Origin: Prolixibacteraceae bacterium
Lineage (GTDB): Bacteria > Bacteroidota > Bacteroidia > Bacteroidales > Prolixibacteraceae
Direction of reading: 5' to 3'
Length of the DNA stretch: 54,397 bases
Assembly (NCBI GenBank): GCA_025355875.1
Contig: JANXYV010000123.1
Location: forward strand, 1 to 54,397
Shown here: positions 1 to 54,397 of the stretch, in pieces
Layout: the number at the start of each line of letters is the position of its first letter
Numbering within the stretch: position 1 is the stretch's first letter
The notes under the pieces: model-generated
What the model was told of the DNA's origin: nothing
Seen by the model: only the letters and a program-made list of their open reading frames with translations
Databases searched by the model: none
Program-made: the position numbers and the translations under genes

Positions 1-97
1 CCCTGTCGCAGTGGTTGCGATAGCTCTCCACTAACCGGTAATAACCGCAGTAGACTCCCGTGGCGGGATTGGTGCGCATGGATACTTTGAAATACAT
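1..97 (-). mobile_element. 5' end of an IS1634-like (IS4 superfamily) transposase, cut by the window edge
   Basis: Reading leftward from an ATG at 95-97 gives 32 codons starting MYFKVSMRTNPATGVYCGYY and then running off the window. I recognise this opening (an MYFKVSMR start, then a GYYRLVESYRN block) as the N-terminus of IS1634-type transposases common in Bacteroidota. No catalytic DDE residue is visible because only the first few percent of the protein is here. The stretch 98-150 carries a small palindrome (gttac/gtaac, 107-119) and a C-rich tract, and probably contains the outer end of the element. I could not define the inverted repeat. Family assignment is from memory of the N-terminal motif. 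Confidence 0.62.
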
Positions 98-326
98 GGC
101 CGCAAGTTACACCGTAACTCGCTGATATACAATACCCCCTTAGGGACTACAATTAAAAAAAAGCGAAAGCGCACAATTGAATATCAGGCATTTGCAAAAA
201 CAAAACGCAAAAAACGCCCCATATTGCCTCAATAAAACTTGATTTTTGACTAATTTTTCCAGATTTGGGGGGCTGAAGCTGCAATGTGGGTTAATGAAAA
301 TAGTAATGATTTGAGTTGGGTTGGGA

Positions 327-345
327 TGCCGAAACAAGTTCGGCA
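327..345. repeat. REP-like palindrome, copy 1
   Basis: A perfect inverted repeat, tgccgaa / ttcggca, around a 5-base loop (acaag), followed by the trailer tgaca. The same core (CCGAA - loop - TTCGG) recurs at 384-404 and 606-626. This is a dispersed intergenic repeat style often seen in Bacteroidota genomes. Confidence 0.55.
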
Positions 346-383
346 TGACACTTCATAAATGAAATATGGATGATCAGAACGTC

Positions 384-404
384 ATCCCGAACTTGTTTCG
401 GGAT
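384..404. repeat. REP-like palindrome, copy 2
   Basis: Perfect inverted repeat atcccgaa / ttcgggat around cttgt, preceded by gtc. It belongs to the same family as the units at 327-345 and 606-626. Confidence 0.6.
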
Positions 405-553
405 CTGTCAGCACACCTTTCAATTCTCACAAAATCTTAAATGTTCGTTGCCATTTGGCATCTGTCTTTTGCCTTCGACTGCTTCGCGCTCAGGCAGTGG
501 CTTTCCGCAGGCTCAACCCAGCGGCTTCGGAAGCAAATGTTCGCAAAAGTACC

Positions 554-589
554 GCTCCCTGAGCAGCCGATAGGCGTGTCGAAGGGAGC
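554..589. repeat. Hairpin repeat of the gctccctgagc...gtcgaagggagc type
   Basis: A 36-base unit with gctccct (554-560) pairing with agggagc (583-589). A related half-unit (cttcgactgcttcgcgctcagg) lies upstream at about 474-495 in opposite orientation. It sits between REP-like copies 2 and 3, so the region is a nest of two repeat families. Confidence 0.5.
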
Positions 590-605
590 ATTCCTAGGCG
601 ATGAG

Positions 606-626
606 ATCCCGAAATAAATTCGGAAT
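606..626. repeat. REP-like palindrome, copy 3
   Basis: Imperfect inverted repeat atcccgaa / ttcggaat around ataaa, followed by gacg. It lies 20 bases beyond the stop codon of the beta-helix gene (minus strand). It could fold at the 3' end of that transcript, but no T-run follows, so I do not call it a terminator. Confidence 0.5.
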
Positions 627-645
627 GACGGGTCCAGATGATTTT

Positions 646-3360
646 TTAGTTGGCAATCAAAAGCTTCTTAAACTCCGTTTTTCCTGAAGTTTTTACCTGA
701 ATCAGGTAAAGCCCACTTTTTGGAAGATCGTGAATCGTAAATTCTCCGACCCCATTGCATGCGAAGGAACTGAGCCTCTGTCCGTTCATGTTGAGCATGG
801 AAACTGAACGGATTTCGTTTCTGCTTTTCACCGTAACCTGACCGGATGCCGGATTTGGGAATATGCTGATATCCTGAACTTTTGGATCAGAAAGAAACCC
901 AACCGAAGTCTCGTCTTTCTTAAACAGGACAATAGAAGAAAATGGTTTCAGACAGACATTTCCTGAAACCGGATTTCCTTTCACATCGAAATATCCTGAA
1001 GGAATAGCGATGGTTTTATTTGAATGGCTGGCATTGTAGTCGAAGAAGATGTAATCATCAGGGTTCGTCTTTTCAACATCCACTTCCACCAATTCCATGT
1101 TGTCGAACCAGATTTCTCCCAGTCCCTCATGAATCTCAAAATCGATTCGCGAGTTGGGTTCGGCCACGGTTGCCTCAAGCACAAACTCGTATTTCTGGTA
1201 GGAAGTGCCCAACGCGACACTTTTTGTAGCCGCCACATTGTTGTAAGGATCGCCGTTTTTCCTCGGAATCAGGTTAATGGAAACCCCCGGATTGCTGCTT
1301 TTCGCCGAAAACCGGATCCGGTAAGTTTTCCCCTTAACCACTGAAAACGCGTTGGAAATGACAATCATGTATCCGTCTGTTTTTCCGGATGAAGTAGTAA
1401 AACTTGCTTTCATGGCATTCCCCGGATCACCTTCATTTTTGGCAACAGCAATTCTTCCATTGTTGTAATTTGCCCAAAAAGTCCAGCCGCTCGTACTCCC
1501 TTCGAAAGTTGAATTGGTAAACATGTTCGAAGATTTCACGCCCAAAATCTGATATGGATCAACAGCGACGGGCGATTTGGCCGAATGCGCATCCTGCTGG
1601 TATTTCGTCTGCCAGTCTTCAAGTGCCAGCGCCTCGCTGAATGAAGTGCCATTTACATATTCCGTCTGGATGGTCAGATGATCGTCGAGCGGACGGCAAT
1701 ACCAATTCGAATCGAAATTTCCCATAGCCGAAATCCCATTGTCGATGGTTTGAAATTTGGCAACCGGCTGTTCCGCCTCTCTCGACACCAGGATATTGCT
1801 GTCGAGCACACAGTTGGTGATGGGGAAAGCCGGAGCAATGTTGTCGTGCACCAGCCAAAGCTGTTTGCTGTTGTTGTACGAGGTATTTCCATGGACCCTG
1901 ATGTGATTCGAATTGTGAATAAAAAGCCCGTTGCTTCCGCAGTTGAAGGCGGTGTTCCCGATGATGTCGACATTGGCGCTGCGGTCGTCAATATAAATTC
2001 CTTCGGCGGCCACACCAGGCCAGGCCGATCCTTCAGGAGCGCCAATGGCATTCATGACAATGTTCCCGATCAGCTTTCGCGAATAACTGATGCTGCCGTC
2101 GCCCCAGGTGTACAAAGCTCCGCCATCGTCTTTGGTCATGGTGTAATTCGAAATGACATTGTTTCGGATGGTAATCGTGTCGCCACTGAAGTTGAGTCCG
2201 ATGTAACCTACGCTGTCAATGATATTGTACTCGGCCAGCACGTTGGTTCCGTTGAGTTGCACGGCATTGTACTGACCATCCGATCCAAGGCCCATTCCGG
2301 CAATCAGGGCGGTGTTTTTGACGCTGTTGTTACGCATCACGAAATTTTTGCATCCATTGATTGTCAAGGCATTGTTGTTGGTCCGGTTAATCAGGTTCGA
2401 TTCGAAAAGGACGTTTTTCGAGGCATAGAAATTGACGCCGTTTGTTCCAGAATAAACAGTTTCAGTATTTCTGATGATCAGGTTGTAACTGTTCTGGACA
2501 TCGACGGTTTGACTGCCGGAACCCGAAAAGCATAGATTCTCAATTGTGATGAAGTTTAATCCGCTGATTTTCAGTAAAACATCAATATTGGGCGCTGTAG
2601 TTACCGATAGGTTTGGATCGGATTCAGAATATAGACTGAATTTCTTCGTTGCTGGCTGATAATACCACTCGCCCTGCTGATCAAGCGTTCGCAGATCATT
2701 TTGAATGAAATAGCCGAATCCGTCAATAAATTCATAACCCACATTGGTGGTAAATACCAAAGTTCCTGAACTCTGCGATTGGATGGTCAGACGGTCCAGA
2801 ATCCATCGTACCCGTCGGACAACCGCTTCGGCGCCGGTCCAGTTGGTGGCATCACTCAGTTGCTTGTCGGTGATCTGGTTGGTTCCTGAATGCGATTCGT
2901 ACGAAAGATATCCTTTGTTCGGATCGGTCGCATTGGGCCAGCGGCCGATTTGCTGCGGAACCCCGTTGACAAAAAAGTTGTTCACCTTGCTTCCGCAGGC
3001 CGGACAACTTGCCTCCCAGAGGTTGGTTGAAGTTTGTTTCCAGCCGGTGATCGCTGTGGTCCCTGAAATCACGGGTTTCTTGCCTGATCCATAAGCTCCG
3101 AAATAAATATTTTTCGCAGCATTTCCCGATTTCGACAAAACAAGCTGACCGGGAAATGTATCACCACATTTGAAAAGAACCGAATCGCCTGGCTGAAGTG
3201 AAGGTAAAACTGTTTTCAGTTTGGTGATGCTTTGATAGGCAGTAACAACTGTTTTACCATCGTTTAAATCGCTTCCCGAACTTGATGAAAGGTAGTAATT
3301 GGTGGCATTAGCCAGCGAAAAAATCAGAAGAATAGATAAAATTAGAAATATTTGTTTCAT
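646..3360 (-). CDS. Secreted right-handed beta-helix protein with CBM-like domain and T9SS sorting domain
   Basis: 904 residues. A signal peptide (MKQIFLILSILLIFSLANA) is followed by a pectate-lyase-like right-handed beta-helix (about 20-600) rich in N-x-I/V turns such as NVLFESNLI and NNALTINGCKN. A CBM_4_9-like beta-sandwich spans about 615-760 (STFEGSTSGWTFW to EIWFDNMELVEV). A short beta-sandwich follows, and a T9SS type A sorting domain occupies about 831-904 (FPNPASG, ending KKLLIAN). Beta-helix folds of this kind include polysaccharide lyases and glycosidases, but I cannot name a catalytic residue or substrate. It is the last gene of the minus-strand island, 14 bases beyond rhaT, so it is probably co-transcribed. 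Expected location: cell surface or medium. Confidence 0.8.
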   Translation of the reverse strand: MKQIFLILSILLIFSLANATNYYLSSSSGSDLNDGKTVVTAYQSITKLKTVLPSLQPGDSVLFKCGDTFPGQLVLSKSGNAAKNIYFGAYGSGKKPVISGTTAITGWKQTSTNLWEASCPACGSKVNNFFVNGVPQQIGRWPNATDPNKGYLSYESHSGTNQITDKQLSDATNWTGAEAVVRRVRWILDRLTIQSQSSGTLVFTTNVGYEFIDGFGYFIQNDLRTLDQQGEWYYQPATKKFSLYSESDPNLSVTTAPNIDVLLKISGLNFITIENLCFSGSGSQTVDVQNSYNLIIRNTETVYSGTNGVNFYASKNVLFESNLINRTNNNALTINGCKNFVMRNNSVKNTALIAGMGLGSDGQYNAVQLNGTNVLAEYNIIDSVGYIGLNFSGDTITIRNNVISNYTMTKDDGGALYTWGDGSISYSRKLIGNIVMNAIGAPEGSAWPGVAAEGIYIDDRSANVDIIGNTAFNCGSNGLFIHNSNHIRVHGNTSYNNSKQLWLVHDNIAPAFPITNCVLDSNILVSREAEQPVAKFQTIDNGISAMGNFDSNWYCRPLDDHLTIQTEYVNGTSFSEALALEDWQTKYQQDAHSAKSPVAVDPYQILGVKSSNMFTNSTFEGSTSGWTFWANYNNGRIAVAKNEGDPGNAMKASFTTSSGKTDGYMIVISNAFSVVKGKTYRIRFSAKSSNPGVSINLIPRKNGDPYNNVAATKSVALGTSYQKYEFVLEATVAEPNSRIDFEIHEGLGEIWFDNMELVEVDVEKTNPDDYIFFDYNASHSNKTIAIPSGYFDVKGNPVSGNVCLKPFSSIVLFKKDETSVGFLSDPKVQDISIFPNPASGQVTVKSRNEIRSVSMLNMNGQRLSSFACNGVGEFTIHDLPKSGLYLIQVKTSGKTEFKKLLIAN

Positions 3361-3374
3361 CAGAATCTAACCTT

Positions 3375-4445
3375 TTAATGACCGCTATTGATCAGTTGCT
3401 CACCCATGTAGCTTCCATAACTGGTGATGCAAAAGGATGAAATCAAGATCAATAAGCCGATAATCAGCACAAGATAAGTATTAGTTTTCACGCTTTTCCA
3501 CTCCTTCATCAGAACCCCAACAAGGTAACTAAAAAATATCAGCATCGACATGTGCAGTACCCAGCTGGCAAAACGAAAATTCCCCATCTGGACGTGCCCC
3601 AATCCGTAAAAGAAAAACTGGAAACACCACAGCGAACCTGCCAGTGCCGACCAAGTCCAGTTCCGCAGGATTTCCTTTCCTGAGATCACTTTTTGAGGAA
3701 TAAATTCATGCAGTGTTTTGTTCCTGATGCCTGCAATCACAAACCAAATCAGGTTGACCGCAAAACATCCCGAAGTTGAAATGATCATCTTGGCGTTTCC
3801 TTCGAAATTTCCGGCACCGTTCTTTGCAGCCATATCGGCAATGGGTTGTCCGTATTCGAGCGAAAGGTTAAAAACTCCTGAAAGCACACCGGCCACAATG
3901 GTCAGAAGCAAACCTACGGTCATGTTGAAGCCCTGATTGCCCGAAGAAAGGGAATTCAGGTCTTTCTCCTTTTTGAAGCCTGCCCATCCGCAAATGATCA
4001 CGCCCAACAATGAAAGAATCATTCCTGAAAGGACGATTCCTCCGCCTGGTTTTGAAAAGTATTCGCCAATTCCGCCAAAAACCAGCATGGGAAAAATGGT
4101 GCCCAGCACCGCTGAAATACCGATGGCCAAAGTATAGGTCAGCGAATAGCCGATGTGGTTGATCGCTTTTCCGAACGACATGCCGCCAAATCCGTAGGCT
4201 GCACCCAGCAGAAAAGCAATCCAGAAGGGTTTGGCAGGAGCGTCCGCCAGGATCCTGAAAAAGCCCGGAACCGTCAGCCATCCGACTACAAGCGGCATGA
4301 TGATCCAGGCGAAAATCGCCTGGGCCAGCCAAAAGGTTCCCCACGACCATTTTCGGGTTTGTGTTTTTGGAAGATAACAACTCGATGCCGAAATGCCGCC
4401 GATGGCATGAAGTCCGGTGCCGAGAATTGGATTAGAGCCAAACAT
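3375..4445 (-). CDS. rhaT: RhaT-family L-rhamnose/proton symporter
   Basis: 356 residues with about ten hydrophobic segments, matching the RhaT family (drug/metabolite superfamily): opening SNPILGTGLHAIGGISASSCYLP, then GAAYGFGGMSFGKAINHIGYSLTY and SLWCFQFFFYGLGHVQMG. Length is close to E. coli RhaT (344). RhaT imports L-rhamnose or L-lyxose with a proton; other 6-deoxysugars are possible, since the neighbours are fucosidases. It lies 29 bases after the URO-D gene and 14 before the beta-helix gene. No rhamnose isomerase or kinase is in the window, so catabolism must be encoded elsewhere. A 13-codon remnant of a second rhaT C-terminus survives at 11464-11505. Confidence 0.85.
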   Translation of the reverse strand: MFGSNPILGTGLHAIGGISASSCYLPKTQTRKWSWGTFWLAQAIFAWIIMPLVVGWLTVPGFFRILADAPAKPFWIAFLLGAAYGFGGMSFGKAINHIGYSLTYTLAIGISAVLGTIFPMLVFGGIGEYFSKPGGGIVLSGMILSLLGVIICGWAGFKKEKDLNSLSSGNQGFNMTVGLLLTIVAGVLSGVFNLSLEYGQPIADMAAKNGAGNFEGNAKMIISTSGCFAVNLIWFVIAGIRNKTLHEFIPQKVISGKEILRNWTWSALAGSLWCFQFFFYGLGHVQMGNFRFASWVLHMSMLIFFSYLVGVLMKEWKSVKTNTYLVLIIGLLILISSFCITSYGSYMGEQLINSGH

Positions 4446-4474
4446 AGTGAATTAGTTTAGAGGTAAAAACTAGG

Positions 4475-5509
4475 TTAAACCTGAAGAGCCAAAAACAAAG
4501 CCCGGACATTCTCAGGTGCAATATCCGGTAATATTGCTTCGTGACTGGGCGAAATAACCAGCCCGGTTGGAAACAATTCTTTTAATTCGTGAACCTTTTT
4601 TGCAACTTCTTCAGGCTTTCCGTTCACTAAAAGATTCTGAGCGTCAACTCCTCCGCAAAAGGCAACTTTTCCGGCGAAATGCTTTTTCAGATTTGGCGCA
4701 TCCATTTCACTGGCCAATGCCTGAACCGGATGAATAATATCAGCTCCCAAATTGCTCAAATCCTGAATGATCGGAAAGATTGAACCACAGGAATGGTGCA
4801 TAACGGTCAGTCCATAGCTTTTGGCCTGATCGATCAGTTTCTTAGTTCCTGGAAATACAAATTCTCTCAAGCTATCCGGATCGACCATCAGGCAGGTCTG
4901 ACTGCCAAAATCGTTGCCAATCAGCACGGCATCCAGCAATCCTTTGGTCGATTCATAGAAAATCTCGTTGGCTTTCAGATAGAAATCGGTAATCCGGTCG
5001 ATTACCGCCCGAAACATGTCAGGATTGGCAAGCATCACCATCAAAGCCTGCTCCATTCCGAAAGCGGCACAGGCATCCTGAAAATGCGCACTCCAAAGAA
5101 TTCCCATTTTGATCCGGTCTTTGGGTGCCAGAGCCACTCTTCTGAAAGATTCTTTGCGGTCGAGATAGTTTGATGGTTCGGGCCAGGCAAATTTATCAAC
5201 ATCGGAAACTTCCGAATAATCTTCGAAAAAGCCCGGAGCGGTTAGAGTTCGCTCATCGGGAGTGTCCAAATGACTGACCTTGGCAAAATTAAAGGCGCAG
5301 GCAATGTGATTTGACGGCGGGTAATTATAAGGTACTTCGATGGGATAAATATCATCGCCAATCGCTGTGCGAAGTTCATCAATGCTAGTTACCCCAAAGT
5401 ATTTGATCAATGCCGGTTCTGCCGATGGGACAGGCAACCCAAGCCACGAAGCTGGTCGATCAACCGGTTGGTGATGAATCGTGGCAAAAAAGCGTTCGCG
5501 GTGGTTCAT
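4475..5509 (-). CDS. Uroporphyrinogen decarboxylase-fold protein of the MtaA/methyltransferase-like branch
   Basis: 344 residues, URO-D superfamily TIM barrel. It is not HemE: the heme-pathway N-terminal signature is absent, and it shows the H-x-C ... C zinc pattern of MtaA/CmuA-like corrinoid methyltransferases (H239-S-C241 in VMHHSCGS, C285 in AFCGGVDA). Typical family blocks are IGNDFGSQTCLMVDPDSLREF and the C-terminal SPSHEAILPDIAPENV. Genes of this branch often sit in Bacteroidota sugar clusters without a proven function. Placed between a GH92-type enzyme and RhaT, it may act on a methylated or otherwise modified sugar. No corrinoid protein gene is nearby. The 5' 120 bases are duplicated at 11506-11625. 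Confidence 0.72.
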   Translation of the reverse strand: MNHRERFFATIHHQPVDRPASWLGLPVPSAEPALIKYFGVTSIDELRTAIGDDIYPIEVPYNYPPSNHIACAFNFAKVSHLDTPDERTLTAPGFFEDYSEVSDVDKFAWPEPSNYLDRKESFRRVALAPKDRIKMGILWSAHFQDACAAFGMEQALMVMLANPDMFRAVIDRITDFYLKANEIFYESTKGLLDAVLIGNDFGSQTCLMVDPDSLREFVFPGTKKLIDQAKSYGLTVMHHSCGSIFPIIQDLSNLGADIIHPVQALASEMDAPNLKKHFAGKVAFCGGVDAQNLLVNGKPEEVAKKVHELKELFPTGLVISPSHEAILPDIAPENVRALFLALQV

Positions 5510-6343
5510 GTTATCTTTTTTTTTGGCTTAAAAAATCAGTTTTTTGCTGGTGGTTTTGTCGTCGGATTTAACAACCAGAAAATAAATTCCTTTTGCAATA
5601 TCTTCCTTCACTGTAATGTCGAAGATTGCCCCGGATTGACTCAATTCAGTATTTTGAAGTTGACCGGTCAGGTCGAATAACTGAATTTCACAATGCCGGG
5701 TGTGTCCGAACTTTGACAGATTCACGGTAAATCTTTGGCTGTTTACCGGGTTTGGATAAACCACAATATCTTCTCCTTCAGCACATTCAGTAATTCTATT
5801 CGGTTGATTAGCCAGACATTTTCCCGGTGCTGTGCTGACTTCCACCTCAGCCAGCGAAAGGGTCGCTGTTCCCGGAATCTGAATCCGGATGTATTGTCCG
5901 CAAGATTTTACCTGAATGACATTTTTGGTCGCAGCCTTACCACTAAAATAATATTTCCAAATGGTAGGGTCAGCAGCCACTTTCACTGGATCATCGGTAG
6001 CGAATGGTTTTTTCGACACAAAAACATAGAAGTTGGAAAGTCGTTCTCCACAGCAATCGGTCCGGTTCCAGATATTGATAGAAACGATTGAATCCTGGTT
6101 ATTCCTGTCCCAGTTCCACCAGGGATTCAGGCTGTTTTCGTTGGTGTGAGTGACCGAACCCGAGGTGAAATTTCCGTTTGTATTGCCATCCACGGCGAGC
6201 GAAGCATTTCCGCTGTAGGCTGTCGAGGATTGTGTGACGAAGTCGGCCAGAACAATTTCAGGAATGGTGTTTTCAACCGGGAAACCAATGATTTCCTTTA
6301 ATACACCTCCATCAAATGATTGAATTGTTGAGCCTTTAAAATT
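5390..6343 (-). repeat. Duplicated block, copy B (uroD start, spacer, T9SS/F-lectin 3' end)
   Basis: This 954-base block matches 11506-12458 in the same orientation and almost without gaps. It covers the first 40 codons of the URO-D gene, the 18-base spacer and the last 271 codons of the GH92-type gene. Over the last 239 residues the two proteins have equal length, and by hand count about 191 are identical. Even the spacer (ggcttaaaaaatcag and the T-tract) is conserved. Confidence 0.85.
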
Positions 6344-9300
6344 TACAAAAACTTTATCATCGTGTATAACTTTAGTTTTCAGGAAAATAGTGAGCCTCGT
6401 CAAATCGCTTGTAACCTTATCAATTGTTGCATACGAATCATTGATTTTTACCGAGAAAAACGATGATTCCTTAGATACATCCTGTAAATTTTTATCCGGA
6501 ATTACCAATACCGAAAGACCATCTTCGGCGACTGAAGCAGAAACCGTTTTCGGGGGCGCACCCGGTGAAAGATTTTGAACAGGAGTACCTTCGAATGGAA
6601 GAAGAATACCCAAATCCTCACTTTTTATTGAATTGCCCGAATAGGAAAAAGTTAATTCATTGTTGCTGAATATTCTTTGAGATGTATATAGAATCAGTTC
6701 AGGAGAACTTGAGCTACTTTGTATTAAAGAATCAATAACGATCTCTGTTCCATCGGAAAAGAACGAAAAACTATTTTTCGACCAAGTTCCGGCAAGCAGA
6801 CTCTTTGATGCAGTAATTCGTATTTGAGAGCCTTCGCTGTTGGTTATTGCATTAACAATTCGAGGTGCTGAACCCGACAACAAATTCAAAATCAGTGTAT
6901 CGGTAAACGCTGTTAATTGCTTCCCGTAAACAGAGCGCACATTTCCCGGTTGGTAAGATGCACTTACAGTATCACTATTGTTGATTGGAGCCGAACTGTA
7001 TATAACGAAACTGTTTTCAGAAGCAATTAATTTCACTGAATCCACAGACACAGCATTCTTGTTGACTTTCAGAGAAAATCCTGTGAAATTTTCCTGCGGT
7101 TTTATTTCACCAGAGATATAAATTTTTACACCCTCCGAAGGATTGGTTACCGAACCTGTTTTAAAAATCGGCGGTTTTTCAGTTCCCCAGTTTTTATTAG
7201 GTTGTGAACCCATCCACAGTTCGAGTTTACCACCTTCGGCAATTTCTTTGTGATCCAACCAGCATTTGTTTATTGGAGTATCGTTGAGTGTAGCACGTTG
7301 AATATAAATATTTTCCGCAGAATTATTATAGGTTTTAACGATGAATTCTTTACCTGAATAGTACCGAGAATCAAGCGAAATTGTAATCTGATCGAAGAGA
7401 GGACTGGTAATTTCGTAGCGGTTATCGCCGGGACAAACCGGATGCAAACCACTGGCGGCTAATATGTACCAGGCCGACATCTGCCCAACATCTTCATTTC
7501 CAACCAACCCTTCAACCGAATTGTGATATGCCCTTTTACAGATTTGCCTGCTCCAGTACTGAGTTAACCATGGAGCTCCTAAACGATTGAATAAAAACGG
7601 AATATGATGTACCGGCTCATTGGCATGATTGTAATAATCATTCCAGATCATGTTTTCAGGGACTCTCTTAAACAATTCACTGAGGTCTGCCAAGGCTTTT
7701 TCCTGACCACCTAATAACTTACATAGCCCGGGAATATCATGTGGAACAAACCAACCCTGCTGATAGGGATTACTTTCAACACATCCATAATTCTGGGTGA
7801 GGCGTCCATTTGCAGGCCATTTTTCCCAGGTTCCATTATTCAGCCGTGGACGAAACCAATGCACCGAAGGATCGAAAATATTCTGGTAATACTTCGAACG
7901 GATATGGTATCTGGAAGCATCATCTTTTTTGCCGAGACTGTCAGCTAAAACAGCCATGCACCAGTCGGAATAAGCGTATTCAAGCAATAGGGAAATTGAA
8001 TTGCTGTACCCTGAATTGCTGTTTCCAAACATTGTGGAAGTGTTTTTAGCAAACAGATAAGCTTTATTCACATCGAATGTTCTGATGCCTTTGTTGTACG
8101 CATCAGCCATAACCGAAATCGCAGGATTACCAATCATACAGCCACTGTACGCATTCAGAAACTCCCAGCGTTCAAGGTATTTTGTTTTGTTTTCATCAGC
8201 AAGTTCAACCAATGAATTGAGCATGTCGCTTACCACAGTTGGATTGATGATCGTTTGCAATGGAAACTGACTACGGAAGACATCCCAGCCACTGAAAATA
8301 GTTCGTTTTACAAATTTGTCTGTTTTGTGAATCAGTCCATCGCCACCCGGATAGCTCCCATCCACATCGGTAAAACAACGGGGATCAATCATGGTATGGT
8401 AAAGCGCTGTGTAGAAAATTGTTTTATCTTCTTCGCTTTTCCCTTCAACAATCATCTTGCTCAAAGCAGTGTCCCAAAGCTTTGTGGCATTTTCTTTCAC
8501 ACGGTTGAAATTGAAATCGGAGATTTCCGAAAGAAGATTATTCTTTGCACCATCCATACTTACAAAAGAGATTCCTGCTTTCAGATATACTTTTTCATCC
8601 TTCAAAGTTTGAAATTCGGAATAGAATCCAAGGTGTTTTCCCTGTTTTTCGCGGCAATCTTTTTCGACTGTGGCATTTGCAACTGCCTCGCGGTATCGGT
8701 CGCTCTCAATATCTTGTCGTTTTCTTGTCCAGTTGTCAGGAATTACCGCACTCCAAACACCAAAATTGGTTAAGGGTTTACTGAATTTCGCATAGAAATA
8801 GACCGTATAATTCGGGTTTCCATCGCCATTACCCCAACCGCCACCTTCCGGTGTACATTTCATCCAACCCTGAATGGTAGAATCATTCACCACTTTGATG
8901 TATTGCTCTGTTGATGTACCGCCAACCCGACGGGCCAGATCGATTTGGATGCGCGATTGTTTGTTCTCGGGAAAAGTAAAACACAACATCCCGCTGTGTG
9001 GTGCAGCTGTACATTCTGCCCTGATCTGATAGTCTGTTAAGGTGGCAGCATAGTACCCGGCTTTTGCAATTTCATCTGTTTTGGAGTAGCGCGATCGATA
9101 ACCTTCTTCGGGGCGATCAATCCGTCCGGAGGAAGTTTGTAATACTCCCGTGGTGGGCATTACCAAAAAGTTGCCCAAATCGCCGAACCAACCAACACCG
9201 CTCATTTGTGTAAAAGCAAAGCCTTCGATGGTGGTATGTTCGTAACTGTAACCCGATCCATTATCGCCTCCGGTAATGGTATTTGGGCTTACCTGAACCA

Positions 9301-9478
9301 TTCCAAACGGAGTTGCCGCTCCAGGAAAAGTTTTACCCAGACCATGTGCTGCACCAGCCAACTGGGTATTTGTACTGGCTCCAATCAAAGGATTGATATA
9401 ATTTGCCAAATTCTTCGGTTGAGCCACAATGCAAAATTGAAGAATAAGGAACATAAATGCTGTTAAACCCGTCTTCAT
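5528..9478 (-). CDS. GH92-type alpha-mannosidase with SwmB-like repeats, F-type lectin domain and T9SS sorting domain
   Basis: 1316 residues. Signal peptide (about 1-19), then a GH92 catalytic region (about 22-760) with NYINPLIGASTNT, GFAFTQMSGVG, SGWDVFRSQFP, the acidic NEPVHHIPFLFN (E621) and GNEDVGQMSAWY (660-671), the GH92 hallmark; GH92 normally reads GNEDCGQ, and here Cys is Val. GH92 enzymes are calcium-dependent exo-alpha-mannosidases. After it come about three SwmB/Ig-like repeats (770-1075) and an F-type lectin (fucolectin, CBM47-like) domain at 1078-1217. The lectin shows H1111, the R-x-D-x4-R motif (R1139, D1141, R1146) and the adjacent cysteine pair 1142-1143. A T9SS sorting domain (YPNP at about 1241, ending SKKLIF) closes it. 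The C-terminal part is near-identical to that of the GH95-type gene. Surface or secreted. Confidence 0.88.
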   Translation of the reverse strand: MKTGLTAFMFLILQFCIVAQPKNLANYINPLIGASTNTQLAGAAHGLGKTFPGAATPFGMVQVSPNTITGGDNGSGYSYEHTTIEGFAFTQMSGVGWFGDLGNFLVMPTTGVLQTSSGRIDRPEEGYRSRYSKTDEIAKAGYYAATLTDYQIRAECTAAPHSGMLCFTFPENKQSRIQIDLARRVGGTSTEQYIKVVNDSTIQGWMKCTPEGGGWGNGDGNPNYTVYFYAKFSKPLTNFGVWSAVIPDNWTRKRQDIESDRYREAVANATVEKDCREKQGKHLGFYSEFQTLKDEKVYLKAGISFVSMDGAKNNLLSEISDFNFNRVKENATKLWDTALSKMIVEGKSEEDKTIFYTALYHTMIDPRCFTDVDGSYPGGDGLIHKTDKFVKRTIFSGWDVFRSQFPLQTIINPTVVSDMLNSLVELADENKTKYLERWEFLNAYSGCMIGNPAISVMADAYNKGIRTFDVNKAYLFAKNTSTMFGNSNSGYSNSISLLLEYAYSDWCMAVLADSLGKKDDASRYHIRSKYYQNIFDPSVHWFRPRLNNGTWEKWPANGRLTQNYGCVESNPYQQGWFVPHDIPGLCKLLGGQEKALADLSELFKRVPENMIWNDYYNHANEPVHHIPFLFNRLGAPWLTQYWSRQICKRAYHNSVEGLVGNEDVGQMSAWYILAASGLHPVCPGDNRYEITSPLFDQITISLDSRYYSGKEFIVKTYNNSAENIYIQRATLNDTPINKCWLDHKEIAEGGKLELWMGSQPNKNWGTEKPPIFKTGSVTNPSEGVKIYISGEIKPQENFTGFSLKVNKNAVSVDSVKLIASENSFVIYSSAPINNSDTVSASYQPGNVRSVYGKQLTAFTDTLILNLLSGSAPRIVNAITNSEGSQIRITASKSLLAGTWSKNSFSFFSDGTEIVIDSLIQSSSSSPELILYTSQRIFSNNELTFSYSGNSIKSEDLGILLPFEGTPVQNLSPGAPPKTVSASVAEDGLSVLVIPDKNLQDVSKESSFFSVKINDSYATIDKVTSDLTRLTIFLKTKVIHDDKVFVNFKGSTIQSFDGGVLKEIIGFPVENTIPEIVLADFVTQSSTAYSGNASLAVDGNTNGNFTSGSVTHTNENSLNPWWNWDRNNQDSIVSINIWNRTDCCGERLSNFYVFVSKKPFATDDPVKVAADPTIWKYYFSGKAATKNVIQVKSCGQYIRIQIPGTATLSLAEVEVSTAPGKCLANQPNRITECAEGEDIVVYPNPVNSQRFTVNLSKFGHTRHCEIQLFDLTGQLQNTELSQSGAIFDITVKEDIAKGIYFLVVKSDDKTTSKKLIF

Positions 9479-9486
9479 ATGATTTT

Positions 9487-9756
9487 TTATTTAATTAAGA
9501 TTCTTAGCGACAGCGCATATTTCGAAGGCAAGGTTTTTGGAAGTTCAACTAAAGTCCCTTTTTCGTCTTGGGCAAATTTCAGTTTCTGATAGGTGCCAAG
9601 CAACTCAATGGATTTGATCTGGTCAATAAAGTCTTCCAGTTTCAGGCGGGAGTTGATTCCGAAAATAGCGTCATCGGTTATTTCTTTCTGAGTCAATTTT
9701 TGCACTTGAAAGTAAAAATTTTCGCCTTGAAAGTGCTGAATTAGCAGATGACTCAT
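9487..9756 (-). pseudogene. Remnant of a GH29 fucosidase 3' end
   Basis: An 89-codon open frame. Residues 46-86 (from IKSIELLG through TLVELPKTLPSKYA) align without gaps to residues 452-492 of the GH29 enzyme at 15493-16989, with 36 of 41 identical. The first 45 residues match nothing I recognise. No catalytic domain or signal peptide remains. It sits 8 bases upstream of the GH92-type start, just as the intact GH29 sits 10 bases upstream of the GH95-type start. This supports an origin by tandem duplication and later loss. It might still be translated, but I treat it as a decayed gene. Confidence 0.75.
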
Positions 9757-9778
9757 TTTACTTTTTCATGGATTAAAT

Positions 9779-11395
9779 TTATATTTTAAGGATATTCTTG
9801 CCTGGTTTTATCTTTTCGTTGGTTACCATTCCTTTGTATTTTATTTTTAAGTTGTAATTACCATCCGAAACAACATTAACAACCAAACCGTTTTCGGTCG
9901 GAACAGCAATCAGTGAAGTGGAGTGACCATTGAATCTCAGATTTTTTATTCCACAACGTTTTGTGCTTAGAATGTTCCAGACCAGTTCATTTTTTGAAGC
10001 ATCGGGCTTTAAGCCAATGGCGTATTCAATCAGATACATGATGGGTGCAATCCCCGTCCAGCCAACAAAATCTTTCACTGATTGCGCTCCACGGGTTAGC
10101 GAATCGGTGGCATAATTCTCCCAGTATGTGCCGGTTTCCAAATACACTTTTGTTACATTTTCAAGGTGATTCATTGCAATTGCATGAGCCAGAGAATCAT
10201 ATCCATATTTTTCCAACCCTCGAATAATCATGGTATTGGTGGGCGACCATACCCCACCTGTCCAGTAGCCTTTCTGATTGAACCCTTTTTGATCAGCCGC
10301 TAAGGTAGGAACCCTGTGTACACGGTTAAAGGTTTCTTTATTCTCCAGCTCCTCAACCAATTTTGCCGCCTGAGATTTAGACGGCACCTGAGCCAGCATC
10401 GGCCAGAATGCGCTGATTGATTTTACAGGTATCGCATTTCCACGAACGGTCAAATCAAAATAGAATTTGCTTTTTTCGTCCCACATCAGTTGATTGATTC
10501 GTTTGGTCAATGCTTCTGCTTCCTTTTCAAACTTACGGCTCTCTTCCGATCGTTTCAGGATTGATGCGATTTCAGACAGGTTTCTGGCGAACAGAACCAT
10601 TTCCGAAGAGATATCAACGGCAGTTCCTCCTCCGGTAAGGTAATCGTTTCGGGGCGAATCGTCCATCCCTGCCCAATCGGTCAGATACAATCCATTCCCT
10701 TGTTCAAGGTACTTCCGGCAAGCCAGGTAGCATTGTTTCAAAGGCTCAAAAACTGATTTCAATCGTTCCTTATCTCCTGTGATGCGGTAGCTTTCTAACT
10801 CTGCCCAAGCCAAAATCGGGTGATTTAAAGCGTCGAGGGTTAATACCGGATTGGGGGTTGGTGTTTCTTTGCCTACATATTCAACATCCCATGATTTTCC
10901 CGTATACCGGTTTCCGTAGCGACTGAAAAGTGGTTTATTTTCCACATTCCTCCAACCAGCATAATCGATACCGGTCGTCCGGTTAATTTCGCGGCATATC
11001 TCTCCGTCGGCATGTTGTTTCGCATAAAAATTATCAAGGGTTGAAATCCCGGGAACGAACGGATGTCCATAGTTGCAAAACATGGTCAAAAAGCCGCTGT
11101 CCCAGAGAAATATGTTGCTATTAAAAGCGGCATCCATGTACTGAGATACAAACCCATTTTCAGCCGTCGGCTCGTGAAAGTTTTTAAATGCCAACTCCCA
11201 GGTTTTCCAGTAACTTTCGACAAAAGTGCTGTCCTGATCGTAAATTGGAACAGGCAATTTTGAACGCATTTCAGAAAATACCGGGATTGGCGTTTTCACG
11301 TACTGTTTTTTTGAAAAGTAATTTCCCTGTTCCTGTGCTTGAGAGCATACAGTTGCAAAAAGGAATACAACAATCACTTGATAAAACGTTTTCAT
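9779..11395 (-). CDS. GH63/MGH1-like (alpha/alpha)6-barrel glycoside hydrolase
   Basis: 538 residues from the ATG at 11393-11395, chosen because it gives a clean signal peptide (MKTFYQVIVVFLFATVCSQA); an in-frame start nine codons earlier would spoil it. The body is an (alpha/alpha)6 barrel of the GH63/GH37 clan. Visible blocks are NIFLWDSGFLTMF, TDWAGMDDSPRNDY, KGYWTGGVWSPTNTMIIRGL and TYWENYATDSLTRG, closest to the MGH1-like group (mannosylglycerate hydrolase, YgjK-type alpha-glucosidases). The substrate cannot be told; an alpha-linked gluco- or mannoside fits the setting. No sorting domain, so probably periplasmic. It lies between the remnants of the duplicated unit (9487-9756 and 11464-11625), so it was either part of the original unit or inserted later. 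Confidence 0.78.
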   Translation of the reverse strand: MKTFYQVIVVFLFATVCSQAQEQGNYFSKKQYVKTPIPVFSEMRSKLPVPIYDQDSTFVESYWKTWELAFKNFHEPTAENGFVSQYMDAAFNSNIFLWDSGFLTMFCNYGHPFVPGISTLDNFYAKQHADGEICREINRTTGIDYAGWRNVENKPLFSRYGNRYTGKSWDVEYVGKETPTPNPVLTLDALNHPILAWAELESYRITGDKERLKSVFEPLKQCYLACRKYLEQGNGLYLTDWAGMDDSPRNDYLTGGGTAVDISSEMVLFARNLSEIASILKRSEESRKFEKEAEALTKRINQLMWDEKSKFYFDLTVRGNAIPVKSISAFWPMLAQVPSKSQAAKLVEELENKETFNRVHRVPTLAADQKGFNQKGYWTGGVWSPTNTMIIRGLEKYGYDSLAHAIAMNHLENVTKVYLETGTYWENYATDSLTRGAQSVKDFVGWTGIAPIMYLIEYAIGLKPDASKNELVWNILSTKRCGIKNLRFNGHSTSLIAVPTENGLVVNVVSDGNYNLKIKYKGMVTNEKIKPGKNILKI

Positions 11396-11463
11396 TTCAG
11401 GTATATTTAATTGATCTGACATAAATAATTCCTACTATTCGCAAGCCTTTCAATGCTATTTCG

Positions 11464-11625
11464 TTATGTGCCGCTTCCAATAATCTGTTCGCCAATGTAA
11501 CTGCCTACCCCAAAATGTTTCAGCAAAGGTTTTTCAGCCGACGGAACTGGCAATCCCAGCCACGAAGCCGGACGATCAACCGGTTGGTGATGAATCGTGG
11601 CAAAAAACCGTTCGTGGTGGTTCAT
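11464..11625 (-). pseudogene. In-frame uroD-rhaT fusion remnant (53 codons)
   Basis: Starting at the ATG 11623-11625, codons 1-40 copy the start of the URO-D protein (MNHHERFFATIHHQ through LLKHFGV, against IKYFGV in the intact gene). Codons 41-53 (GSYIGEQIIGSGT, then a stop) copy the last 13 residues of RhaT (GSYMGEQLINSGH). All the sequence between the two gene ends, about 2 kb by comparison with 3375-5509, is gone, leaving an in-frame fusion. It lies 17 bases after the GH95-type gene, where the second uroD-rhaT pair should be. No function is expected. Confidence 0.85.
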
Positions 11626-12458
11626 GTTATCTATTTTTTGGCTTAAAAAATCAGTTTTTTGCTGATGGTTTTGTCGTCGGATTTAACAACCAGAAAATAT
11701 ATTCCTTTTGTAATATTTTCCTTAACCGTAACATCAAAGATTGCCCCTGATTGACTCATTTCAGTATTTTGAAGTTGGCCGGTCAGGTCGAATAACTGAA
11801 TTTCACAATGGCGCGTATTTCCAAACTTCGACAAATTCACAGTAAATCTTTTTCCGTTTACTGGGTTTGGATAAACAACGATTTCTTCACCTTCAGCAAA
11901 CTCGGTTATTCGGTTCGGAATGTCGGCCAGACATTTTCCGGGAGCCGATGTCACTTCAACTTCGGCCAGCGAAAGTGTGGCTGTTCCGGGTATTTGTACC
12001 CGAAGATATTGTCCGCAGGAATTTACCTTGATGGTTGTTTTAACTCCGGCTTTTCCGGTAAAGAAATACTTCCAGACAGCAGGATCTTCTGCCACTTTCT
12101 TCGGATCATCAGTTTTAAATGGCTCTCTGGAAAGAAACACATAAAAGTTCGACAGCCGTTCGCCACAGCAATCAGTCCGGTTCCAGATGTTGATTGAAAC
12201 AATCGAATCAAGCTTGTTCAGGTTGTACATCCACCAGGGATTTTGGGTATTTTCCTGGGTATGCGAAACCGAACCCGCCGGAAAGTTTCCGTTCGTATTT
12301 CCATCTACGGCCAGCGTTGCCAAACCGCTGTAGGCTGTCGACGATTGGGTCACGTAGTTGGCCAGAACAATTTCAGGAATGGTGTTTTCAACCGGGAAAC
12401 CAATGATTTCTTTTAAAACGCCTCCATCGGTTGATTGAATTGTACCGCCCGAAAAGCT
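11506..12458 (-). repeat. Duplicated block, copy A (uroD start, spacer, T9SS/F-lectin 3' end)
   Basis: Counterpart of 5390-6343 in the same orientation. It holds the 40-codon uroD remnant, a 17-base spacer and the last 271 codons of the GH95-type gene. The match fades upstream of the VLKEIIGFPVENTIPEI block into more diverged SwmB-like repeats. Confidence 0.85.
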
Positions 12459-15400
12459 CACCACGATGACATCACCAAACTTTAATTTGTTGGCAAGCGC
12501 CAGACTGACCACATTAAATGAATTACTCACGCTGTTGATCTTAATCGTAGTACCACTGATTTTAACCTTGAAATAAGGCAGTTGTGTGCGAATGTCGAGC
12601 AGACTTTTATCGAAAGTTAACTGCAAACCACTTTCCTTATTGATGATGATTCCGCGGAAAATTGTAGGCGGCATTCCGTGTGATATATTTTGAACCGGAA
12701 ACGATACAAATGCCTTCAGACTGCCATTGTCAGAACTTTGTATCTCGGTTCCGTCGTAAGAAAGTTCCAGATGATCTTCGAGGTAAAACCCTTTGGCAGT
12801 AGTCAGAATGTACCGGGCCGAATCTCCTGTTTTCAAAGCAACTGAACTGAGTGCAAGAACCTGACCAGAAATGGTATTCTTTAAAATCAGTGACGAAGGA
12901 AGTCCCAGTTTCATTTTTTTATTGAACACAAGTTCAACCTGAGAACCTTCGAAATTGCTTTTTGCTTCCACCAGGCGAGGCGCTGCGCCAGCCAATAAAT
13001 TATCAATCGCCAGTTTGGTTATGTCCTGAAGCGGAATACTATCCGGGGAAAGTAGGTTCCCCTTTGAATAATTCAGGAGGAGTTCATCGGTATTTAGTAG
13101 CTCATTTTCAGGAATAAGTTTTAAAATTGAATCGTTTGAATTATAGCCTGATCCCTGAATTTTGAGCGTATCAACTCCATTTTTCAGGATCACTATTCCG
13201 GAGAAAACTGTTTGATTAATAACCGGCTCCGAAAGTTTCAACTGAATGGCTTTGGCGTCACCTTCCACTTTGGCTGATTTGAATTCAGGAGCGGTAGCCG
13301 CAGTTAAAATGTACTTTTTGCCGGCTTCGGTTGGGAATGTAAATTTATCGCCGTCTTTGGTCACTTTCAGCATGTTGCCAGATTCATCTTTCACAATCAG
13401 GAATTTGCCTTTCCACGGACAAAACATCGTGCAGGTTTTCCCTTTTTCGCTGGAAAGTGAGACATCGCTAATGATTCCGCTCCTGTAATTTGCCGAAACC
13501 AGAAATGCGCCTTCCGTTCTGAAATCCTTGATTGCAATGTCTTTCCAGCGCGATGGAACTGCCGGGAAGATCCGAATAATGCCATTCCAGCTTTGCAAGA
13601 GCATGTAGTCGATGCTTTCAACGGCCGAAAGCGGAGTTTCGATGACTGCACCGCCACTTTCGTTGTACATGGTATTGGCCTGAATCAGGTTGTGCGATTT
13701 CATCAAATCGAGCGTCGAAATGGCTTTTTCGCCATTGCCCAGAGTCGAATACATCGAAGAACCAATCGTAAAAGTGTAACCAGCGTATCCGTTGGCCTGT
13801 GTGAGGGTCTGCCAGCGTTCGAGCGACTTTTCGATCAATGCCTTTTCGGGTTTCCCTTGTTCCGGGTTGATCAAATGATACGGGTAGATGCCGATCAGAT
13901 GCGAAAAATGCCGGTGCCCCATGTCAAAACCCTGATTGGCATCCACACGGAAACCATTGTCATCGGTCGGGAATGGGGTCAGATTGGTCAGTTTTTCCTG
14001 CCAATTAGCTTTTTGTGCATCATTAAAACCAAACTCCTTATCCATATCCAGCAGGGTTTGAAACACCCATTTGGCCGACATCAATCCGTAGTTGGTATCT
14101 TTGTTCAGCGCCTCGCCGCCATTGTCTTCATATTCCGGCGAGCGTGAGGGATCGAGATGATATTTTCCATCTGCTCCTTTTTTGAGTTTCGAACTCAGGA
14201 AAACCGCATTGTCTTTCAGCATCGGGAAAAGCGCTTTACCTAGGACATCATCACCCGAATATCTCCAGTATTTCCAGTACATCTGTAGCAACCAGGGCAT
14301 GTTTCCAAACTCCTCTCCCCAATTGCCTTTTCCGTCGTAGGTTGATGATCGTCCAACCGTGATTCCGACCCCATTGGCGTTGGTTTTGAAGGCGCCCGAC
14401 TTGTAAATCCGGTCCATTCCGTTAATAAACGCGCGTCCGGCATCGAGTTTATTGGCACTGTACATCGGGAAATAGGCCAGTTGCACATTCAGGTTCCACC
14501 ACACTGCTGCCCAGGCTGATTCCCAAATCCAGGTACCCTGCGTATCCATGATCAGATCCGAATTTTCGGACGATGCACAGGCAAATTTGTACAATTGCAG
14601 GTACCAGAATTTCTGCCAGTACGCGTCTTGCTTGATTTCCAGGTAACTCGACTGCATGTAATTGTGCCACCATTCCTGATGCCTGGCGGTGATTGCCTGA
14701 TAACCTTCAGAAACAGCGTCCTGAACCCGTTTCACCGCATCAGCTGTTGCATTGGTGGCTGACGTTGCGGTATTGGCCACATCGCTGGTTCCGATAGCCA
14801 CATACAAAACCTGCGTTCCGTCGGGTTCTTTCATCAGTTGCGAAGCCACCACATGCGCGCCCTGACTTTTCATTTTATTGATGACCAAATCGATATCGCC
14901 TTGTTTCGTTAGCACTGGCTTGGGTGGAAGCTGACTGGCATATTCTGCCACATTTTTCTTTTCCAGATAAAAGCGTGGCGTAATTCCCCATTCTTCCCTA
15001 ACTCCAAGTTTTGCATCAAGCTCCCCATTTTCACCCTTGAGAACCACGATAAAAACCAGGTTTTTCCGGTCATCAAAAGCACGCCAATTGATCGATCCCT
15101 TGTCTGTGGTTATTACTCCACTGGTTTCTCCGTCGTAGAGGTTCATGCGCATGGTTTGTCCTGACGTTTTGCCAAGCGGGGCGATGATCATATTTCCGGC
15201 GTACACCTTTGAGTCGCAGTATTCCCAACCCGGAATTGAATAATGCTCAATGGCCTTGTAATGCGACAGCAACATCCGGATTCCGTTTGGATTTTTTGAA
15301 TCTTTCATGATCATGGCGCCTTGAACGCCGTCGCCAATAAATGCGCCGTTGAAGAAATTGGTATCCAGGTTGTTTTTCCAAAGCAGGTCCTGTTTCGATA

Positions 15401-15482
15401 TAAAATCGGGCCAATTGATGGTTTGCGCCTTTGTTAAAGCAAAAGACAAACAGATAAGAATTGATAACAGATATTTTTTCAT
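11643..15482 (-). CDS. GH95-type alpha-L-fucosidase/galactosidase with F-type lectin and T9SS sorting domain
   Basis: 1279 residues. Signal peptide (MKKYLLSILICLSFALTKAQ). The catalytic part (about 21-730) follows the GH95 plan: N-terminal sandwich with NFFNGAFIGDGVQGAM, an (alpha/alpha)6 barrel with WWNLNVQLAYFP, the acidic SPEYED (448-453) and HRHFSHLIGIYP (523-534), then the C-terminal domain (RIFPAVPSRWKD). GH95 removes alpha-1,2-L-fucose or alpha-L-galactose with inversion. Three SwmB-like repeats (about 735-1038) precede an F-type lectin domain (1041-1180) with H1074, R1102, D1104, R1109 and an adjacent cysteine pair. The T9SS domain has YPNP at 1204-1207. It follows the GH29 gene by 10 bases, so the two probably share a transcript. 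The exact linkage is not predictable. Confidence 0.82.
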   Translation of the reverse strand: MKKYLLSILICLSFALTKAQTINWPDFISKQDLLWKNNLDTNFFNGAFIGDGVQGAMIMKDSKNPNGIRMLLSHYKAIEHYSIPGWEYCDSKVYAGNMIIAPLGKTSGQTMRMNLYDGETSGVITTDKGSINWRAFDDRKNLVFIVVLKGENGELDAKLGVREEWGITPRFYLEKKNVAEYASQLPPKPVLTKQGDIDLVINKMKSQGAHVVASQLMKEPDGTQVLYVAIGTSDVANTATSATNATADAVKRVQDAVSEGYQAITARHQEWWHNYMQSSYLEIKQDAYWQKFWYLQLYKFACASSENSDLIMDTQGTWIWESAWAAVWWNLNVQLAYFPMYSANKLDAGRAFINGMDRIYKSGAFKTNANGVGITVGRSSTYDGKGNWGEEFGNMPWLLQMYWKYWRYSGDDVLGKALFPMLKDNAVFLSSKLKKGADGKYHLDPSRSPEYEDNGGEALNKDTNYGLMSAKWVFQTLLDMDKEFGFNDAQKANWQEKLTNLTPFPTDDNGFRVDANQGFDMGHRHFSHLIGIYPYHLINPEQGKPEKALIEKSLERWQTLTQANGYAGYTFTIGSSMYSTLGNGEKAISTLDLMKSHNLIQANTMYNESGGAVIETPLSAVESIDYMLLQSWNGIIRIFPAVPSRWKDIAIKDFRTEGAFLVSANYRSGIISDVSLSSEKGKTCTMFCPWKGKFLIVKDESGNMLKVTKDGDKFTFPTEAGKKYILTAATAPEFKSAKVEGDAKAIQLKLSEPVINQTVFSGIVILKNGVDTLKIQGSGYNSNDSILKLIPENELLNTDELLLNYSKGNLLSPDSIPLQDITKLAIDNLLAGAAPRLVEAKSNFEGSQVELVFNKKMKLGLPSSLILKNTISGQVLALSSVALKTGDSARYILTTAKGFYLEDHLELSYDGTEIQSSDNGSLKAFVSFPVQNISHGMPPTIFRGIIINKESGLQLTFDKSLLDIRTQLPYFKVKISGTTIKINSVSNSFNVVSLALANKLKFGDVIVVSFSGGTIQSTDGGVLKEIIGFPVENTIPEIVLANYVTQSSTAYSGLATLAVDGNTNGNFPAGSVSHTQENTQNPWWMYNLNKLDSIVSINIWNRTDCCGERLSNFYVFLSREPFKTDDPKKVAEDPAVWKYFFTGKAGVKTTIKVNSCGQYLRVQIPGTATLSLAEVEVTSAPGKCLADIPNRITEFAEGEEIVVYPNPVNGKRFTVNLSKFGNTRHCEIQLFDLTGQLQNTEMSQSGAIFDVTVKENITKGIYFLVVKSDDKTISKKLIF

Positions 15483-15492
15483 GGAGAGGTAT

Positions 15493-16989
15493 TTATTTTT
15501 TCTTCAGCCCCGAAATCCGGAGCGATACGGCATGTTTTGAAGGCAAAGTTTTTGGAAGTTCTACCAATGTTCCCTTTTCATCTTGTGTAAATTTCAGTTT
15601 CTGACTAGTACCAACTAACTCAATGGATTTGATTTGATATTTGTTTCCCGGAAGCGAAGTGATCCGAATTTTCTGATCGGTTGGAATAGCCATGGAAATC
15701 GCGTAAAGTGTATCGCTTTTAGTGGTGAACCGAATGTCTTCTGAAGTATAAGCCGGAATCTGGTCGTTGAAATCGCCCTTTCCGTCAGATGTTGTGCCTT
15801 CACCAAAATTCGTCCACGGCCGGGTGCCATAAATCGCCTCACCATTTACGGCCAGCCAGGCACCCATATCAAGCAAAACGGTCTTCACTTCTTCCGGAAT
15901 TGTGCCATCGGGCCGTGGCGGAATATCCAGTAAAAGTTGTCCGTTTTTGCTCACAATCGTAATCAAATAATCAATCAGCATCTGCGATGTTTTGTACACC
16001 GGATTCATATTGTAGCACCAACTGGCATTGTCAATCGACGCATCAGTCAGCCAGGGAAATTCCTGAATGTTGTCCAAGGCTCCCTTTTCCAAATCGAGGA
16101 TTGCCGAATTGGCAGGCAATTCACCGACTTTGTAAGTCATCGAAACTTCTTGTTTCCAATCCAATCCTTTGTTGTAATAGTAGGCCATCAGATTCCGTTT
16201 AATTGAATCAGGAATGAACGAAAGACGGCTGTCGAACCAAACCATATCAGGCTGATATTTAGCAATAACTTCCATGGTTTTGTTTTTCCAAAGCTGAAAC
16301 CATTCCAGACTTGGCGCCGGGTTTGGATTTTTGTAGTCAAAGGCACCGGGGAGAACTTTCGGACCATACAATCCGGCATTTTCAGGATTGGCACAATCGG
16401 TATTCGGGTCCCAGGTTGGATACCAGCCCCACAGCCATTGATGATGAAAAGTCGCGATGAATTTCATTCCTTGTTTCCTGATGGCAGATTCCAGTTCACC
16501 AACAATGTCGCGTTTCGGACCCATGTTTTTCGCATTCCATTTGTTCAACTTGCTGTTCCACATCGAAAAACCATCTGCGTGTTCTGCCACCGGACCGGCA
16601 AATTTTGCTCCTGACCGGCGGAACAGATCAGCCCATTCATCAGCATTAAACTTTTCAGCTTTGAACATCGGGATGAAATCCTTGTATCCAAATTTGTCAG
16701 GTTTACCATAGGTTTTCAAATGATGATCGTAAAATTGCGTTCCCCAAACCAGGGTATCGATATACATCCAGCGCGGGTACCATTCGCTTCCGAAAGCCGG
16801 AACAGAATAAACTCCCCAGTGAAAATAGATACCGAATTTGGCATCCTGAAACCATTCAGGATAAGGATGTTTGGTTAATGATGCCCAGGTTGCATCATAT
16901 TTTTGCGGAGAATCCGGATTTTTAAGGTCTTCAGAATTGCTTACCAATACGGCACAACAAAGTATCAAGGTGTAGAATATTCTTTTCAT
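15493..16989 (-). CDS. GH29 alpha-L-fucosidase
   Basis: 498 residues. A short N-terminal signal region (MKRIFYTLILCCAVLVSNS) precedes the GH29 TIM barrel: WFQDAKFGIYFHWGVYSVPA, EHADGFSMWNSK, HHQWLWGW and PDMVWFDSRLSF, whose D253 is the expected nucleophile. The C-terminal beta domain (about 390-498) ends in the piece that is repeated at 9499-9621. GH29 enzymes retain configuration and release alpha-L-fucose. No sorting domain, so periplasmic rather than surface-bound. It starts 2 bases after the stop of the second GH29 gene and ends 10 bases before the GH95-type gene, so the three form a tight operon. Confidence 0.9.
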   Translation of the reverse strand: MKRIFYTLILCCAVLVSNSEDLKNPDSPQKYDATWASLTKHPYPEWFQDAKFGIYFHWGVYSVPAFGSEWYPRWMYIDTLVWGTQFYDHHLKTYGKPDKFGYKDFIPMFKAEKFNADEWADLFRRSGAKFAGPVAEHADGFSMWNSKLNKWNAKNMGPKRDIVGELESAIRKQGMKFIATFHHQWLWGWYPTWDPNTDCANPENAGLYGPKVLPGAFDYKNPNPAPSLEWFQLWKNKTMEVIAKYQPDMVWFDSRLSFIPDSIKRNLMAYYYNKGLDWKQEVSMTYKVGELPANSAILDLEKGALDNIQEFPWLTDASIDNASWCYNMNPVYKTSQMLIDYLITIVSKNGQLLLDIPPRPDGTIPEEVKTVLLDMGAWLAVNGEAIYGTRPWTNFGEGTTSDGKGDFNDQIPAYTSEDIRFTTKSDTLYAISMAIPTDQKIRITSLPGNKYQIKSIELVGTSQKLKFTQDEKGTLVELPKTLPSKHAVSLRISGLKKK

Positions 16990-16991
16990 TT

Positions 16992-18038
16992 CTATTTCAG
17001 GTTTCCGGTCAATTTACTTTTAATTTCCATCAAATGTTTGACGTACAGATCATCAATCAGTCCGTCGCCTCCCGGTGGAACATCCAGCAAATAATTGGTG
17101 TTGCGCGAATTGCATAAATTAATCATGTCAGCTATTTTTCCGGCTTCCTGAAGTTTGATTTCACCGGTATGCCAAAACCAGCGACCTCCGGCATCAATAC
17201 AATCGCAAAGCTCCGAAATATCTTTGTTTTCAACTGGTGGAACCGCCTTTTCAGGATTAACCTGCATGCGGTAAGGATATTCATAGCCAATAATATCGGA
17301 GTTCAGGTAATTATCCGAGTTATTGGCCAGCACAATGCAATTGGGTTGTAATTTTTGAATGAGCGCCTTAAGCTGTAACCAATATTGTCCGGTATATTTG
17401 TTCGAATACTGATCAAACCATAGCAAATCGATGGGTCCGTAATTGGTAAGCAATTCCGCAATTTGCTTTTCGATGAAACCTTCGAAATCGCCTTCGGCTT
17501 CAGCGGGCAAACCATGGAGGTCTTTCTGGCCGGACTTCAGCGAATTCCCGAAAGAACCGGAGAAATCGCCGGGAAGACAATAATACAAGCCAACTTTTAC
17601 TTTTGCCTTGCGGCAGGCATCCACATATTCGCTCACAATATCTGCTTTCCCATTCCTGAAATTTTTAAAGGCAGTGATGTCGTGAGTGGTGTATTTACTG
17701 TCCCACAAGCACCAGCCACCGGTGTGTTTGACGGTCAGAACGGCATAATTCATTCCTGCAGACTTGATGGTTTTGGCCCATTGTCTGCAATCGAGCTTCG
17801 CCGGATTAAAAAGCATCGGGTCTTCGTAGCCGGTTGCCCATTCCTTGTCGACATAAGTTCCCATGTTGAAATGAAGGAACATGCCGTATTTCCAGCTGGC
17901 AAATTCCTGCTGCTTTTTCAGGAGCAATTCAGGGGCCTGAGGCTGAGCGGCTGCAGACGCAAATGATAACATGAAAATTAGCGAGACTATCAGGCTGACC
18001 GATTGTCTTAATGATGAGTTTGGGGATGTTTTGCGCAT
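16992..18038 (-). CDS. GH29-like alpha-L-fucosidase
   Basis: 348 residues from the ATG at 18036-18038. That start gives a signal peptide (basic MRKTSPNSSLRQ, then a hydrophobic run to FASAAAQP); a longer in-frame extension has no signal. Barrel-only GH29: FASWKYGMFLHFNMGTY, TVKHTGGWCLWDSKYTTHD and PIDLLWFDQYSN with D209 as probable nucleophile, ending LLDVPPGGDGLID. It is shorter than the neighbouring GH29 because it lacks the C-terminal beta domain, and the two are clearly different subfamilies. It is the first gene of the minus-strand island, divergent from the AraC-type regulator. Confidence 0.88.
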   Translation of the reverse strand: MRKTSPNSSLRQSVSLIVSLIFMLSFASAAAQPQAPELLLKKQQEFASWKYGMFLHFNMGTYVDKEWATGYEDPMLFNPAKLDCRQWAKTIKSAGMNYAVLTVKHTGGWCLWDSKYTTHDITAFKNFRNGKADIVSEYVDACRKAKVKVGLYYCLPGDFSGSFGNSLKSGQKDLHGLPAEAEGDFEGFIEKQIAELLTNYGPIDLLWFDQYSNKYTGQYWLQLKALIQKLQPNCIVLANNSDNYLNSDIIGYEYPYRMQVNPEKAVPPVENKDISELCDCIDAGGRWFWHTGEIKLQEAGKIADMINLCNSRNTNYLLDVPPGGDGLIDDLYVKHLMEIKSKLTGNLK

Positions 18039-18166
18039 GGTATTTTGGTTAGGTTTAAAAACAGAAAGCGTATCCATTACAAAAAAACAAAAGTTGTAAG
18101 CTGATTTATTGTACATTTCCGACATTCTTTAGTATTTTTCCGATCATTTCAACTTTGTCTAAAGTT
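18039..18166. promoter_or_regulatory. Divergent control region between the fucosidase operon and the AraC-type gene
   Basis: 128 AT-rich bases separate the two divergent start codons. This must hold the leftward promoter of the hydrolase operon and the rightward promoter of the regulator, and is the natural site for AraC-type autoregulation and activation. I found no perfect TAnnTTTG element on either strand (cAacTTTG at about 18150 and tACaacTTTTG-like sequence on the other strand are only near matches), so I do not place a -7 box. Confidence 0.5.
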
Positions 18167-19063
18167 ATGAATTCATTTGGCATTCCAATCGATCTGAAAG
18201 TCAAGCTGCTCAATGTGGCCAGCTGCGAACTCGATTCGTCGTGGAACTACCATGGACTGGTCAGTCATTTTCCTCGTATCTATTTAATAACCAGAGGTGA
18301 AGGATACATTTTCCCGAACAACCAGAAGATCAGGCTTGAACCTGGCAAACTTTATTTGATACCCAGCCAGATTCCCTGCAGCTATGCTTGTCCCGAATCG
18401 TTGTCTCAGTATTACCTGCACTTTACCGTTGAATTGACCGAGCAATTGAATATTTTCGACATTTATCCGTACTCTTTCAGTTCCTTCGCGTCAGAAAACG
18501 ATCTCCGGCTTTTTGAACGTCTCATCGAAATCAATCCGGATTCGGCACTTCGGGTACTCGATCCGGCGGTTTACCAAATCAAAAACTGGGTAAACAGCCC
18601 CGGCGACAATTCTTCCATCTCACAGCACATCGAAACCAATGGCTTGATTTTGCAGCTTTTCTCACGCTTCCTGAAAAACGACACTCCTGCAAACTCTTTT
18701 ACCACCAAGCCTGGCAGCCGGTTCAACGAAATCCTGGCCTTTATCCGGAATAACCTCGAAAAAGAAATTTCAATCAATGGATTGGCTTCGCGATTAAAAA
18801 TGTCTCCCGATCATTTTACCCGTTTGTTCCGGAAGGAAACCGGCGCTGGTCCGGTGGAATACATCATTCAGAAACGCATCGAAAAAGCCCAGCTTTTACT
18901 GGTGGTTACCAATTTGTCGGTGAATGAGATTCTGGTAAAGACGGGCTTCAACAGCGCATCGTATTTTATCCGGATTTTCAAAACCATCAATGGTCTGACG
19001 CCGCTCGAATACCGGAAGTTTCATCATTTGCTTCATGCAAAGTTTTATTCGAACGAACTGTAA
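18167..19063 (+). CDS. AraC-family transcriptional regulator
   Basis: 298 residues from the ATG at 18167; a TTG four codons upstream is in frame but less likely. N-terminal cupin-like sugar-sensing half (about 20-130: ITRGEGYIFPNNQKIRLEPGKLYLIPS). C-terminal double helix-turn-helix (about 200-290): ISINGLASRLKMSPDHFTRLFRKETG, then LSVNEILVKTGFNSASYFIRIFK and the closing LTPLEYRKF. Members usually activate an adjacent sugar operon when a sugar binds. It is divergent from the fucosidase operon and 76 bases upstream of the GH2 gene, so it likely controls both. The ligand may be a deoxysugar, but that is inference. Confidence 0.88.
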   Translation: MNSFGIPIDLKVKLLNVASCELDSSWNYHGLVSHFPRIYLITRGEGYIFPNNQKIRLEPGKLYLIPSQIPCSYACPESLSQYYLHFTVELTEQLNIFDIYPYSFSSFASENDLRLFERLIEINPDSALRVLDPAVYQIKNWVNSPGDNSSISQHIETNGLILQLFSRFLKNDTPANSFTTKPGSRFNEILAFIRNNLEKEISINGLASRLKMSPDHFTRLFRKETGAGPVEYIIQKRIEKAQLLLVVTNLSVNEILVKTGFNSASYFIRIFKTINGLTPLEYRKFHHLLHAKFYSNEL

Positions 19064-19106
19064 AAACGCAATCCTACATAGTGTTGCAGACCTTCCATTA
19101 TTTTAT

Positions 19107-19116
19107 TACAATTGTA
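19107..19116. promoter_or_regulatory. Small perfect palindrome upstream of the GH2 gene
   Basis: TACAATTGTA, 24 bases before the GH2 start codon, overlapping tagtattg, which is one base from the TAnnTTTG -7 consensus. It could be part of the GH2 promoter or an operator. There is no upstream TTTG at proper spacing, so the evidence is weak. Confidence 0.25.
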
Positions 19117-19139
19117 GTATTGACACTTAACCGGCCATC

Positions 19140-22100
19140 ATGAAACAAATCAAACTTTCATCACTTTTTATTATGCTGTTAATCAGCATTCAATGCTTGG
19201 TTGCACAAAACAAGCCTTTCCTCGAAAACCTTTACGATTACATTGAAAATCCGCAGATGATCGGGCTGGGACAGGAAGTTGCCCATGTTCCTTTGCTGCC
19301 ATACACCAATCTTGACAAAGCCTGGAGTCAGTCTCAGGAACAATCTTCCGGATTCCTTTCGCTCAATGGGAAGTGGAAATTCCTTTACACGATCAATCCC
19401 GACGGAATTAATAAAGAATTTTTTAAACCCGGATTCAACGAAAAGGGAATGGCTGAAATCACCGTTCCCGGAATGTGGCAGATGCAAGGCTGGGGAGAAA
19501 AGATTTTCCGCAATGTTTCGCAGCCTTTCAAAGCTGATCCGCCTCATATTCCGCGCGATTACAATCCGGTTGGCTCTTACCGGAAGACCTTCACCGTTCC
19601 ATCCGATTTTAAGGACAAGCAGCTGTTTCTGCATTTCGAAGGTGTCGCTTCGGCCTATTTTGTCTGGGTAAATGGGCAGGAAGTTGGATTCAACCAGGGC
19701 GCCAACGAACCCGCCGAATATGACGTGACCAAATTGGTGAAGCCGGGAAAGAACACCGTTTCGGTCATGGTTTTCATGTATTCCGACGGAACCTATAACG
19801 AAGATCAGGACATGTGGCGCCTTTCGGGTATTTTCCGGAATGTTTACCTGATGGCGACGCCGAAAGTGCACATCCGCGATTACTATATTTCAACCGATTT
19901 GGATGAAAAATACCAGGACGCTACCCTGAAAGTGGAAGCCGAGGTTCAGAATTTTTCTTCTGCTCCCATCGCCAATTACCAGGTGAAAGTGACTTTGCTG
20001 GATCAGGAAAACAAGCCGGTTCTCGAAGACCTGACTTCAGAAAAAGTCTCACTCGGGGCAGACGAGAAAACAAAAATCCGACTGAATGCAGCGGTCAAAT
20101 CACCACAGAAATGGTCGGACGAAAAGCCAAATTTGTATCACATTGGCTTCGAATTGGTCGATCCTTCCGGAAAAACCACGGAAGCCCTGGCCGACCGGAT
20201 GGGTTTTAAAAAGGTGGAAGTCCGGCATCAGGTTTATTACGTAAACGGCATGCCAGTCAAGCTGAACGGCGTGAACAGCCACATGCAGCATCCCGATCTG
20301 GGGCACACGATGGACCTTGAAACCATCCGCAAGGATTTTTACCTGATGAAACAGTTCAACATCAATTGTGTGCGAACCTGCCACTATCCGCCGGTAAAAG
20401 AATACCTGAAACTGGCCGACGAACTTGGAATCTACATTGTGGATGAAACCGGCGACGAAGCGCATGCCACCGAATTTATTTCGAACGATCCGCTCTGGAC
20501 TAAATCGTATGTCCACCGTGCCGAAAAAATGGTGCTGCGCGACCGAAATCACCCGAGCATCATATTCTGGAGCGCAGGTAACGAAAGCGGTTCAGGATTC
20601 AACATCTGCGAAGTGATTGCTGCCGGTAAACGCCTCGACCCTAGCCGTCCGGCCTGGATGTACGGTGGAAACGACAACGATCGCCCGGGTCAAAACAACC
20701 CTGTGAAATGTGAAGACATCATCGGACCTCGATACGGAACTCCGTTTGAACTGAAAGTTTTCTTTGGTGAATCGCCCGAGTCGGTCGATCCGCGGCCTTC
20801 GTTTATGGACGAATACCTCGCCGCCACCGGAAACAGTCTGGGCGGACTCGACGAATACTGGGACGTGATTTACCAGTATCCGCGCTGCATCGGAGGAGCG
20901 CTCTGGGATTTTGTAAGCCCCGGATTGCGCGAAAAGTATGTCAGTACTCCTGATGCTTCCGGAAATAATACATCAGCAGCTTTAATGGGTAAAACTGAAT
21001 TGGTTGCCGGCAAATTCGGGCAGGCTGTTCAGCTTACCGGAACCGATACCTGGGTGGAATTGTACCGCGACCCGAAATTGGACATTTCAGGAAAAGCACT
21101 GACGGTTTCTTTCTGGATCAAACCACGCGAATGGAACGGAAACGGCACCTTGCTTTCCAAAGGATTTTACCAGTTCGGCGTGGAGCAAACCAGCGAAAAG
21201 GAGCTTGAATTTTATGTGGGCGACCAGAAAAAAACAAGTGTAAAAACTTCGCTTCCTGAAAACTGGAAAAACAACTGGCATCTGGTTGCCGGAATTTACA
21301 ACGGAACTCAGCTTCAGCTTTTCATCGACGGAGAGAAAAAAGCCGAAACCCTCTGCACTTTAACTATCGAAAATAAGCCATTTCCCATCAATATCGGTCG
21401 CAATCCGGAAATTGAAGCCCAGGAAAATCCCAACCATTACAGCAATGCGGCATTCGATCAGCTTGCCATTTTCGACAAAGTGGTGAATGTTCAGGATTTG
21501 ATGAACCCGACCGAAGCAACCAAAAAATCGGCGCTCTGCTGGCTCGATTTTGATGAACAGAAAACCGGCCCCGAATTCTTCAGCATGGGCGTTGGTGGCA
21601 GAACCTACGGCATGATCTGGCCCGACCGTAAACCCGAACCCGAAATGTGGCAGGTTAAAAAATCGGCTCAGCCGGTTTCGGTAAAATGGACCAATGAAAC
21701 GAAAGGCGAAGTCGAAATATGGAACCGGATGCACTTTACCAACACCAGCGAACTGGACGCCGTCTGGCAATTGCAGTGCGAGGGAACAGTTGTGAAAGAA
21801 GGAACTTTGCAAACCTCGGTTCCCGCACTTTCACGGGCAAAACTCACCATTCCGTTCCAGCCCTTTGTTCAGGAAGCAGGAAAAGAATATTTCCTTCTGA
21901 TCAGTTTCCGCCAGAAAGCTGACCAACTCTGGGCCGCAAAAGGTTTCGAAAAAGCCTGGGATCAATTGCCTTTGACGGTTAAACAAATTACTGCTGAAAA
22001 ACAAATTTCCAGTCTTCCGGCTCCTGAAATTACAGAAAAAGAGGGTTTCCTGTCGGTGAAAGGAAAGAATTTTGAATACCGTTTCGATAAGAAATCAGGC

Positions 22101-22928
22101 AATTTGGTTTCAGTAAGTTTTGACGGAACCGAATTGCTGAAAGAAGGAATGAACCTGAATCTCTGGCGGGCGCCGCTGGCCAATGACCTTGACAACTGGA
22201 CCAACTGGCAATCTGGATTGAGCCGTCAACCGGGTTGGGGACTCGGTCAGTCGAATACCTGGTTCGCTCACGGACTCGATCAGATGAAAACCCGGGCTGA
22301 CCAAATGAACTGGGTTAAAACTTCCGGCGAAGTTAGGCTGACTATTGAAAGTCACACTTCGAATGCCGATCTTTCCACTTCCTTCGAAAACCGGATGGTT
22401 TATTCGATTGACGGTTCAGGAAAAATGACGCTCGACCACACCGTGACGCCCTGCGGAAAAATGCCGGAATGGCTGCCGCGAGTGGGTGTTCAGATGGTAC
22501 TGAACCAATCGTTCGATCAACTGAAATGGTATGGCCGCGGACCGTTCGAAACTTATCCTGACCGGAAGACCGGGGCAAAAGTGGGCGTTTATGCCGGTAC
22601 GGTGGCAGAACAATATGTGCCGTATCTCATTCCGCAGGAAAACAGCAATAAAACTGACGTTCGCTGGGCTGTTTTGCAGAATGCTCAAGGCCTTGGAATC
22701 CGGATTTCGTCCTCCGAAAATTTCTGTTTCAGTGCGCTGAATGTGCAGACCGACAATCTTTCGCGGGCGCTATATCCGTTCCAGATGAAGCCTTTTGACG
22801 GGATTACTTTGAATTTGGACTATGCGCTGAGCGGTGTAGGTTGTAATGCTATTTCTGTACTGAACAAATATCGGGTGATGCCTTCAGAAAGGCAGTTTCA
22901 GTTGGTATTTGAACCATACAAAAAATAG
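19140..22928 (+). CDS. GH2 beta-galactosidase-type enzyme with an inserted LamG-like domain
   Basis: 1262 residues with a signal peptide (LLISIQCLVAQ). LacZ-like order: sugar-binding domain (about 70-240, SYRKTFTVP, DMWRLSGIFRNVYL), Ig-like domain (245-360), TIM barrel (360-600), then C-terminal sandwich domains. Acid/base E482 lies in WSAGNESGSG and nucleophile E558 in FMDEY...GNSLGGLDEYW; their spacing of 76 equals that of E461/E537 in E. coli LacZ. After the barrel (GGALWDFVSPGLREKY) a concanavalin-like LamG domain is inserted at about 605-790 (VSFWIKPREWNGNGTLLSKG, NNWHLVAGIYNGTQL). The protein then resumes at CWLDFDE and ends with the LacZ small-chain domain. Probably periplasmic; substrate a beta-galactoside or related sugar. 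Confidence 0.88.
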   Translation: MKQIKLSSLFIMLLISIQCLVAQNKPFLENLYDYIENPQMIGLGQEVAHVPLLPYTNLDKAWSQSQEQSSGFLSLNGKWKFLYTINPDGINKEFFKPGFNEKGMAEITVPGMWQMQGWGEKIFRNVSQPFKADPPHIPRDYNPVGSYRKTFTVPSDFKDKQLFLHFEGVASAYFVWVNGQEVGFNQGANEPAEYDVTKLVKPGKNTVSVMVFMYSDGTYNEDQDMWRLSGIFRNVYLMATPKVHIRDYYISTDLDEKYQDATLKVEAEVQNFSSAPIANYQVKVTLLDQENKPVLEDLTSEKVSLGADEKTKIRLNAAVKSPQKWSDEKPNLYHIGFELVDPSGKTTEALADRMGFKKVEVRHQVYYVNGMPVKLNGVNSHMQHPDLGHTMDLETIRKDFYLMKQFNINCVRTCHYPPVKEYLKLADELGIYIVDETGDEAHATEFISNDPLWTKSYVHRAEKMVLRDRNHPSIIFWSAGNESGSGFNICEVIAAGKRLDPSRPAWMYGGNDNDRPGQNNPVKCEDIIGPRYGTPFELKVFFGESPESVDPRPSFMDEYLAATGNSLGGLDEYWDVIYQYPRCIGGALWDFVSPGLREKYVSTPDASGNNTSAALMGKTELVAGKFGQAVQLTGTDTWVELYRDPKLDISGKALTVSFWIKPREWNGNGTLLSKGFYQFGVEQTSEKELEFYVGDQKKTSVKTSLPENWKNNWHLVAGIYNGTQLQLFIDGEKKAETLCTLTIENKPFPINIGRNPEIEAQENPNHYSNAAFDQLAIFDKVVNVQDLMNPTEATKKSALCWLDFDEQKTGPEFFSMGVGGRTYGMIWPDRKPEPEMWQVKKSAQPVSVKWTNETKGEVEIWNRMHFTNTSELDAVWQLQCEGTVVKEGTLQTSVPALSRAKLTIPFQPFVQEAGKEYFLLISFRQKADQLWAAKGFEKAWDQLPLTVKQITAEKQISSLPAPEITEKEGFLSVKGKNFEYRFDKKSGNLVSVSFDGTELLKEGMNLNLWRAPLANDLDNWTNWQSGLSRQPGWGLGQSNTWFAHGLDQMKTRADQMNWVKTSGEVRLTIESHTSNADLSTSFENRMVYSIDGSGKMTLDHTVTPCGKMPEWLPRVGVQMVLNQSFDQLKWYGRGPFETYPDRKTGAKVGVYAGTVAEQYVPYLIPQENSNKTDVRWAVLQNAQGLGIRISSSENFCFSALNVQTDNLSRALYPFQMKPFDGITLNLDYALSGVGCNAISVLNKYRVMPSERQFQLVFEPYKK

Positions 22929-23094
22929 GATGGGAGAGTGTCAATTTATGTTTTTTGTGATAACATGATGTAGAAAAGTTTCGGACAACAAACCCGTGAT
23001 GATTTTATACGTTGTTGGAATACCTTTGATTACTATGTTTTTATGGGTTTTTGCGAAAGAGAACTGTGAGAATAATGAGTTTAAAATTTGAAAT

Positions 23095-23122
23095 TTGGAA
23101 CTTGGAACTTGGAACTTGGAAC
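23095..23122. repeat. Short tandem repeat, four copies of ttggaac
   Basis: Four perfect 7-base units in the 265-base gap between the GH2 gene and trpS. Nothing else in that gap (22929-23193) looks like a gene, and I saw no clear terminator for the GH2 gene there. The repeat is probably a slippage product. Confidence 0.8.
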
Positions 23123-23193
23123 TTTTCCCTGAATCCTTGTGAATTGAAAATTGTTAGTGTATTTTTGCTGCCCATTGAAATGAATTGAAAATC

Positions 23194-24195
23194 ATGACCA
23201 AACAGATCGTTGTCAGTGGAATCCGGCCGACCGGAAATTTGCACCTTGGAAATTATTTCGGTGCAGTGCGCAGCTTTTTGAAAATGCAGGAAGATTACAA
23301 CTGTTATTTTTTCATTGCCGACATTCATTCTCTCACCACTCATCCAACTCCAGGTGATTTGCAATCGGGAGTAAAACAGGTGCTGGCCGAATATCTGGCC
23401 TGCGGAATTGATCCGGAGAAAGCGACTATTTTTATCCAGAGCGATGTTCCTGAAGTGTCGGAACTGTATGCTTTTCTGAATATGAATGCCTACCTGGGCG
23501 AACTGGAACGTACTACTTCTTTCAAGGAAAAAGCGCGAAAACAACCCGAGAATGTAAATGCCGGATTATTGACCTATCCCGTTCTGATGGCTGCCGATAT
23601 CATCATTCACAAAGCACAGTTTGTTCCGGTCGGGAAGGATCAGGAACAAAATCTGGAGATGGCCCGCAAGTTTGCCGGACGCTTCAACCGGATGTACAAC
23701 TGCGAATTGTTCCCGCTTCCGCAGCCTTTTACTTTTGATGGCGGCGATATGATTAAAGTTCCGGGATTGGACGGAAGCGGAAAGATGGGCAAGTCAGAAG
23801 GCAACGGAATCTTCCTGGTCGAAGATCCGAAGGATATCCGCAAAAAAGTGATGAGGGCCGTGACCGACGCAGGACCGACCGAACCTAACAGCAAAAAGGC
23901 GGAGGCCGTTGAAAATCTGTTTACCTTGCTTAAAATCGTTTCGACGCCGGATGTCGTTGCGCATTTCGATTTAGCCTACAACGATTGCAGCATCCGTTAC
24001 GGCGATTTGAAAAAGCAACTGGCCGAAGATATCATTGGGTTCACGGCGCCTATTCGCGAGCGCATTCTGGAGATACTGAAAGACGAAGCCTATCTGGGCA
24101 AAGTGGCCCGTATGGGTGCCGAAAAAGCCAGGGAATCGGCCCAGAAAACGCTAAACGAAGTGAAAGATGTAATCGGTTTCAGAAGGTTGTTTTAA
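23194..24195 (+). CDS. trpS: Tryptophanyl-tRNA synthetase
   Basis: 333 residues from the ATG at 23194 (a TTG three codons upstream is in frame but less likely). Class I synthetase signatures: TGNLHLGNYFGA (the HIGH-type motif) near the start, and GKMGKSEGN (KMSKS-type) at about 195-203. Other TrpS blocks are DIHSLTTHPTPG, AYLGELERTTSFKEK, LMAADIIIHKAQFVPVGKDQ and GPTEPNSKKAEAVENL. Charges tRNA-Trp in the cytoplasm. Length is typical of the bacterial enzyme. It stands alone with a terminator after it, a core housekeeping gene marking the end of the glycan island. Confidence 0.95.
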   Translation: MTKQIVVSGIRPTGNLHLGNYFGAVRSFLKMQEDYNCYFFIADIHSLTTHPTPGDLQSGVKQVLAEYLACGIDPEKATIFIQSDVPEVSELYAFLNMNAYLGELERTTSFKEKARKQPENVNAGLLTYPVLMAADIIIHKAQFVPVGKDQEQNLEMARKFAGRFNRMYNCELFPLPQPFTFDGGDMIKVPGLDGSGKMGKSEGNGIFLVEDPKDIRKKVMRAVTDAGPTEPNSKKAEAVENLFTLLKIVSTPDVVAHFDLAYNDCSIRYGDLKKQLAEDIIGFTAPIRERILEILKDEAYLGKVARMGAEKARESAQKTLNEVKDVIGFRRLF

Positions 24196-24217
24196 TCTTT
24201 AGGAATACAAAATATTG

Positions 24218-24254
24218 TCAGGGTTTCACTTCATGTGATGCCCTGATTTTTTTG
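24218..24254 (+). terminator. Rho-independent terminator after trpS
   Basis: Stem tcaggg...cac / gtg...ccctga around the loop ttcat, followed directly by a run of T (24247-24253). It starts 22 bases after the trpS stop codon. The outer six pairs are perfect. Confidence 0.75.
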
Positions 24255-24411
24255 AGCTGCCATTTACCGATAGATTCAGTTTATTCACAGGTTTTGTTTA
24301 TTCAGCATTGGATAAAACGCTTCCTTTGCGCTTCGATTAATAAACGATTAAAATAGCCGACCAACGTAATTTTCGGAAAAGGAAAGCAACTTATTCAAAA
24401 AAAATCAATCC

Positions 24412-24534
24412 ATGGATAAAGAAACGATAACGGAAGTGCAATGGCGAAGGATGAAAGCACTTTTTGAAGGTTTTTCCCGTTTTACTTTTCCGGCAAACTT
24501 TTTCCAAAACAGTTCAGACAACAGAAATCAATGA
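24412..24534 (+). CDS. Possible 40-residue leader peptide overlapping the TonB receptor start
   Basis: ATG at 24412 opens 40 codons (MDKETITEVQWRRMKALFEG...) ending in TGA at 24532-24534, which overlaps the receptor start codon as ATGA. That four-base overlap is a classic arrangement for translational coupling. The peptide is basic and aromatic with no signal sequence, and I know of no family for it. It may be a real coupled leader or a chance open frame. Confidence 0.3.
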   Translation: MDKETITEVQWRRMKALFEGFSRFTFPANFFQNSSDNRNQ

Positions 24535-26876
24535 GACAATTCCGAATTATTTTATTAATGATCTTCCTGTCGCTTCAGGGGTTTGCGGCCAACGTAACCC
24601 TGAGTGGCTATCTGAAAGACAAAGCCAACGGGGAAGCTCTCATCGGAGCTTCAGTATTCGTTCCCAAACTGAAGACGGGCGTCATTACCAATTCCTACGG
24701 ATTCTATTCTATTACGGTGCCGGCAGGAAGCTATGCATTCACTTTCTCGTATATTGGGTACCAGACTCAGTCACCCGAAATCAAGCTCGATGCCAACAAA
24801 CAGATGAATATCATGCTTGAGGAACTACGGCAACAGATTGATGAGGTCGTGGTCACAGGAGAAAAGAAAAACCAGAATGTGGAAAGCCTGCAAATGAGCA
24901 TGGAGAAAGTTCAGGTGAAGATGATTAAAAAGCTTCCATCCTTTATGGGCGAGGTGGATATCATCAAAAGCATTACCCTGTTGCCGGGTATTCAGAATGG
25001 CGGGGAAGGAAGTTCAGGATTATATGTTCGTGGCGGAGGTCCGGACGAAAACCTCATGTTGCTCGACGAAGCCCCGGTGTACAATGCCTCGCATTTGCTC
25101 GGATTTTTTTCCGTATTTAATTCGGATGCCATCAAAGGGGTTGAGGTTTTCAAAGGTGGAATTCCGGCGGAATATGGAGGGAAAGCCTCGTCGGTAATTG
25201 ATATCCGGATGAAAGACGGCAATTCCCAGAAGTTTGGAATGAGCGGAGGAATCGGCAATATTTCGAGCCGGTTAACACTCGAGGCTCCGATCATCAAAGA
25301 CAAATGGAGCTTCATAGTTTCGGGTCGCAGGACCTATGCCGATTTTGTTGGCCGAATCCTTGGACTATCAGCCCTTCAGGATAATCAATTGTATTTTTAC
25401 GATCTGAACCTGAAAACCAGTGCAACCATCAATGATAAAAACCGGATCTATATTTCGGCCTACACCGGCGACGACTATTTCAAAGCAGGTTCGTCGATTT
25501 ATATGCGGTGGGGAAACCTGACTTCGACGGCCCGGTGGAATCATCTTTTCAGCAGTAAACTTTTCTCGAACACTTCCCTGATCTATTCGCAATACGATTA
25601 TAGTCTGGGAACGCCAAGTTCGGGAGCCGACCAGTTCGATTGGTCTTCACAAATCGCGGATTACAATTTCAAGGAGGATGTTTCATGGTACCTGAATTCG
25701 GACAACAAGCTGACTATCGGGTTCAATGCCATATACCATCATTTTAATCCCGGACAGGTTTCTTCAGGTGCCGGGTCCTACTTTACCGATTTAAAACTTA
25801 CCAATTATAATGCACTCGATAATTCGCTGTATGTTTCGAACGAACATACACTCGGTCCGAAATTTTCGATGAGGTACGGATTGCGTTACTCTTATTTCCA
25901 GCAGATTGGCGAAGGGAAAGTAAGGGAATATAAGAATCCGGAGAAACCCAATTCCAGCGAAGTGACGGGCATAAAAACCTACACTGCGGGGCAGATCATC
26001 CCGCCGGGTTATCACAACCTTGAACCGCGGGTGGCTCTCAAATACATTCTCACTCCGGAAAGTTCGCTCAAAGCATCCTATAACAGGATGGTCCAGAACC
26101 TGCATTTGATCACGAATACGAATTCTCCCACTCCGCTCGATATCTGGCTTCCAAGCAGCACCTATATTAAACCACTGATAGCCAATCAGGTCGGTCTGGG
26201 TTATTTTAGAAACCTGAAACGCAACATGTTCGAAACCTCGGCCGAAGTGTATTACAAAAAGTTAGAAAATGTAATCGACTATATCGATGGGGCGCAGTTA
26301 TTCCTGAAAGAAGATCTGGAAACAGAGTTGCTGCGCGGAAGTGGATATTCATACGGACTTGAAATCTATGCAAAGAAACAAGAAGGAAAACTGACTGGCT
26401 GGCTGAGTTATACTTTATCGAAGTCGATGCGCACCATACCTGGGATCAACAATGGAAATGCCTATCCGTCGAGCTACGACCGCACCCACAATGTTTCGTT
26501 TGTTGCCAGCTACGAACTGACCCAACGGCTGAATTTTTCAACGACCTGGGTTTTCTCGACGGGTAACCCAACTTCGTACCCGATTGCCAAATACGATATT
26601 CAGGGAAACACGATGTTTTACTACGCCAGCCGGAATAGTAACCGGATTCCTGACTATCACCGTTTAGACATCTCGCTGACCTACGATTTCAAGAAAAACG
26701 ATCACCGCAGGTACAAACAATCGCTGAACTTCTCGGTATACAATGTTTATGCCCGCCGGAACGCGTATTCGGTGACCTTCAGGCAAAACGCCGACAATCC
26801 GAATGTATCGGATGCCACACGGTTGTCGATTATCGGAACCATGATCCCATCCATTATTTACAATTTCAATTTCTAA
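24531..26876 (+). CDS. TonB-dependent receptor with carboxypeptidase-like N-terminal domain
   Basis: 781 residues. Signal peptide (about 1-20), then a CarboxypepD_reg-like domain (about 22-105: VTLSGYLKDKANGEALIGASVFV, YGFYSITVPAGSY). A TonB-box-like stretch follows (EVVVTGEKKN), then the plug (about 125-225: SITLLPGIQNGGEGSSGLYVRGG, LLDEAPVYNASHLLGFFSVF) and a 22-stranded-type barrel ending in a terminal aromatic (IIYNFNF). It imports a ligand across the outer membrane using TonB/ExbBD energy. It is paired with a DUF4249 lipoprotein and not with SusD, so it belongs to the receptor/DUF4249 class and not a classical polysaccharide importer. Ligand unknown. Confidence 0.9.
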   Translation: MRQFRIILLMIFLSLQGFAANVTLSGYLKDKANGEALIGASVFVPKLKTGVITNSYGFYSITVPAGSYAFTFSYIGYQTQSPEIKLDANKQMNIMLEELRQQIDEVVVTGEKKNQNVESLQMSMEKVQVKMIKKLPSFMGEVDIIKSITLLPGIQNGGEGSSGLYVRGGGPDENLMLLDEAPVYNASHLLGFFSVFNSDAIKGVEVFKGGIPAEYGGKASSVIDIRMKDGNSQKFGMSGGIGNISSRLTLEAPIIKDKWSFIVSGRRTYADFVGRILGLSALQDNQLYFYDLNLKTSATINDKNRIYISAYTGDDYFKAGSSIYMRWGNLTSTARWNHLFSSKLFSNTSLIYSQYDYSLGTPSSGADQFDWSSQIADYNFKEDVSWYLNSDNKLTIGFNAIYHHFNPGQVSSGAGSYFTDLKLTNYNALDNSLYVSNEHTLGPKFSMRYGLRYSYFQQIGEGKVREYKNPEKPNSSEVTGIKTYTAGQIIPPGYHNLEPRVALKYILTPESSLKASYNRMVQNLHLITNTNSPTPLDIWLPSSTYIKPLIANQVGLGYFRNLKRNMFETSAEVYYKKLENVIDYIDGAQLFLKEDLETELLRGSGYSYGLEIYAKKQEGKLTGWLSYTLSKSMRTIPGINNGNAYPSSYDRTHNVSFVASYELTQRLNFSTTWVFSTGNPTSYPIAKYDIQGNTMFYYASRNSNRIPDYHRLDISLTYDFKKNDHRRYKQSLNFSVYNVYARRNAYSVTFRQNADNPNVSDATRLSIIGTMIPSIIYNFNF

Positions 26877-26888
26877 AATTCAGCAGAC

Positions 26889-27833
26889 ATGAAAATCCAC
26901 ATAGATACTATCTTGCAAAAAGGAAAAAGGAAAATGGGGAGACTACTTTCCCAGATGACTGCATTCCTTTTCCTTGCTGTTCTTTTCTGTTCGTGCGAAG
27001 ATGTAATTGAAGTAAAACTGCCCAGCGAAGATTTGAACCTGATTGGAGTCGAAGCGGAAATCACATCGGTTGATCAGCCTTATGTATTTCTGTATAAGAC
27101 CCTGAAAGTAAATCAAGACCAGGCCTATCCGGGAATCACCGGGGCAGTGGTTAGTATTTCTGACAATCAGATTCCGGCCAAAAAGGTCACTCTTACTGAA
27201 GATCCCATGATCAAAGGTTTTTATAAAGTGGCCAAAAACATCAGTTACCGTGGGGTTCCAGGACGTGAATATACTTTAACCATCCTCACCGGGGGAGTGA
27301 CCCTGACTGCAAAGGAAACCCTTTTCCCCGTTGCAAAAATCGATTCAATTCAGGTTAAGCCTTCAACCCGGGGAAATAAGATATTTTTGGGAGTGTTTAC
27401 CTACGGACTGGAAACACCGGGTCGCGGAAATTACTACAAATGGGATGTATTTGTGAACGATAGCCTCATCCGTTCGGCTGACCGAATTGCCATCGCAAGT
27501 GATGAATATGTGGATGGGAATTACGTTTCGGGGCTCGAAGTGTATACCGATTTTCACGATCCTAATAAACCGAAAGATCGGATGCTGAACCTGAATGATA
27601 CCATCTCGGTGAGGCAAAACTCCATTTCCCAGTTTGCCTATAATTTTTATTTCCAGGTGATTAATCAGGCGTCTACCGGCAGTTTGTTCAGCGTTCCGCC
27701 TGCAAATGTGAAGGGTAATTTTACTTCGAGCGACGGGAAACCGGTACTGGGAATCTTTCTGGCAAGCGATGTTTCAATTCCGAAGAAGGTGGTGATCACT
27801 CAGGCTATTGAAGATCAACTGACAAAACCGTAA
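26889..27833 (+). CDS. DUF4249 lipoprotein, partner of the TonB receptor
   Basis: 314 residues from the first ATG, 12 bases after the receptor stop. An alternative ATG at codon 16 (26934) has a better Shine-Dalgarno (aaaaaggaaa) and would start right at the signal peptide (MGRLLSQMTAFLFLAVLFCSC); either is possible. A lipoprotein signal ends in FCSCEDV. The mature part begins with the DUF4249 pattern VIEVKLPSEDLNLIGVEAEIT and continues with VVSISDNQIP and the YTLTI strand. DUF4249 proteins are surface or periplasmic lipoproteins almost always encoded after TonB receptors of this type; their role is not established. The gene meets the next one tail to tail with a 2-base gap. Confidence 0.85.
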   Translation: MKIHIDTILQKGKRKMGRLLSQMTAFLFLAVLFCSCEDVIEVKLPSEDLNLIGVEAEITSVDQPYVFLYKTLKVNQDQAYPGITGAVVSISDNQIPAKKVTLTEDPMIKGFYKVAKNISYRGVPGREYTLTILTGGVTLTAKETLFPVAKIDSIQVKPSTRGNKIFLGVFTYGLETPGRGNYYKWDVFVNDSLIRSADRIAIASDEYVDGNYVSGLEVYTDFHDPNKPKDRMLNLNDTISVRQNSISQFAYNFYFQVINQASTGSLFSVPPANVKGNFTSSDGKPVLGIFLASDVSIPKKVVITQAIEDQLTKP

Positions 27834-27835
27834 AA

Positions 27836-28453
27836 CTACCTGAACACATATACCAGGCCGGCTAAAATCCCGAATTGCAGAAACGGAACCTTGCTTGGCG
27901 CTCCCGATCCGGATTCGGTAGCCGGGTTGTACCAATAGGTTCCTCCGGCATTCGTGATCGGAAAATTGAGGTTTGGCTGTATACTGACACCGATGGTTTT
28001 GGAAAAGAAATACTTCATTCCGCCATGAAACCCGACGGCCATTTTTGTACTCGATTGAAAAGAGTCGTCTTTTGAACCGAGTATAGTTACCCCAAAGTTT
28101 ACTCCTACGAAAAAATCAATGGGTTGTCGCCGAAGCGGGAAGATTCGGGTTCCACCCAGAAAAATATAGTTCATTCCTGAAGGTGACTGAATGTCGATCT
28201 GATGAGCCTCCGAATAGGCAGAAACTTCCGCATCGAGTCTGCTATAGGTAAGTTCGAGCGCATTGACCTTGTCGGAAACCAGGGAGAGCGTGCCCCCATA
28301 GGTGAATCCGCCTCCAATCTGTGCGGTCCCCTGATCGATGTTAAACTTGTCCGCAATAGTGAACCCGGCAAATGGCGTGAACTCAAAGCTCTGTGCCTTT
28401 AAAGTGCCTGAAACAGCCATCAGAAATACAACAGCAAGCAAACTCTTTTTCAT
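27836..28453 (-). CDS. Outer-membrane beta-barrel protein
   Basis: 205 residues from the ATG at 28451-28453, which begins a clear signal peptide (MKKSLLAVVFLMAVSGTLKAQ); the upstream in-frame extension lacks one. The mature protein has alternating beta-strands (FTPFAGFTIADKF, YGGTLSLVSDKVNALELTYSRL, FFVGVNFGVTILG, GFHGGMKYFF) and ends in an aromatic strand (GLVYVFR). This suits a small 8-stranded outer-membrane barrel. It is a paralogue of the product of 29285-29911 (shared TPFAG, YGG-L and ALELTYSR blocks). Function unknown; possibly co-transcribed with the lipoprotein and efflux genes upstream. Confidence 0.75.
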   Translation of the reverse strand: MKKSLLAVVFLMAVSGTLKAQSFEFTPFAGFTIADKFNIDQGTAQIGGGFTYGGTLSLVSDKVNALELTYSRLDAEVSAYSEAHQIDIQSPSGMNYIFLGGTRIFPLRRQPIDFFVGVNFGVTILGSKDDSFQSSTKMAVGFHGGMKYFFSKTIGVSIQPNLNFPITNAGGTYWYNPATESGSGAPSKVPFLQFGILAGLVYVFR

Positions 28454-28546
28454 TTCATAGAATTGTTGAGAACAAAATCCCTGTCGCTCCCTGTTTCCGG
28501 TTTTGCGCATGGCCTTAGAATATTGGACTGGAATCTGCTTAACAGG

Positions 28547-29257
28547 CTATTTCTTCAAAACCAGTCCTTCTTTCTTCAGTTGGTTCTGGAGCAATTTGGA
28601 ATATCCTTTGAAAAAACTATCCAGGTCTTCCGGATTGAATGCCTTGGACTGAATAGACCAAAGTAGTTTTTCGGATGTCACGTCATACAAATTGCTTTCC
28701 AGGAAATAGGTCCGGTCTAGCGCATATTCATTTACCGAGTATTTCTGTTCCTGGTAGTCGCTCATATAGTTGTAATAGATACCATAGTATCCAAATGCCA
28801 TGGGATAATATTGAACAAGCGGTTCGTAAATCTGGTGAGTAGGAACTTCGGAAGGTGCAGAAACTTTACCGTAAACTTTCTCTGTTTTAATATCCTTCAT
28901 TGCCAGCACGTACAAGGCTTCACAACCGTTGTCCTTAATGGTTTTAGCCAGCAGTTCCTTATTGATTTTGCCTTCACTGTTTACGGGAAGAGTTGGCATA
29001 ACGTCGCTGCTTTTCACAACTTTAAATCCCTTCGCTGCCATCACTTTGGCAACTTTTCCTTCGACAATTACCTTATTTTTTGGATGAACCAGGGCTATCA
29101 CAAATACCGATTTGTAAGGAACTTTCGGCATGGCCGCTTTATCGGCCCAGGTACGCGAAATCTCCTGATTTGGGGCGCATGCAGCCAGAATTAAAACCAG
29201 TATAAGAGAAAAAAGGGTGATGCTCTTTTGGGAGCTTGAAACTTTAAAAATGGACAT
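28547..29257 (-). CDS. Lipoprotein of unknown function (DUF4136-like)
   Basis: 236 residues. Lipoprotein signal with lipobox LAAC (about residues 24-27), then NQEISRTWADKAAM. The first half alternates strands and helices (KSVFVIALVHP, VEGKVAKVMAAKGFKVVKSSD, EALYVLAMKDIKTEK), as in DUF4136/CsgG-type periplasmic lipoproteins. A Tyr-rich stretch follows (YYPMAFGYYGIYYNYMSDY, about 145-165), then a C-terminal strand-helix pair (KLLWSIQSKAFNP). The Tyr/Trp-rich middle recalls the DUF4136 lipoprotein at 47447-48061. It lies between two paralogous barrel genes downstream of the RND operon. I cannot assign a job. Confidence 0.6.
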   Translation of the reverse strand: MSIFKVSSSQKSITLFSLILVLILAACAPNQEISRTWADKAAMPKVPYKSVFVIALVHPKNKVIVEGKVAKVMAAKGFKVVKSSDVMPTLPVNSEGKINKELLAKTIKDNGCEALYVLAMKDIKTEKVYGKVSAPSEVPTHQIYEPLVQYYPMAFGYYGIYYNYMSDYQEQKYSVNEYALDRTYFLESNLYDVTSEKLLWSIQSKAFNPEDLDSFFKGYSKLLQNQLKKEGLVLKK

Positions 29258-29284
29258 GAATTTGTATTTATAAAAAGATAAAAA

Positions 29285-29911
29285 TTACAAAAATAGTTTA
29301 TAGATCAGACCGGCGGTAAAACCAAACTGAAGCAGTGGGACATTACTTGTAGTTCCTGAAGTTCCGCTATTGACCGGATCCCACCAATAGCTGGAACCCA
29401 TGCTGGTAACCGGGAAAAGAAGTGTAGCTTGCCCCCGGATTCCCAAATGCTCATTGAAAAAATACTTGACTCCCGCGTTGACTCCTGCTGCAAAAGTAGT
29501 CGATGATTTGAAATCACTGTTTGGGGCCAGGAGGAAAACCCCTCCAAGATCCAATCCGGCAAATATTACAGTTTCATCAGAAACGGGGAAAAGCCTGCTG
29601 GCGCCAACGAGAAAGTAATTGGTATTGACCGGACCACTCATGTTGTTCTTTTCTTCAGGCAGATAAACTGAATGTGCCGATCCGTCTCCGTAAATCCGGC
29701 TGTAGGTAAGTTCTAGCGCAATGTGCTCATTGGCAGTGAATGCCAATTTCCCACCGTAGTTGGCACCTCCAGTAATTTTCACTTCTCCGCCCTGAATGGG
29801 GAACTTATCTCCAAAAGCATATCCGGCAAATGGAGTGATTTCAACACCCTGAGCATTTGATGACAATCCAATGATCATCATCAGGCAGGTAATAGAAAGG
29901 AATTTTCTCAT
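29285..29911 (-). CDS. Outer-membrane beta-barrel protein
   Basis: 208 residues from the ATG at 29909-29911, which starts a signal peptide (MRKFLSITCLMMIIGLSSNAQ). The longer open frame would run into the end of the efflux gene and is unlikely. Barrel strands include ITPFAGYAFGDKFP, YGGKLAFTANEHIALELTYSR and AAGVNAGVKYFF, with a C-terminal strand ending YKLFL. Same family as the product of 27836-28453. It lies 61 bases after the OMF gene of the RND system, so it may be read through from that operon. Confidence 0.75.
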   Translation of the reverse strand: MRKFLSITCLMMIIGLSSNAQGVEITPFAGYAFGDKFPIQGGEVKITGGANYGGKLAFTANEHIALELTYSRIYGDGSAHSVYLPEEKNNMSGPVNTNYFLVGASRLFPVSDETVIFAGLDLGGVFLLAPNSDFKSSTTFAAGVNAGVKYFFNEHLGIRGQATLLFPVTSMGSSYWWDPVNSGTSGTTSNVPLLQFGFTAGLIYKLFL

Positions 29912-29972
29912 CAGTAATTTTTGTATGAAATGCAATGTTAATTTCCGAACTACAAACGGCTTGTTTCTCAAT

Positions 29973-31331
29973 TTACCAACCACCTCCCAGTGATTTGTAC
30001 AGCTGAACGTACGAGCTGAGCTGCTGACTTTTAGTCGCTGAAGCAGCAAGTTCTGAATCGAGCATCGATGTTTCTGCGATCAATACTTCCAGATAATCGG
30101 TATATCCCTGATTGTAACGTTCCTGCGAAAGCATGAGCGCTTTCGATGCAGCTTCAGCCTGATGCCTTCTGGCTTCGTACTCATCAGCCAAAGTCTGAAC
30201 AGCGACCAATGAACTTTCGACTTCGCCCAAGGCTGAAATATAAGTATTCACATAATTGTTCGCAGCAATCTTTGTTTCTTCACGTTGCAGATTAACCCGT
30301 TTTTTATTGGCTCCAAAATTGAAAATCGGACCGAGGATTGCAGCCGTAGCACTTCCCCCAAAAGCGGCATCGGAAACCAGGCTCGAAAGATCAGGACTGG
30401 CAAATCCCAATAAGCCGGTCAGACTTAAACTGGGGAACCGTGATGCCTGAGCAACTCCGATCCGGTGGGTTTGAGCCTCCAGTTGGTATTCAGCCTGTTT
30501 AACATCAGGTCGTTGCTCAAGCAGAGTTGAGGGCAAACCTGCCGGAATAAGCGGAATATTCTGTTGATCAACATTTTCCAGGCCCCGCGCTATATTCTGA
30601 GGCATTTGTCCCAGCAAAATATTCATGCTACGCTCGCTGGCATTCAATAAACGCGTCAGGCTGCTTACCGTAGCCATAGCCAATTGTAATTGCTGGTCGG
30701 CCTGTAACATATCAAGCTCGGCTACGTCGCCACCCTTGAACCGGGCATTAATCAGATTGAGATAAATCTTGCGGCTATCAACTGTGCGCTTTGCAATAGA
30801 CAACCGGTTGTCGAGATCGCGAATCTGGAAATACAATGAAGCGACATCACTGACGAGGATAGTGGTCACTGATTTTACGCCTTCTTCGCTGGCCAGATAT
30901 TCGTAATATGCTGCTTTTTTAGAATGACGAAGTTTCCCCCAGAAATCAATTTCCCATGAAGCGGTTGCTCCAAAGTTAAATGCGCTGCTTCCGTTTGGTC
31001 CGCTGTTTAGGGTACCACTGGCCTGATAGCCAAATGATGGTAATTGGTTCGCTTTGGTAATTCCATAAATCTCACGTGATTGCTCAATACGCATCACCGC
31101 ATTGGCAAGGTTGTAATTGTATTTCAACGCGGTATCGATCAGTCCGTTCAGAACAGAATCCTGAAACAGTTGAAACCATTTCAGATTGGTAATGGTATCG
31201 TTCGGATCAACAAATTTGCTTTGCTCCATCCATGCCTGTGGTGATTTGATATCAGGTCGTGTGTATTTGGGGCCAACCATGCACGAATTGAGTGCTGCAA
31301 CGAGTAAAAATATGCTAAGTATCTTTTTCAT
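29973..31331 (-). CDS. TolC/OprM-type outer-membrane efflux lipoprotein
   Basis: 452 residues, NodT-type outer-membrane factor. Lipobox cysteine C17 (ALNSCMVGPKYTRP). Two internally repeated halves of long coiled helices plus short barrel strands: YNLANAVMRIEQSREIYG, ASWEIDFWGKLRHSK, LEQRPDVKQAEYQLEAQTHRIGVAQA, ending SYVQLYKSLGGGW. It forms the trimeric exit duct for the RND pump. It starts one base after the RND gene stop, so translation is probably coupled. Confidence 0.92.
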   Translation of the reverse strand: MKKILSIFLLVAALNSCMVGPKYTRPDIKSPQAWMEQSKFVDPNDTITNLKWFQLFQDSVLNGLIDTALKYNYNLANAVMRIEQSREIYGITKANQLPSFGYQASGTLNSGPNGSSAFNFGATASWEIDFWGKLRHSKKAAYYEYLASEEGVKSVTTILVSDVASLYFQIRDLDNRLSIAKRTVDSRKIYLNLINARFKGGDVAELDMLQADQQLQLAMATVSSLTRLLNASERSMNILLGQMPQNIARGLENVDQQNIPLIPAGLPSTLLEQRPDVKQAEYQLEAQTHRIGVAQASRFPSLSLTGLLGFASPDLSSLVSDAAFGGSATAAILGPIFNFGANKKRVNLQREETKIAANNYVNTYISALGEVESSLVAVQTLADEYEARRHQAEAASKALMLSQERYNQGYTDYLEVLIAETSMLDSELAASATKSQQLSSYVQLYKSLGGGW

Positions 31332-31332
31332 C

Positions 31333-34300
31333 TTACTTGTCCTCCTCTGTTTTAATTACTTCCGGTTCGACTTGCTTTTTCTTTCCAAAATTCTCGATCA
31401 TGACAAATAATGCCGGAATTATCAATACCCCGAGTACGGTTGCAATAAGCATCCCGCTAAAAACTGCCATACCCATAACGATACGTGCCTGCGAACCTGC
31501 GCCTTTAGCTGTAAGCAGAGGTGTTACACCAAGAATAAATGCAAAGGCTGTCATCAAAATTGGACGGAATCTCAGCTTGGCAGAATACATCGCTGATTCC
31601 ATCAAAGGTTTGCCTTTTTCAACTTCTGCTTTGGCAAATTCGACAATCAGGATGGCGTTCTTGGCCGCAAGTCCGATGAGCATGACCAGACCAATCTGGG
31701 CGAATACGTTGTTCACGTAAGCGTCGCTGCTATACCTGGCAAGGAATAATCCCAAAAATGCACCGAACACGGCAAAAGGAGTTCCCAGCAAAACGCTGAA
31801 AGGTAGTTTCCAGCTTTCATATTGTGCGGCAAGAATGAGAAAAACGAAAACCAGCGCCATGATAAATACTTTTGCCCCTCCCGGTGAATGTTTTTCCTGA
31901 TACGAAAGGTTGATGTAATCGTAACTCATATCAGCAGGCAAGACCTGCGCTGCAACTTCTTCCAGGGCTTTTAATGCCTGGGCGCTGGAATAACCTTCTG
32001 CCGGACTTCCTCCAATTTCGGCGGCGCGGAACAGGTTCAACCGGTTGGTAAAATCTGGTCCGGTAACCTTTGTCACGGTAACTAAAGTAGAAATAGGAAC
32101 CATTTCACCGCGACCATTTTTCACATAAATAGCATTTAAGTTTTCAGGTTTTACCCGGTCTTCAGCTTCGGCCTGAATATAAACTTTATATTGCCGTCCA
32201 AACCGGTTAAAGTCGTTCACATAACTGGCCCCTAAAAATGCACCAAGAGCTTCGGTAACTTTCGATACGGGAACTCCAAGTTTCATGGCCTTCTCATTGT
32301 CAATTTCAACTTTAATCTGTGGGGTTCCTGAATTAAATGTAGTATAAATCCGTCTGATTTCAGGACGTTTTTGTGCTGCAGCGATAAAAGCTTTCGTTTG
32401 TTGCTCAAGATACTGGGGCGTGTTGCCGCCACGGTCCTGCAACATCATACTGAACCCTGCTGATGCACCCAATCCCTGGATTGCAGGCGGCCCAAATGCC
32501 ATCACTGTGGCAGTTGTAATTTCTTTTGTGAATATCTTGTTGAACTTCTCAACCAATTCTTTTGCCGTAGATTTTCGTTCTTCCCAGGGTTTGAGAGAAA
32601 CGAAGAAGCACGCATTGTTTGGCGAATAAGAACTGGTTAACAAACTATATCCATTGATTGTGGTGTACGAAAGCAAATCTTCCTCCTCTTTAAAGATTTC
32701 ATCAATCTTTTTGGTGATTTCATCGGTTCGCTGAAGTGAGGTTGCCGGAGGAGTTGCTATGTTGACAAGGAAATAACCCTGATCTTCTTCAGGAATAAAT
32801 CCTGCCGGAATTTTTATTCCCAAAAATCCTGCAAAAACCATTACTATGGCGAGAAGGAAAACAACCCGAATGGTTTTTCGCGCAAAAAATCCTGCTCCGC
32901 CTAAGTATTTTGTTGTTACAGCCTCGAAAACCTTGTTGAAGCCACGGTAAAACATAGGAAGTATCCCCTTTTGCTCGTTGAGTGGTTTGGTAGGTTTCAG
33001 CAACATCGCACTTAATGCAGGACTTAGTGTCAAGGCGCTGAATGCTGAGAACCCAACCGAAACAGCAATGGTTATGGCAAACTGTTGGAAGAACCGTCCG
33101 GTAATACCCGGAGTCATTGCAACAGGGACGAAAACCGCGATCAGGATGAGTGCAATCGCAACTACAGGCCCAGATACTTCTTTCATGGCCTGAATTGTAG
33201 CATCCCTCGGACTCTTGCCATGTTCAATATGGTGCATTACAGCTTCCACAACCACGATGGCATCATCGACCACAATACCGATTGCGAGAACAAGACCAAG
33301 CAATGACAGTGTATTAATTGAAAACCCAAGCATTGGAAAAACGGCTATCGTACCCACTAAGGAAACTGGCACGGTGATCAGAGGTATCAGTGTTGCCCTC
33401 CAGTTCTGGAGAAATACAAATACAACCAGGATTACCAGAAGGATGGCTTCAAAAAGTGTTTTTACAATATCATCGATACCAGCTGTAATAGCAAGTGTCG
33501 TGTCTAGGGATTCCTGATATTCTATCCCTTTTGGGAACCGTTTTGACATTTCTTTCATGGCTGCTTTGGCATTCTTAGCTACTTCCAGCGCATTACTTCC
33601 GGGCATCTGGAAAAGTGCGATTACCGCACTGGCCTGACCATTTCGGCGACCGCTTGAACTAAAGTTTTCAGTTCCCAACTCAATACGCGATATGTCACCG
33701 AGCAATACTTGCGATCCATCTTCCTTACTCCGTACCACAATATTATTAAACTGTTTTTCGGTAACCAAACGGTCCTGAAGAGTTACACCATAAGTGAATT
33801 CAGTTCCGGCAGGAGCAGGTTCTGCTCCGAACTTACCCCCGGGACTGATCATGTTTTGATCGTTTAGTGCTTTTTTAACTTCTTCGACAGTTACACCCAG
33901 TTTAGCCATTTCACCCGCTCTTAGCCAGATACGCATGGCATAATCACTTCCGCCGAATATCGTATAGTCTCCAATACCATAAATTCGAGCCAATTGGTCG
34001 ATCAGATTTATGGTTGCATAATTGGTAAGGAATCGGGCATCGTATTTTGGATTGGTAGAAGTCAGTGTGAAAAGCATCATAGGGAATGACAGTGATTTCT
34101 TCACCGTCACACCTTGTTGCTTAACGCTTTGCGGCATGAAAGGAGCCGATTGGCTTTGACGGTTCTGGGTAAGCATATTGGCATTATCCAGGTTCGTTCC
34201 TACATCAAACGTAACTTCAATAGTTAAAGCACCATCGGAAGTATTGATAGATTTAATATAGAGCATTTTCTCAACCCCGTTTACTTTTTGCTCAATGGGG

Positions 34301-34488
34301 GTAGCGACTGCCTGCTCAACATTCAGAGCATTTGCACCGGTATAGGAAGTTGTAATTTTTACAACGGGTGGATTGATATCCGGATATTGCGAGATAGGTG
34401 TCTTCTGCAAAGCCAGATATCCAAGCATCACTATTATGATACTGATAACTATGGCTACGATCGGCCTGCGTACAAAAAATTCTCCCAT
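31333..34488 (-). CDS. RND multidrug efflux transporter (AcrB/HAE1 family)
   Basis: 1051 residues, full length for the family. The N-terminus (FFVRRPIVAIVISIIIVMLGY) and PISQYPDINPPVV are hallmark HAE1 sequences. TM4 carries the proton-relay pair D408-D409 (GIVVDDAIVVVEAV), matching AcrB D407-D408. Two 6-helix halves with large periplasmic loops are visible. It expels hydrophobic compounds, powered by proton influx, with the MFP (34508-35668) and OMF (29973-31331). The antisense frames in this gene are not real. Confidence 0.95.
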   Translation of the reverse strand: MGEFFVRRPIVAIVISIIIVMLGYLALQKTPISQYPDINPPVVKITTSYTGANALNVEQAVATPIEQKVNGVEKMLYIKSINTSDGALTIEVTFDVGTNLDNANMLTQNRQSQSAPFMPQSVKQQGVTVKKSLSFPMMLFTLTSTNPKYDARFLTNYATINLIDQLARIYGIGDYTIFGGSDYAMRIWLRAGEMAKLGVTVEEVKKALNDQNMISPGGKFGAEPAPAGTEFTYGVTLQDRLVTEKQFNNIVVRSKEDGSQVLLGDISRIELGTENFSSSGRRNGQASAVIALFQMPGSNALEVAKNAKAAMKEMSKRFPKGIEYQESLDTTLAITAGIDDIVKTLFEAILLVILVVFVFLQNWRATLIPLITVPVSLVGTIAVFPMLGFSINTLSLLGLVLAIGIVVDDAIVVVEAVMHHIEHGKSPRDATIQAMKEVSGPVVAIALILIAVFVPVAMTPGITGRFFQQFAITIAVSVGFSAFSALTLSPALSAMLLKPTKPLNEQKGILPMFYRGFNKVFEAVTTKYLGGAGFFARKTIRVVFLLAIVMVFAGFLGIKIPAGFIPEEDQGYFLVNIATPPATSLQRTDEITKKIDEIFKEEEDLLSYTTINGYSLLTSSYSPNNACFFVSLKPWEERKSTAKELVEKFNKIFTKEITTATVMAFGPPAIQGLGASAGFSMMLQDRGGNTPQYLEQQTKAFIAAAQKRPEIRRIYTTFNSGTPQIKVEIDNEKAMKLGVPVSKVTEALGAFLGASYVNDFNRFGRQYKVYIQAEAEDRVKPENLNAIYVKNGRGEMVPISTLVTVTKVTGPDFTNRLNLFRAAEIGGSPAEGYSSAQALKALEEVAAQVLPADMSYDYINLSYQEKHSPGGAKVFIMALVFVFLILAAQYESWKLPFSVLLGTPFAVFGAFLGLFLARYSSDAYVNNVFAQIGLVMLIGLAAKNAILIVEFAKAEVEKGKPLMESAMYSAKLRFRPILMTAFAFILGVTPLLTAKGAGSQARIVMGMAVFSGMLIATVLGVLIIPALFVMIENFGKKKQVEPEVIKTEEDK

Positions 34489-34507
34489 GATAGTAGATTT
34501 GTCAGAA

Positions 34508-35668
34508 TTATTTAGATGGATCTGTTTGGGTAGCTGGCTTATTTGGTTGCCATTCTGTCAATTTAGGAGTGATGATGCTTCCGTTCCTGAGCAGGGATGT
34601 TCCACCCATAGCAATTTTATCACCGGCCTTTAAACCATCTTCCACAATGTATGCATCGCCAAAGGATGGACCTGGTTTTATAATCTGAAGATTCACCTTA
34701 CTGCTGTCGCCTAATACATATACCTGGAAAATTCCCTGCATTTCCATAACCGAGCGCTGTGGAATAACCAAGGCATCTTTACGTACATCAGTAACAACTA
34801 CAACCCTTACATACTGGCCGGGGCGCAGCACTTTATCAGGGTTTGGGAATTGTGCTTCCAGAGTCATGGCTCCCGTAGTCGGGTCAATTTCACGGTCAAC
34901 TATATTTAATTGACCTACTTGTGGATAGGTAGTTCCATCCGACAATTTCAAAACGATGGATTTGCCGGCACCCTTTAGCAATGAATTTTCGGAAGCTACT
35001 TCCTTTGAAATTCGTAAGAATTCCTGTTCACTGATGGTAAATCGGACTCTCATATCTTTCAGGTCAGAAATTGTGTTTAAGACTGACACCACACCGGGGC
35101 GCACATAATCGCCAACTCTCACTTTCGAAATTCCGATTAATCCCGAAATAGGGGCTGAAATCCGGCAATATCCCAATTCAATTTTTGAGTTTGTGACGGT
35201 TGCTTCGGATGCCTTGATTTGAGCCAGGGCAGCTTCATACAATGCCCTTGCCTGAACCAGTTCGCGCTGGCTGACCGCATTGATCTTTGCCAAAGGTTCA
35301 ATCATGTCCAGATCCGACTTGGCTTTTGCCAAATCAGCTTTTGCCGAAGCCAGCCGGGCCTCAGCCTGATTTACCTTTGCCTCAAATGGTAATGGGTCGA
35401 TGGTGTACAGCAATTGCCCTTTGTTAACCAGGCTTCCTTCCTTAAAATTCATACTAAGAATTACCCCATCAACCCGGGGGTTTATCTGGATATCTGATTG
35501 TCCATAAGTTTGCCCGGTGTATTCTGATTCGAGACGTGTATCCTGCTGCAATACCTGTACAACTGAAACTTCTAATGGTGCTGCTACCGGAGCTGCCTTT
35601 TTACCTTCACAGGAGAAAAGCAGAAGAAAAACCGGCAATGCCAGTAAAGTGGTAAAAGGCTTCTTCAT
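34508..35668 (-). CDS. Periplasmic adaptor (MFP) of the RND pump
   Basis: 386 residues, lipoprotein (LLLFSCEGKK, C20). Standard adaptor order: beta-barrel and lipoyl halves split by a helical hairpin (about 95-165, VNQAEARLASAKADLAKAKSDLD), with YTGQTYGQSDIQINPRVDG before it and YCRISAPISGLIGISKVRVGDYV after, then a membrane-proximal domain (LVIPQRSVMEMQG). It joins the pump to the duct. First gene of the efflux operon, 19 bases before the pump gene. Confidence 0.93.
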   Translation of the reverse strand: MKKPFTTLLALPVFLLLFSCEGKKAAPVAAPLEVSVVQVLQQDTRLESEYTGQTYGQSDIQINPRVDGVILSMNFKEGSLVNKGQLLYTIDPLPFEAKVNQAEARLASAKADLAKAKSDLDMIEPLAKINAVSQRELVQARALYEAALAQIKASEATVTNSKIELGYCRISAPISGLIGISKVRVGDYVRPGVVSVLNTISDLKDMRVRFTISEQEFLRISKEVASENSLLKGAGKSIVLKLSDGTTYPQVGQLNIVDREIDPTTGAMTLEAQFPNPDKVLRPGQYVRVVVVTDVRKDALVIPQRSVMEMQGIFQVYVLGDSSKVNLQIIKPGPSFGDAYIVEDGLKAGDKIAMGGTSLLRNGSIITPKLTEWQPNKPATQTDPSK

Positions 35669-35768
35669 AATCGTGTTTTTTAGATAACTATTTTGAGTTT
35701 ATATAATTTCTAATAATAATGAATCCAGAATGATTTTTGAATTCCCTCGCGGAAGCTTTAGTACAAAG

Positions 35769-35796
35769 CAAATATAATTAAATAGAGCAGACCAAA
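35769..35796 (-). promoter_or_regulatory. Candidate Bacteroidota-type promoter of the efflux operon
   Basis: On the minus strand the sequence reads TTTG, 16 bases, TATATTTG. The latter is a perfect TAnnTTTG -7 element; the spacing is a few bases shorter than the usual 19-21. It lies about 100 bases upstream of the MFP start, in the 147-base gap after the malic enzyme gene. Confidence 0.4.
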
Positions 35797-35815
35797 ACGA
35801 TTGGAATGTACTTTT

Positions 35816-37432
35816 TCATTTGTATGCTGGAATATACATTTTGCTTATGATAAACTCCCGTATATCATAAGGCTTTTTCACTCCGGCAAGTCCGGTTTCA
35901 AAAATCTTTTCTGCAATTCTCACTGCTACATTTATGGAAACCTTAAGGATATCTTTTACCTGTGGATAGATTAATCCATTTTCGAAATCAGAAGGAGTAA
36001 CCTGTTCCGCAACTGCTTCAGCTGCAGTGATGAACATTTCATCGGTCACCCGTTTTGCGCCAGTGGCAAAGATGGCCAAACCCATTGCCGGAAAGATAAA
36101 AACATTGTTTCCCTGTCCTGGAGTGAATGTTTTTCCTTCGTACTCTACCGGCGCAAACGGACTGCCACTTGCAAATATTGCTGTTCCTTTGCTCCATGTA
36201 TAGGCTTGTTCGGCTGTGCATTCCGAATGAGAAGTCGGATTAGAATAGGGAAAAATAATCGGACGTTCATTAATAAGGCTCATGTTTTCAATAACCCGTT
36301 GATTGAATGCCCCTCCAACCGTACTTACTCCTATAATGGCCGTTGGTTTTACCCGAAGTACCGCCTCCGAAAAATCATTTGTAAAATCTCCGGAATGAGC
36401 AAATTGTTTTTGATAATCGGCCAGATCATTTCTTGATTTTACCAGCAATCCGTTGACATCAAACATCCAGATGTGCTCCAGCGCTTCTTCCCTGGTCAAT
36501 CCATCTTTTTGAAATTTCTGAACCAACAGATCGGCAATCCCAAAAGCTGCGGCGCCAGCGCCCAGAAAAAGGAACTTTTGTTCGGTGAAGGGTTTTCCCA
36601 TTAACCGGCTGACTGAAATATAACCCGCAGTGGCAATGGCGGCTGTACCTTGAATATCATCATTGTATGTACACACCTTGTCCTGAAATTTATTTAAAAT
36701 CCGTATTGCGTCTACCCCTTTGAAGTCTTCCCATTGGATGCATATATTCGGATAAACCTCATTGACGGCCTTCACAAAGGCTTCAATAAAATCGTCATAT
36801 TCCGGACCTGTAATTCGTTTTTGCCGGATTCCCGGATAGAGCGGATCATTCAAAAAAGCTTCATTATTGGTTCCTGTATCCAAAACAATTGGCAATGTAT
36901 ATTCCGGCGGAACTCCGGCACAACCCGTGTAAAGCGCCAGCTTGCCGATTGGTATTCCCAATCCGCAAACGCCGAGATCTCCAAGACCCAATATTCTTCC
37001 ACCATCGGTAACTACCGTAAAACGGATATCTTCCTCAGGCCAGTTCCTAAGTATTTCTTTGATATGATCTTTTTGATGGATTGAAATGAAAAGTCCTTTG
37101 ACCCCTCTCGAAATATGCCCCATTTTCTCACAAGCTTCGCCAACTGTTGGAGTATAAACCAACGGCAGAAACTTTGCCGGATCGTTCATGATCAGATTAA
37201 AAAACAAAGTCTGGTTGGTAGTGAGCAGATTGGTCAGGTAAATGTATTTATTGATTGGGAGATCAATCAAGCCAAGTTGACCATTGATCCGTAGCATTTG
37301 TGTTTCCAAAGTTTCAACCTGTTCAGGCAACAAACCTTCCAAACCATATTTCTTTCGTTCCTCAAGTGTGAATGCCGTTCCTTTATTTTTTCGAGGGTCG
37401 CGCAACAATGAATAACCGATTTTTTCTTTCAT
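35816..37432 (-). CDS. maeA: NAD-dependent malic enzyme
   Basis: 538 residues, the large bacterial/eukaryotic-type malic enzyme. Signatures: FLPLVYTPTVGEAC, VVTDGGRILGLGDLG, IVLDTGTNNE, IQWEDFKG, the metal-site block TYNDDIQGTAA, the nucleotide-binding GAGAAAFGIA and IFPYSNPTSHSECTAEQAY. It decarboxylates malate to pyruvate in the cytoplasm. It lies 25 bases after a DASS-type dicarboxylate transporter gene, so imported malate or fumarate can be routed to pyruvate. NAD over NADP is inferred from similarity to SfcA-type enzymes. Confidence 0.92.
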   Translation of the reverse strand: MKEKIGYSLLRDPRKNKGTAFTLEERKKYGLEGLLPEQVETLETQMLRINGQLGLIDLPINKYIYLTNLLTTNQTLFFNLIMNDPAKFLPLVYTPTVGEACEKMGHISRGVKGLFISIHQKDHIKEILRNWPEEDIRFTVVTDGGRILGLGDLGVCGLGIPIGKLALYTGCAGVPPEYTLPIVLDTGTNNEAFLNDPLYPGIRQKRITGPEYDDFIEAFVKAVNEVYPNICIQWEDFKGVDAIRILNKFQDKVCTYNDDIQGTAAIATAGYISVSRLMGKPFTEQKFLFLGAGAAAFGIADLLVQKFQKDGLTREEALEHIWMFDVNGLLVKSRNDLADYQKQFAHSGDFTNDFSEAVLRVKPTAIIGVSTVGGAFNQRVIENMSLINERPIIFPYSNPTSHSECTAEQAYTWSKGTAIFASGSPFAPVEYEGKTFTPGQGNNVFIFPAMGLAIFATGAKRVTDEMFITAAEAVAEQVTPSDFENGLIYPQVKDILKVSINVAVRIAEKIFETGLAGVKKPYDIREFIISKMYIPAYK

Positions 37433-37457
37433 TTTGTCTAAGAGTTAATCTTCATAT

Positions 37458-38846
37458 TTATGAAATTAGCATGACCCATAACACAATGAGCGCCGGTCCA
37501 AGCAAGCCGATCAAAGAACCTCCGATCCGGAGGTCTTTTTGTTCAATCATTCCGGTGCTGTATGCGATTGCATTCGGTGGGGTTGAAACTGGTAGAAACA
37601 GAGAGGTTGAGGCAGATAAACCGATGATCATGGCAACCTGGACGCCGTATTGTGGCAGGATTGTCATTCCAAGAGGAATCAGAACCGTGGCAGTGGCGGT
37701 ATGACTCATGATGTTTGAAAAGATCATGGTGGCATAAGCCAGTAAAAAGAAGAAAACCACATGAGGAACTTGCAAACCGGCAATTTTACCTGCATAAAGA
37801 TCCAATAAACCTGTCTCCTGAAGCCCGGTGCCCAATGCCAGTCCTCCGGCAACCAGAATAAGCGTGTCCCAACCGATTGCACGGATGTCTTCTCCTTTGA
37901 GTATCCCGGTAAGCGGAAGTAGAACCAGCGGAATAACCGAAACAACCGCAGCGCTTAACTGGTGCAGCGGACTCGAAAGCCAGAGTATCAGCGTTATTGA
38001 AAGAATGACAATCACAGTTCGGCGTTTCATCCGGAATTCAGGACTAATTTCCGATTGTTTCTGATCGGTTTCTTCAAGAGAAATAATTTCGACTTCCTTC
38101 ATAAAAAACCGGACCAGAACCCACCAGGCAAATAGCGTTAATCCGATGGCTAAAGGTAATCCATAATAAATCCAGGTTACGAAATCCATGTGCTGGCCAG
38201 CTTTGAGGAGTGCCCCGGTGGCTATCGCATTTGGCGGACTGCCAAGCAGTGTTCCCATTCCCCCTGTCGTAGCGGCAATTGGAATTCCCAGGATAAGCGC
38301 TTTCCCGTTATTTGAACCTTTACCTAATTTGAGCAGCAATGGCATTAAGGCGGCAATAACCATCGCGGTGGTTGCTGTGTTCGAGATAAGCATTGAAAAT
38401 ACCATCGTCACCATCATTAATCCAAAAAGAATATGTTTCGGATTTGAGCCACAAACCTTCATGGTTATTTGAATCAGGTCGGCATCGAGTTTTGTTTTGG
38501 TCATAGCCGAAGCCAGGAAAAAACCTCCCATCAAAAGCCAGATTACGCTGCTTGAAAAGGTATTCATATAGACCTTCACATCCATGGGAGTATCAATAAA
38601 CATTTGGAGTCCCAGTGTGAGGACAAGGTAGGCAATGATGAATAACCCTACCGAAAACGGAGGTACAGCTTCGGTAAGCCATAGCCCAACTGAAAAAATA
38701 AGCAGAAACAAGACGTAAGTTTGTGCCTGGGTATATGTTGCTTCGCGAAGAACCGCAGTAAGCAGGAAGGCCGATAAAAGCGAAATAATGAAAAAGAAGA
38801 TTTTCTTATTATTTCGGATAAGCGATTGAAAATTGAGGTTTGCCAT
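37458..38846 (-). CDS. SLC13/DASS-family dicarboxylate transporter
   Basis: 462 residues from the ATG at 38844-38846; an in-frame TTG eight codons earlier abuts the previous gene and is less likely. About 11-12 membrane helices with the DASS repeated motif: SNTATTAMVIAALMPLLL in the first half and SHTATATVLIPLGM in the second, each with the Ser-Asn/His-Thr substrate/sodium loop. WLTEAVPPFSVGLFI opens the domain. The family carries succinate, malate, fumarate or sulfate with sodium. It sits between glycogen phosphorylase and malic enzyme, 24 bases after the former. A dicarboxylate is the most likely substrate, given the malic enzyme. Confidence 0.88.
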   Translation of the reverse strand: MANLNFQSLIRNNKKIFFFIISLLSAFLLTAVLREATYTQAQTYVLFLLIFSVGLWLTEAVPPFSVGLFIIAYLVLTLGLQMFIDTPMDVKVYMNTFSSSVIWLLMGGFFLASAMTKTKLDADLIQITMKVCGSNPKHILFGLMMVTMVFSMLISNTATTAMVIAALMPLLLKLGKGSNNGKALILGIPIAATTGGMGTLLGSPPNAIATGALLKAGQHMDFVTWIYYGLPLAIGLTLFAWWVLVRFFMKEVEIISLEETDQKQSEISPEFRMKRRTVIVILSITLILWLSSPLHQLSAAVVSVIPLVLLPLTGILKGEDIRAIGWDTLILVAGGLALGTGLQETGLLDLYAGKIAGLQVPHVVFFFLLAYATMIFSNIMSHTATATVLIPLGMTILPQYGVQVAMIIGLSASTSLFLPVSTPPNAIAYSTGMIEQKDLRIGGSLIGLLGPALIVLWVMLIS

Positions 38847-38870
38847 GTTCCTGATTTTTAACTTATTCAA

Positions 38871-41354
38871 TTACAACTTATAGTTCCAGATATCCCTTGC
38901 ATAGTCTGTAATGGAACGGTCGGATGAGAATTTACCTGACCGGGCAACATTCAGAATCGACATGCGAGCCCAATTGTCTTTATTCAGGTATGCTTCGCTG
39001 ACTTTTGCCTGACAATCGATATAGGCCTGAAAATCTGCCATGATCATGTATTCGTCTGATCCTAAAAGGTGATCAACCAGTGGCCTGAAAATATTTGTGT
39101 CGCCTTCGGAGAAATATCCGGATGAAATCTGGTCGATCACCCTGCGAAGAACCGGATTGCTTTCGTAATACTGATAAGGATTGTAGCCGGAGGCCTTTTG
39201 AGCCAGCACTTCATCAACTGTAAGTCCGAAGAGGAAGAAATTTTCATCACCAACTTCTTCAAGGATTTCAACATTTGCTCCATCCAAGGTGCCAATAGTA
39301 AGGGCTCCGTTTAGGGTAAACTTCATGTTCCCGGTACCCGAGGCTTCTTTCCCTGCAAGCGAAATCTGTTCCGACAGATCGGCTGCCGGATAGGTGAGAT
39401 GTCCGGTTTTAACATTGAAATTTGGCAGGAAAACAACTTTCAAACGATCGTTTATTTCCGGATCATTATTAATTACCGCACCAACTGAGTTGATCAGTTT
39501 AATCATCAATTTGGCCATGAAATAACCGGGAGCAGCCTTCCCGCCAAAGAGGAATACCCTTGGCGGAATTTTCAAGTCAGGATTATCTTTAAGCTGATTG
39601 TATAGGCTGATGATATGCAGGACATTCAAATGTTGGCGCTTGTATTCGTGGATGCGTTTCACCTGAATGTCGAATAAAGCTTCAGGATTTATCTCAATGC
39701 CTGTATTTTTTTTGACCCATTGGGCCAGTTTAATTTTGTTTCCCAATTTTACTTTCTGCCAGGCCGTCCGAAAGGATTTATTCTCAGCCAATGTTTCAAT
39801 TTTGTTGATTTCGCCGGAATAATCCTTTAGCCAGGAGTCACCAATGTGCTTGTTCAGCAGGTTTGTCAGGTTTAGGTTACTTGCTCCAACCCAACGGCGC
39901 GGGGTGACGCCATTGGTAACATTACAGAATTTTTCAGGCCACAGCTCATAAAAATCATACAAAACATGTTTTTTCAGAAGTTCGGAATGAAGCTGTGCCA
40001 CACCATTGATTCGTCGGCTCCCGACGCTGGCCAGGTTGGCCATACGCACATACTTCGGACCGCTTTCATCGATTATGGACATGCGTGAAAGTTTCCCATT
40101 ATCATTGGGATACTTTTCACGAACAAGTTCCATAAAATGATAATTGATTTCGTAAATGATTTCCAGGTGCCTTGGCAACAGGTTTCGGAACAGGTCGAGC
40201 CGCCATTTTTCAAGCGCTTCAGGCAAAAGGGTGTGATTGGTATAGGCAAAGGTATTTGTAGTAATTTGCCAGGCTTCGTCCCAGGATAACTGGTAATCGT
40301 CTACCAGCAGTCGCATCAGTTCGGCAACAGCGATTGAGGGATGAGTGTCGTTCAACTGAACAGCGAAATGCTCATGAAAAGTATTTAGTTTTTCACCGCG
40401 GAGGATATGAATTCGGATCATATCCTTAAGTGAGCAGGATACGAAGAAATATTGTTGCATCAGGCGAAGTTGTTTCCCGGTATCTTTCTCATCATTTGGG
40501 TATAATACTTTGGTTACCGTTTCAGAGGCAACCTTTTCATCCACTGCAGCATAGTAATCACCAACATTGAAGTCCTGAAAATCGAACGATTCAATGGCTT
40601 CGGCTTTCCAGAGCCGCATCATAATTGTTTTCTTATTTCCGTAGCCAACAATGGGGGTGTCGTAAGGGATTCCCCTGATTTCACGTGAAGGTGTCCATTT
40701 TACCCGGTACCTGTTCTGCTCATCGTAAAAGCCTTCGGTATAGCCACCAAGAGCTGTTTTCTGGCTGAGTTCGGGTTTTGCCAGTTCCCATGGATTGCCA
40801 TATTGAAGCCACTTATCGGTAATCTCAATTTGCCAGCCGTTATGAATCTCCTGATCGAAAATACCAAACTCATACCTGATACCGTATCCAAAAGCATTGA
40901 TCCCAAGCGTGGCCAGCGAATCAAGATAACAGGAAGCCAAACGTCCCAGACCACCATTTCCCAGTCCGGGTTCCTCTTCCTGTTCAAAAAGTTCATCCAG
41001 GTCAATGTTGAATTGCTTCATGGCCTTTCGGGTTTCATCCATGATCCGGAGACAAATCAGGTTGTTGACCAGGTGAGGGCCAGGGAGAAATTCAGCAGAC
41101 AGGTAGCTTACTATTTTATAATTTAAATTCGATTTTGAATCAATGAATACTTCAAGTTCTTTGAGCCAGGAATTAAAAATCCGGTCTCTGACGGTGTAAG
41201 ACAAGGCCAGATAAAGATCATTCCGGCTTGCATTGGCAAGAGTGCAACCTTGCATATAATGCAAATTATCAAGAAATGCCTTCGCAATGGTTGCTTCGTC
41301 TGTGCCGTTGCGCATTTCATTAAAATAGGCTGGATTATCTAATTCTGTTTTCAT
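38871..41354 (-). CDS. glgP: Glycogen/starch/alpha-glucan phosphorylase
   Basis: 827 residues, GT35 family, normal length. Family blocks: EEEPGLGNGGLGRLASCYLDSLATL, the QLNDTHPSIAVAELMRLL region, VTNGVTPRRWV, DIQVKRIHEYKRQ and the PLP site EASGTGNMKFTLNGALTIGTLDGANVE. It phosphorolyses alpha-1,4-glucan to glucose 1-phosphate in the cytoplasm. It is first in a likely three-gene operon with the DASS transporter and malic enzyme. This is an odd pairing for a glycogen gene; glg synthesis genes are not in the window. Confidence 0.95.
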   Translation of the reverse strand: MKTELDNPAYFNEMRNGTDEATIAKAFLDNLHYMQGCTLANASRNDLYLALSYTVRDRIFNSWLKELEVFIDSKSNLNYKIVSYLSAEFLPGPHLVNNLICLRIMDETRKAMKQFNIDLDELFEQEEEPGLGNGGLGRLASCYLDSLATLGINAFGYGIRYEFGIFDQEIHNGWQIEITDKWLQYGNPWELAKPELSQKTALGGYTEGFYDEQNRYRVKWTPSREIRGIPYDTPIVGYGNKKTIMMRLWKAEAIESFDFQDFNVGDYYAAVDEKVASETVTKVLYPNDEKDTGKQLRLMQQYFFVSCSLKDMIRIHILRGEKLNTFHEHFAVQLNDTHPSIAVAELMRLLVDDYQLSWDEAWQITTNTFAYTNHTLLPEALEKWRLDLFRNLLPRHLEIIYEINYHFMELVREKYPNDNGKLSRMSIIDESGPKYVRMANLASVGSRRINGVAQLHSELLKKHVLYDFYELWPEKFCNVTNGVTPRRWVGASNLNLTNLLNKHIGDSWLKDYSGEINKIETLAENKSFRTAWQKVKLGNKIKLAQWVKKNTGIEINPEALFDIQVKRIHEYKRQHLNVLHIISLYNQLKDNPDLKIPPRVFLFGGKAAPGYFMAKLMIKLINSVGAVINNDPEINDRLKVVFLPNFNVKTGHLTYPAADLSEQISLAGKEASGTGNMKFTLNGALTIGTLDGANVEILEEVGDENFFLFGLTVDEVLAQKASGYNPYQYYESNPVLRRVIDQISSGYFSEGDTNIFRPLVDHLLGSDEYMIMADFQAYIDCQAKVSEAYLNKDNWARMSILNVARSGKFSSDRSITDYARDIWNYKL

Positions 41355-41604
41355 GATTCAGGAGATCGGTAGAATGATAAAAAAACTAATCCTTACTTTA
41401 GCCAGTAAACACCATTGACCAGAAAACTTAATGATGTTTTCGGCTGAGAATGTCTCTGGTATTCCGAAGATTGCATCCAATCTAAATATTCAGGCCCAAA
41501 ACAAATACATTCAGAAAAAATAGAATTTGTAATATTCAAAAAAATTTCATTCCTGATTTTTCCTTTCAAACTTGTTTTGGGCCAAATATTTCAGGCACAA
41601 CTTG
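41355..41604. other. 250-base gap between the asparagine operon and glgP
   Basis: AT-rich, no open frame worth calling. It must hold the glgP promoter (leftward) and the 3' end of the porin transcript. I saw neither a convincing hairpin with a T-run nor a perfect -7 element. Confidence 0.5.
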
Positions 41605-42798
41605 CTAGAAGAAGGTCAGCGGTGAAACAAAGCCAATCTGGAATCGGCCGGTACTGTAATCTACAGCGCCCATACGTGTTTTTGCATAATCTGAGTACAT
41701 GTATGATCTTCCAACATAGTTTGCAAAAAAACGGAGGTTTACATCTTTAAAAGGATAATACTCAACTGTCGGAATAAATCCCCAGGCATTGCGGATATGG
41801 TCGCTGGTCTTCTGAGGATCCAGATTGTCTTTCCAGTTGGCCACATCGAGCATGGTCACCAGGGCAAGGTTGATTTTAGGATTTACCCTGTAATACAAGT
41901 GCAACCAATGGCCCACATAAACTGTTTTTTCAACAGCATATGGATAGAGATTATCAGGGATTGTTGAACTGACGATACCTGTCCGGTCCAACGCTTCCTG
42001 GCTCCATTTATAATCGTACTCAGCAGTAAATTTCCCCATTTTGAGTTGGTTACCCAAAGCAATGTAGTTCATTCCTACGGGTTTATCGGCACTTACATTG
42101 TGAGCCTCGTTGTGATAACCGTATGACCAGATGGTATTAAATTTCCCGTCAAACAGACTTCCTCTCCAGTTTCCGACAAAAGCCAAAGGCAATTTCGATT
42201 CAGTCATATTGGGCTGAGTTCCATACAACTCACTAAACGTTTTTGTTCTGGAGTCCAGGAACTGTAACGTGAACTGATTTTTGGTATTGGCCTGATAACT
42301 AACACCAACCCCGGTAAGAAAATTATCCGCCATTTCGATAATATCAGAGTATTCATAGATATCGATTGGATTGTAATCGAATTCGTATGCTCCCCAGTCG
42401 GCACACATTTTACCGGCTGAGATACTCCATTTGTCGGAGGCTTTTACTCGAATAAAAGCCAAATCGACAGACCGGCTCAGGTTATCAACTGATTCTGAAG
42501 TTTGGGCACGCGTGTACCTGTCTCGAAAACGAAAATAAACCCGATCCGTAATCTGACCCTTAAACTCTAACCGAAATTGCTGATTGACAAACCGGGAACC
42601 GGTGTAAGTCCCATCCTGGAATTCATTTTGAAAAGCAAAACGCATGTTTGCAATCATGCTCATGTTTTTCAGAAGTCCTTGCTTTGCCGAAGGGATCAGC
42701 GATTTGTAGTAGGTCGTATCCTGTTGTTCCTGCTGTGCAAAAAGTACGGCTGGAAACGACAGGATAGTGAAAAATAAAATAAGCCTTAGTTTTTTCAT
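41605..42798 (-). CDS. Outer-membrane porin (porin O/P-like)
   Basis: 397 residues with a signal peptide ending VLFAQQ. Rich in amphipathic strands (NMSMIANMRFAFQNEF, QQFRLEFKGQITDRVYFRFRDRYTR, SISAGKMCADWGAYEFDYNP, GNWRGSLFDGKFNTIWSYGYH), ending in an aromatic strand (FVSPLTFF). This resembles the phosphate-selective porin O/P group. It is last in the dcuA-aspA-ansB set, 22 bases after ansB, and so likely admits asparagine, aspartate or dicarboxylates through the outer membrane. Substrate is inferred from context. Confidence 0.78.
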   Translation of the reverse strand: MKKLRLILFFTILSFPAVLFAQQEQQDTTYYKSLIPSAKQGLLKNMSMIANMRFAFQNEFQDGTYTGSRFVNQQFRLEFKGQITDRVYFRFRDRYTRAQTSESVDNLSRSVDLAFIRVKASDKWSISAGKMCADWGAYEFDYNPIDIYEYSDIIEMADNFLTGVGVSYQANTKNQFTLQFLDSRTKTFSELYGTQPNMTESKLPLAFVGNWRGSLFDGKFNTIWSYGYHNEAHNVSADKPVGMNYIALGNQLKMGKFTAEYDYKWSQEALDRTGIVSSTIPDNLYPYAVEKTVYVGHWLHLYYRVNPKINLALVTMLDVANWKDNLDPQKTSDHIRNAWGFIPTVEYYPFKDVNLRFFANYVGRSYMYSDYAKTRMGAVDYSTGRFQIGFVSPLTFF

Positions 42799-42820
42799 AA
42801 CTCAGTTTTGTTTGAAAGAA

Positions 42821-43894
42821 TTAGTATTCAATAAACAGTTTCTGCATTTCATCCCAACTCCTTTTTTTCTGCAAGGCAAGCATCAGAAGTACACGGGCTT
42901 TTTGAGGGTTCAGTTCGTCGCCGCAAAGGGTGCCGTATTCTTTATCATTCACTTCACCATTTACCAGAACGGTACCAATTGGCACACGCGAACAACGTAC
43001 CACCCATGTTCCTGCTTTAGCTGCTTTTTTAGCCGCTTCCAGCGTTCCAGCATTCATATTTCCATCTCCTACTCCGGCAATCACGATTCCTTTAGCTCCG
43101 GCTTTTACCATGATGTCGATTAAATCGGTTGACATGTCGGCACAGCCATAAACGATGTCAACACGTGGTAATGCGGTGACTCCATCAACACTGAATTCGC
43201 TGGAAGTTGTGTTCAGCCCGTGTGGTTTGTGGAAGAATTCAACCAGACCAAAATTGACTGTTCCCAGCATCCCTTCTTCCGGAGATTGGAATGTCTGAAC
43301 CGGTGTGGTAATCATTTTTTTAACAGCATGTGCCGAATGAATCTCATCGTTCATCAAAACCATCACACCGTAGCCTTTAGCTAATGGACTGGCAGCAAGA
43401 GCAACTGCATTGTACATATTCAGAGGACCGTCTGCACTCAATGCAGTTGAGGGACGCATCGAACCAGTCAGCACAACCGGCTTGTCACTTTTTACCGTCA
43501 GGTTCAGGAAAAAAGCGGTTTCTTCCTGGGTATCGGTTCCGTGGGTGATTACAATACCATCACAATCTTTGCTTTTCAGCAGCTCGTTAATCCGTTTTGC
43601 CAGATCGAGCCAAACCTTAACGCTCATATCCTGTGAACCTACGTTGGCGAGTTGTTCGCCCTTTAAATTAGCTAAAGTCCGGATGTTCGGGACAGCATCA
43701 ATCATCGCTTCAATCTTTACCTGACCTGAAGTGTAAGCCGATCCGGTAGAACTTGCACCTGCTCCGGCAATGGTTCCGCCGGTTGCAAGGATGACAATAT
43801 TAGGAAGTTTTTTAGTTTGTCCATCAGCAAGTATGCTGACAACTAGGAACATAACAATAAAGAAGTTCCTTGTAATAAAAGTAATCTGTTTCAT
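42821..43894 (-). CDS. ansB: Periplasmic type II L-asparaginase
   Basis: 357 residues. Signal peptide (to about ADGQTKK), then the two catalytic signatures: ILATGGTIAG with T41 (equivalent to T12 of E. coli AnsB) and VITHGTDTQEET with T120-D121. LTGSMRPSTALSADGPLN and the C-terminal TVLVNGEVNDKEYGTLCGDELNPQKARVLL are typical. It hydrolyses asparagine to aspartate and ammonia. Its product is the substrate of the enzyme encoded next upstream (28-base gap). Confidence 0.95.
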   Translation of the reverse strand: MKQITFITRNFFIVMFLVVSILADGQTKKLPNIVILATGGTIAGAGASSTGSAYTSGQVKIEAMIDAVPNIRTLANLKGEQLANVGSQDMSVKVWLDLAKRINELLKSKDCDGIVITHGTDTQEETAFFLNLTVKSDKPVVLTGSMRPSTALSADGPLNMYNAVALAASPLAKGYGVMVLMNDEIHSAHAVKKMITTPVQTFQSPEEGMLGTVNFGLVEFFHKPHGLNTTSSEFSVDGVTALPRVDIVYGCADMSTDLIDIMVKAGAKGIVIAGVGDGNMNAGTLEAAKKAAKAGTWVVRCSRVPIGTVLVNGEVNDKEYGTLCGDELNPQKARVLLMLALQKKRSWDEMQKLFIEY

Positions 43895-43922
43895 AACTGT
43901 AATTTTTAAAGTTAGTATTTGG

Positions 43923-45377
43923 TTATTGTGGACTTGTCATTTTAGCAGGATCCATAAAATCTTTAATCTGTTGTTCGGTCAATAATTTTTTCTCCCGGAT
44001 CAGTTCAAGGATACCTTTATTGGTTTCGAGGGCCTCTTTGGCGAGTTCGGTAGTTTTTTCGTAACCCAATACCGGGTTGAGGGCCGTAACAATACCCACG
44101 CTCCGTTCCATGTAATGCTTCTGGATATCTTCGTTGACGGTAATTCCATCAATGCAGTTTTTCCTGAAAAGAGGCATCGTTTTGAATAGTAAAGCCTGCG
44201 ATTCAAAGATGGCAACAGCTACCACGGGCTCGTAGGCATTCAGCTGAAGAAGTCCATCGCGAGAAGCAACGGTAACAGTAGCATCGTTTCCAATGACTTT
44301 GTAGCAAATCTGGTTCATCAGTTCAGGCATAACCGGGTTTACTTTTCCAGGCATGATGGATGATCCAGGTTGTAAAGCTGGAAGATTAATTTCAAAGATT
44401 CCTGTACGTGGTCCTGAAGCTAAAAAGATAAGGTCGCTGCTGATTTTTGACAAGGTTACAGCAAAATTCTTCACTGCAGACGAATACATCACAAAACCCT
44501 GCATACTTGAAGTTGCTGCAATCAGATCGGAACTCAATTTCATGGGTTTGCCGGTAATCTTTGCAAGGTGGACCGCACATTTTTCAGCATATCCGGGCGA
44601 AGCCGTAATTCCGGTTCCTATGGCAGTGGCCCCCATATTTTCTTCATAGAGGTAGGACTCAGCATGAACCAAAGCCTCGATGGCAGCATCCAGTTGGTGA
44701 CCAAAACCATGAAATTCCTGACCTACTGTCATCGGAACTGCATCCTGGCCTTCGGTACGACCCATTTTAAGTACTTTGCTGAATTCATCTCCTTTTTTGT
44801 GAAAGGCAGCGGCCAAGGCTTTGGCTTCTTTTACAACTTTGTCGTTATGAAGGAGAATGGCAACATGAATGGTGGTAGGATACACATCATTGGTCGACTG
44901 ACCCATATTCAGATCGTCATGGGGTTCAAGGAACTGATACTCTCCTTTTTTATGGCCGCCCATTTCCAACCCAATGTTTGCCAAAGTCTCATTGGCATTC
45001 ATATTGGCTGAAGTTCCAGCGCCACCCTGGTAGAGGTCTGTTAGAAACTGGTCATGGTATTTTCCATCAATTACAGCTTTGCAGGCTTTTTCAATCATTT
45101 CCAGCCGATCTTTCTTCATACGGCCATTCTCCGCATTGGCACGGGCAGCAGCCAGTTTTACCATAGCATAAGCCCTCACATAATCCGGGTAAAAATTTGT
45201 TTCTACCCCGCTAATCTGGAAATTTTCCAGCGCACGTGCAGTTTGTACGCCGTAATAAGCCTCGTTCGGGATTTGCTTTTCGCCCAAAAGGTCTTTTTCA
45301 GTCCGGGTTTGAGCAGAGCTAATCAATCCTGGGAGTAGCGCTGATATGAGCAATAAAACTTTCTGAAATGTTTTCAT
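43923..45377 (-). CDS. aspA: Aspartate ammonia-lyase with a signal peptide (predicted periplasmic)
   Basis: 484 residues. The first 22 (MKTFQKVLLLISALLPGLIS, then SAQ) form a textbook signal peptide; the mature part then aligns from the start of E. coli AspA (EKDLLGEKQIPNEAYYGVQT). Aspartase/fumarase signatures: QGGAGTSANMNANE, GQSTNDVYPT, AVPMTVGQEF and the SS-loop GSSIMPGKVNP (338-348) with the catalytic serine. It converts aspartate to fumarate and ammonia. Known aspartases are cytoplasmic, so export is unusual, but it fits the exported asparaginase 28 bases away and DcuA 18 bases upstream. Fumarase is less likely given AspA-like motifs and context. Confidence 0.9.
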   Translation of the reverse strand: MKTFQKVLLLISALLPGLISSAQTRTEKDLLGEKQIPNEAYYGVQTARALENFQISGVETNFYPDYVRAYAMVKLAAARANAENGRMKKDRLEMIEKACKAVIDGKYHDQFLTDLYQGGAGTSANMNANETLANIGLEMGGHKKGEYQFLEPHDDLNMGQSTNDVYPTTIHVAILLHNDKVVKEAKALAAAFHKKGDEFSKVLKMGRTEGQDAVPMTVGQEFHGFGHQLDAAIEALVHAESYLYEENMGATAIGTGITASPGYAEKCAVHLAKITGKPMKLSSDLIAATSSMQGFVMYSSAVKNFAVTLSKISSDLIFLASGPRTGIFEINLPALQPGSSIMPGKVNPVMPELMNQICYKVIGNDATVTVASRDGLLQLNAYEPVVAVAIFESQALLFKTMPLFRKNCIDGITVNEDIQKHYMERSVGIVTALNPVLGYEKTTELAKEALETNKGILELIREKKLLTEQQIKDFMDPAKMTSPQ

Positions 45378-45395
45378 GTGTGATTTTTTATTGGT

Positions 45396-46748
45396 TTATA
45401 ACAAAATTGATTGCAGGATTAATCCAGCTATAACAGTTGCAGCCGTGGTAACTAAACCCGGTAACATAAAACTGTGGTTCAATACATATTTGCCGATTTT
45501 GGTCGTTCCGGTACGGTCGAACTGAATGGCAGTAAGCAGTGTGGGGTAGCCCGGTATAAAGAAGTGTCCGTTCACAGCAGGGAAAATTCCGATCAGGTAA
45601 GCCGGTGCCATTCCCAATGTCAGGCCGAGAGGCATCAATGCTTTCGTTGTGGCGGCCTGGCTGAAAAGCAAAATGCTGAGTACAAATAAGGCGATGGCAA
45701 AAAGCCAGGGATATGCTGTAACCAATTCTCCCAAGGTATCCTTAATCAAAATATAATTGTGATTCATGAAGGTGCCGCTCATCCAAACGACTCCAAAAAC
45801 AGCAATGGTGGCTGAACCCGCCGAGGAGAATAAGCTCGCTTTGGTTACCTGTGCTGCGGTAGTGTTCGCAAATAAGATTATCAAACCCGAAGCGGCCAAC
45901 ATGATCATCATGATCATGGAAGGTATTTGTACTTGTCCGGAAGCATTTACTGCAAAACCCGGAACAAATCCTTCTTTTTCTGAAAATTCAGGAAGCAGAT
46001 TTGGGAATGATCCTAAAAGAACAACTCCCAAAACTGCCAGGCCAAAAATGATGACAGACTTGATTGCCCCTGGTTTTAATACGATTTCAGAATTCTGCTG
46101 TTCACCATCAACATTTTTCGCAAAAGCAGGATCTTTCATCTTTTCCAGAAATTCAGGGTCTTCATTCAATTCCTTTCCGCGTTTCAGAACGAAAAGTATC
46201 CCAACGGCTACTCCAATCAATGTGGAAGGAATGCAAATCATCAGGATGTCGGCCAATTTTATGCCATTGGCAACCAATACAGTGAGTAATGCCGCTGATG
46301 CAGCCGATACCGGACTGGCCGTGATGCCCATGTGAGCAGCAGTGACACTCATACTTAAGGCTCGCTCCGGACGGATACGAGCCTTAATAGCAACCTCTGC
46401 AATAATTGGTAAAATGGAATATGAAATATGGGCAGTACCGGCAAAAAGCGTAAAGAAGTAGGTTACAATTGGGCCAAGAATTGTGATCTGGCCGGGATGC
46501 TTCCGAAGTATTTTACCGGCAACATTCACCAGATAATCCATTCCGCCAGCTGCCTGCAAGGCTGCTGCAGCTGTTACCACGCTTAAAATGATTAACATCA
46601 CTTCCAGTGGCGGATCGGCTGGCTGCATGCCAAATACAAAGATCAGGATCAGTAATCCGATCATGCCCATTACACCCAGTCCAATGCCAGACATACGCGC
46701 TCCAATGAAAATGCAGATCAGTAAAACGGCAAGTTGAAGAAAAATCAT
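45396..46748 (-). CDS. dcuA: Anaerobic C4-dicarboxylate transporter DcuA/DcuB
   Basis: 450 residues, about 10-12 membrane helices. Strong Dcu family blocks: LQAAGGMDYLVNVAGKILRKHPGQIT, ITYFFTLFAGTAHISYSILPII-like sequence (residues 105-125), ITASPVSAASAALL, and GHFFIPGYPTLLTAIQFDRTGTT near the C-terminus. DcuA/B exchanges external fumarate, aspartate or malate for internal succinate during fumarate respiration. First gene of the four-gene asparagine set. The pathway suggests import of periplasmic fumarate (or aspartate) and export of succinate. Confidence 0.94.
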   Translation of the reverse strand: MIFLQLAVLLICIFIGARMSGIGLGVMGMIGLLILIFVFGMQPADPPLEVMLIILSVVTAAAALQAAGGMDYLVNVAGKILRKHPGQITILGPIVTYFFTLFAGTAHISYSILPIIAEVAIKARIRPERALSMSVTAAHMGITASPVSAASAALLTVLVANGIKLADILMICIPSTLIGVAVGILFVLKRGKELNEDPEFLEKMKDPAFAKNVDGEQQNSEIVLKPGAIKSVIIFGLAVLGVVLLGSFPNLLPEFSEKEGFVPGFAVNASGQVQIPSMIMMIMLAASGLIILFANTTAAQVTKASLFSSAGSATIAVFGVVWMSGTFMNHNYILIKDTLGELVTAYPWLFAIALFVLSILLFSQAATTKALMPLGLTLGMAPAYLIGIFPAVNGHFFIPGYPTLLTAIQFDRTGTTKIGKYVLNHSFMLPGLVTTAATVIAGLILQSILL

Positions 46749-46825
46749 ATTCTAACAGATTAAAATTATTGGATTTAATACTGTATGTAAGGAACTTGAA
46801 TCCTTGTGACTCTACTTTTCTCTAA

Positions 46826-47434
46826 TTAATGTCCGCCATGGAATACGAACCCGACATTAATATTCAGGTTTCCAAAAGCATCGGCTTTGCTGGTTTTAAA
46901 GGCATTGTCGTACCTCAAACTGAATTTAAGGCCGGTAGCCATGTTCAGATCATAGATCAAACCGACTTCGGGACTCAACAGGAAATGCCAGTTTTCTTCT
47001 TCAATAGTCCACATTCCCATATCAGTGTTCCGAAGGTCGTAAATCGTACCAATGCCCAGTCCTACATATGGCTTCAGTGGACTTGTACTGCTGGCATTAA
47101 AATGATACTGGCCGTTTACTGCCATCGGGAACAGATTGTTATAGCGGTATTGATGTCCGGTAAGGGTAGCATTTTTATTGGTATAGCTGCCAGAACCCAT
47201 ATCGTCGTAAAATAGGCTGTAAGCAAAGTTCACACCTACCGATACATCGGGGTTGATGAATTTCTGCCATTCGAAAGTTACACCTCTCCAGCTTACCGGA
47301 GCGGTATGATCCTTCAGCGCTCCTGTTGGAACGCCTACTGAATAGAGAAGGGAAGTATTGCTTTGTGCTGAAACAAAAGGTGAGATAAATACACCTGCAG
47401 CCAGCATTAGGATTAAAATTATGCTCTTTTTCAT
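46826..47434 (-). CDS. Outer-membrane beta-barrel protein
   Basis: 202 residues with a signal peptide (MKKSIILILMLAAGVFISPF, cut after VSAQ). Strands such as WRGVTFEWQKFINPDVSVGVNFAYSLF, LFPMAVNGQYHF, LKPYVGLGIGTIYDL and a terminal INVGFVFHGGH indicate a small 8-stranded barrel (OmpW/outer membrane beta-barrel type). It follows the DUF4136 lipoprotein gene by 12 bases. A similar barrel plus lipoprotein pairing occurs at 28547-29911. Function unknown. Confidence 0.72.
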   Translation of the reverse strand: MKKSIILILMLAAGVFISPFVSAQSNTSLLYSVGVPTGALKDHTAPVSWRGVTFEWQKFINPDVSVGVNFAYSLFYDDMGSGSYTNKNATLTGHQYRYNNLFPMAVNGQYHFNASSTSPLKPYVGLGIGTIYDLRNTDMGMWTIEEENWHFLLSPEVGLIYDLNMATGLKFSLRYDNAFKTSKADAFGNLNINVGFVFHGGH

Positions 47435-47446
47435 CGTTCTATGTTT

Positions 47447-48061
47447 TTACTTTTTTAAATACTGTGATTGCTCAAATGCCTGGTTGATACCTTTTGTATA
47501 CCTTGCGGTGAAATCTGCGGAACTGCCTTCCAAAAGGCCATTCACTACAAAGCTCCATACTGCCCTGGCTTTATCGTCAGCGCTTACTAGTTTCGGATCA
47601 GACATGGTAACCAGCACACTTCCGGTTGAATAGCTGGTGACTACAGGATAAGGATAATACCAGCCCCAATAGCCGCCGTACCACCAGTCCCAATATCCGC
47701 CACCATACCAATAAGAGTAGGTTGTCAGTTCGTAGGCTACAGGTGTAAGTAAAACATCGGGGTTGGCATTTAGGGCAACCTTGTTCCAACCAAAATCAGA
47801 CATGTTTTTGTTGATTTGGTTCAACATCGGAACTGCATACATATCTTTCACAAAAGTTGGATCACCGCCGTTAATCAATCCATCGGTAATTTTCAGGATT
47901 TTATCAGGAATTGCATAGGTATGCTTTACAGTAAAGTCATACTGTGAATCATAGTTCGAGTAAACCAGATCGTATTGATCAACGTACTCAGGCCCATTTG
48001 GATAACACCCGGTAAGGTATACTGCCAGGGCCACTAAACTGAGAATTTTTAAATGTTTCAT
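47447..48061 (-). CDS. DUF4136-type lipoprotein
   Basis: 204 residues. Lipobox LTGC (about residues 15-18), then CYPNGPEYVDQYDLVYSNYD. The central part is strikingly aromatic (YSYWYGGGYWDWWYGGYWGW, about 120-140), as is common in Bacteroidota DUF4136 proteins. The tail KARAVWSFVVNGLLEG and IDQAFEQSPYL-like ending (here INQAFEQSQYLKK) match the family. Function of DUF4136 is not known. Probably in an operon with the barrel gene. Confidence 0.78.
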   Translation of the reverse strand: MKHLKILSLVALAVYLTGCYPNGPEYVDQYDLVYSNYDSQYDFTVKHTYAIPDKILKITDGLINGGDPTFVKDMYAVPMLNQINKNMSDFGWNKVALNANPDVLLTPVAYELTTYSYWYGGGYWDWWYGGYWGWYYPYPVVTSYSTGSVLVTMSDPKLVSADDKARAVWSFVVNGLLEGSSADFTARYTKGINQAFEQSQYLKK

Positions 48062-48103
48062 ACTCTTTTCATTTTAAGTTGTTGTAATTTATTAGACATA
48101 TAA

Positions 48104-48457
48104 TTATGTTGGCAAATTGAATTTAATAATGTCAAGCAAGGCCTCCCCATCAATCGGCTTGCGGAGGTAGGCTTTCACCCCGTATTTGCGACATGACTCA
48201 CGGCTTTTTGCATCATCAAACGCGGTAACAACTATTACCGGAACAGTAATACCGTCGTGATTCAGTTTTTGGAGTAAATCGCTGCCGCTCATTCCGGGAA
48301 GATGCATATCCAATATAACAAGATCATTAAATTTTGGTTTTATCATTGACAAAAAATCCTCTGCCCGTTCAAAGGAAATAAGTTCCAGCAAGGCTGATTT
48401 AAGGAAGATATCAAACCCCCGGCGTACAGAAATATCGTCGTCGATTAAGTAAATCAT
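48104..48457 (-). CDS. Single-domain response regulator receiver
   Basis: 117 residues, only a CheY-like receiver of the FixJ type. Acidic pocket D6-D8, phospho-acceptor D50 (LVILDMHLPG), T78 (VIVVTAF) and K100 (AYLRKP), all conserved. No output domain follows; the stop comes right after the last helix (DIIKFNLPT). No histidine kinase is in the window. It may act as a phosphate sink or through protein contacts. It lies 42 bases upstream of the DUF4136 gene and could share its transcript. Confidence 0.88.
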   Translation of the reverse strand: MIYLIDDDISVRRGFDIFLKSALLELISFERAEDFLSMIKPKFNDLVILDMHLPGMSGSDLLQKLNHDGITVPVIVVTAFDDAKSRESCRKYGVKAYLRKPIDGEALLDIIKFNLPT

Positions 48458-48684
48458 TCCCAGCTTTTTTGATCATTACGATTTGATCAAAATTACAACT
48501 TTAAAATAGTGCAAGTCAATAGTACTTTAGTTCTATTTAATATTAGCATCATTTTCATTAATGTTAGGAAATGTTGAAAATGATAAAGAATTCGATGAAA
48601 CAAGTAATTGAAAACTTTAACCGAACAGGCATTGGATTAAAAAACAGTTATATTTACATTCATTAACCACTTAAAAAGCTCCGT

Positions 48685-49740
48685 ATGAACAACCAAATCA
48701 CTACCAAGAATTTTTACGACCTAATGATCCGGCTGGCTTTTCTGGCCCTGATTATTGCATGGAGCCTGATGATCCTGTTGCCATTTACCAGTATCATGTT
48801 ATGGGGTCTGATACTTGCCATGGCCTTATTCCCGACGCACAAGTCACTTTCGGTTAAGCTGGGTGGAAAGCCGGGACTGGCTTCGTGGATTATTGTGTTA
48901 TCAGGGTTGATCATTATCACAGTGCCAAGCTGGCTTTTTCTTGATTCTATTATTGATGGCGTCAAGGAATTAAAGAATAATTTTGATGCGGGCACCCTAA
49001 CCATACCTCCACCCACGGAAAACGTAAAATCATGGCCGTTGGTTGGGGATAAATTTTTTGCAGCATGGAACTCTGCCTCGTTAAGCCTCGAACAAACCAT
49101 CATGCAACATAAAGATCAGCTTGTTGATGTTGGAGGTAAACTGATCAAAGGACTGATGAGTGTTGGTGGCGGAATTGTTCAGATGATTGTTTCACTGATC
49201 ATTGCCGGGGTTTTACTAGTCACACCTGGTGCCGGAGAATCATTAAGGAAATTTTTCAGGAAAATTGTCGGCGAAAAAGGTGACGAGTTTGCCGACATTA
49301 CCAATAAAACCGTAGGAAATGTTGTCAAGGGAGTTCTGGGAGTCGCCTTTATTCAATCGTTCCTTATTGGTATTGGCTTTTTGCTGGCAGGAGTACCGTT
49401 TGCAGGATTATGGACAATAATAGTGTTGGTTCTTGCCATACTGCAAATTCCTCCTACTTTGGTTGTTATACCGGTGATTATTTATCTTTTCTCCAAACTA
49501 GATACAATGCCAGCGATTTTATGGTCGGTCTATTTATTTGCCGGTGGGATGTCGGATAATATTCTAAAACCTATCCTGCTGGGGAAAGGCGCGCCTGTTC
49601 CGATGCTGGTGATCTTTCTGGGTGTTGTCGGGGGGTTTATGTTTTCAGGTTTTATCGGACTTTTTACCGGCGCCATTGTGGTATCATTGGGGTACAAATT
49701 GGTAGCGGCATGGATCAATGAGACCGATCCTGAAAATTGA
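48685..49740 (+). CDS. AI-2E/PerM-family permease
   Basis: 351 residues, about eight membrane helices with a polar region between helices 3 and 4. Family blocks: an N-terminal pair of helices (LALIIAWSLMILLPFTSIMLWG), GVLGVAFIQSFLIGIGFLLAGVPFAGLWTI, LQIPPTLVVIPVI and GGMSDNILKPILLGKGAPVPMLVIFLGVVGG. Members export AI-2 in E. coli or act as Na+/H+ antiporters elsewhere; the substrate here is unknown. It is 44 bases before the HlyD-type gene. Confidence 0.88.
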   Translation: MNNQITTKNFYDLMIRLAFLALIIAWSLMILLPFTSIMLWGLILAMALFPTHKSLSVKLGGKPGLASWIIVLSGLIIITVPSWLFLDSIIDGVKELKNNFDAGTLTIPPPTENVKSWPLVGDKFFAAWNSASLSLEQTIMQHKDQLVDVGGKLIKGLMSVGGGIVQMIVSLIIAGVLLVTPGAGESLRKFFRKIVGEKGDEFADITNKTVGNVVKGVLGVAFIQSFLIGIGFLLAGVPFAGLWTIIVLVLAILQIPPTLVVIPVIIYLFSKLDTMPAILWSVYLFAGGMSDNILKPILLGKGAPVPMLVIFLGVVGGFMFSGFIGLFTGAIVVSLGYKLVAAWINETDPEN

Positions 49741-49784
49741 ATAATAAACCAGAAAATACGCCCAAGGATATTTAAAAGACTATT

Positions 49785-50936
49785 ATGGATGATCAGAAAA
49801 ATATCAACGAATTGAACGAACCCAAACCTGAAACGAAATCCAATCAGGAAAAACCGGATATTTCAGCAAAATCTACACCAGTTAGGACGGTCACTTTCGT
49901 TGTGCTGTTTATTTCCATTTTGTTCCTGATCTGGTATATTTTGTCGGACCGCCATACTCCTTACACCGACCAAGCCCGGATTAATGGCCTGATGATCCCT
50001 GTGGTATCAAGTGTTTCGGGCAATATTACCGAAATTAAAGTACGCTTGCATTCGCAGGTAAAGGCAGGCGATACCCTTTTCCAGATTGATAAAAGGCCAT
50101 TTAAGCTTGCGGTGGAGAAAGCCGAAGCCAATGTGGACAATACCGCGCAGGGAGTTGCAGCACAAACCGCATCGGTAAAATCGGCTGTTGGCCGGTTAGG
50201 GGTTGCAAAAGCACAACTTGACCGGGCCGAGCGAAACTGGAATCGCGTGCAGAAGGTCATGGAAGAAAACCCTGGCGCTCTTTCGCAGTCTGACCGTGAT
50301 CAGTCTGAAACCAATTATACCCAATCCGTTGAGCGTGTTGCATCTGCCGAAGCCGATCTGGAGCGTGCTCAGTTATCGCTGGGCGTTTCCGGAGAAGCAA
50401 ACCCGGAGTTGAAATATGCGGTGAAAGCCCTTGAACAGGCTCAACTCGATTTGGCTTATACAACTGTTATCGCCACTGCTGACGGTTATATCGAGAGTTT
50501 CAGCATCGATCTGGGTTTTTATGCCGGGGCGGGCCAGCCACTGGCAACTCTGGTTTCAGCAAAAAATTTCTGGATTGAAGCTGATATGAAGGAGAACAAT
50601 ATTTCGTTGATGAAGCCCGGAAATGATGTTGAATTCTCGTTGGATGTGTGTCCGGGCAGGATTTTTCAAGGTAAAGTAAGGAGCATTGGTTATGGGGTAA
50701 CTACGGGAAATACCAATCGTGGCGATTTACCCGATCCGAAAGGAACCACGGGATGGTTGCGCGATCCGCAACGGTTCCCGGTCATTATTTCCTTTAATTC
50801 CGAAGATGTTGCAACCCAAACGCGACTTGGGGGGCAAGCCGATGTTCTTGTTTTTACCCGTCAGGAAAGAGGCTTATTGGAGTTTCTGGGTAAATTCCGT
50901 ATTCGTTTAATCAGTTGGATGTCGTATGTCAGGTAA
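49785..50936 (+). CDS. HlyD/EmrA-type membrane fusion protein
   Basis: 383 residues. Cytoplasmic Glu/Lys-rich tail (1-34), one membrane helix (about 35-54, VTFVVLFISILFLIWYIL), then the adaptor domain: VVSSVSGNITEIKVRLHSQVKAGDTLFQID, a coiled hairpin (about 110-205) and LAYTTVIATADGYIESFSIDLGFYAGAGQPLATLV. It bridges an inner-membrane exporter to the outer-membrane duct. The next gene (DUF2955) overlaps it by 11 bases, so the two are translationally linked. Confidence 0.9.
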   Translation: MDDQKNINELNEPKPETKSNQEKPDISAKSTPVRTVTFVVLFISILFLIWYILSDRHTPYTDQARINGLMIPVVSSVSGNITEIKVRLHSQVKAGDTLFQIDKRPFKLAVEKAEANVDNTAQGVAAQTASVKSAVGRLGVAKAQLDRAERNWNRVQKVMEENPGALSQSDRDQSETNYTQSVERVASAEADLERAQLSLGVSGEANPELKYAVKALEQAQLDLAYTTVIATADGYIESFSIDLGFYAGAGQPLATLVSAKNFWIEADMKENNISLMKPGNDVEFSLDVCPGRIFQGKVRSIGYGVTTGNTNRGDLPDPKGTTGWLRDPQRFPVIISFNSEDVATQTRLGGQADVLVFTRQERGLLEFLGKFRIRLISWMSYVR

Positions 50937-51969
50937 TTCAGCCACATTAGCAATCGCTGCCCGAACCGATGAAAATCTTCATGGGGTGTTGCGGTATGCT
51001 TTGGGTTCTGCAATGATCATGATGATTGCGCTTGGATTGGATTACCCACTGGCCTATTTTACTCCGGTACTGGCCCTGAATTTTCTGGCTCCGGGAGCCA
51101 AACCTCCAACCTTGAAAAGCAGCGCTTTATTTCTTTTTTCGGTTGCCACCGCCAGTTTTACCGGTTTGATGTTCACCCGCTTTTTTCTCGATTATCCCCT
51201 GGTGTTTTTGCCACTTCTGGCTTTAATCCTGTTTCATCTGTATTATACCACAGCGCTTCAATTCATGAAAGTCTGGCTGATTATCTCCTTGTTGCTAATC
51301 CCGATGATGTCGATGCAATCGAGTCAACTGGGAAGTGTAGTTGCGGTTAATCTTTTTATGAATGCTTTGCTGGCCTTGCTGATGGTGTGGGTGGTTTATT
51401 TTTTGTTTCCGGCAAAAGAATCGGATTTTTCGGGTAACACAAAGAAAGTTGCTGAACTACAATCTTCCAGGCAGCGATTCATCTCTGCCATCACCAAAAC
51501 ATTAGTAGTTATTCCGGTGCTGATCCTATTCTTTGTTTTTAACTGGTCAGACTCCTTGCTGGTGTTGTTTTTTATTGCCATCCTGTCTATGAATCCGGTA
51601 ACGGCAAACAAGAAAACCGGTGTTGCAATGATTTTGGCGAATCTGGGAGGTGGGTTGGCTGCAATTATTGTTTTTAACCTCCTGACGGTGGTTCCCAATT
51701 ATATTTATTCTGGAATTCTGACATTGCTGGTTGGTTTGCTGTTTGCAAATAACCTATTTGAGCGAAAGCCGACAGCTCCTCTTTATGGGATGGCCTTTTC
51801 AACCTTCCTGCTGATCTTGGGGAACGTGATATCCCTGGCAGGTGAGGCTGGAGAGATTGTGTGGCTGCGGATCTTTCAAATTGGAATTGCAATGCTGTAT
51901 ATGGTCACCGCATTTGGATGGATTGATCGTATTAGAGGTTCGTTTAAAAAACTAAAACCTGAAGGATGA
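50926..51969 (+). CDS. DUF2955 (FUSC-like) inner-membrane transporter component
   Basis: 347 residues, about ten helices in two five-helix halves, with a short loop (about 165-185, AKESDFSGNTKKVAELQSSR) between. Pattern DYPLAYFTPVLALNFLAPGAKPP and the second-half LSMNPVTANKKTG match DUF2955, a relative of the FUSC/AaeB aromatic-acid exporters. It takes the place of an MFS or ABC pump in the HlyD-OMF set. It overlaps both neighbours (11 and 4 bases). Substrate unknown; small aromatic acids or similar are plausible by analogy. Confidence 0.8.
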   Translation: MSGNSATLAIAARTDENLHGVLRYALGSAMIMMIALGLDYPLAYFTPVLALNFLAPGAKPPTLKSSALFLFSVATASFTGLMFTRFFLDYPLVFLPLLALILFHLYYTTALQFMKVWLIISLLLIPMMSMQSSQLGSVVAVNLFMNALLALLMVWVVYFLFPAKESDFSGNTKKVAELQSSRQRFISAITKTLVVIPVLILFFVFNWSDSLLVLFFIAILSMNPVTANKKTGVAMILANLGGGLAAIIVFNLLTVVPNYIYSGILTLLVGLLFANNLFERKPTAPLYGMAFSTFLLILGNVISLAGEAGEIVWLRIFQIGIAMLYMVTAFGWIDRIRGSFKKLKPEG

Positions 51970-53360
51970 GCAAGCTAACTGGTATAAACAAATTTGTTAG
52001 ACACATCGTTCAGGTCATCCTGTTCATCGCGATCTTGTATTCATGCAGGCTTGGCCCGAATTATGTACGGACGGTTGAAACAATTCCGCAGTTTTTCACT
52101 CAGGATTTTCCAGCAGATTCTTCAATTGCCAATATTCCCTGGTGGAGATTATTTCAAGACTCCATTCTGGTGGATCTCATCAATACTACACTCGAAAACA
52201 ACAAAGACTTAAGAATTGCGGTTTCACGTATCAGTGAATCCCGCGCAGCTATTGGCATTGCGAAGTCCGATTTGTATCCGCAGATCAATTATTCTGCAGG
52301 AGGGAACTCCTCAGTCAACACCGCATCTTCAGGATTTCAGAATGATTACACGGGTTTGATAGATGTTTCGTACACCATAGATCTGTGGGGACGGATTCAC
52401 CGGCTGAACGAAGCTGCCCTTCAGGAATATCTGGCTACCGAAGAGGCTTACCGGTCGCTTAAAATCATGCTTATTGCAGAAACGGCAACCGCTTACATTA
52501 CCCTGAGGGATTTGGATGGTCGTTTGATCATTTCTGAGCAAACGGCAGAAACATGGAATGCAAATCTGGAGATTGTCAAGGCACGTTTTAAAGGAGGATT
52601 TGTAAGTGAAGTTGACCTGAATATGGCTCGGATTCAGTTGTTGGAAGCCCAAACTGCGATTCAGACATTTACACGATCAAGAAGACTGATCGAAAACTCA
52701 ATCAGCAGCCTGATGGGCGTTACCCCACGAGCGATACCCAGGGGATTACCCCTCGAAAAACAGGTTTTCCCACCTGAGCTTCCGGCAGGTTTGCCTTCGG
52801 AACTGCTTGACCGGAGGCCAGATATTTTGATGGCAGAACGCCAGTTGCATGCCCAGACTGCGCGCATCGGTGCTGCTGAAGCATTAAAATATCCTTCATT
52901 TACGATTAATGCCAATTCAGGAATGAGCTTTGTCAATCCGGTATCAGGATTTGCTGCCTTTGGCGCCCAATTGCTGGGACCCATATTTAATGCCAAGGCA
53001 AATAATTCGCACATTGAAATTGAAAAAGAACGAACGATTCAGCTGTTGAATAACTACGAAAAATCTGTCATTGGCGCTGTGCGCGAGGTTGAGGACGCAA
53101 TGATTTCGGTTACCACCTATCAAAATGAATTTAACTTGCGAAGGGAACAGCTCAAGGCTGCACAGGATGCCGTAAAGCTTTCGTGGATCAGGTACGATGG
53201 CGGGTTAACCAGCTATCTTGAAGTGCTTGATCTTCAGCGATCTTCGTTCAGTTCACAGCTTAAAGCTTCTGAAGCCTTTCAACTTCAATTGACTTCAACA
53301 ATCAAGCTTTACCAGGCGCTTGGCGGTGGTTGGATTTATGCAATGGATTCCATCCCGTAA
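51966..53360 (+). CDS. OprM/NodT-type outer-membrane efflux lipoprotein
   Basis: 464 residues. Lipobox cysteine about C27 (ILYSCRLGPNYVRT). The two repeated halves of an outer-membrane factor are visible: NNKDLRIAVSRISESRAAIG, DVSYTIDLWGRIHRLNEAA, LLDRRPDILMAERQLHAQTARIGAAEA, ending IKLYQALGGGWIY. It is a distant paralogue of the OMF at 29973-31331 but serves the HlyD/DUF2955 exporter. Its start overlaps the preceding stop by 4 bases (ATGA). Confidence 0.92.
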   Translation: MSKLTGINKFVRHIVQVILFIAILYSCRLGPNYVRTVETIPQFFTQDFPADSSIANIPWWRLFQDSILVDLINTTLENNKDLRIAVSRISESRAAIGIAKSDLYPQINYSAGGNSSVNTASSGFQNDYTGLIDVSYTIDLWGRIHRLNEAALQEYLATEEAYRSLKIMLIAETATAYITLRDLDGRLIISEQTAETWNANLEIVKARFKGGFVSEVDLNMARIQLLEAQTAIQTFTRSRRLIENSISSLMGVTPRAIPRGLPLEKQVFPPELPAGLPSELLDRRPDILMAERQLHAQTARIGAAEALKYPSFTINANSGMSFVNPVSGFAAFGAQLLGPIFNAKANNSHIEIEKERTIQLLNNYEKSVIGAVREVEDAMISVTTYQNEFNLRREQLKAAQDAVKLSWIRYDGGLTSYLEVLDLQRSSFSSQLKASEAFQLQLTSTIKLYQALGGGWIYAMDSIP

Positions 53361-53401
53361 CATTTTAAAAATACAGTTGTTAACCTTAGTATTTACGCAA
53401 C

Positions 53402-54148
53402 ATGTTAAATGCATTTTTATGGGGTTTTCTCGCCACCTTTTCTCTGGCATTGGGTGGCCTAATCGGAATTCTGTTTAAAATAGGCAAGCATCAGCTTGGA
53501 TTGATTATGGCATTTGGTGCCGGTGTTTTGCTTTCGGCTGTTGCCTACGAACTCGTCTTCAAGTCGGTAAAAGGTTCAACAGGCAGTGGCGCTTCCTTAT
53601 TCGGGCTTCTCACCGGAGCTATATTTTTTTTTCTGATCGATTTGCTCATCAGCAGGATGGGGGCAGAAGGACGTAAAGATATTAGCGGAGTGCATGATTC
53701 AAACATTGCGGTCCCGATTGTATTGGCCACCATCCTTGATGGTATTCCTGAAACCTTATGTATTGGAATGAGTTTGTTAGGCGGGGGTGAAGTTGGCATT
53801 GGAATGTTGGTTGCCGTCTTCATTTCCAATCTTCCGGAAGCAATCGCGGGAACTTCGGGAATGATTGCCGGAAAGTGGCCCAACCGAAAAATACTGCTTC
53901 TTTGGATGCTTATTGCTGTGGTTTGCGCTTTTGCTTCATTGGCTGGATTTTCACTACTTGGAAATGCAAGTCCTGAAACAGTTTCATTCATCCAAACCTT
54001 TGCTGCCGGGGCAATTCTGGTGATGCTTTGCAATACAATGATTCCGGAAGCTTTTGAACATGGAGGAAAACTTGCTGGTATCTTTACCGTTTTAGGTTTT
54101 GCGGTTGCCGTTTCTATTGCAGTCTTTGAAGCCATGGCCCATATATAA
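53402..54148 (+). CDS. ZIP-family metal transporter
   Basis: 248 residues, about eight helices. Metal-site motifs in TM4 and TM5: TILDGIPETLCIG (DGIPE 113-117) and SNLPEAIAGT (NLPEA 143-147), as in ZIP proteins that read HNIPEG in other members. A possible external metal site is EAFEHGG near the C-terminus. It would import a divalent metal such as zinc. It lies 41 bases after the exporter operon and may be a separate transcription unit. Confidence 0.83.
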   Translation: MLNAFLWGFLATFSLALGGLIGILFKIGKHQLGLIMAFGAGVLLSAVAYELVFKSVKGSTGSGASLFGLLTGAIFFFLIDLLISRMGAEGRKDISGVHDSNIAVPIVLATILDGIPETLCIGMSLLGGGEVGIGMLVAVFISNLPEAIAGTSGMIAGKWPNRKILLLWMLIAVVCAFASLAGFSLLGNASPETVSFIQTFAAGAILVMLCNTMIPEAFEHGGKLAGIFTVLGFAVAVSIAVFEAMAHI

Positions 54149-54268
54149 AGGGCGAGGGGTTCAGGCTTTTTCAATAGTAATGATTATTCCAGAAATTGAT
54201 CTACCAACTATTTTTGACCACATTGCCTAAATTTGTTTTACCTGTCTGAAATAGAAAAATGCGGCGTA

Positions 54269-54326
54269 GTGGACAAAAAGAATGGTATTTTAAGGCTGTT
54301 TTGTTCATGTGGACAAAAAGAATGGT
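54269..54326 (+). repeat. Two 18-base direct repeats, probable IS21-type end
   Basis: gtggacaaaaagaatggt at 54269-54286 and again, identical, at 54309-54326, 40 bases apart. Several direct copies of a ~20-base transposase-binding site near each end is the hallmark of IS21-family elements. A transposase gene would begin just beyond the window edge. Family is inferred from the repeats only. Confidence 0.45.
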
Positions 54327-54366
54327 GTTTATTTTAATCATTTTATCGAGTTTCTAAATTACAACT

Positions 54367-54374
54367 TAACTTTG
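54367..54374 (+). promoter_or_regulatory. TAnnTTTG promoter element
   Basis: TAACTTTG, an exact match to the Bacteroidota -7 consensus, 40 bases after the second direct repeat and pointing out of the window. It may drive the gene of the putative insertion sequence. No clear -33 TTTG is present at 19-21 bases upstream. Confidence 0.35.
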
Positions 54375-54397
54375 CAATATCAAGTAAAACGGAAGTA

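Follow-up and report, generated by a model that had tools for sequence, protein, structure and literature searches.

Sequence evidence for a two-copy glycan operon with a putative GH92 replacement in one copy and late partial deletions

Sequence analysis of a 54,397-nucleotide stretch from a Prolixibacteraceae bacterium (contig JANXYV010000123.1, hereafter the window) suggests that a fucose/rhamnose-type glycan operon, comprising an AraC-type regulator, GH29, a hydrolase, uroD and rhaT, is represented by two collinear copies, that a GH92 enzyme has replaced the catalytic part of the hydrolase in copy B, and that late deletions removed different genes from the two copies. As the best explanation of the locus as a whole, we assign this history a probability of about 0.7.

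The regulator gene (18155-19063, plus strand) is divergent from the operon, which lies on the minus strand and starts with a GH29-type gene outside the repeat (16992-18125; 377 aa; Pfam Alpha_L_fucos, 2.7e-42). Copy A consists of an intact GH29 gene (15493-16989; 498 aa; Alpha_L_fucos, 1.4e-100, and Fucosidase_C), a GH95-type hydrolase gene (11643-15482) and a 53-codon remnant (11464-11625). The copies are separated by a gene for a GH37/GH63-like (MGH1-like) enzyme of 547 aa (9779-11422). Copy B comprises an ORF of 89 aa that ends in a GH29 remnant (9487-9756), a GH92-type hydrolase gene (5528-9478) and intact uroD (4475-5509; 344 aa; 84% to genome G026) and rhaT (3375-4445; 356 aa; Pfam RhaT, 1.8e-46). 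The GH29, GH95, GH92, URO-D, RhaT and T9SS tail assignments were all made by Pfam; for the intact uroD, the best URO-D stretch covers residues 119-340, and the NCBIfam matches were MtaA/CmuA-type methyltransferases, all below cut-off. The gene may encode either a true haem-pathway uroporphyrinogen decarboxylase or a methyltransferase of the URO-D superfamily.

A self-blastn comparison of the whole window (E<=1e-3) yielded exactly two off-diagonal matches. The first pairs 5390-6328 with 11506-12443 (939 nt, 80.6% identity, 1 gap, E 0) and covers the hydrolase tail and the beginning of uroD with the spacer between them; the second pairs 9506-9621 with 15521-15636 (116 nt, 82% identity, E 8e-26). 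Order and strand agree in both copies, running from the GH29 3′ end over the hydrolase 3′ end and the spacer to the uroD start, as is characteristic of the collinear direct repeats of a tandem duplication. The GH29-hydrolase-uroD-rhaT unit that a preliminary description had proposed to be duplicated is thus borne out by two matches in register and by remnants in the expected places. The 17 and 18 nt between hydrolase and uroD, noted there as agreeing, are nearly identical in sequence and hence inherited. The agreement of 10 and 8 bases between GH29 and hydrolase has to be abandoned, because homology extends only to position 9506, and the ORF with the GH29 remnant runs on for another 19 nt. In addition, an exact repeat of 51 nt is found at the start of the shared hydrolase tail (6245-6295 and 12360-12410, 6115 nt apart). 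In codon-column permutations such a match at the block edge occurred in 24 of 20,000 cases, and the run of synonymous identity alone gave p 0.023.

The 53-codon ORF downstream of the GH95-type gene consists of uroD codons 1-40 and, in the same frame, the 13 final codons of rhaT. Its end, GSYIGEQIIGSGT, and the C-terminus of RhaT, GSYMGEQLINSGH, each followed by the stop codon, are identical at 9 of 13 residues, and among the 4414 remaining 13-mers of the window that adjoin a stop, the best matches the RhaT end at 5 residues. At seven of the nine common residues the synonymous codon differs. Blind DNA alignment of the rhaT part gave no signal (412 of 500 null segments did equally well), since this part is too short to be seen at the DNA level. 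The protein-level match corroborates the earlier proposal that uroD-rhaT of copy A was cut to 53 codons. Two other readings, a uroD fragment followed by unrelated sequence and a single junction cutting both copies, were dropped once the protein comparison had revealed the rhaT end. The uroD part is 82% identical in nucleotides to the intact uroD of the window and at most 75% to the 18 orthologue sequences compared, one of which, L127, was compared in a shifted register (taken from L005, this gene gave 69%). In copy B, GH29 is reduced to about its last 41 residues.

The two hydrolases have the same architecture. The copy A enzyme consists of a catalytic part (residues 1-730), an Ig-like stretch termed IgA (731-1021) and a CBM-like domain with T9SS tail (1022-1279); in copy B, a complete GH92 (1-765) is followed by IgB (766-1058) and the corresponding CBM-like domain and tail (1059-1316). 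According to Pfam the catalytic domains are unrelated, while their flanks are homologous, the pattern of a domain replacement. The claim that one catalytic domain was exchanged while the ends were kept is therefore supported, with copy B as the exchanged copy. The kept ends are restricted, however, to the C-terminal ~258 codons, which encode the CBM-like domain and T9SS tail (81% aa identity); the Ig-like stretches before them are only 31% identical.

The direction of the exchange is indicated by relatives of both enzymes. Over most of residues 1-765, the copy B GH92 part is 72-79% identical to 11 stand-alone GH92 enzymes and 57-63% to 8 more. In 19 of 19 cases the similarity runs to residue 760-766, and the relative's ORF stops 0-6 residues later. 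IgB, on the other side of this boundary, is 63% identical to the Ig stretch of a GH95 protein of the same-genus genome G021, with at most 34% to others among the family-search matches listed. An alignment of copy B to the G021 protein, free to start earlier, begins at residue 768. The GH95 catalytic part of copy A is 55% identical to the same protein. Because the GH92 relatives end at this position and IgB has its best match in a GH95 protein, the comparison supports the conclusion that in copy B a complete stand-alone GH92 was placed in front of a secreted chassis of GH95 type.

The Ig-like stretch of copy A does not fit such a simple history. Identity between copy A and the G021 GH95 protein is 47-63% before residue 740 and 22-42% after it, with similarity continuing past 740. 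Among the family matches listed, IgA is closest to a GH29-type (37%) and the GH95 (34%) protein of G021; a GH92 partner, the sign of a reciprocal exchange, was not found among these best matches, the remaining ones being known by length alone. With IgA 34% identical to the G021 Ig and 31% to IgB, plain duplication plus one swap is insufficient. IgA may also have been exchanged, it may have evolved much faster, or the copy A GH95 may be of different origin.

We then asked how the two copies have diverged. Values of dS for the tail, the uroD part and the GH29 part are 0.95, 0.80 and 1.14, with dN/dS of 0.12, 0.12 and 0.06, respectively. The remnants contain no stops and show none of the relaxed selection, stops and frameshifts of decaying pseudogenes. 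Only 14 amino-acid changes were counted in their 92 codons. In a rough model that assumes equal base rates and near-saturated dS, so few changes arose in 0 of 2000 runs when the neutral branch of the fragments was at least 0.2 substitutions per site, in 15% of runs at 0.1 and in 93% at 0.05. Since the remnants are too well constrained for long neutral existence, the copies diverged as working genes and were cut recently relative to their divergence, by two separate deletions. The complementary decay postulated earlier thus stands as a reciprocal loss by two deletions, but not as slow decay after an old duplication (dN/dS 0.06-0.12, no stops). Gene conversion may have blurred the age of the copies, because synonymous identity clusters at the two ends of the tail: 5 of 42 differ at the ends taken together, which were picked after viewing the data, versus 70 of 164 in the middle.

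Taken together, these comparisons suggest the following course of events. Originally, both copies would have carried a secreted GH95-type T9SS hydrolase between GH29 and uroD, which for copy B we infer. In copy B, a complete GH92 gene minus its stop codon would have taken the place of the GH95 catalytic part, its natural C-terminus being linked to the Ig-CBM-T9SS chassis in the same frame by a presumed recombination. Both copies diverged for long as working genes, as shown by dS near 1 and low dN/dS. Thereafter, copy A would have lost about 2 kb from uroD codon 40 to the rhaT end, and copy B its GH29 except for about the last 41 residues, with the GH37/GH63-like gene at the junction between the copies. 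The outcome would be one working set of GH29, uroD and rhaT together with two different predicted secreted hydrolases, GH95-type and GH92-type, that share their CBM and export tail. A single operon would thereby act on a wider range of substrates.

The sequence at the junctions was likewise inspected. The GH37/GH63-like enzyme has its closest family relative, at 51-57%, in G037. The leader (9622-9756) fused to the GH29 remnant (homology 9506-9621) is unrelated to GH29. Neither this leader nor the GH37/GH63-like gene was part of the preliminary description. In a search for mobile-element traces, the DNA at 9610-9785 gave, apart from itself, only short matches (21-50 nt), spread over 16 further genomes out of 140, which we judged to be chance (E 6e-4 to 0.01); the DNA at 11405-11530 gave four other matches in its own genome, all with E 0.3, and the junction peptides gave no Pfam or NCBIfam match. 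The leader resembles part of a 589-aa protein over 29 residues (score 69, next best of 592 long ORFs 55, best of 200 shuffles 45, tblastx E 0.001). This protein is encoded in G037 three genes before the homologue of the GH37-like gene and has no Pfam or NCBIfam match at the thresholds applied; its possible kinship to the leader is a lead only.

Operons of related organization occur in the same family. G061, G062 and G063 contain AraC and GH29-uroD-rhaT with the same order, strand and divergent regulator; their AraC-type homologue (43-44%) occupies the same place, copy A GH29 has its closest family relatives there (49-50%, none above 50% in the family search), and their uroD (61% in G061, 64% in G063; split in G062) and rhaT (60-61%) resemble the window genes. 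In contrast to the window, these operons are single copies with no hydrolase between GH29 and uroD and no such tail. The hydrolase tail was detected in 1 of 393 genomes of the order, the source genome itself, and was absent from all loci examined in other genomes. An undecayed two-copy or one-copy ancestor with the same tail, as sought on the basis of the preliminary description, was not present in the genomes searched.

How the second copy arose can be explained in different ways. It is conceivable, though somewhat short of an even chance, that a 6.1-kb piece of a diverged relative's DNA, as a circle or a fragment, consisting of tail, uroD-rhaT remnant, GH37-like gene, GH29 end, GH92 and IgB, entered an intact GH29-GH95-tail-uroD-rhaT operon by one crossover in the tail block. 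Both remnants would then be the newcomer's, and the apparent reciprocal loss would reflect a resident operon split by insertion. Divergence under selection is natural for genes in separate lineages, the repeat block has the exact 51-nt match at its edge, and a crossover in the block, at the one position tested, leaves full-length GH95 (1279 aa), uroD (344), rhaT (356) and GH29 (498). However, no donor was found (393 genomes of the order for the tail; two of the searches scored at most 4 candidates per genome), the newcomer must already have carried both deletions, and the segment's GC3 values (0.31-0.44) run into the range of the remaining operon genes on the minus strand (0.41-0.55), with IgB alone (0.31) standing out.

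Tandem duplication of the whole unit in place, with both copies long maintained before the swap in copy B and two recent deletions, is about as likely as acquisition. It amounts to the model of the preliminary description, with loss that is recent instead of gradual. It is in keeping with a copy A GH29 for which the family search gave no relative above 50%, and with a tail for which the order search gave none, and tandem paralogues beside uroD occur elsewhere, e.g., in L127 (86% over 1006 nt). Yet it demands that purifying selection maintained two redundant full units up to a dS near 1, and that both were then recently cut.

An exchange of tails only, by which unrelated neighbouring hydrolases had their 3′ ends homogenised and the fragments of uroD and GH29 arose as by-products, appears improbable, although G021 does have two adjoining hydrolases with different catalytic parts and a common CBM6-T9SS tail: the GH29 3′ end before GH92 and the rhaT end after the uroD part, both in register, remain unexplained, and dS of both fragments is similar to that of the tail. 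A metagenome assembly artefact joining two strain variants at the 51-nt repeat might be suspected in a genome of 230 contigs that looks like a MAG, but there is little chance of it, as the longest common run at GH29 (17 nt) is too short for such a join and the GH37-like gene and in-frame uroD-rhaT fusion would still be unexplained.

The history of two copies, swap and late deletions combines features of known systems. Like tandem-duplicated bacterial operon units with partial deletion, the window has same-strand collinear repeats, each copy retaining a different part; it differs in having old copies (dS about 1), recent cuts and one slot filled by another enzyme family. Modular T9SS carbohydrate enzymes of Bacteroidota undergo domain shuffling, in which, as here, the catalytic part is exchanged at a domain boundary and Ig, CBM and secretion tail are retained. 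Here, by comparison, a complete stand-alone GH92 would have replaced GH95 in a known slot, and the same-genus GH95-IgB protein gives the direction. A further parallel is the G021 locus L118 with its GH95 and GH29-type neighbours, where a GH95 protein with an IgB-type stretch is present and adjoining hydrolases have one common tail: their catalytic parts differ, the Ig stretches are 32% alike and the tails 70% in amino acids (515 nt, 79.4%). Unlike here, that tail is of the CBM6-T9SS type and no uroD or rhaT match occurs in the 14 kb read. Downstream of the G021 GH95 gene, the contig ends after a partial ORF. Among 72 loci of at least 6 kb, some overlapping, with 10 direct repeats of at least 200 nt, alike tails with differing catalytic parts occurred only in two G021 loci representing the same place. 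In the literature accessible to us, which covers subscription journals poorly, we found nothing on this arrangement.

A shared export tail could, on a speculative reading that we regard as unlikely, serve as a recombination platform, with neighbouring T9SS hydrolases of one sugar-utilisation operon retaining near-identical 3′ tails, whole catalytic genes docked exchangeably onto secretion chassis and the 6.1-kb segment removable by one crossover. If this were true, a crossover would restore the one-copy operon, and the enzyme content of the locus would be switchable. That a second genome shows the same sharing with another kind of tail makes the idea of tail-guided swapping testable. We consider the locus a good, clear and well-preserved evolutionary case of ordinary genome tinkering and not a new kind of system. 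It would represent a readable intermediate, in which a sugar-degrading operon gains an enzyme and a complete gene becomes the front of a secreted, substrate-binding protein, while the second copy is stripped of its surplus genes.

The operon lies on the minus strand, from 18125 down to 3375, and adjoins a divergent AraC-type gene (18155-19063). Its order by Pfam is GH29, GH29, a GH95-type hydrolase with a T9SS tail, a remnant, a GH37/GH63-like gene, a second remnant, a GH92 hydrolase with a T9SS tail, URO-D and RhaT. A self-comparison of all 54 kb yielded two direct matches only (939 nt, 80.6% identity; 116 nt, 82%), which agree in order and strand between the copies. Moreover, a DNA search of the genome itself located the tail region, comprising a CBM-like domain and the T9SS end, at just these two places. 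The collinear duplicated unit proposed in the preliminary description is real and was well read, and it is a neat evolutionary record: copy A contains an intact GH29 (15493-16989), the GH95-type hydrolase (11643-15482) and a uroD-rhaT remnant (11464-11625), copy B a GH29 remnant (9487-9756), the GH92 hydrolase (5528-9478), uroD (4475-5509) and rhaT (3375-4445). The NCBIfam matches of this uroD are all MtaA/CmuA-type methyltransferases, every one below the cut-off.

In the copy A remnant, 40 uroD codons run in frame into the final 13 rhaT codons and the stop, and therefore roughly 2 kb of the uroD-rhaT stretch have been lost. The rhaT part was not detected by plain DNA alignment alone; it shares 9 of its 13 residues with intact RhaT, none of the other 4414 stop-adjacent 13-mers shares more than 5, and the same C-terminal motif is present in RhaT relatives. 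In copy B, about 41 residues of GH29 are left, joined to a leader unrelated to GH29. The spacers had been described as matching. That between hydrolase and uroD is indeed inherited, whereas the short spacer between GH29 and GH92 is not, since the homology of the GH29 remnant stops at 9506, ahead of the stop codon. There is also a weak similarity between the leader (9622-9756) and a section of a 589-aa protein that a relative (G037, locus L122 3657-5426) encodes close to its homologue of the GH37-like gene; the leader may be a scrap of the neighbourhood of the GH37-like gene.

The copies are well diverged, with a dS of 0.95 and dN/dS of 0.12 for the tail (258 codons), 0.80 and 0.12 for the uroD remnant (42 codons, including two at the fusion point), and 1.14 and 0.06 for the GH29 remnant (39 codons). 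The 92 remnant codons contain 14 amino-acid differences and no stop. When neutral branches were simulated, 14 or fewer changes were obtained in 0 of 2000 runs at 0.2 or more substitutions per site, in 15% at 0.1 and in 93% at 0.05. The cuts are therefore young relative to the split of the copies, and the complementary decay initially envisaged needs correcting in that the losses represent recent deletions, not a gradual process. Synonymous identity along the tail is uneven: of 42 codons at the two ends, which were picked after inspection, 5 differ, compared with 70 of 164 codons in the middle. A 51-nt exact run had a permutation frequency of 24/20000, and the longest run of synonymous identity by itself gave p 0.023. 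It is likely that the edges of the repeat block have undergone some gene conversion or a recent exchange.

Residues 1-765 of the copy B hydrolase correspond to a complete GH92. In all 19 GH92 relatives (57-79% identity) the match stops at residue 760-766 and the reading frame 0-6 residues further on; these are the 19 best family matches besides the window's own, more distant ones, some in ORFs of ~970-1030 aa, lying outside this set. In a tree of these 19 sequences and the window's own, the latter grouped with those of ten g9 genomes and of one genome from the same genus (support 100/99), its placement within this group not being resolved by the tree. The Ig-like stretch of copy B shares 63% identity with its counterpart in a GH95 protein of the same-genus genome G021, the remaining listed matches from other genomes all being at most 34%; with the same protein, the copy A catalytic part shares 55%. 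When an earlier start was permitted, copy B aligned with this protein from residue 768, directly past the GH92 end. Because the GH92 relatives end where GH92 ends, and given these identities, the copy B ancestor was, judging from sequence, likely a GH95-type protein with this Ig stretch, and GH92 the newcomer. The suspected catalytic domain exchange is thereby upheld for copy B. However, the Ig stretch of copy A speaks against a simple one-swap story: its best identity to any family match is 37%, and identity of copy A to the G021 protein falls from 47-63% to 22-42% beyond residue 740, so its Ig-CBM-T9SS chassis has either also changed, or evolved faster, or is of other origin.

Among relatives, uroD was found in 23 of 140 family genomes (E<=1e-60). 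Three genomes of the family (G061, G062 and G063) harbor it within AraC / GH29-uroD-rhaT without an intervening hydrolase. In G062 (L124 8346-9382) uroD is broken into two reading frames that overlap, in an otherwise intact operon; in G061 it is whole. The gene ahead of uroD differs from genome to genome in the 13 loci read, and a short rhaM-like gene follows uroD in 8 of these 13 (by eye, with Pfam confirmation for L030 only), which suggests that uroD functions in sugar utilisation; no rhaM lies between uroD and rhaT in the window. The fetched uroD loci extend at most ~1.5 kb per side, so that a GH29 farther upstream would escape notice there; a listing of loci covered 52 of 90. Of 393 genomes sampled from the order, this one alone had the CBM-T9SS tail, and among 175 fetched loci only those of this genome carry it. 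Public species genomes were scanned with uroD as the sole query, so a tail or GH29 distant from uroD is not visible there. Direct repeats of 84-86% over 1.0-1.2 kb lie a few kb from uroD in two other genomes (L127 1665-3862 in G035; L081 1-1149 and 5485-6651).

Partial duplications and domain shuffling are familiar in modular carbohydrate enzymes; the accessible portions of the literature searched do not report the present arrangement. Like the window, G021 has neighbouring hydrolases with one common tail, their Ig stretches being 32% alike, but this tail is CBM6-T9SS (515 nt, 79.4%). The pair comprises GH29-type and GH95 secreted hydrolases (tail repeats at L118 888-1402 and 4717-5230). The G021 case suggests that the common-tail pattern recurs.

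Taken together, the comparisons show that the locus holds two units, that a catalytic part was swapped onto a GH95-type chassis, and that two deletions occurred recently relative to divergence. At the junction lies an enzyme gene rare in the family, the GH37/GH63-like one (9779-11422); at E<=1e-80, 2 of 140 family genomes have it, and this genome is one of the two. How the second unit arrived we infer: it may have arisen by duplication in place, or a diverged unit may have entered through a single crossover in the tail, the two routes having about the same likelihood. When a crossover was placed at one position of the shared block, full-length GH95, uroD, rhaT and GH29 resulted, so the locus could go back to one copy. 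As it stands, the arrangement would likely equip a single operon with two distinct secreted enzymes for debranching, both bearing the same binding and export tail.
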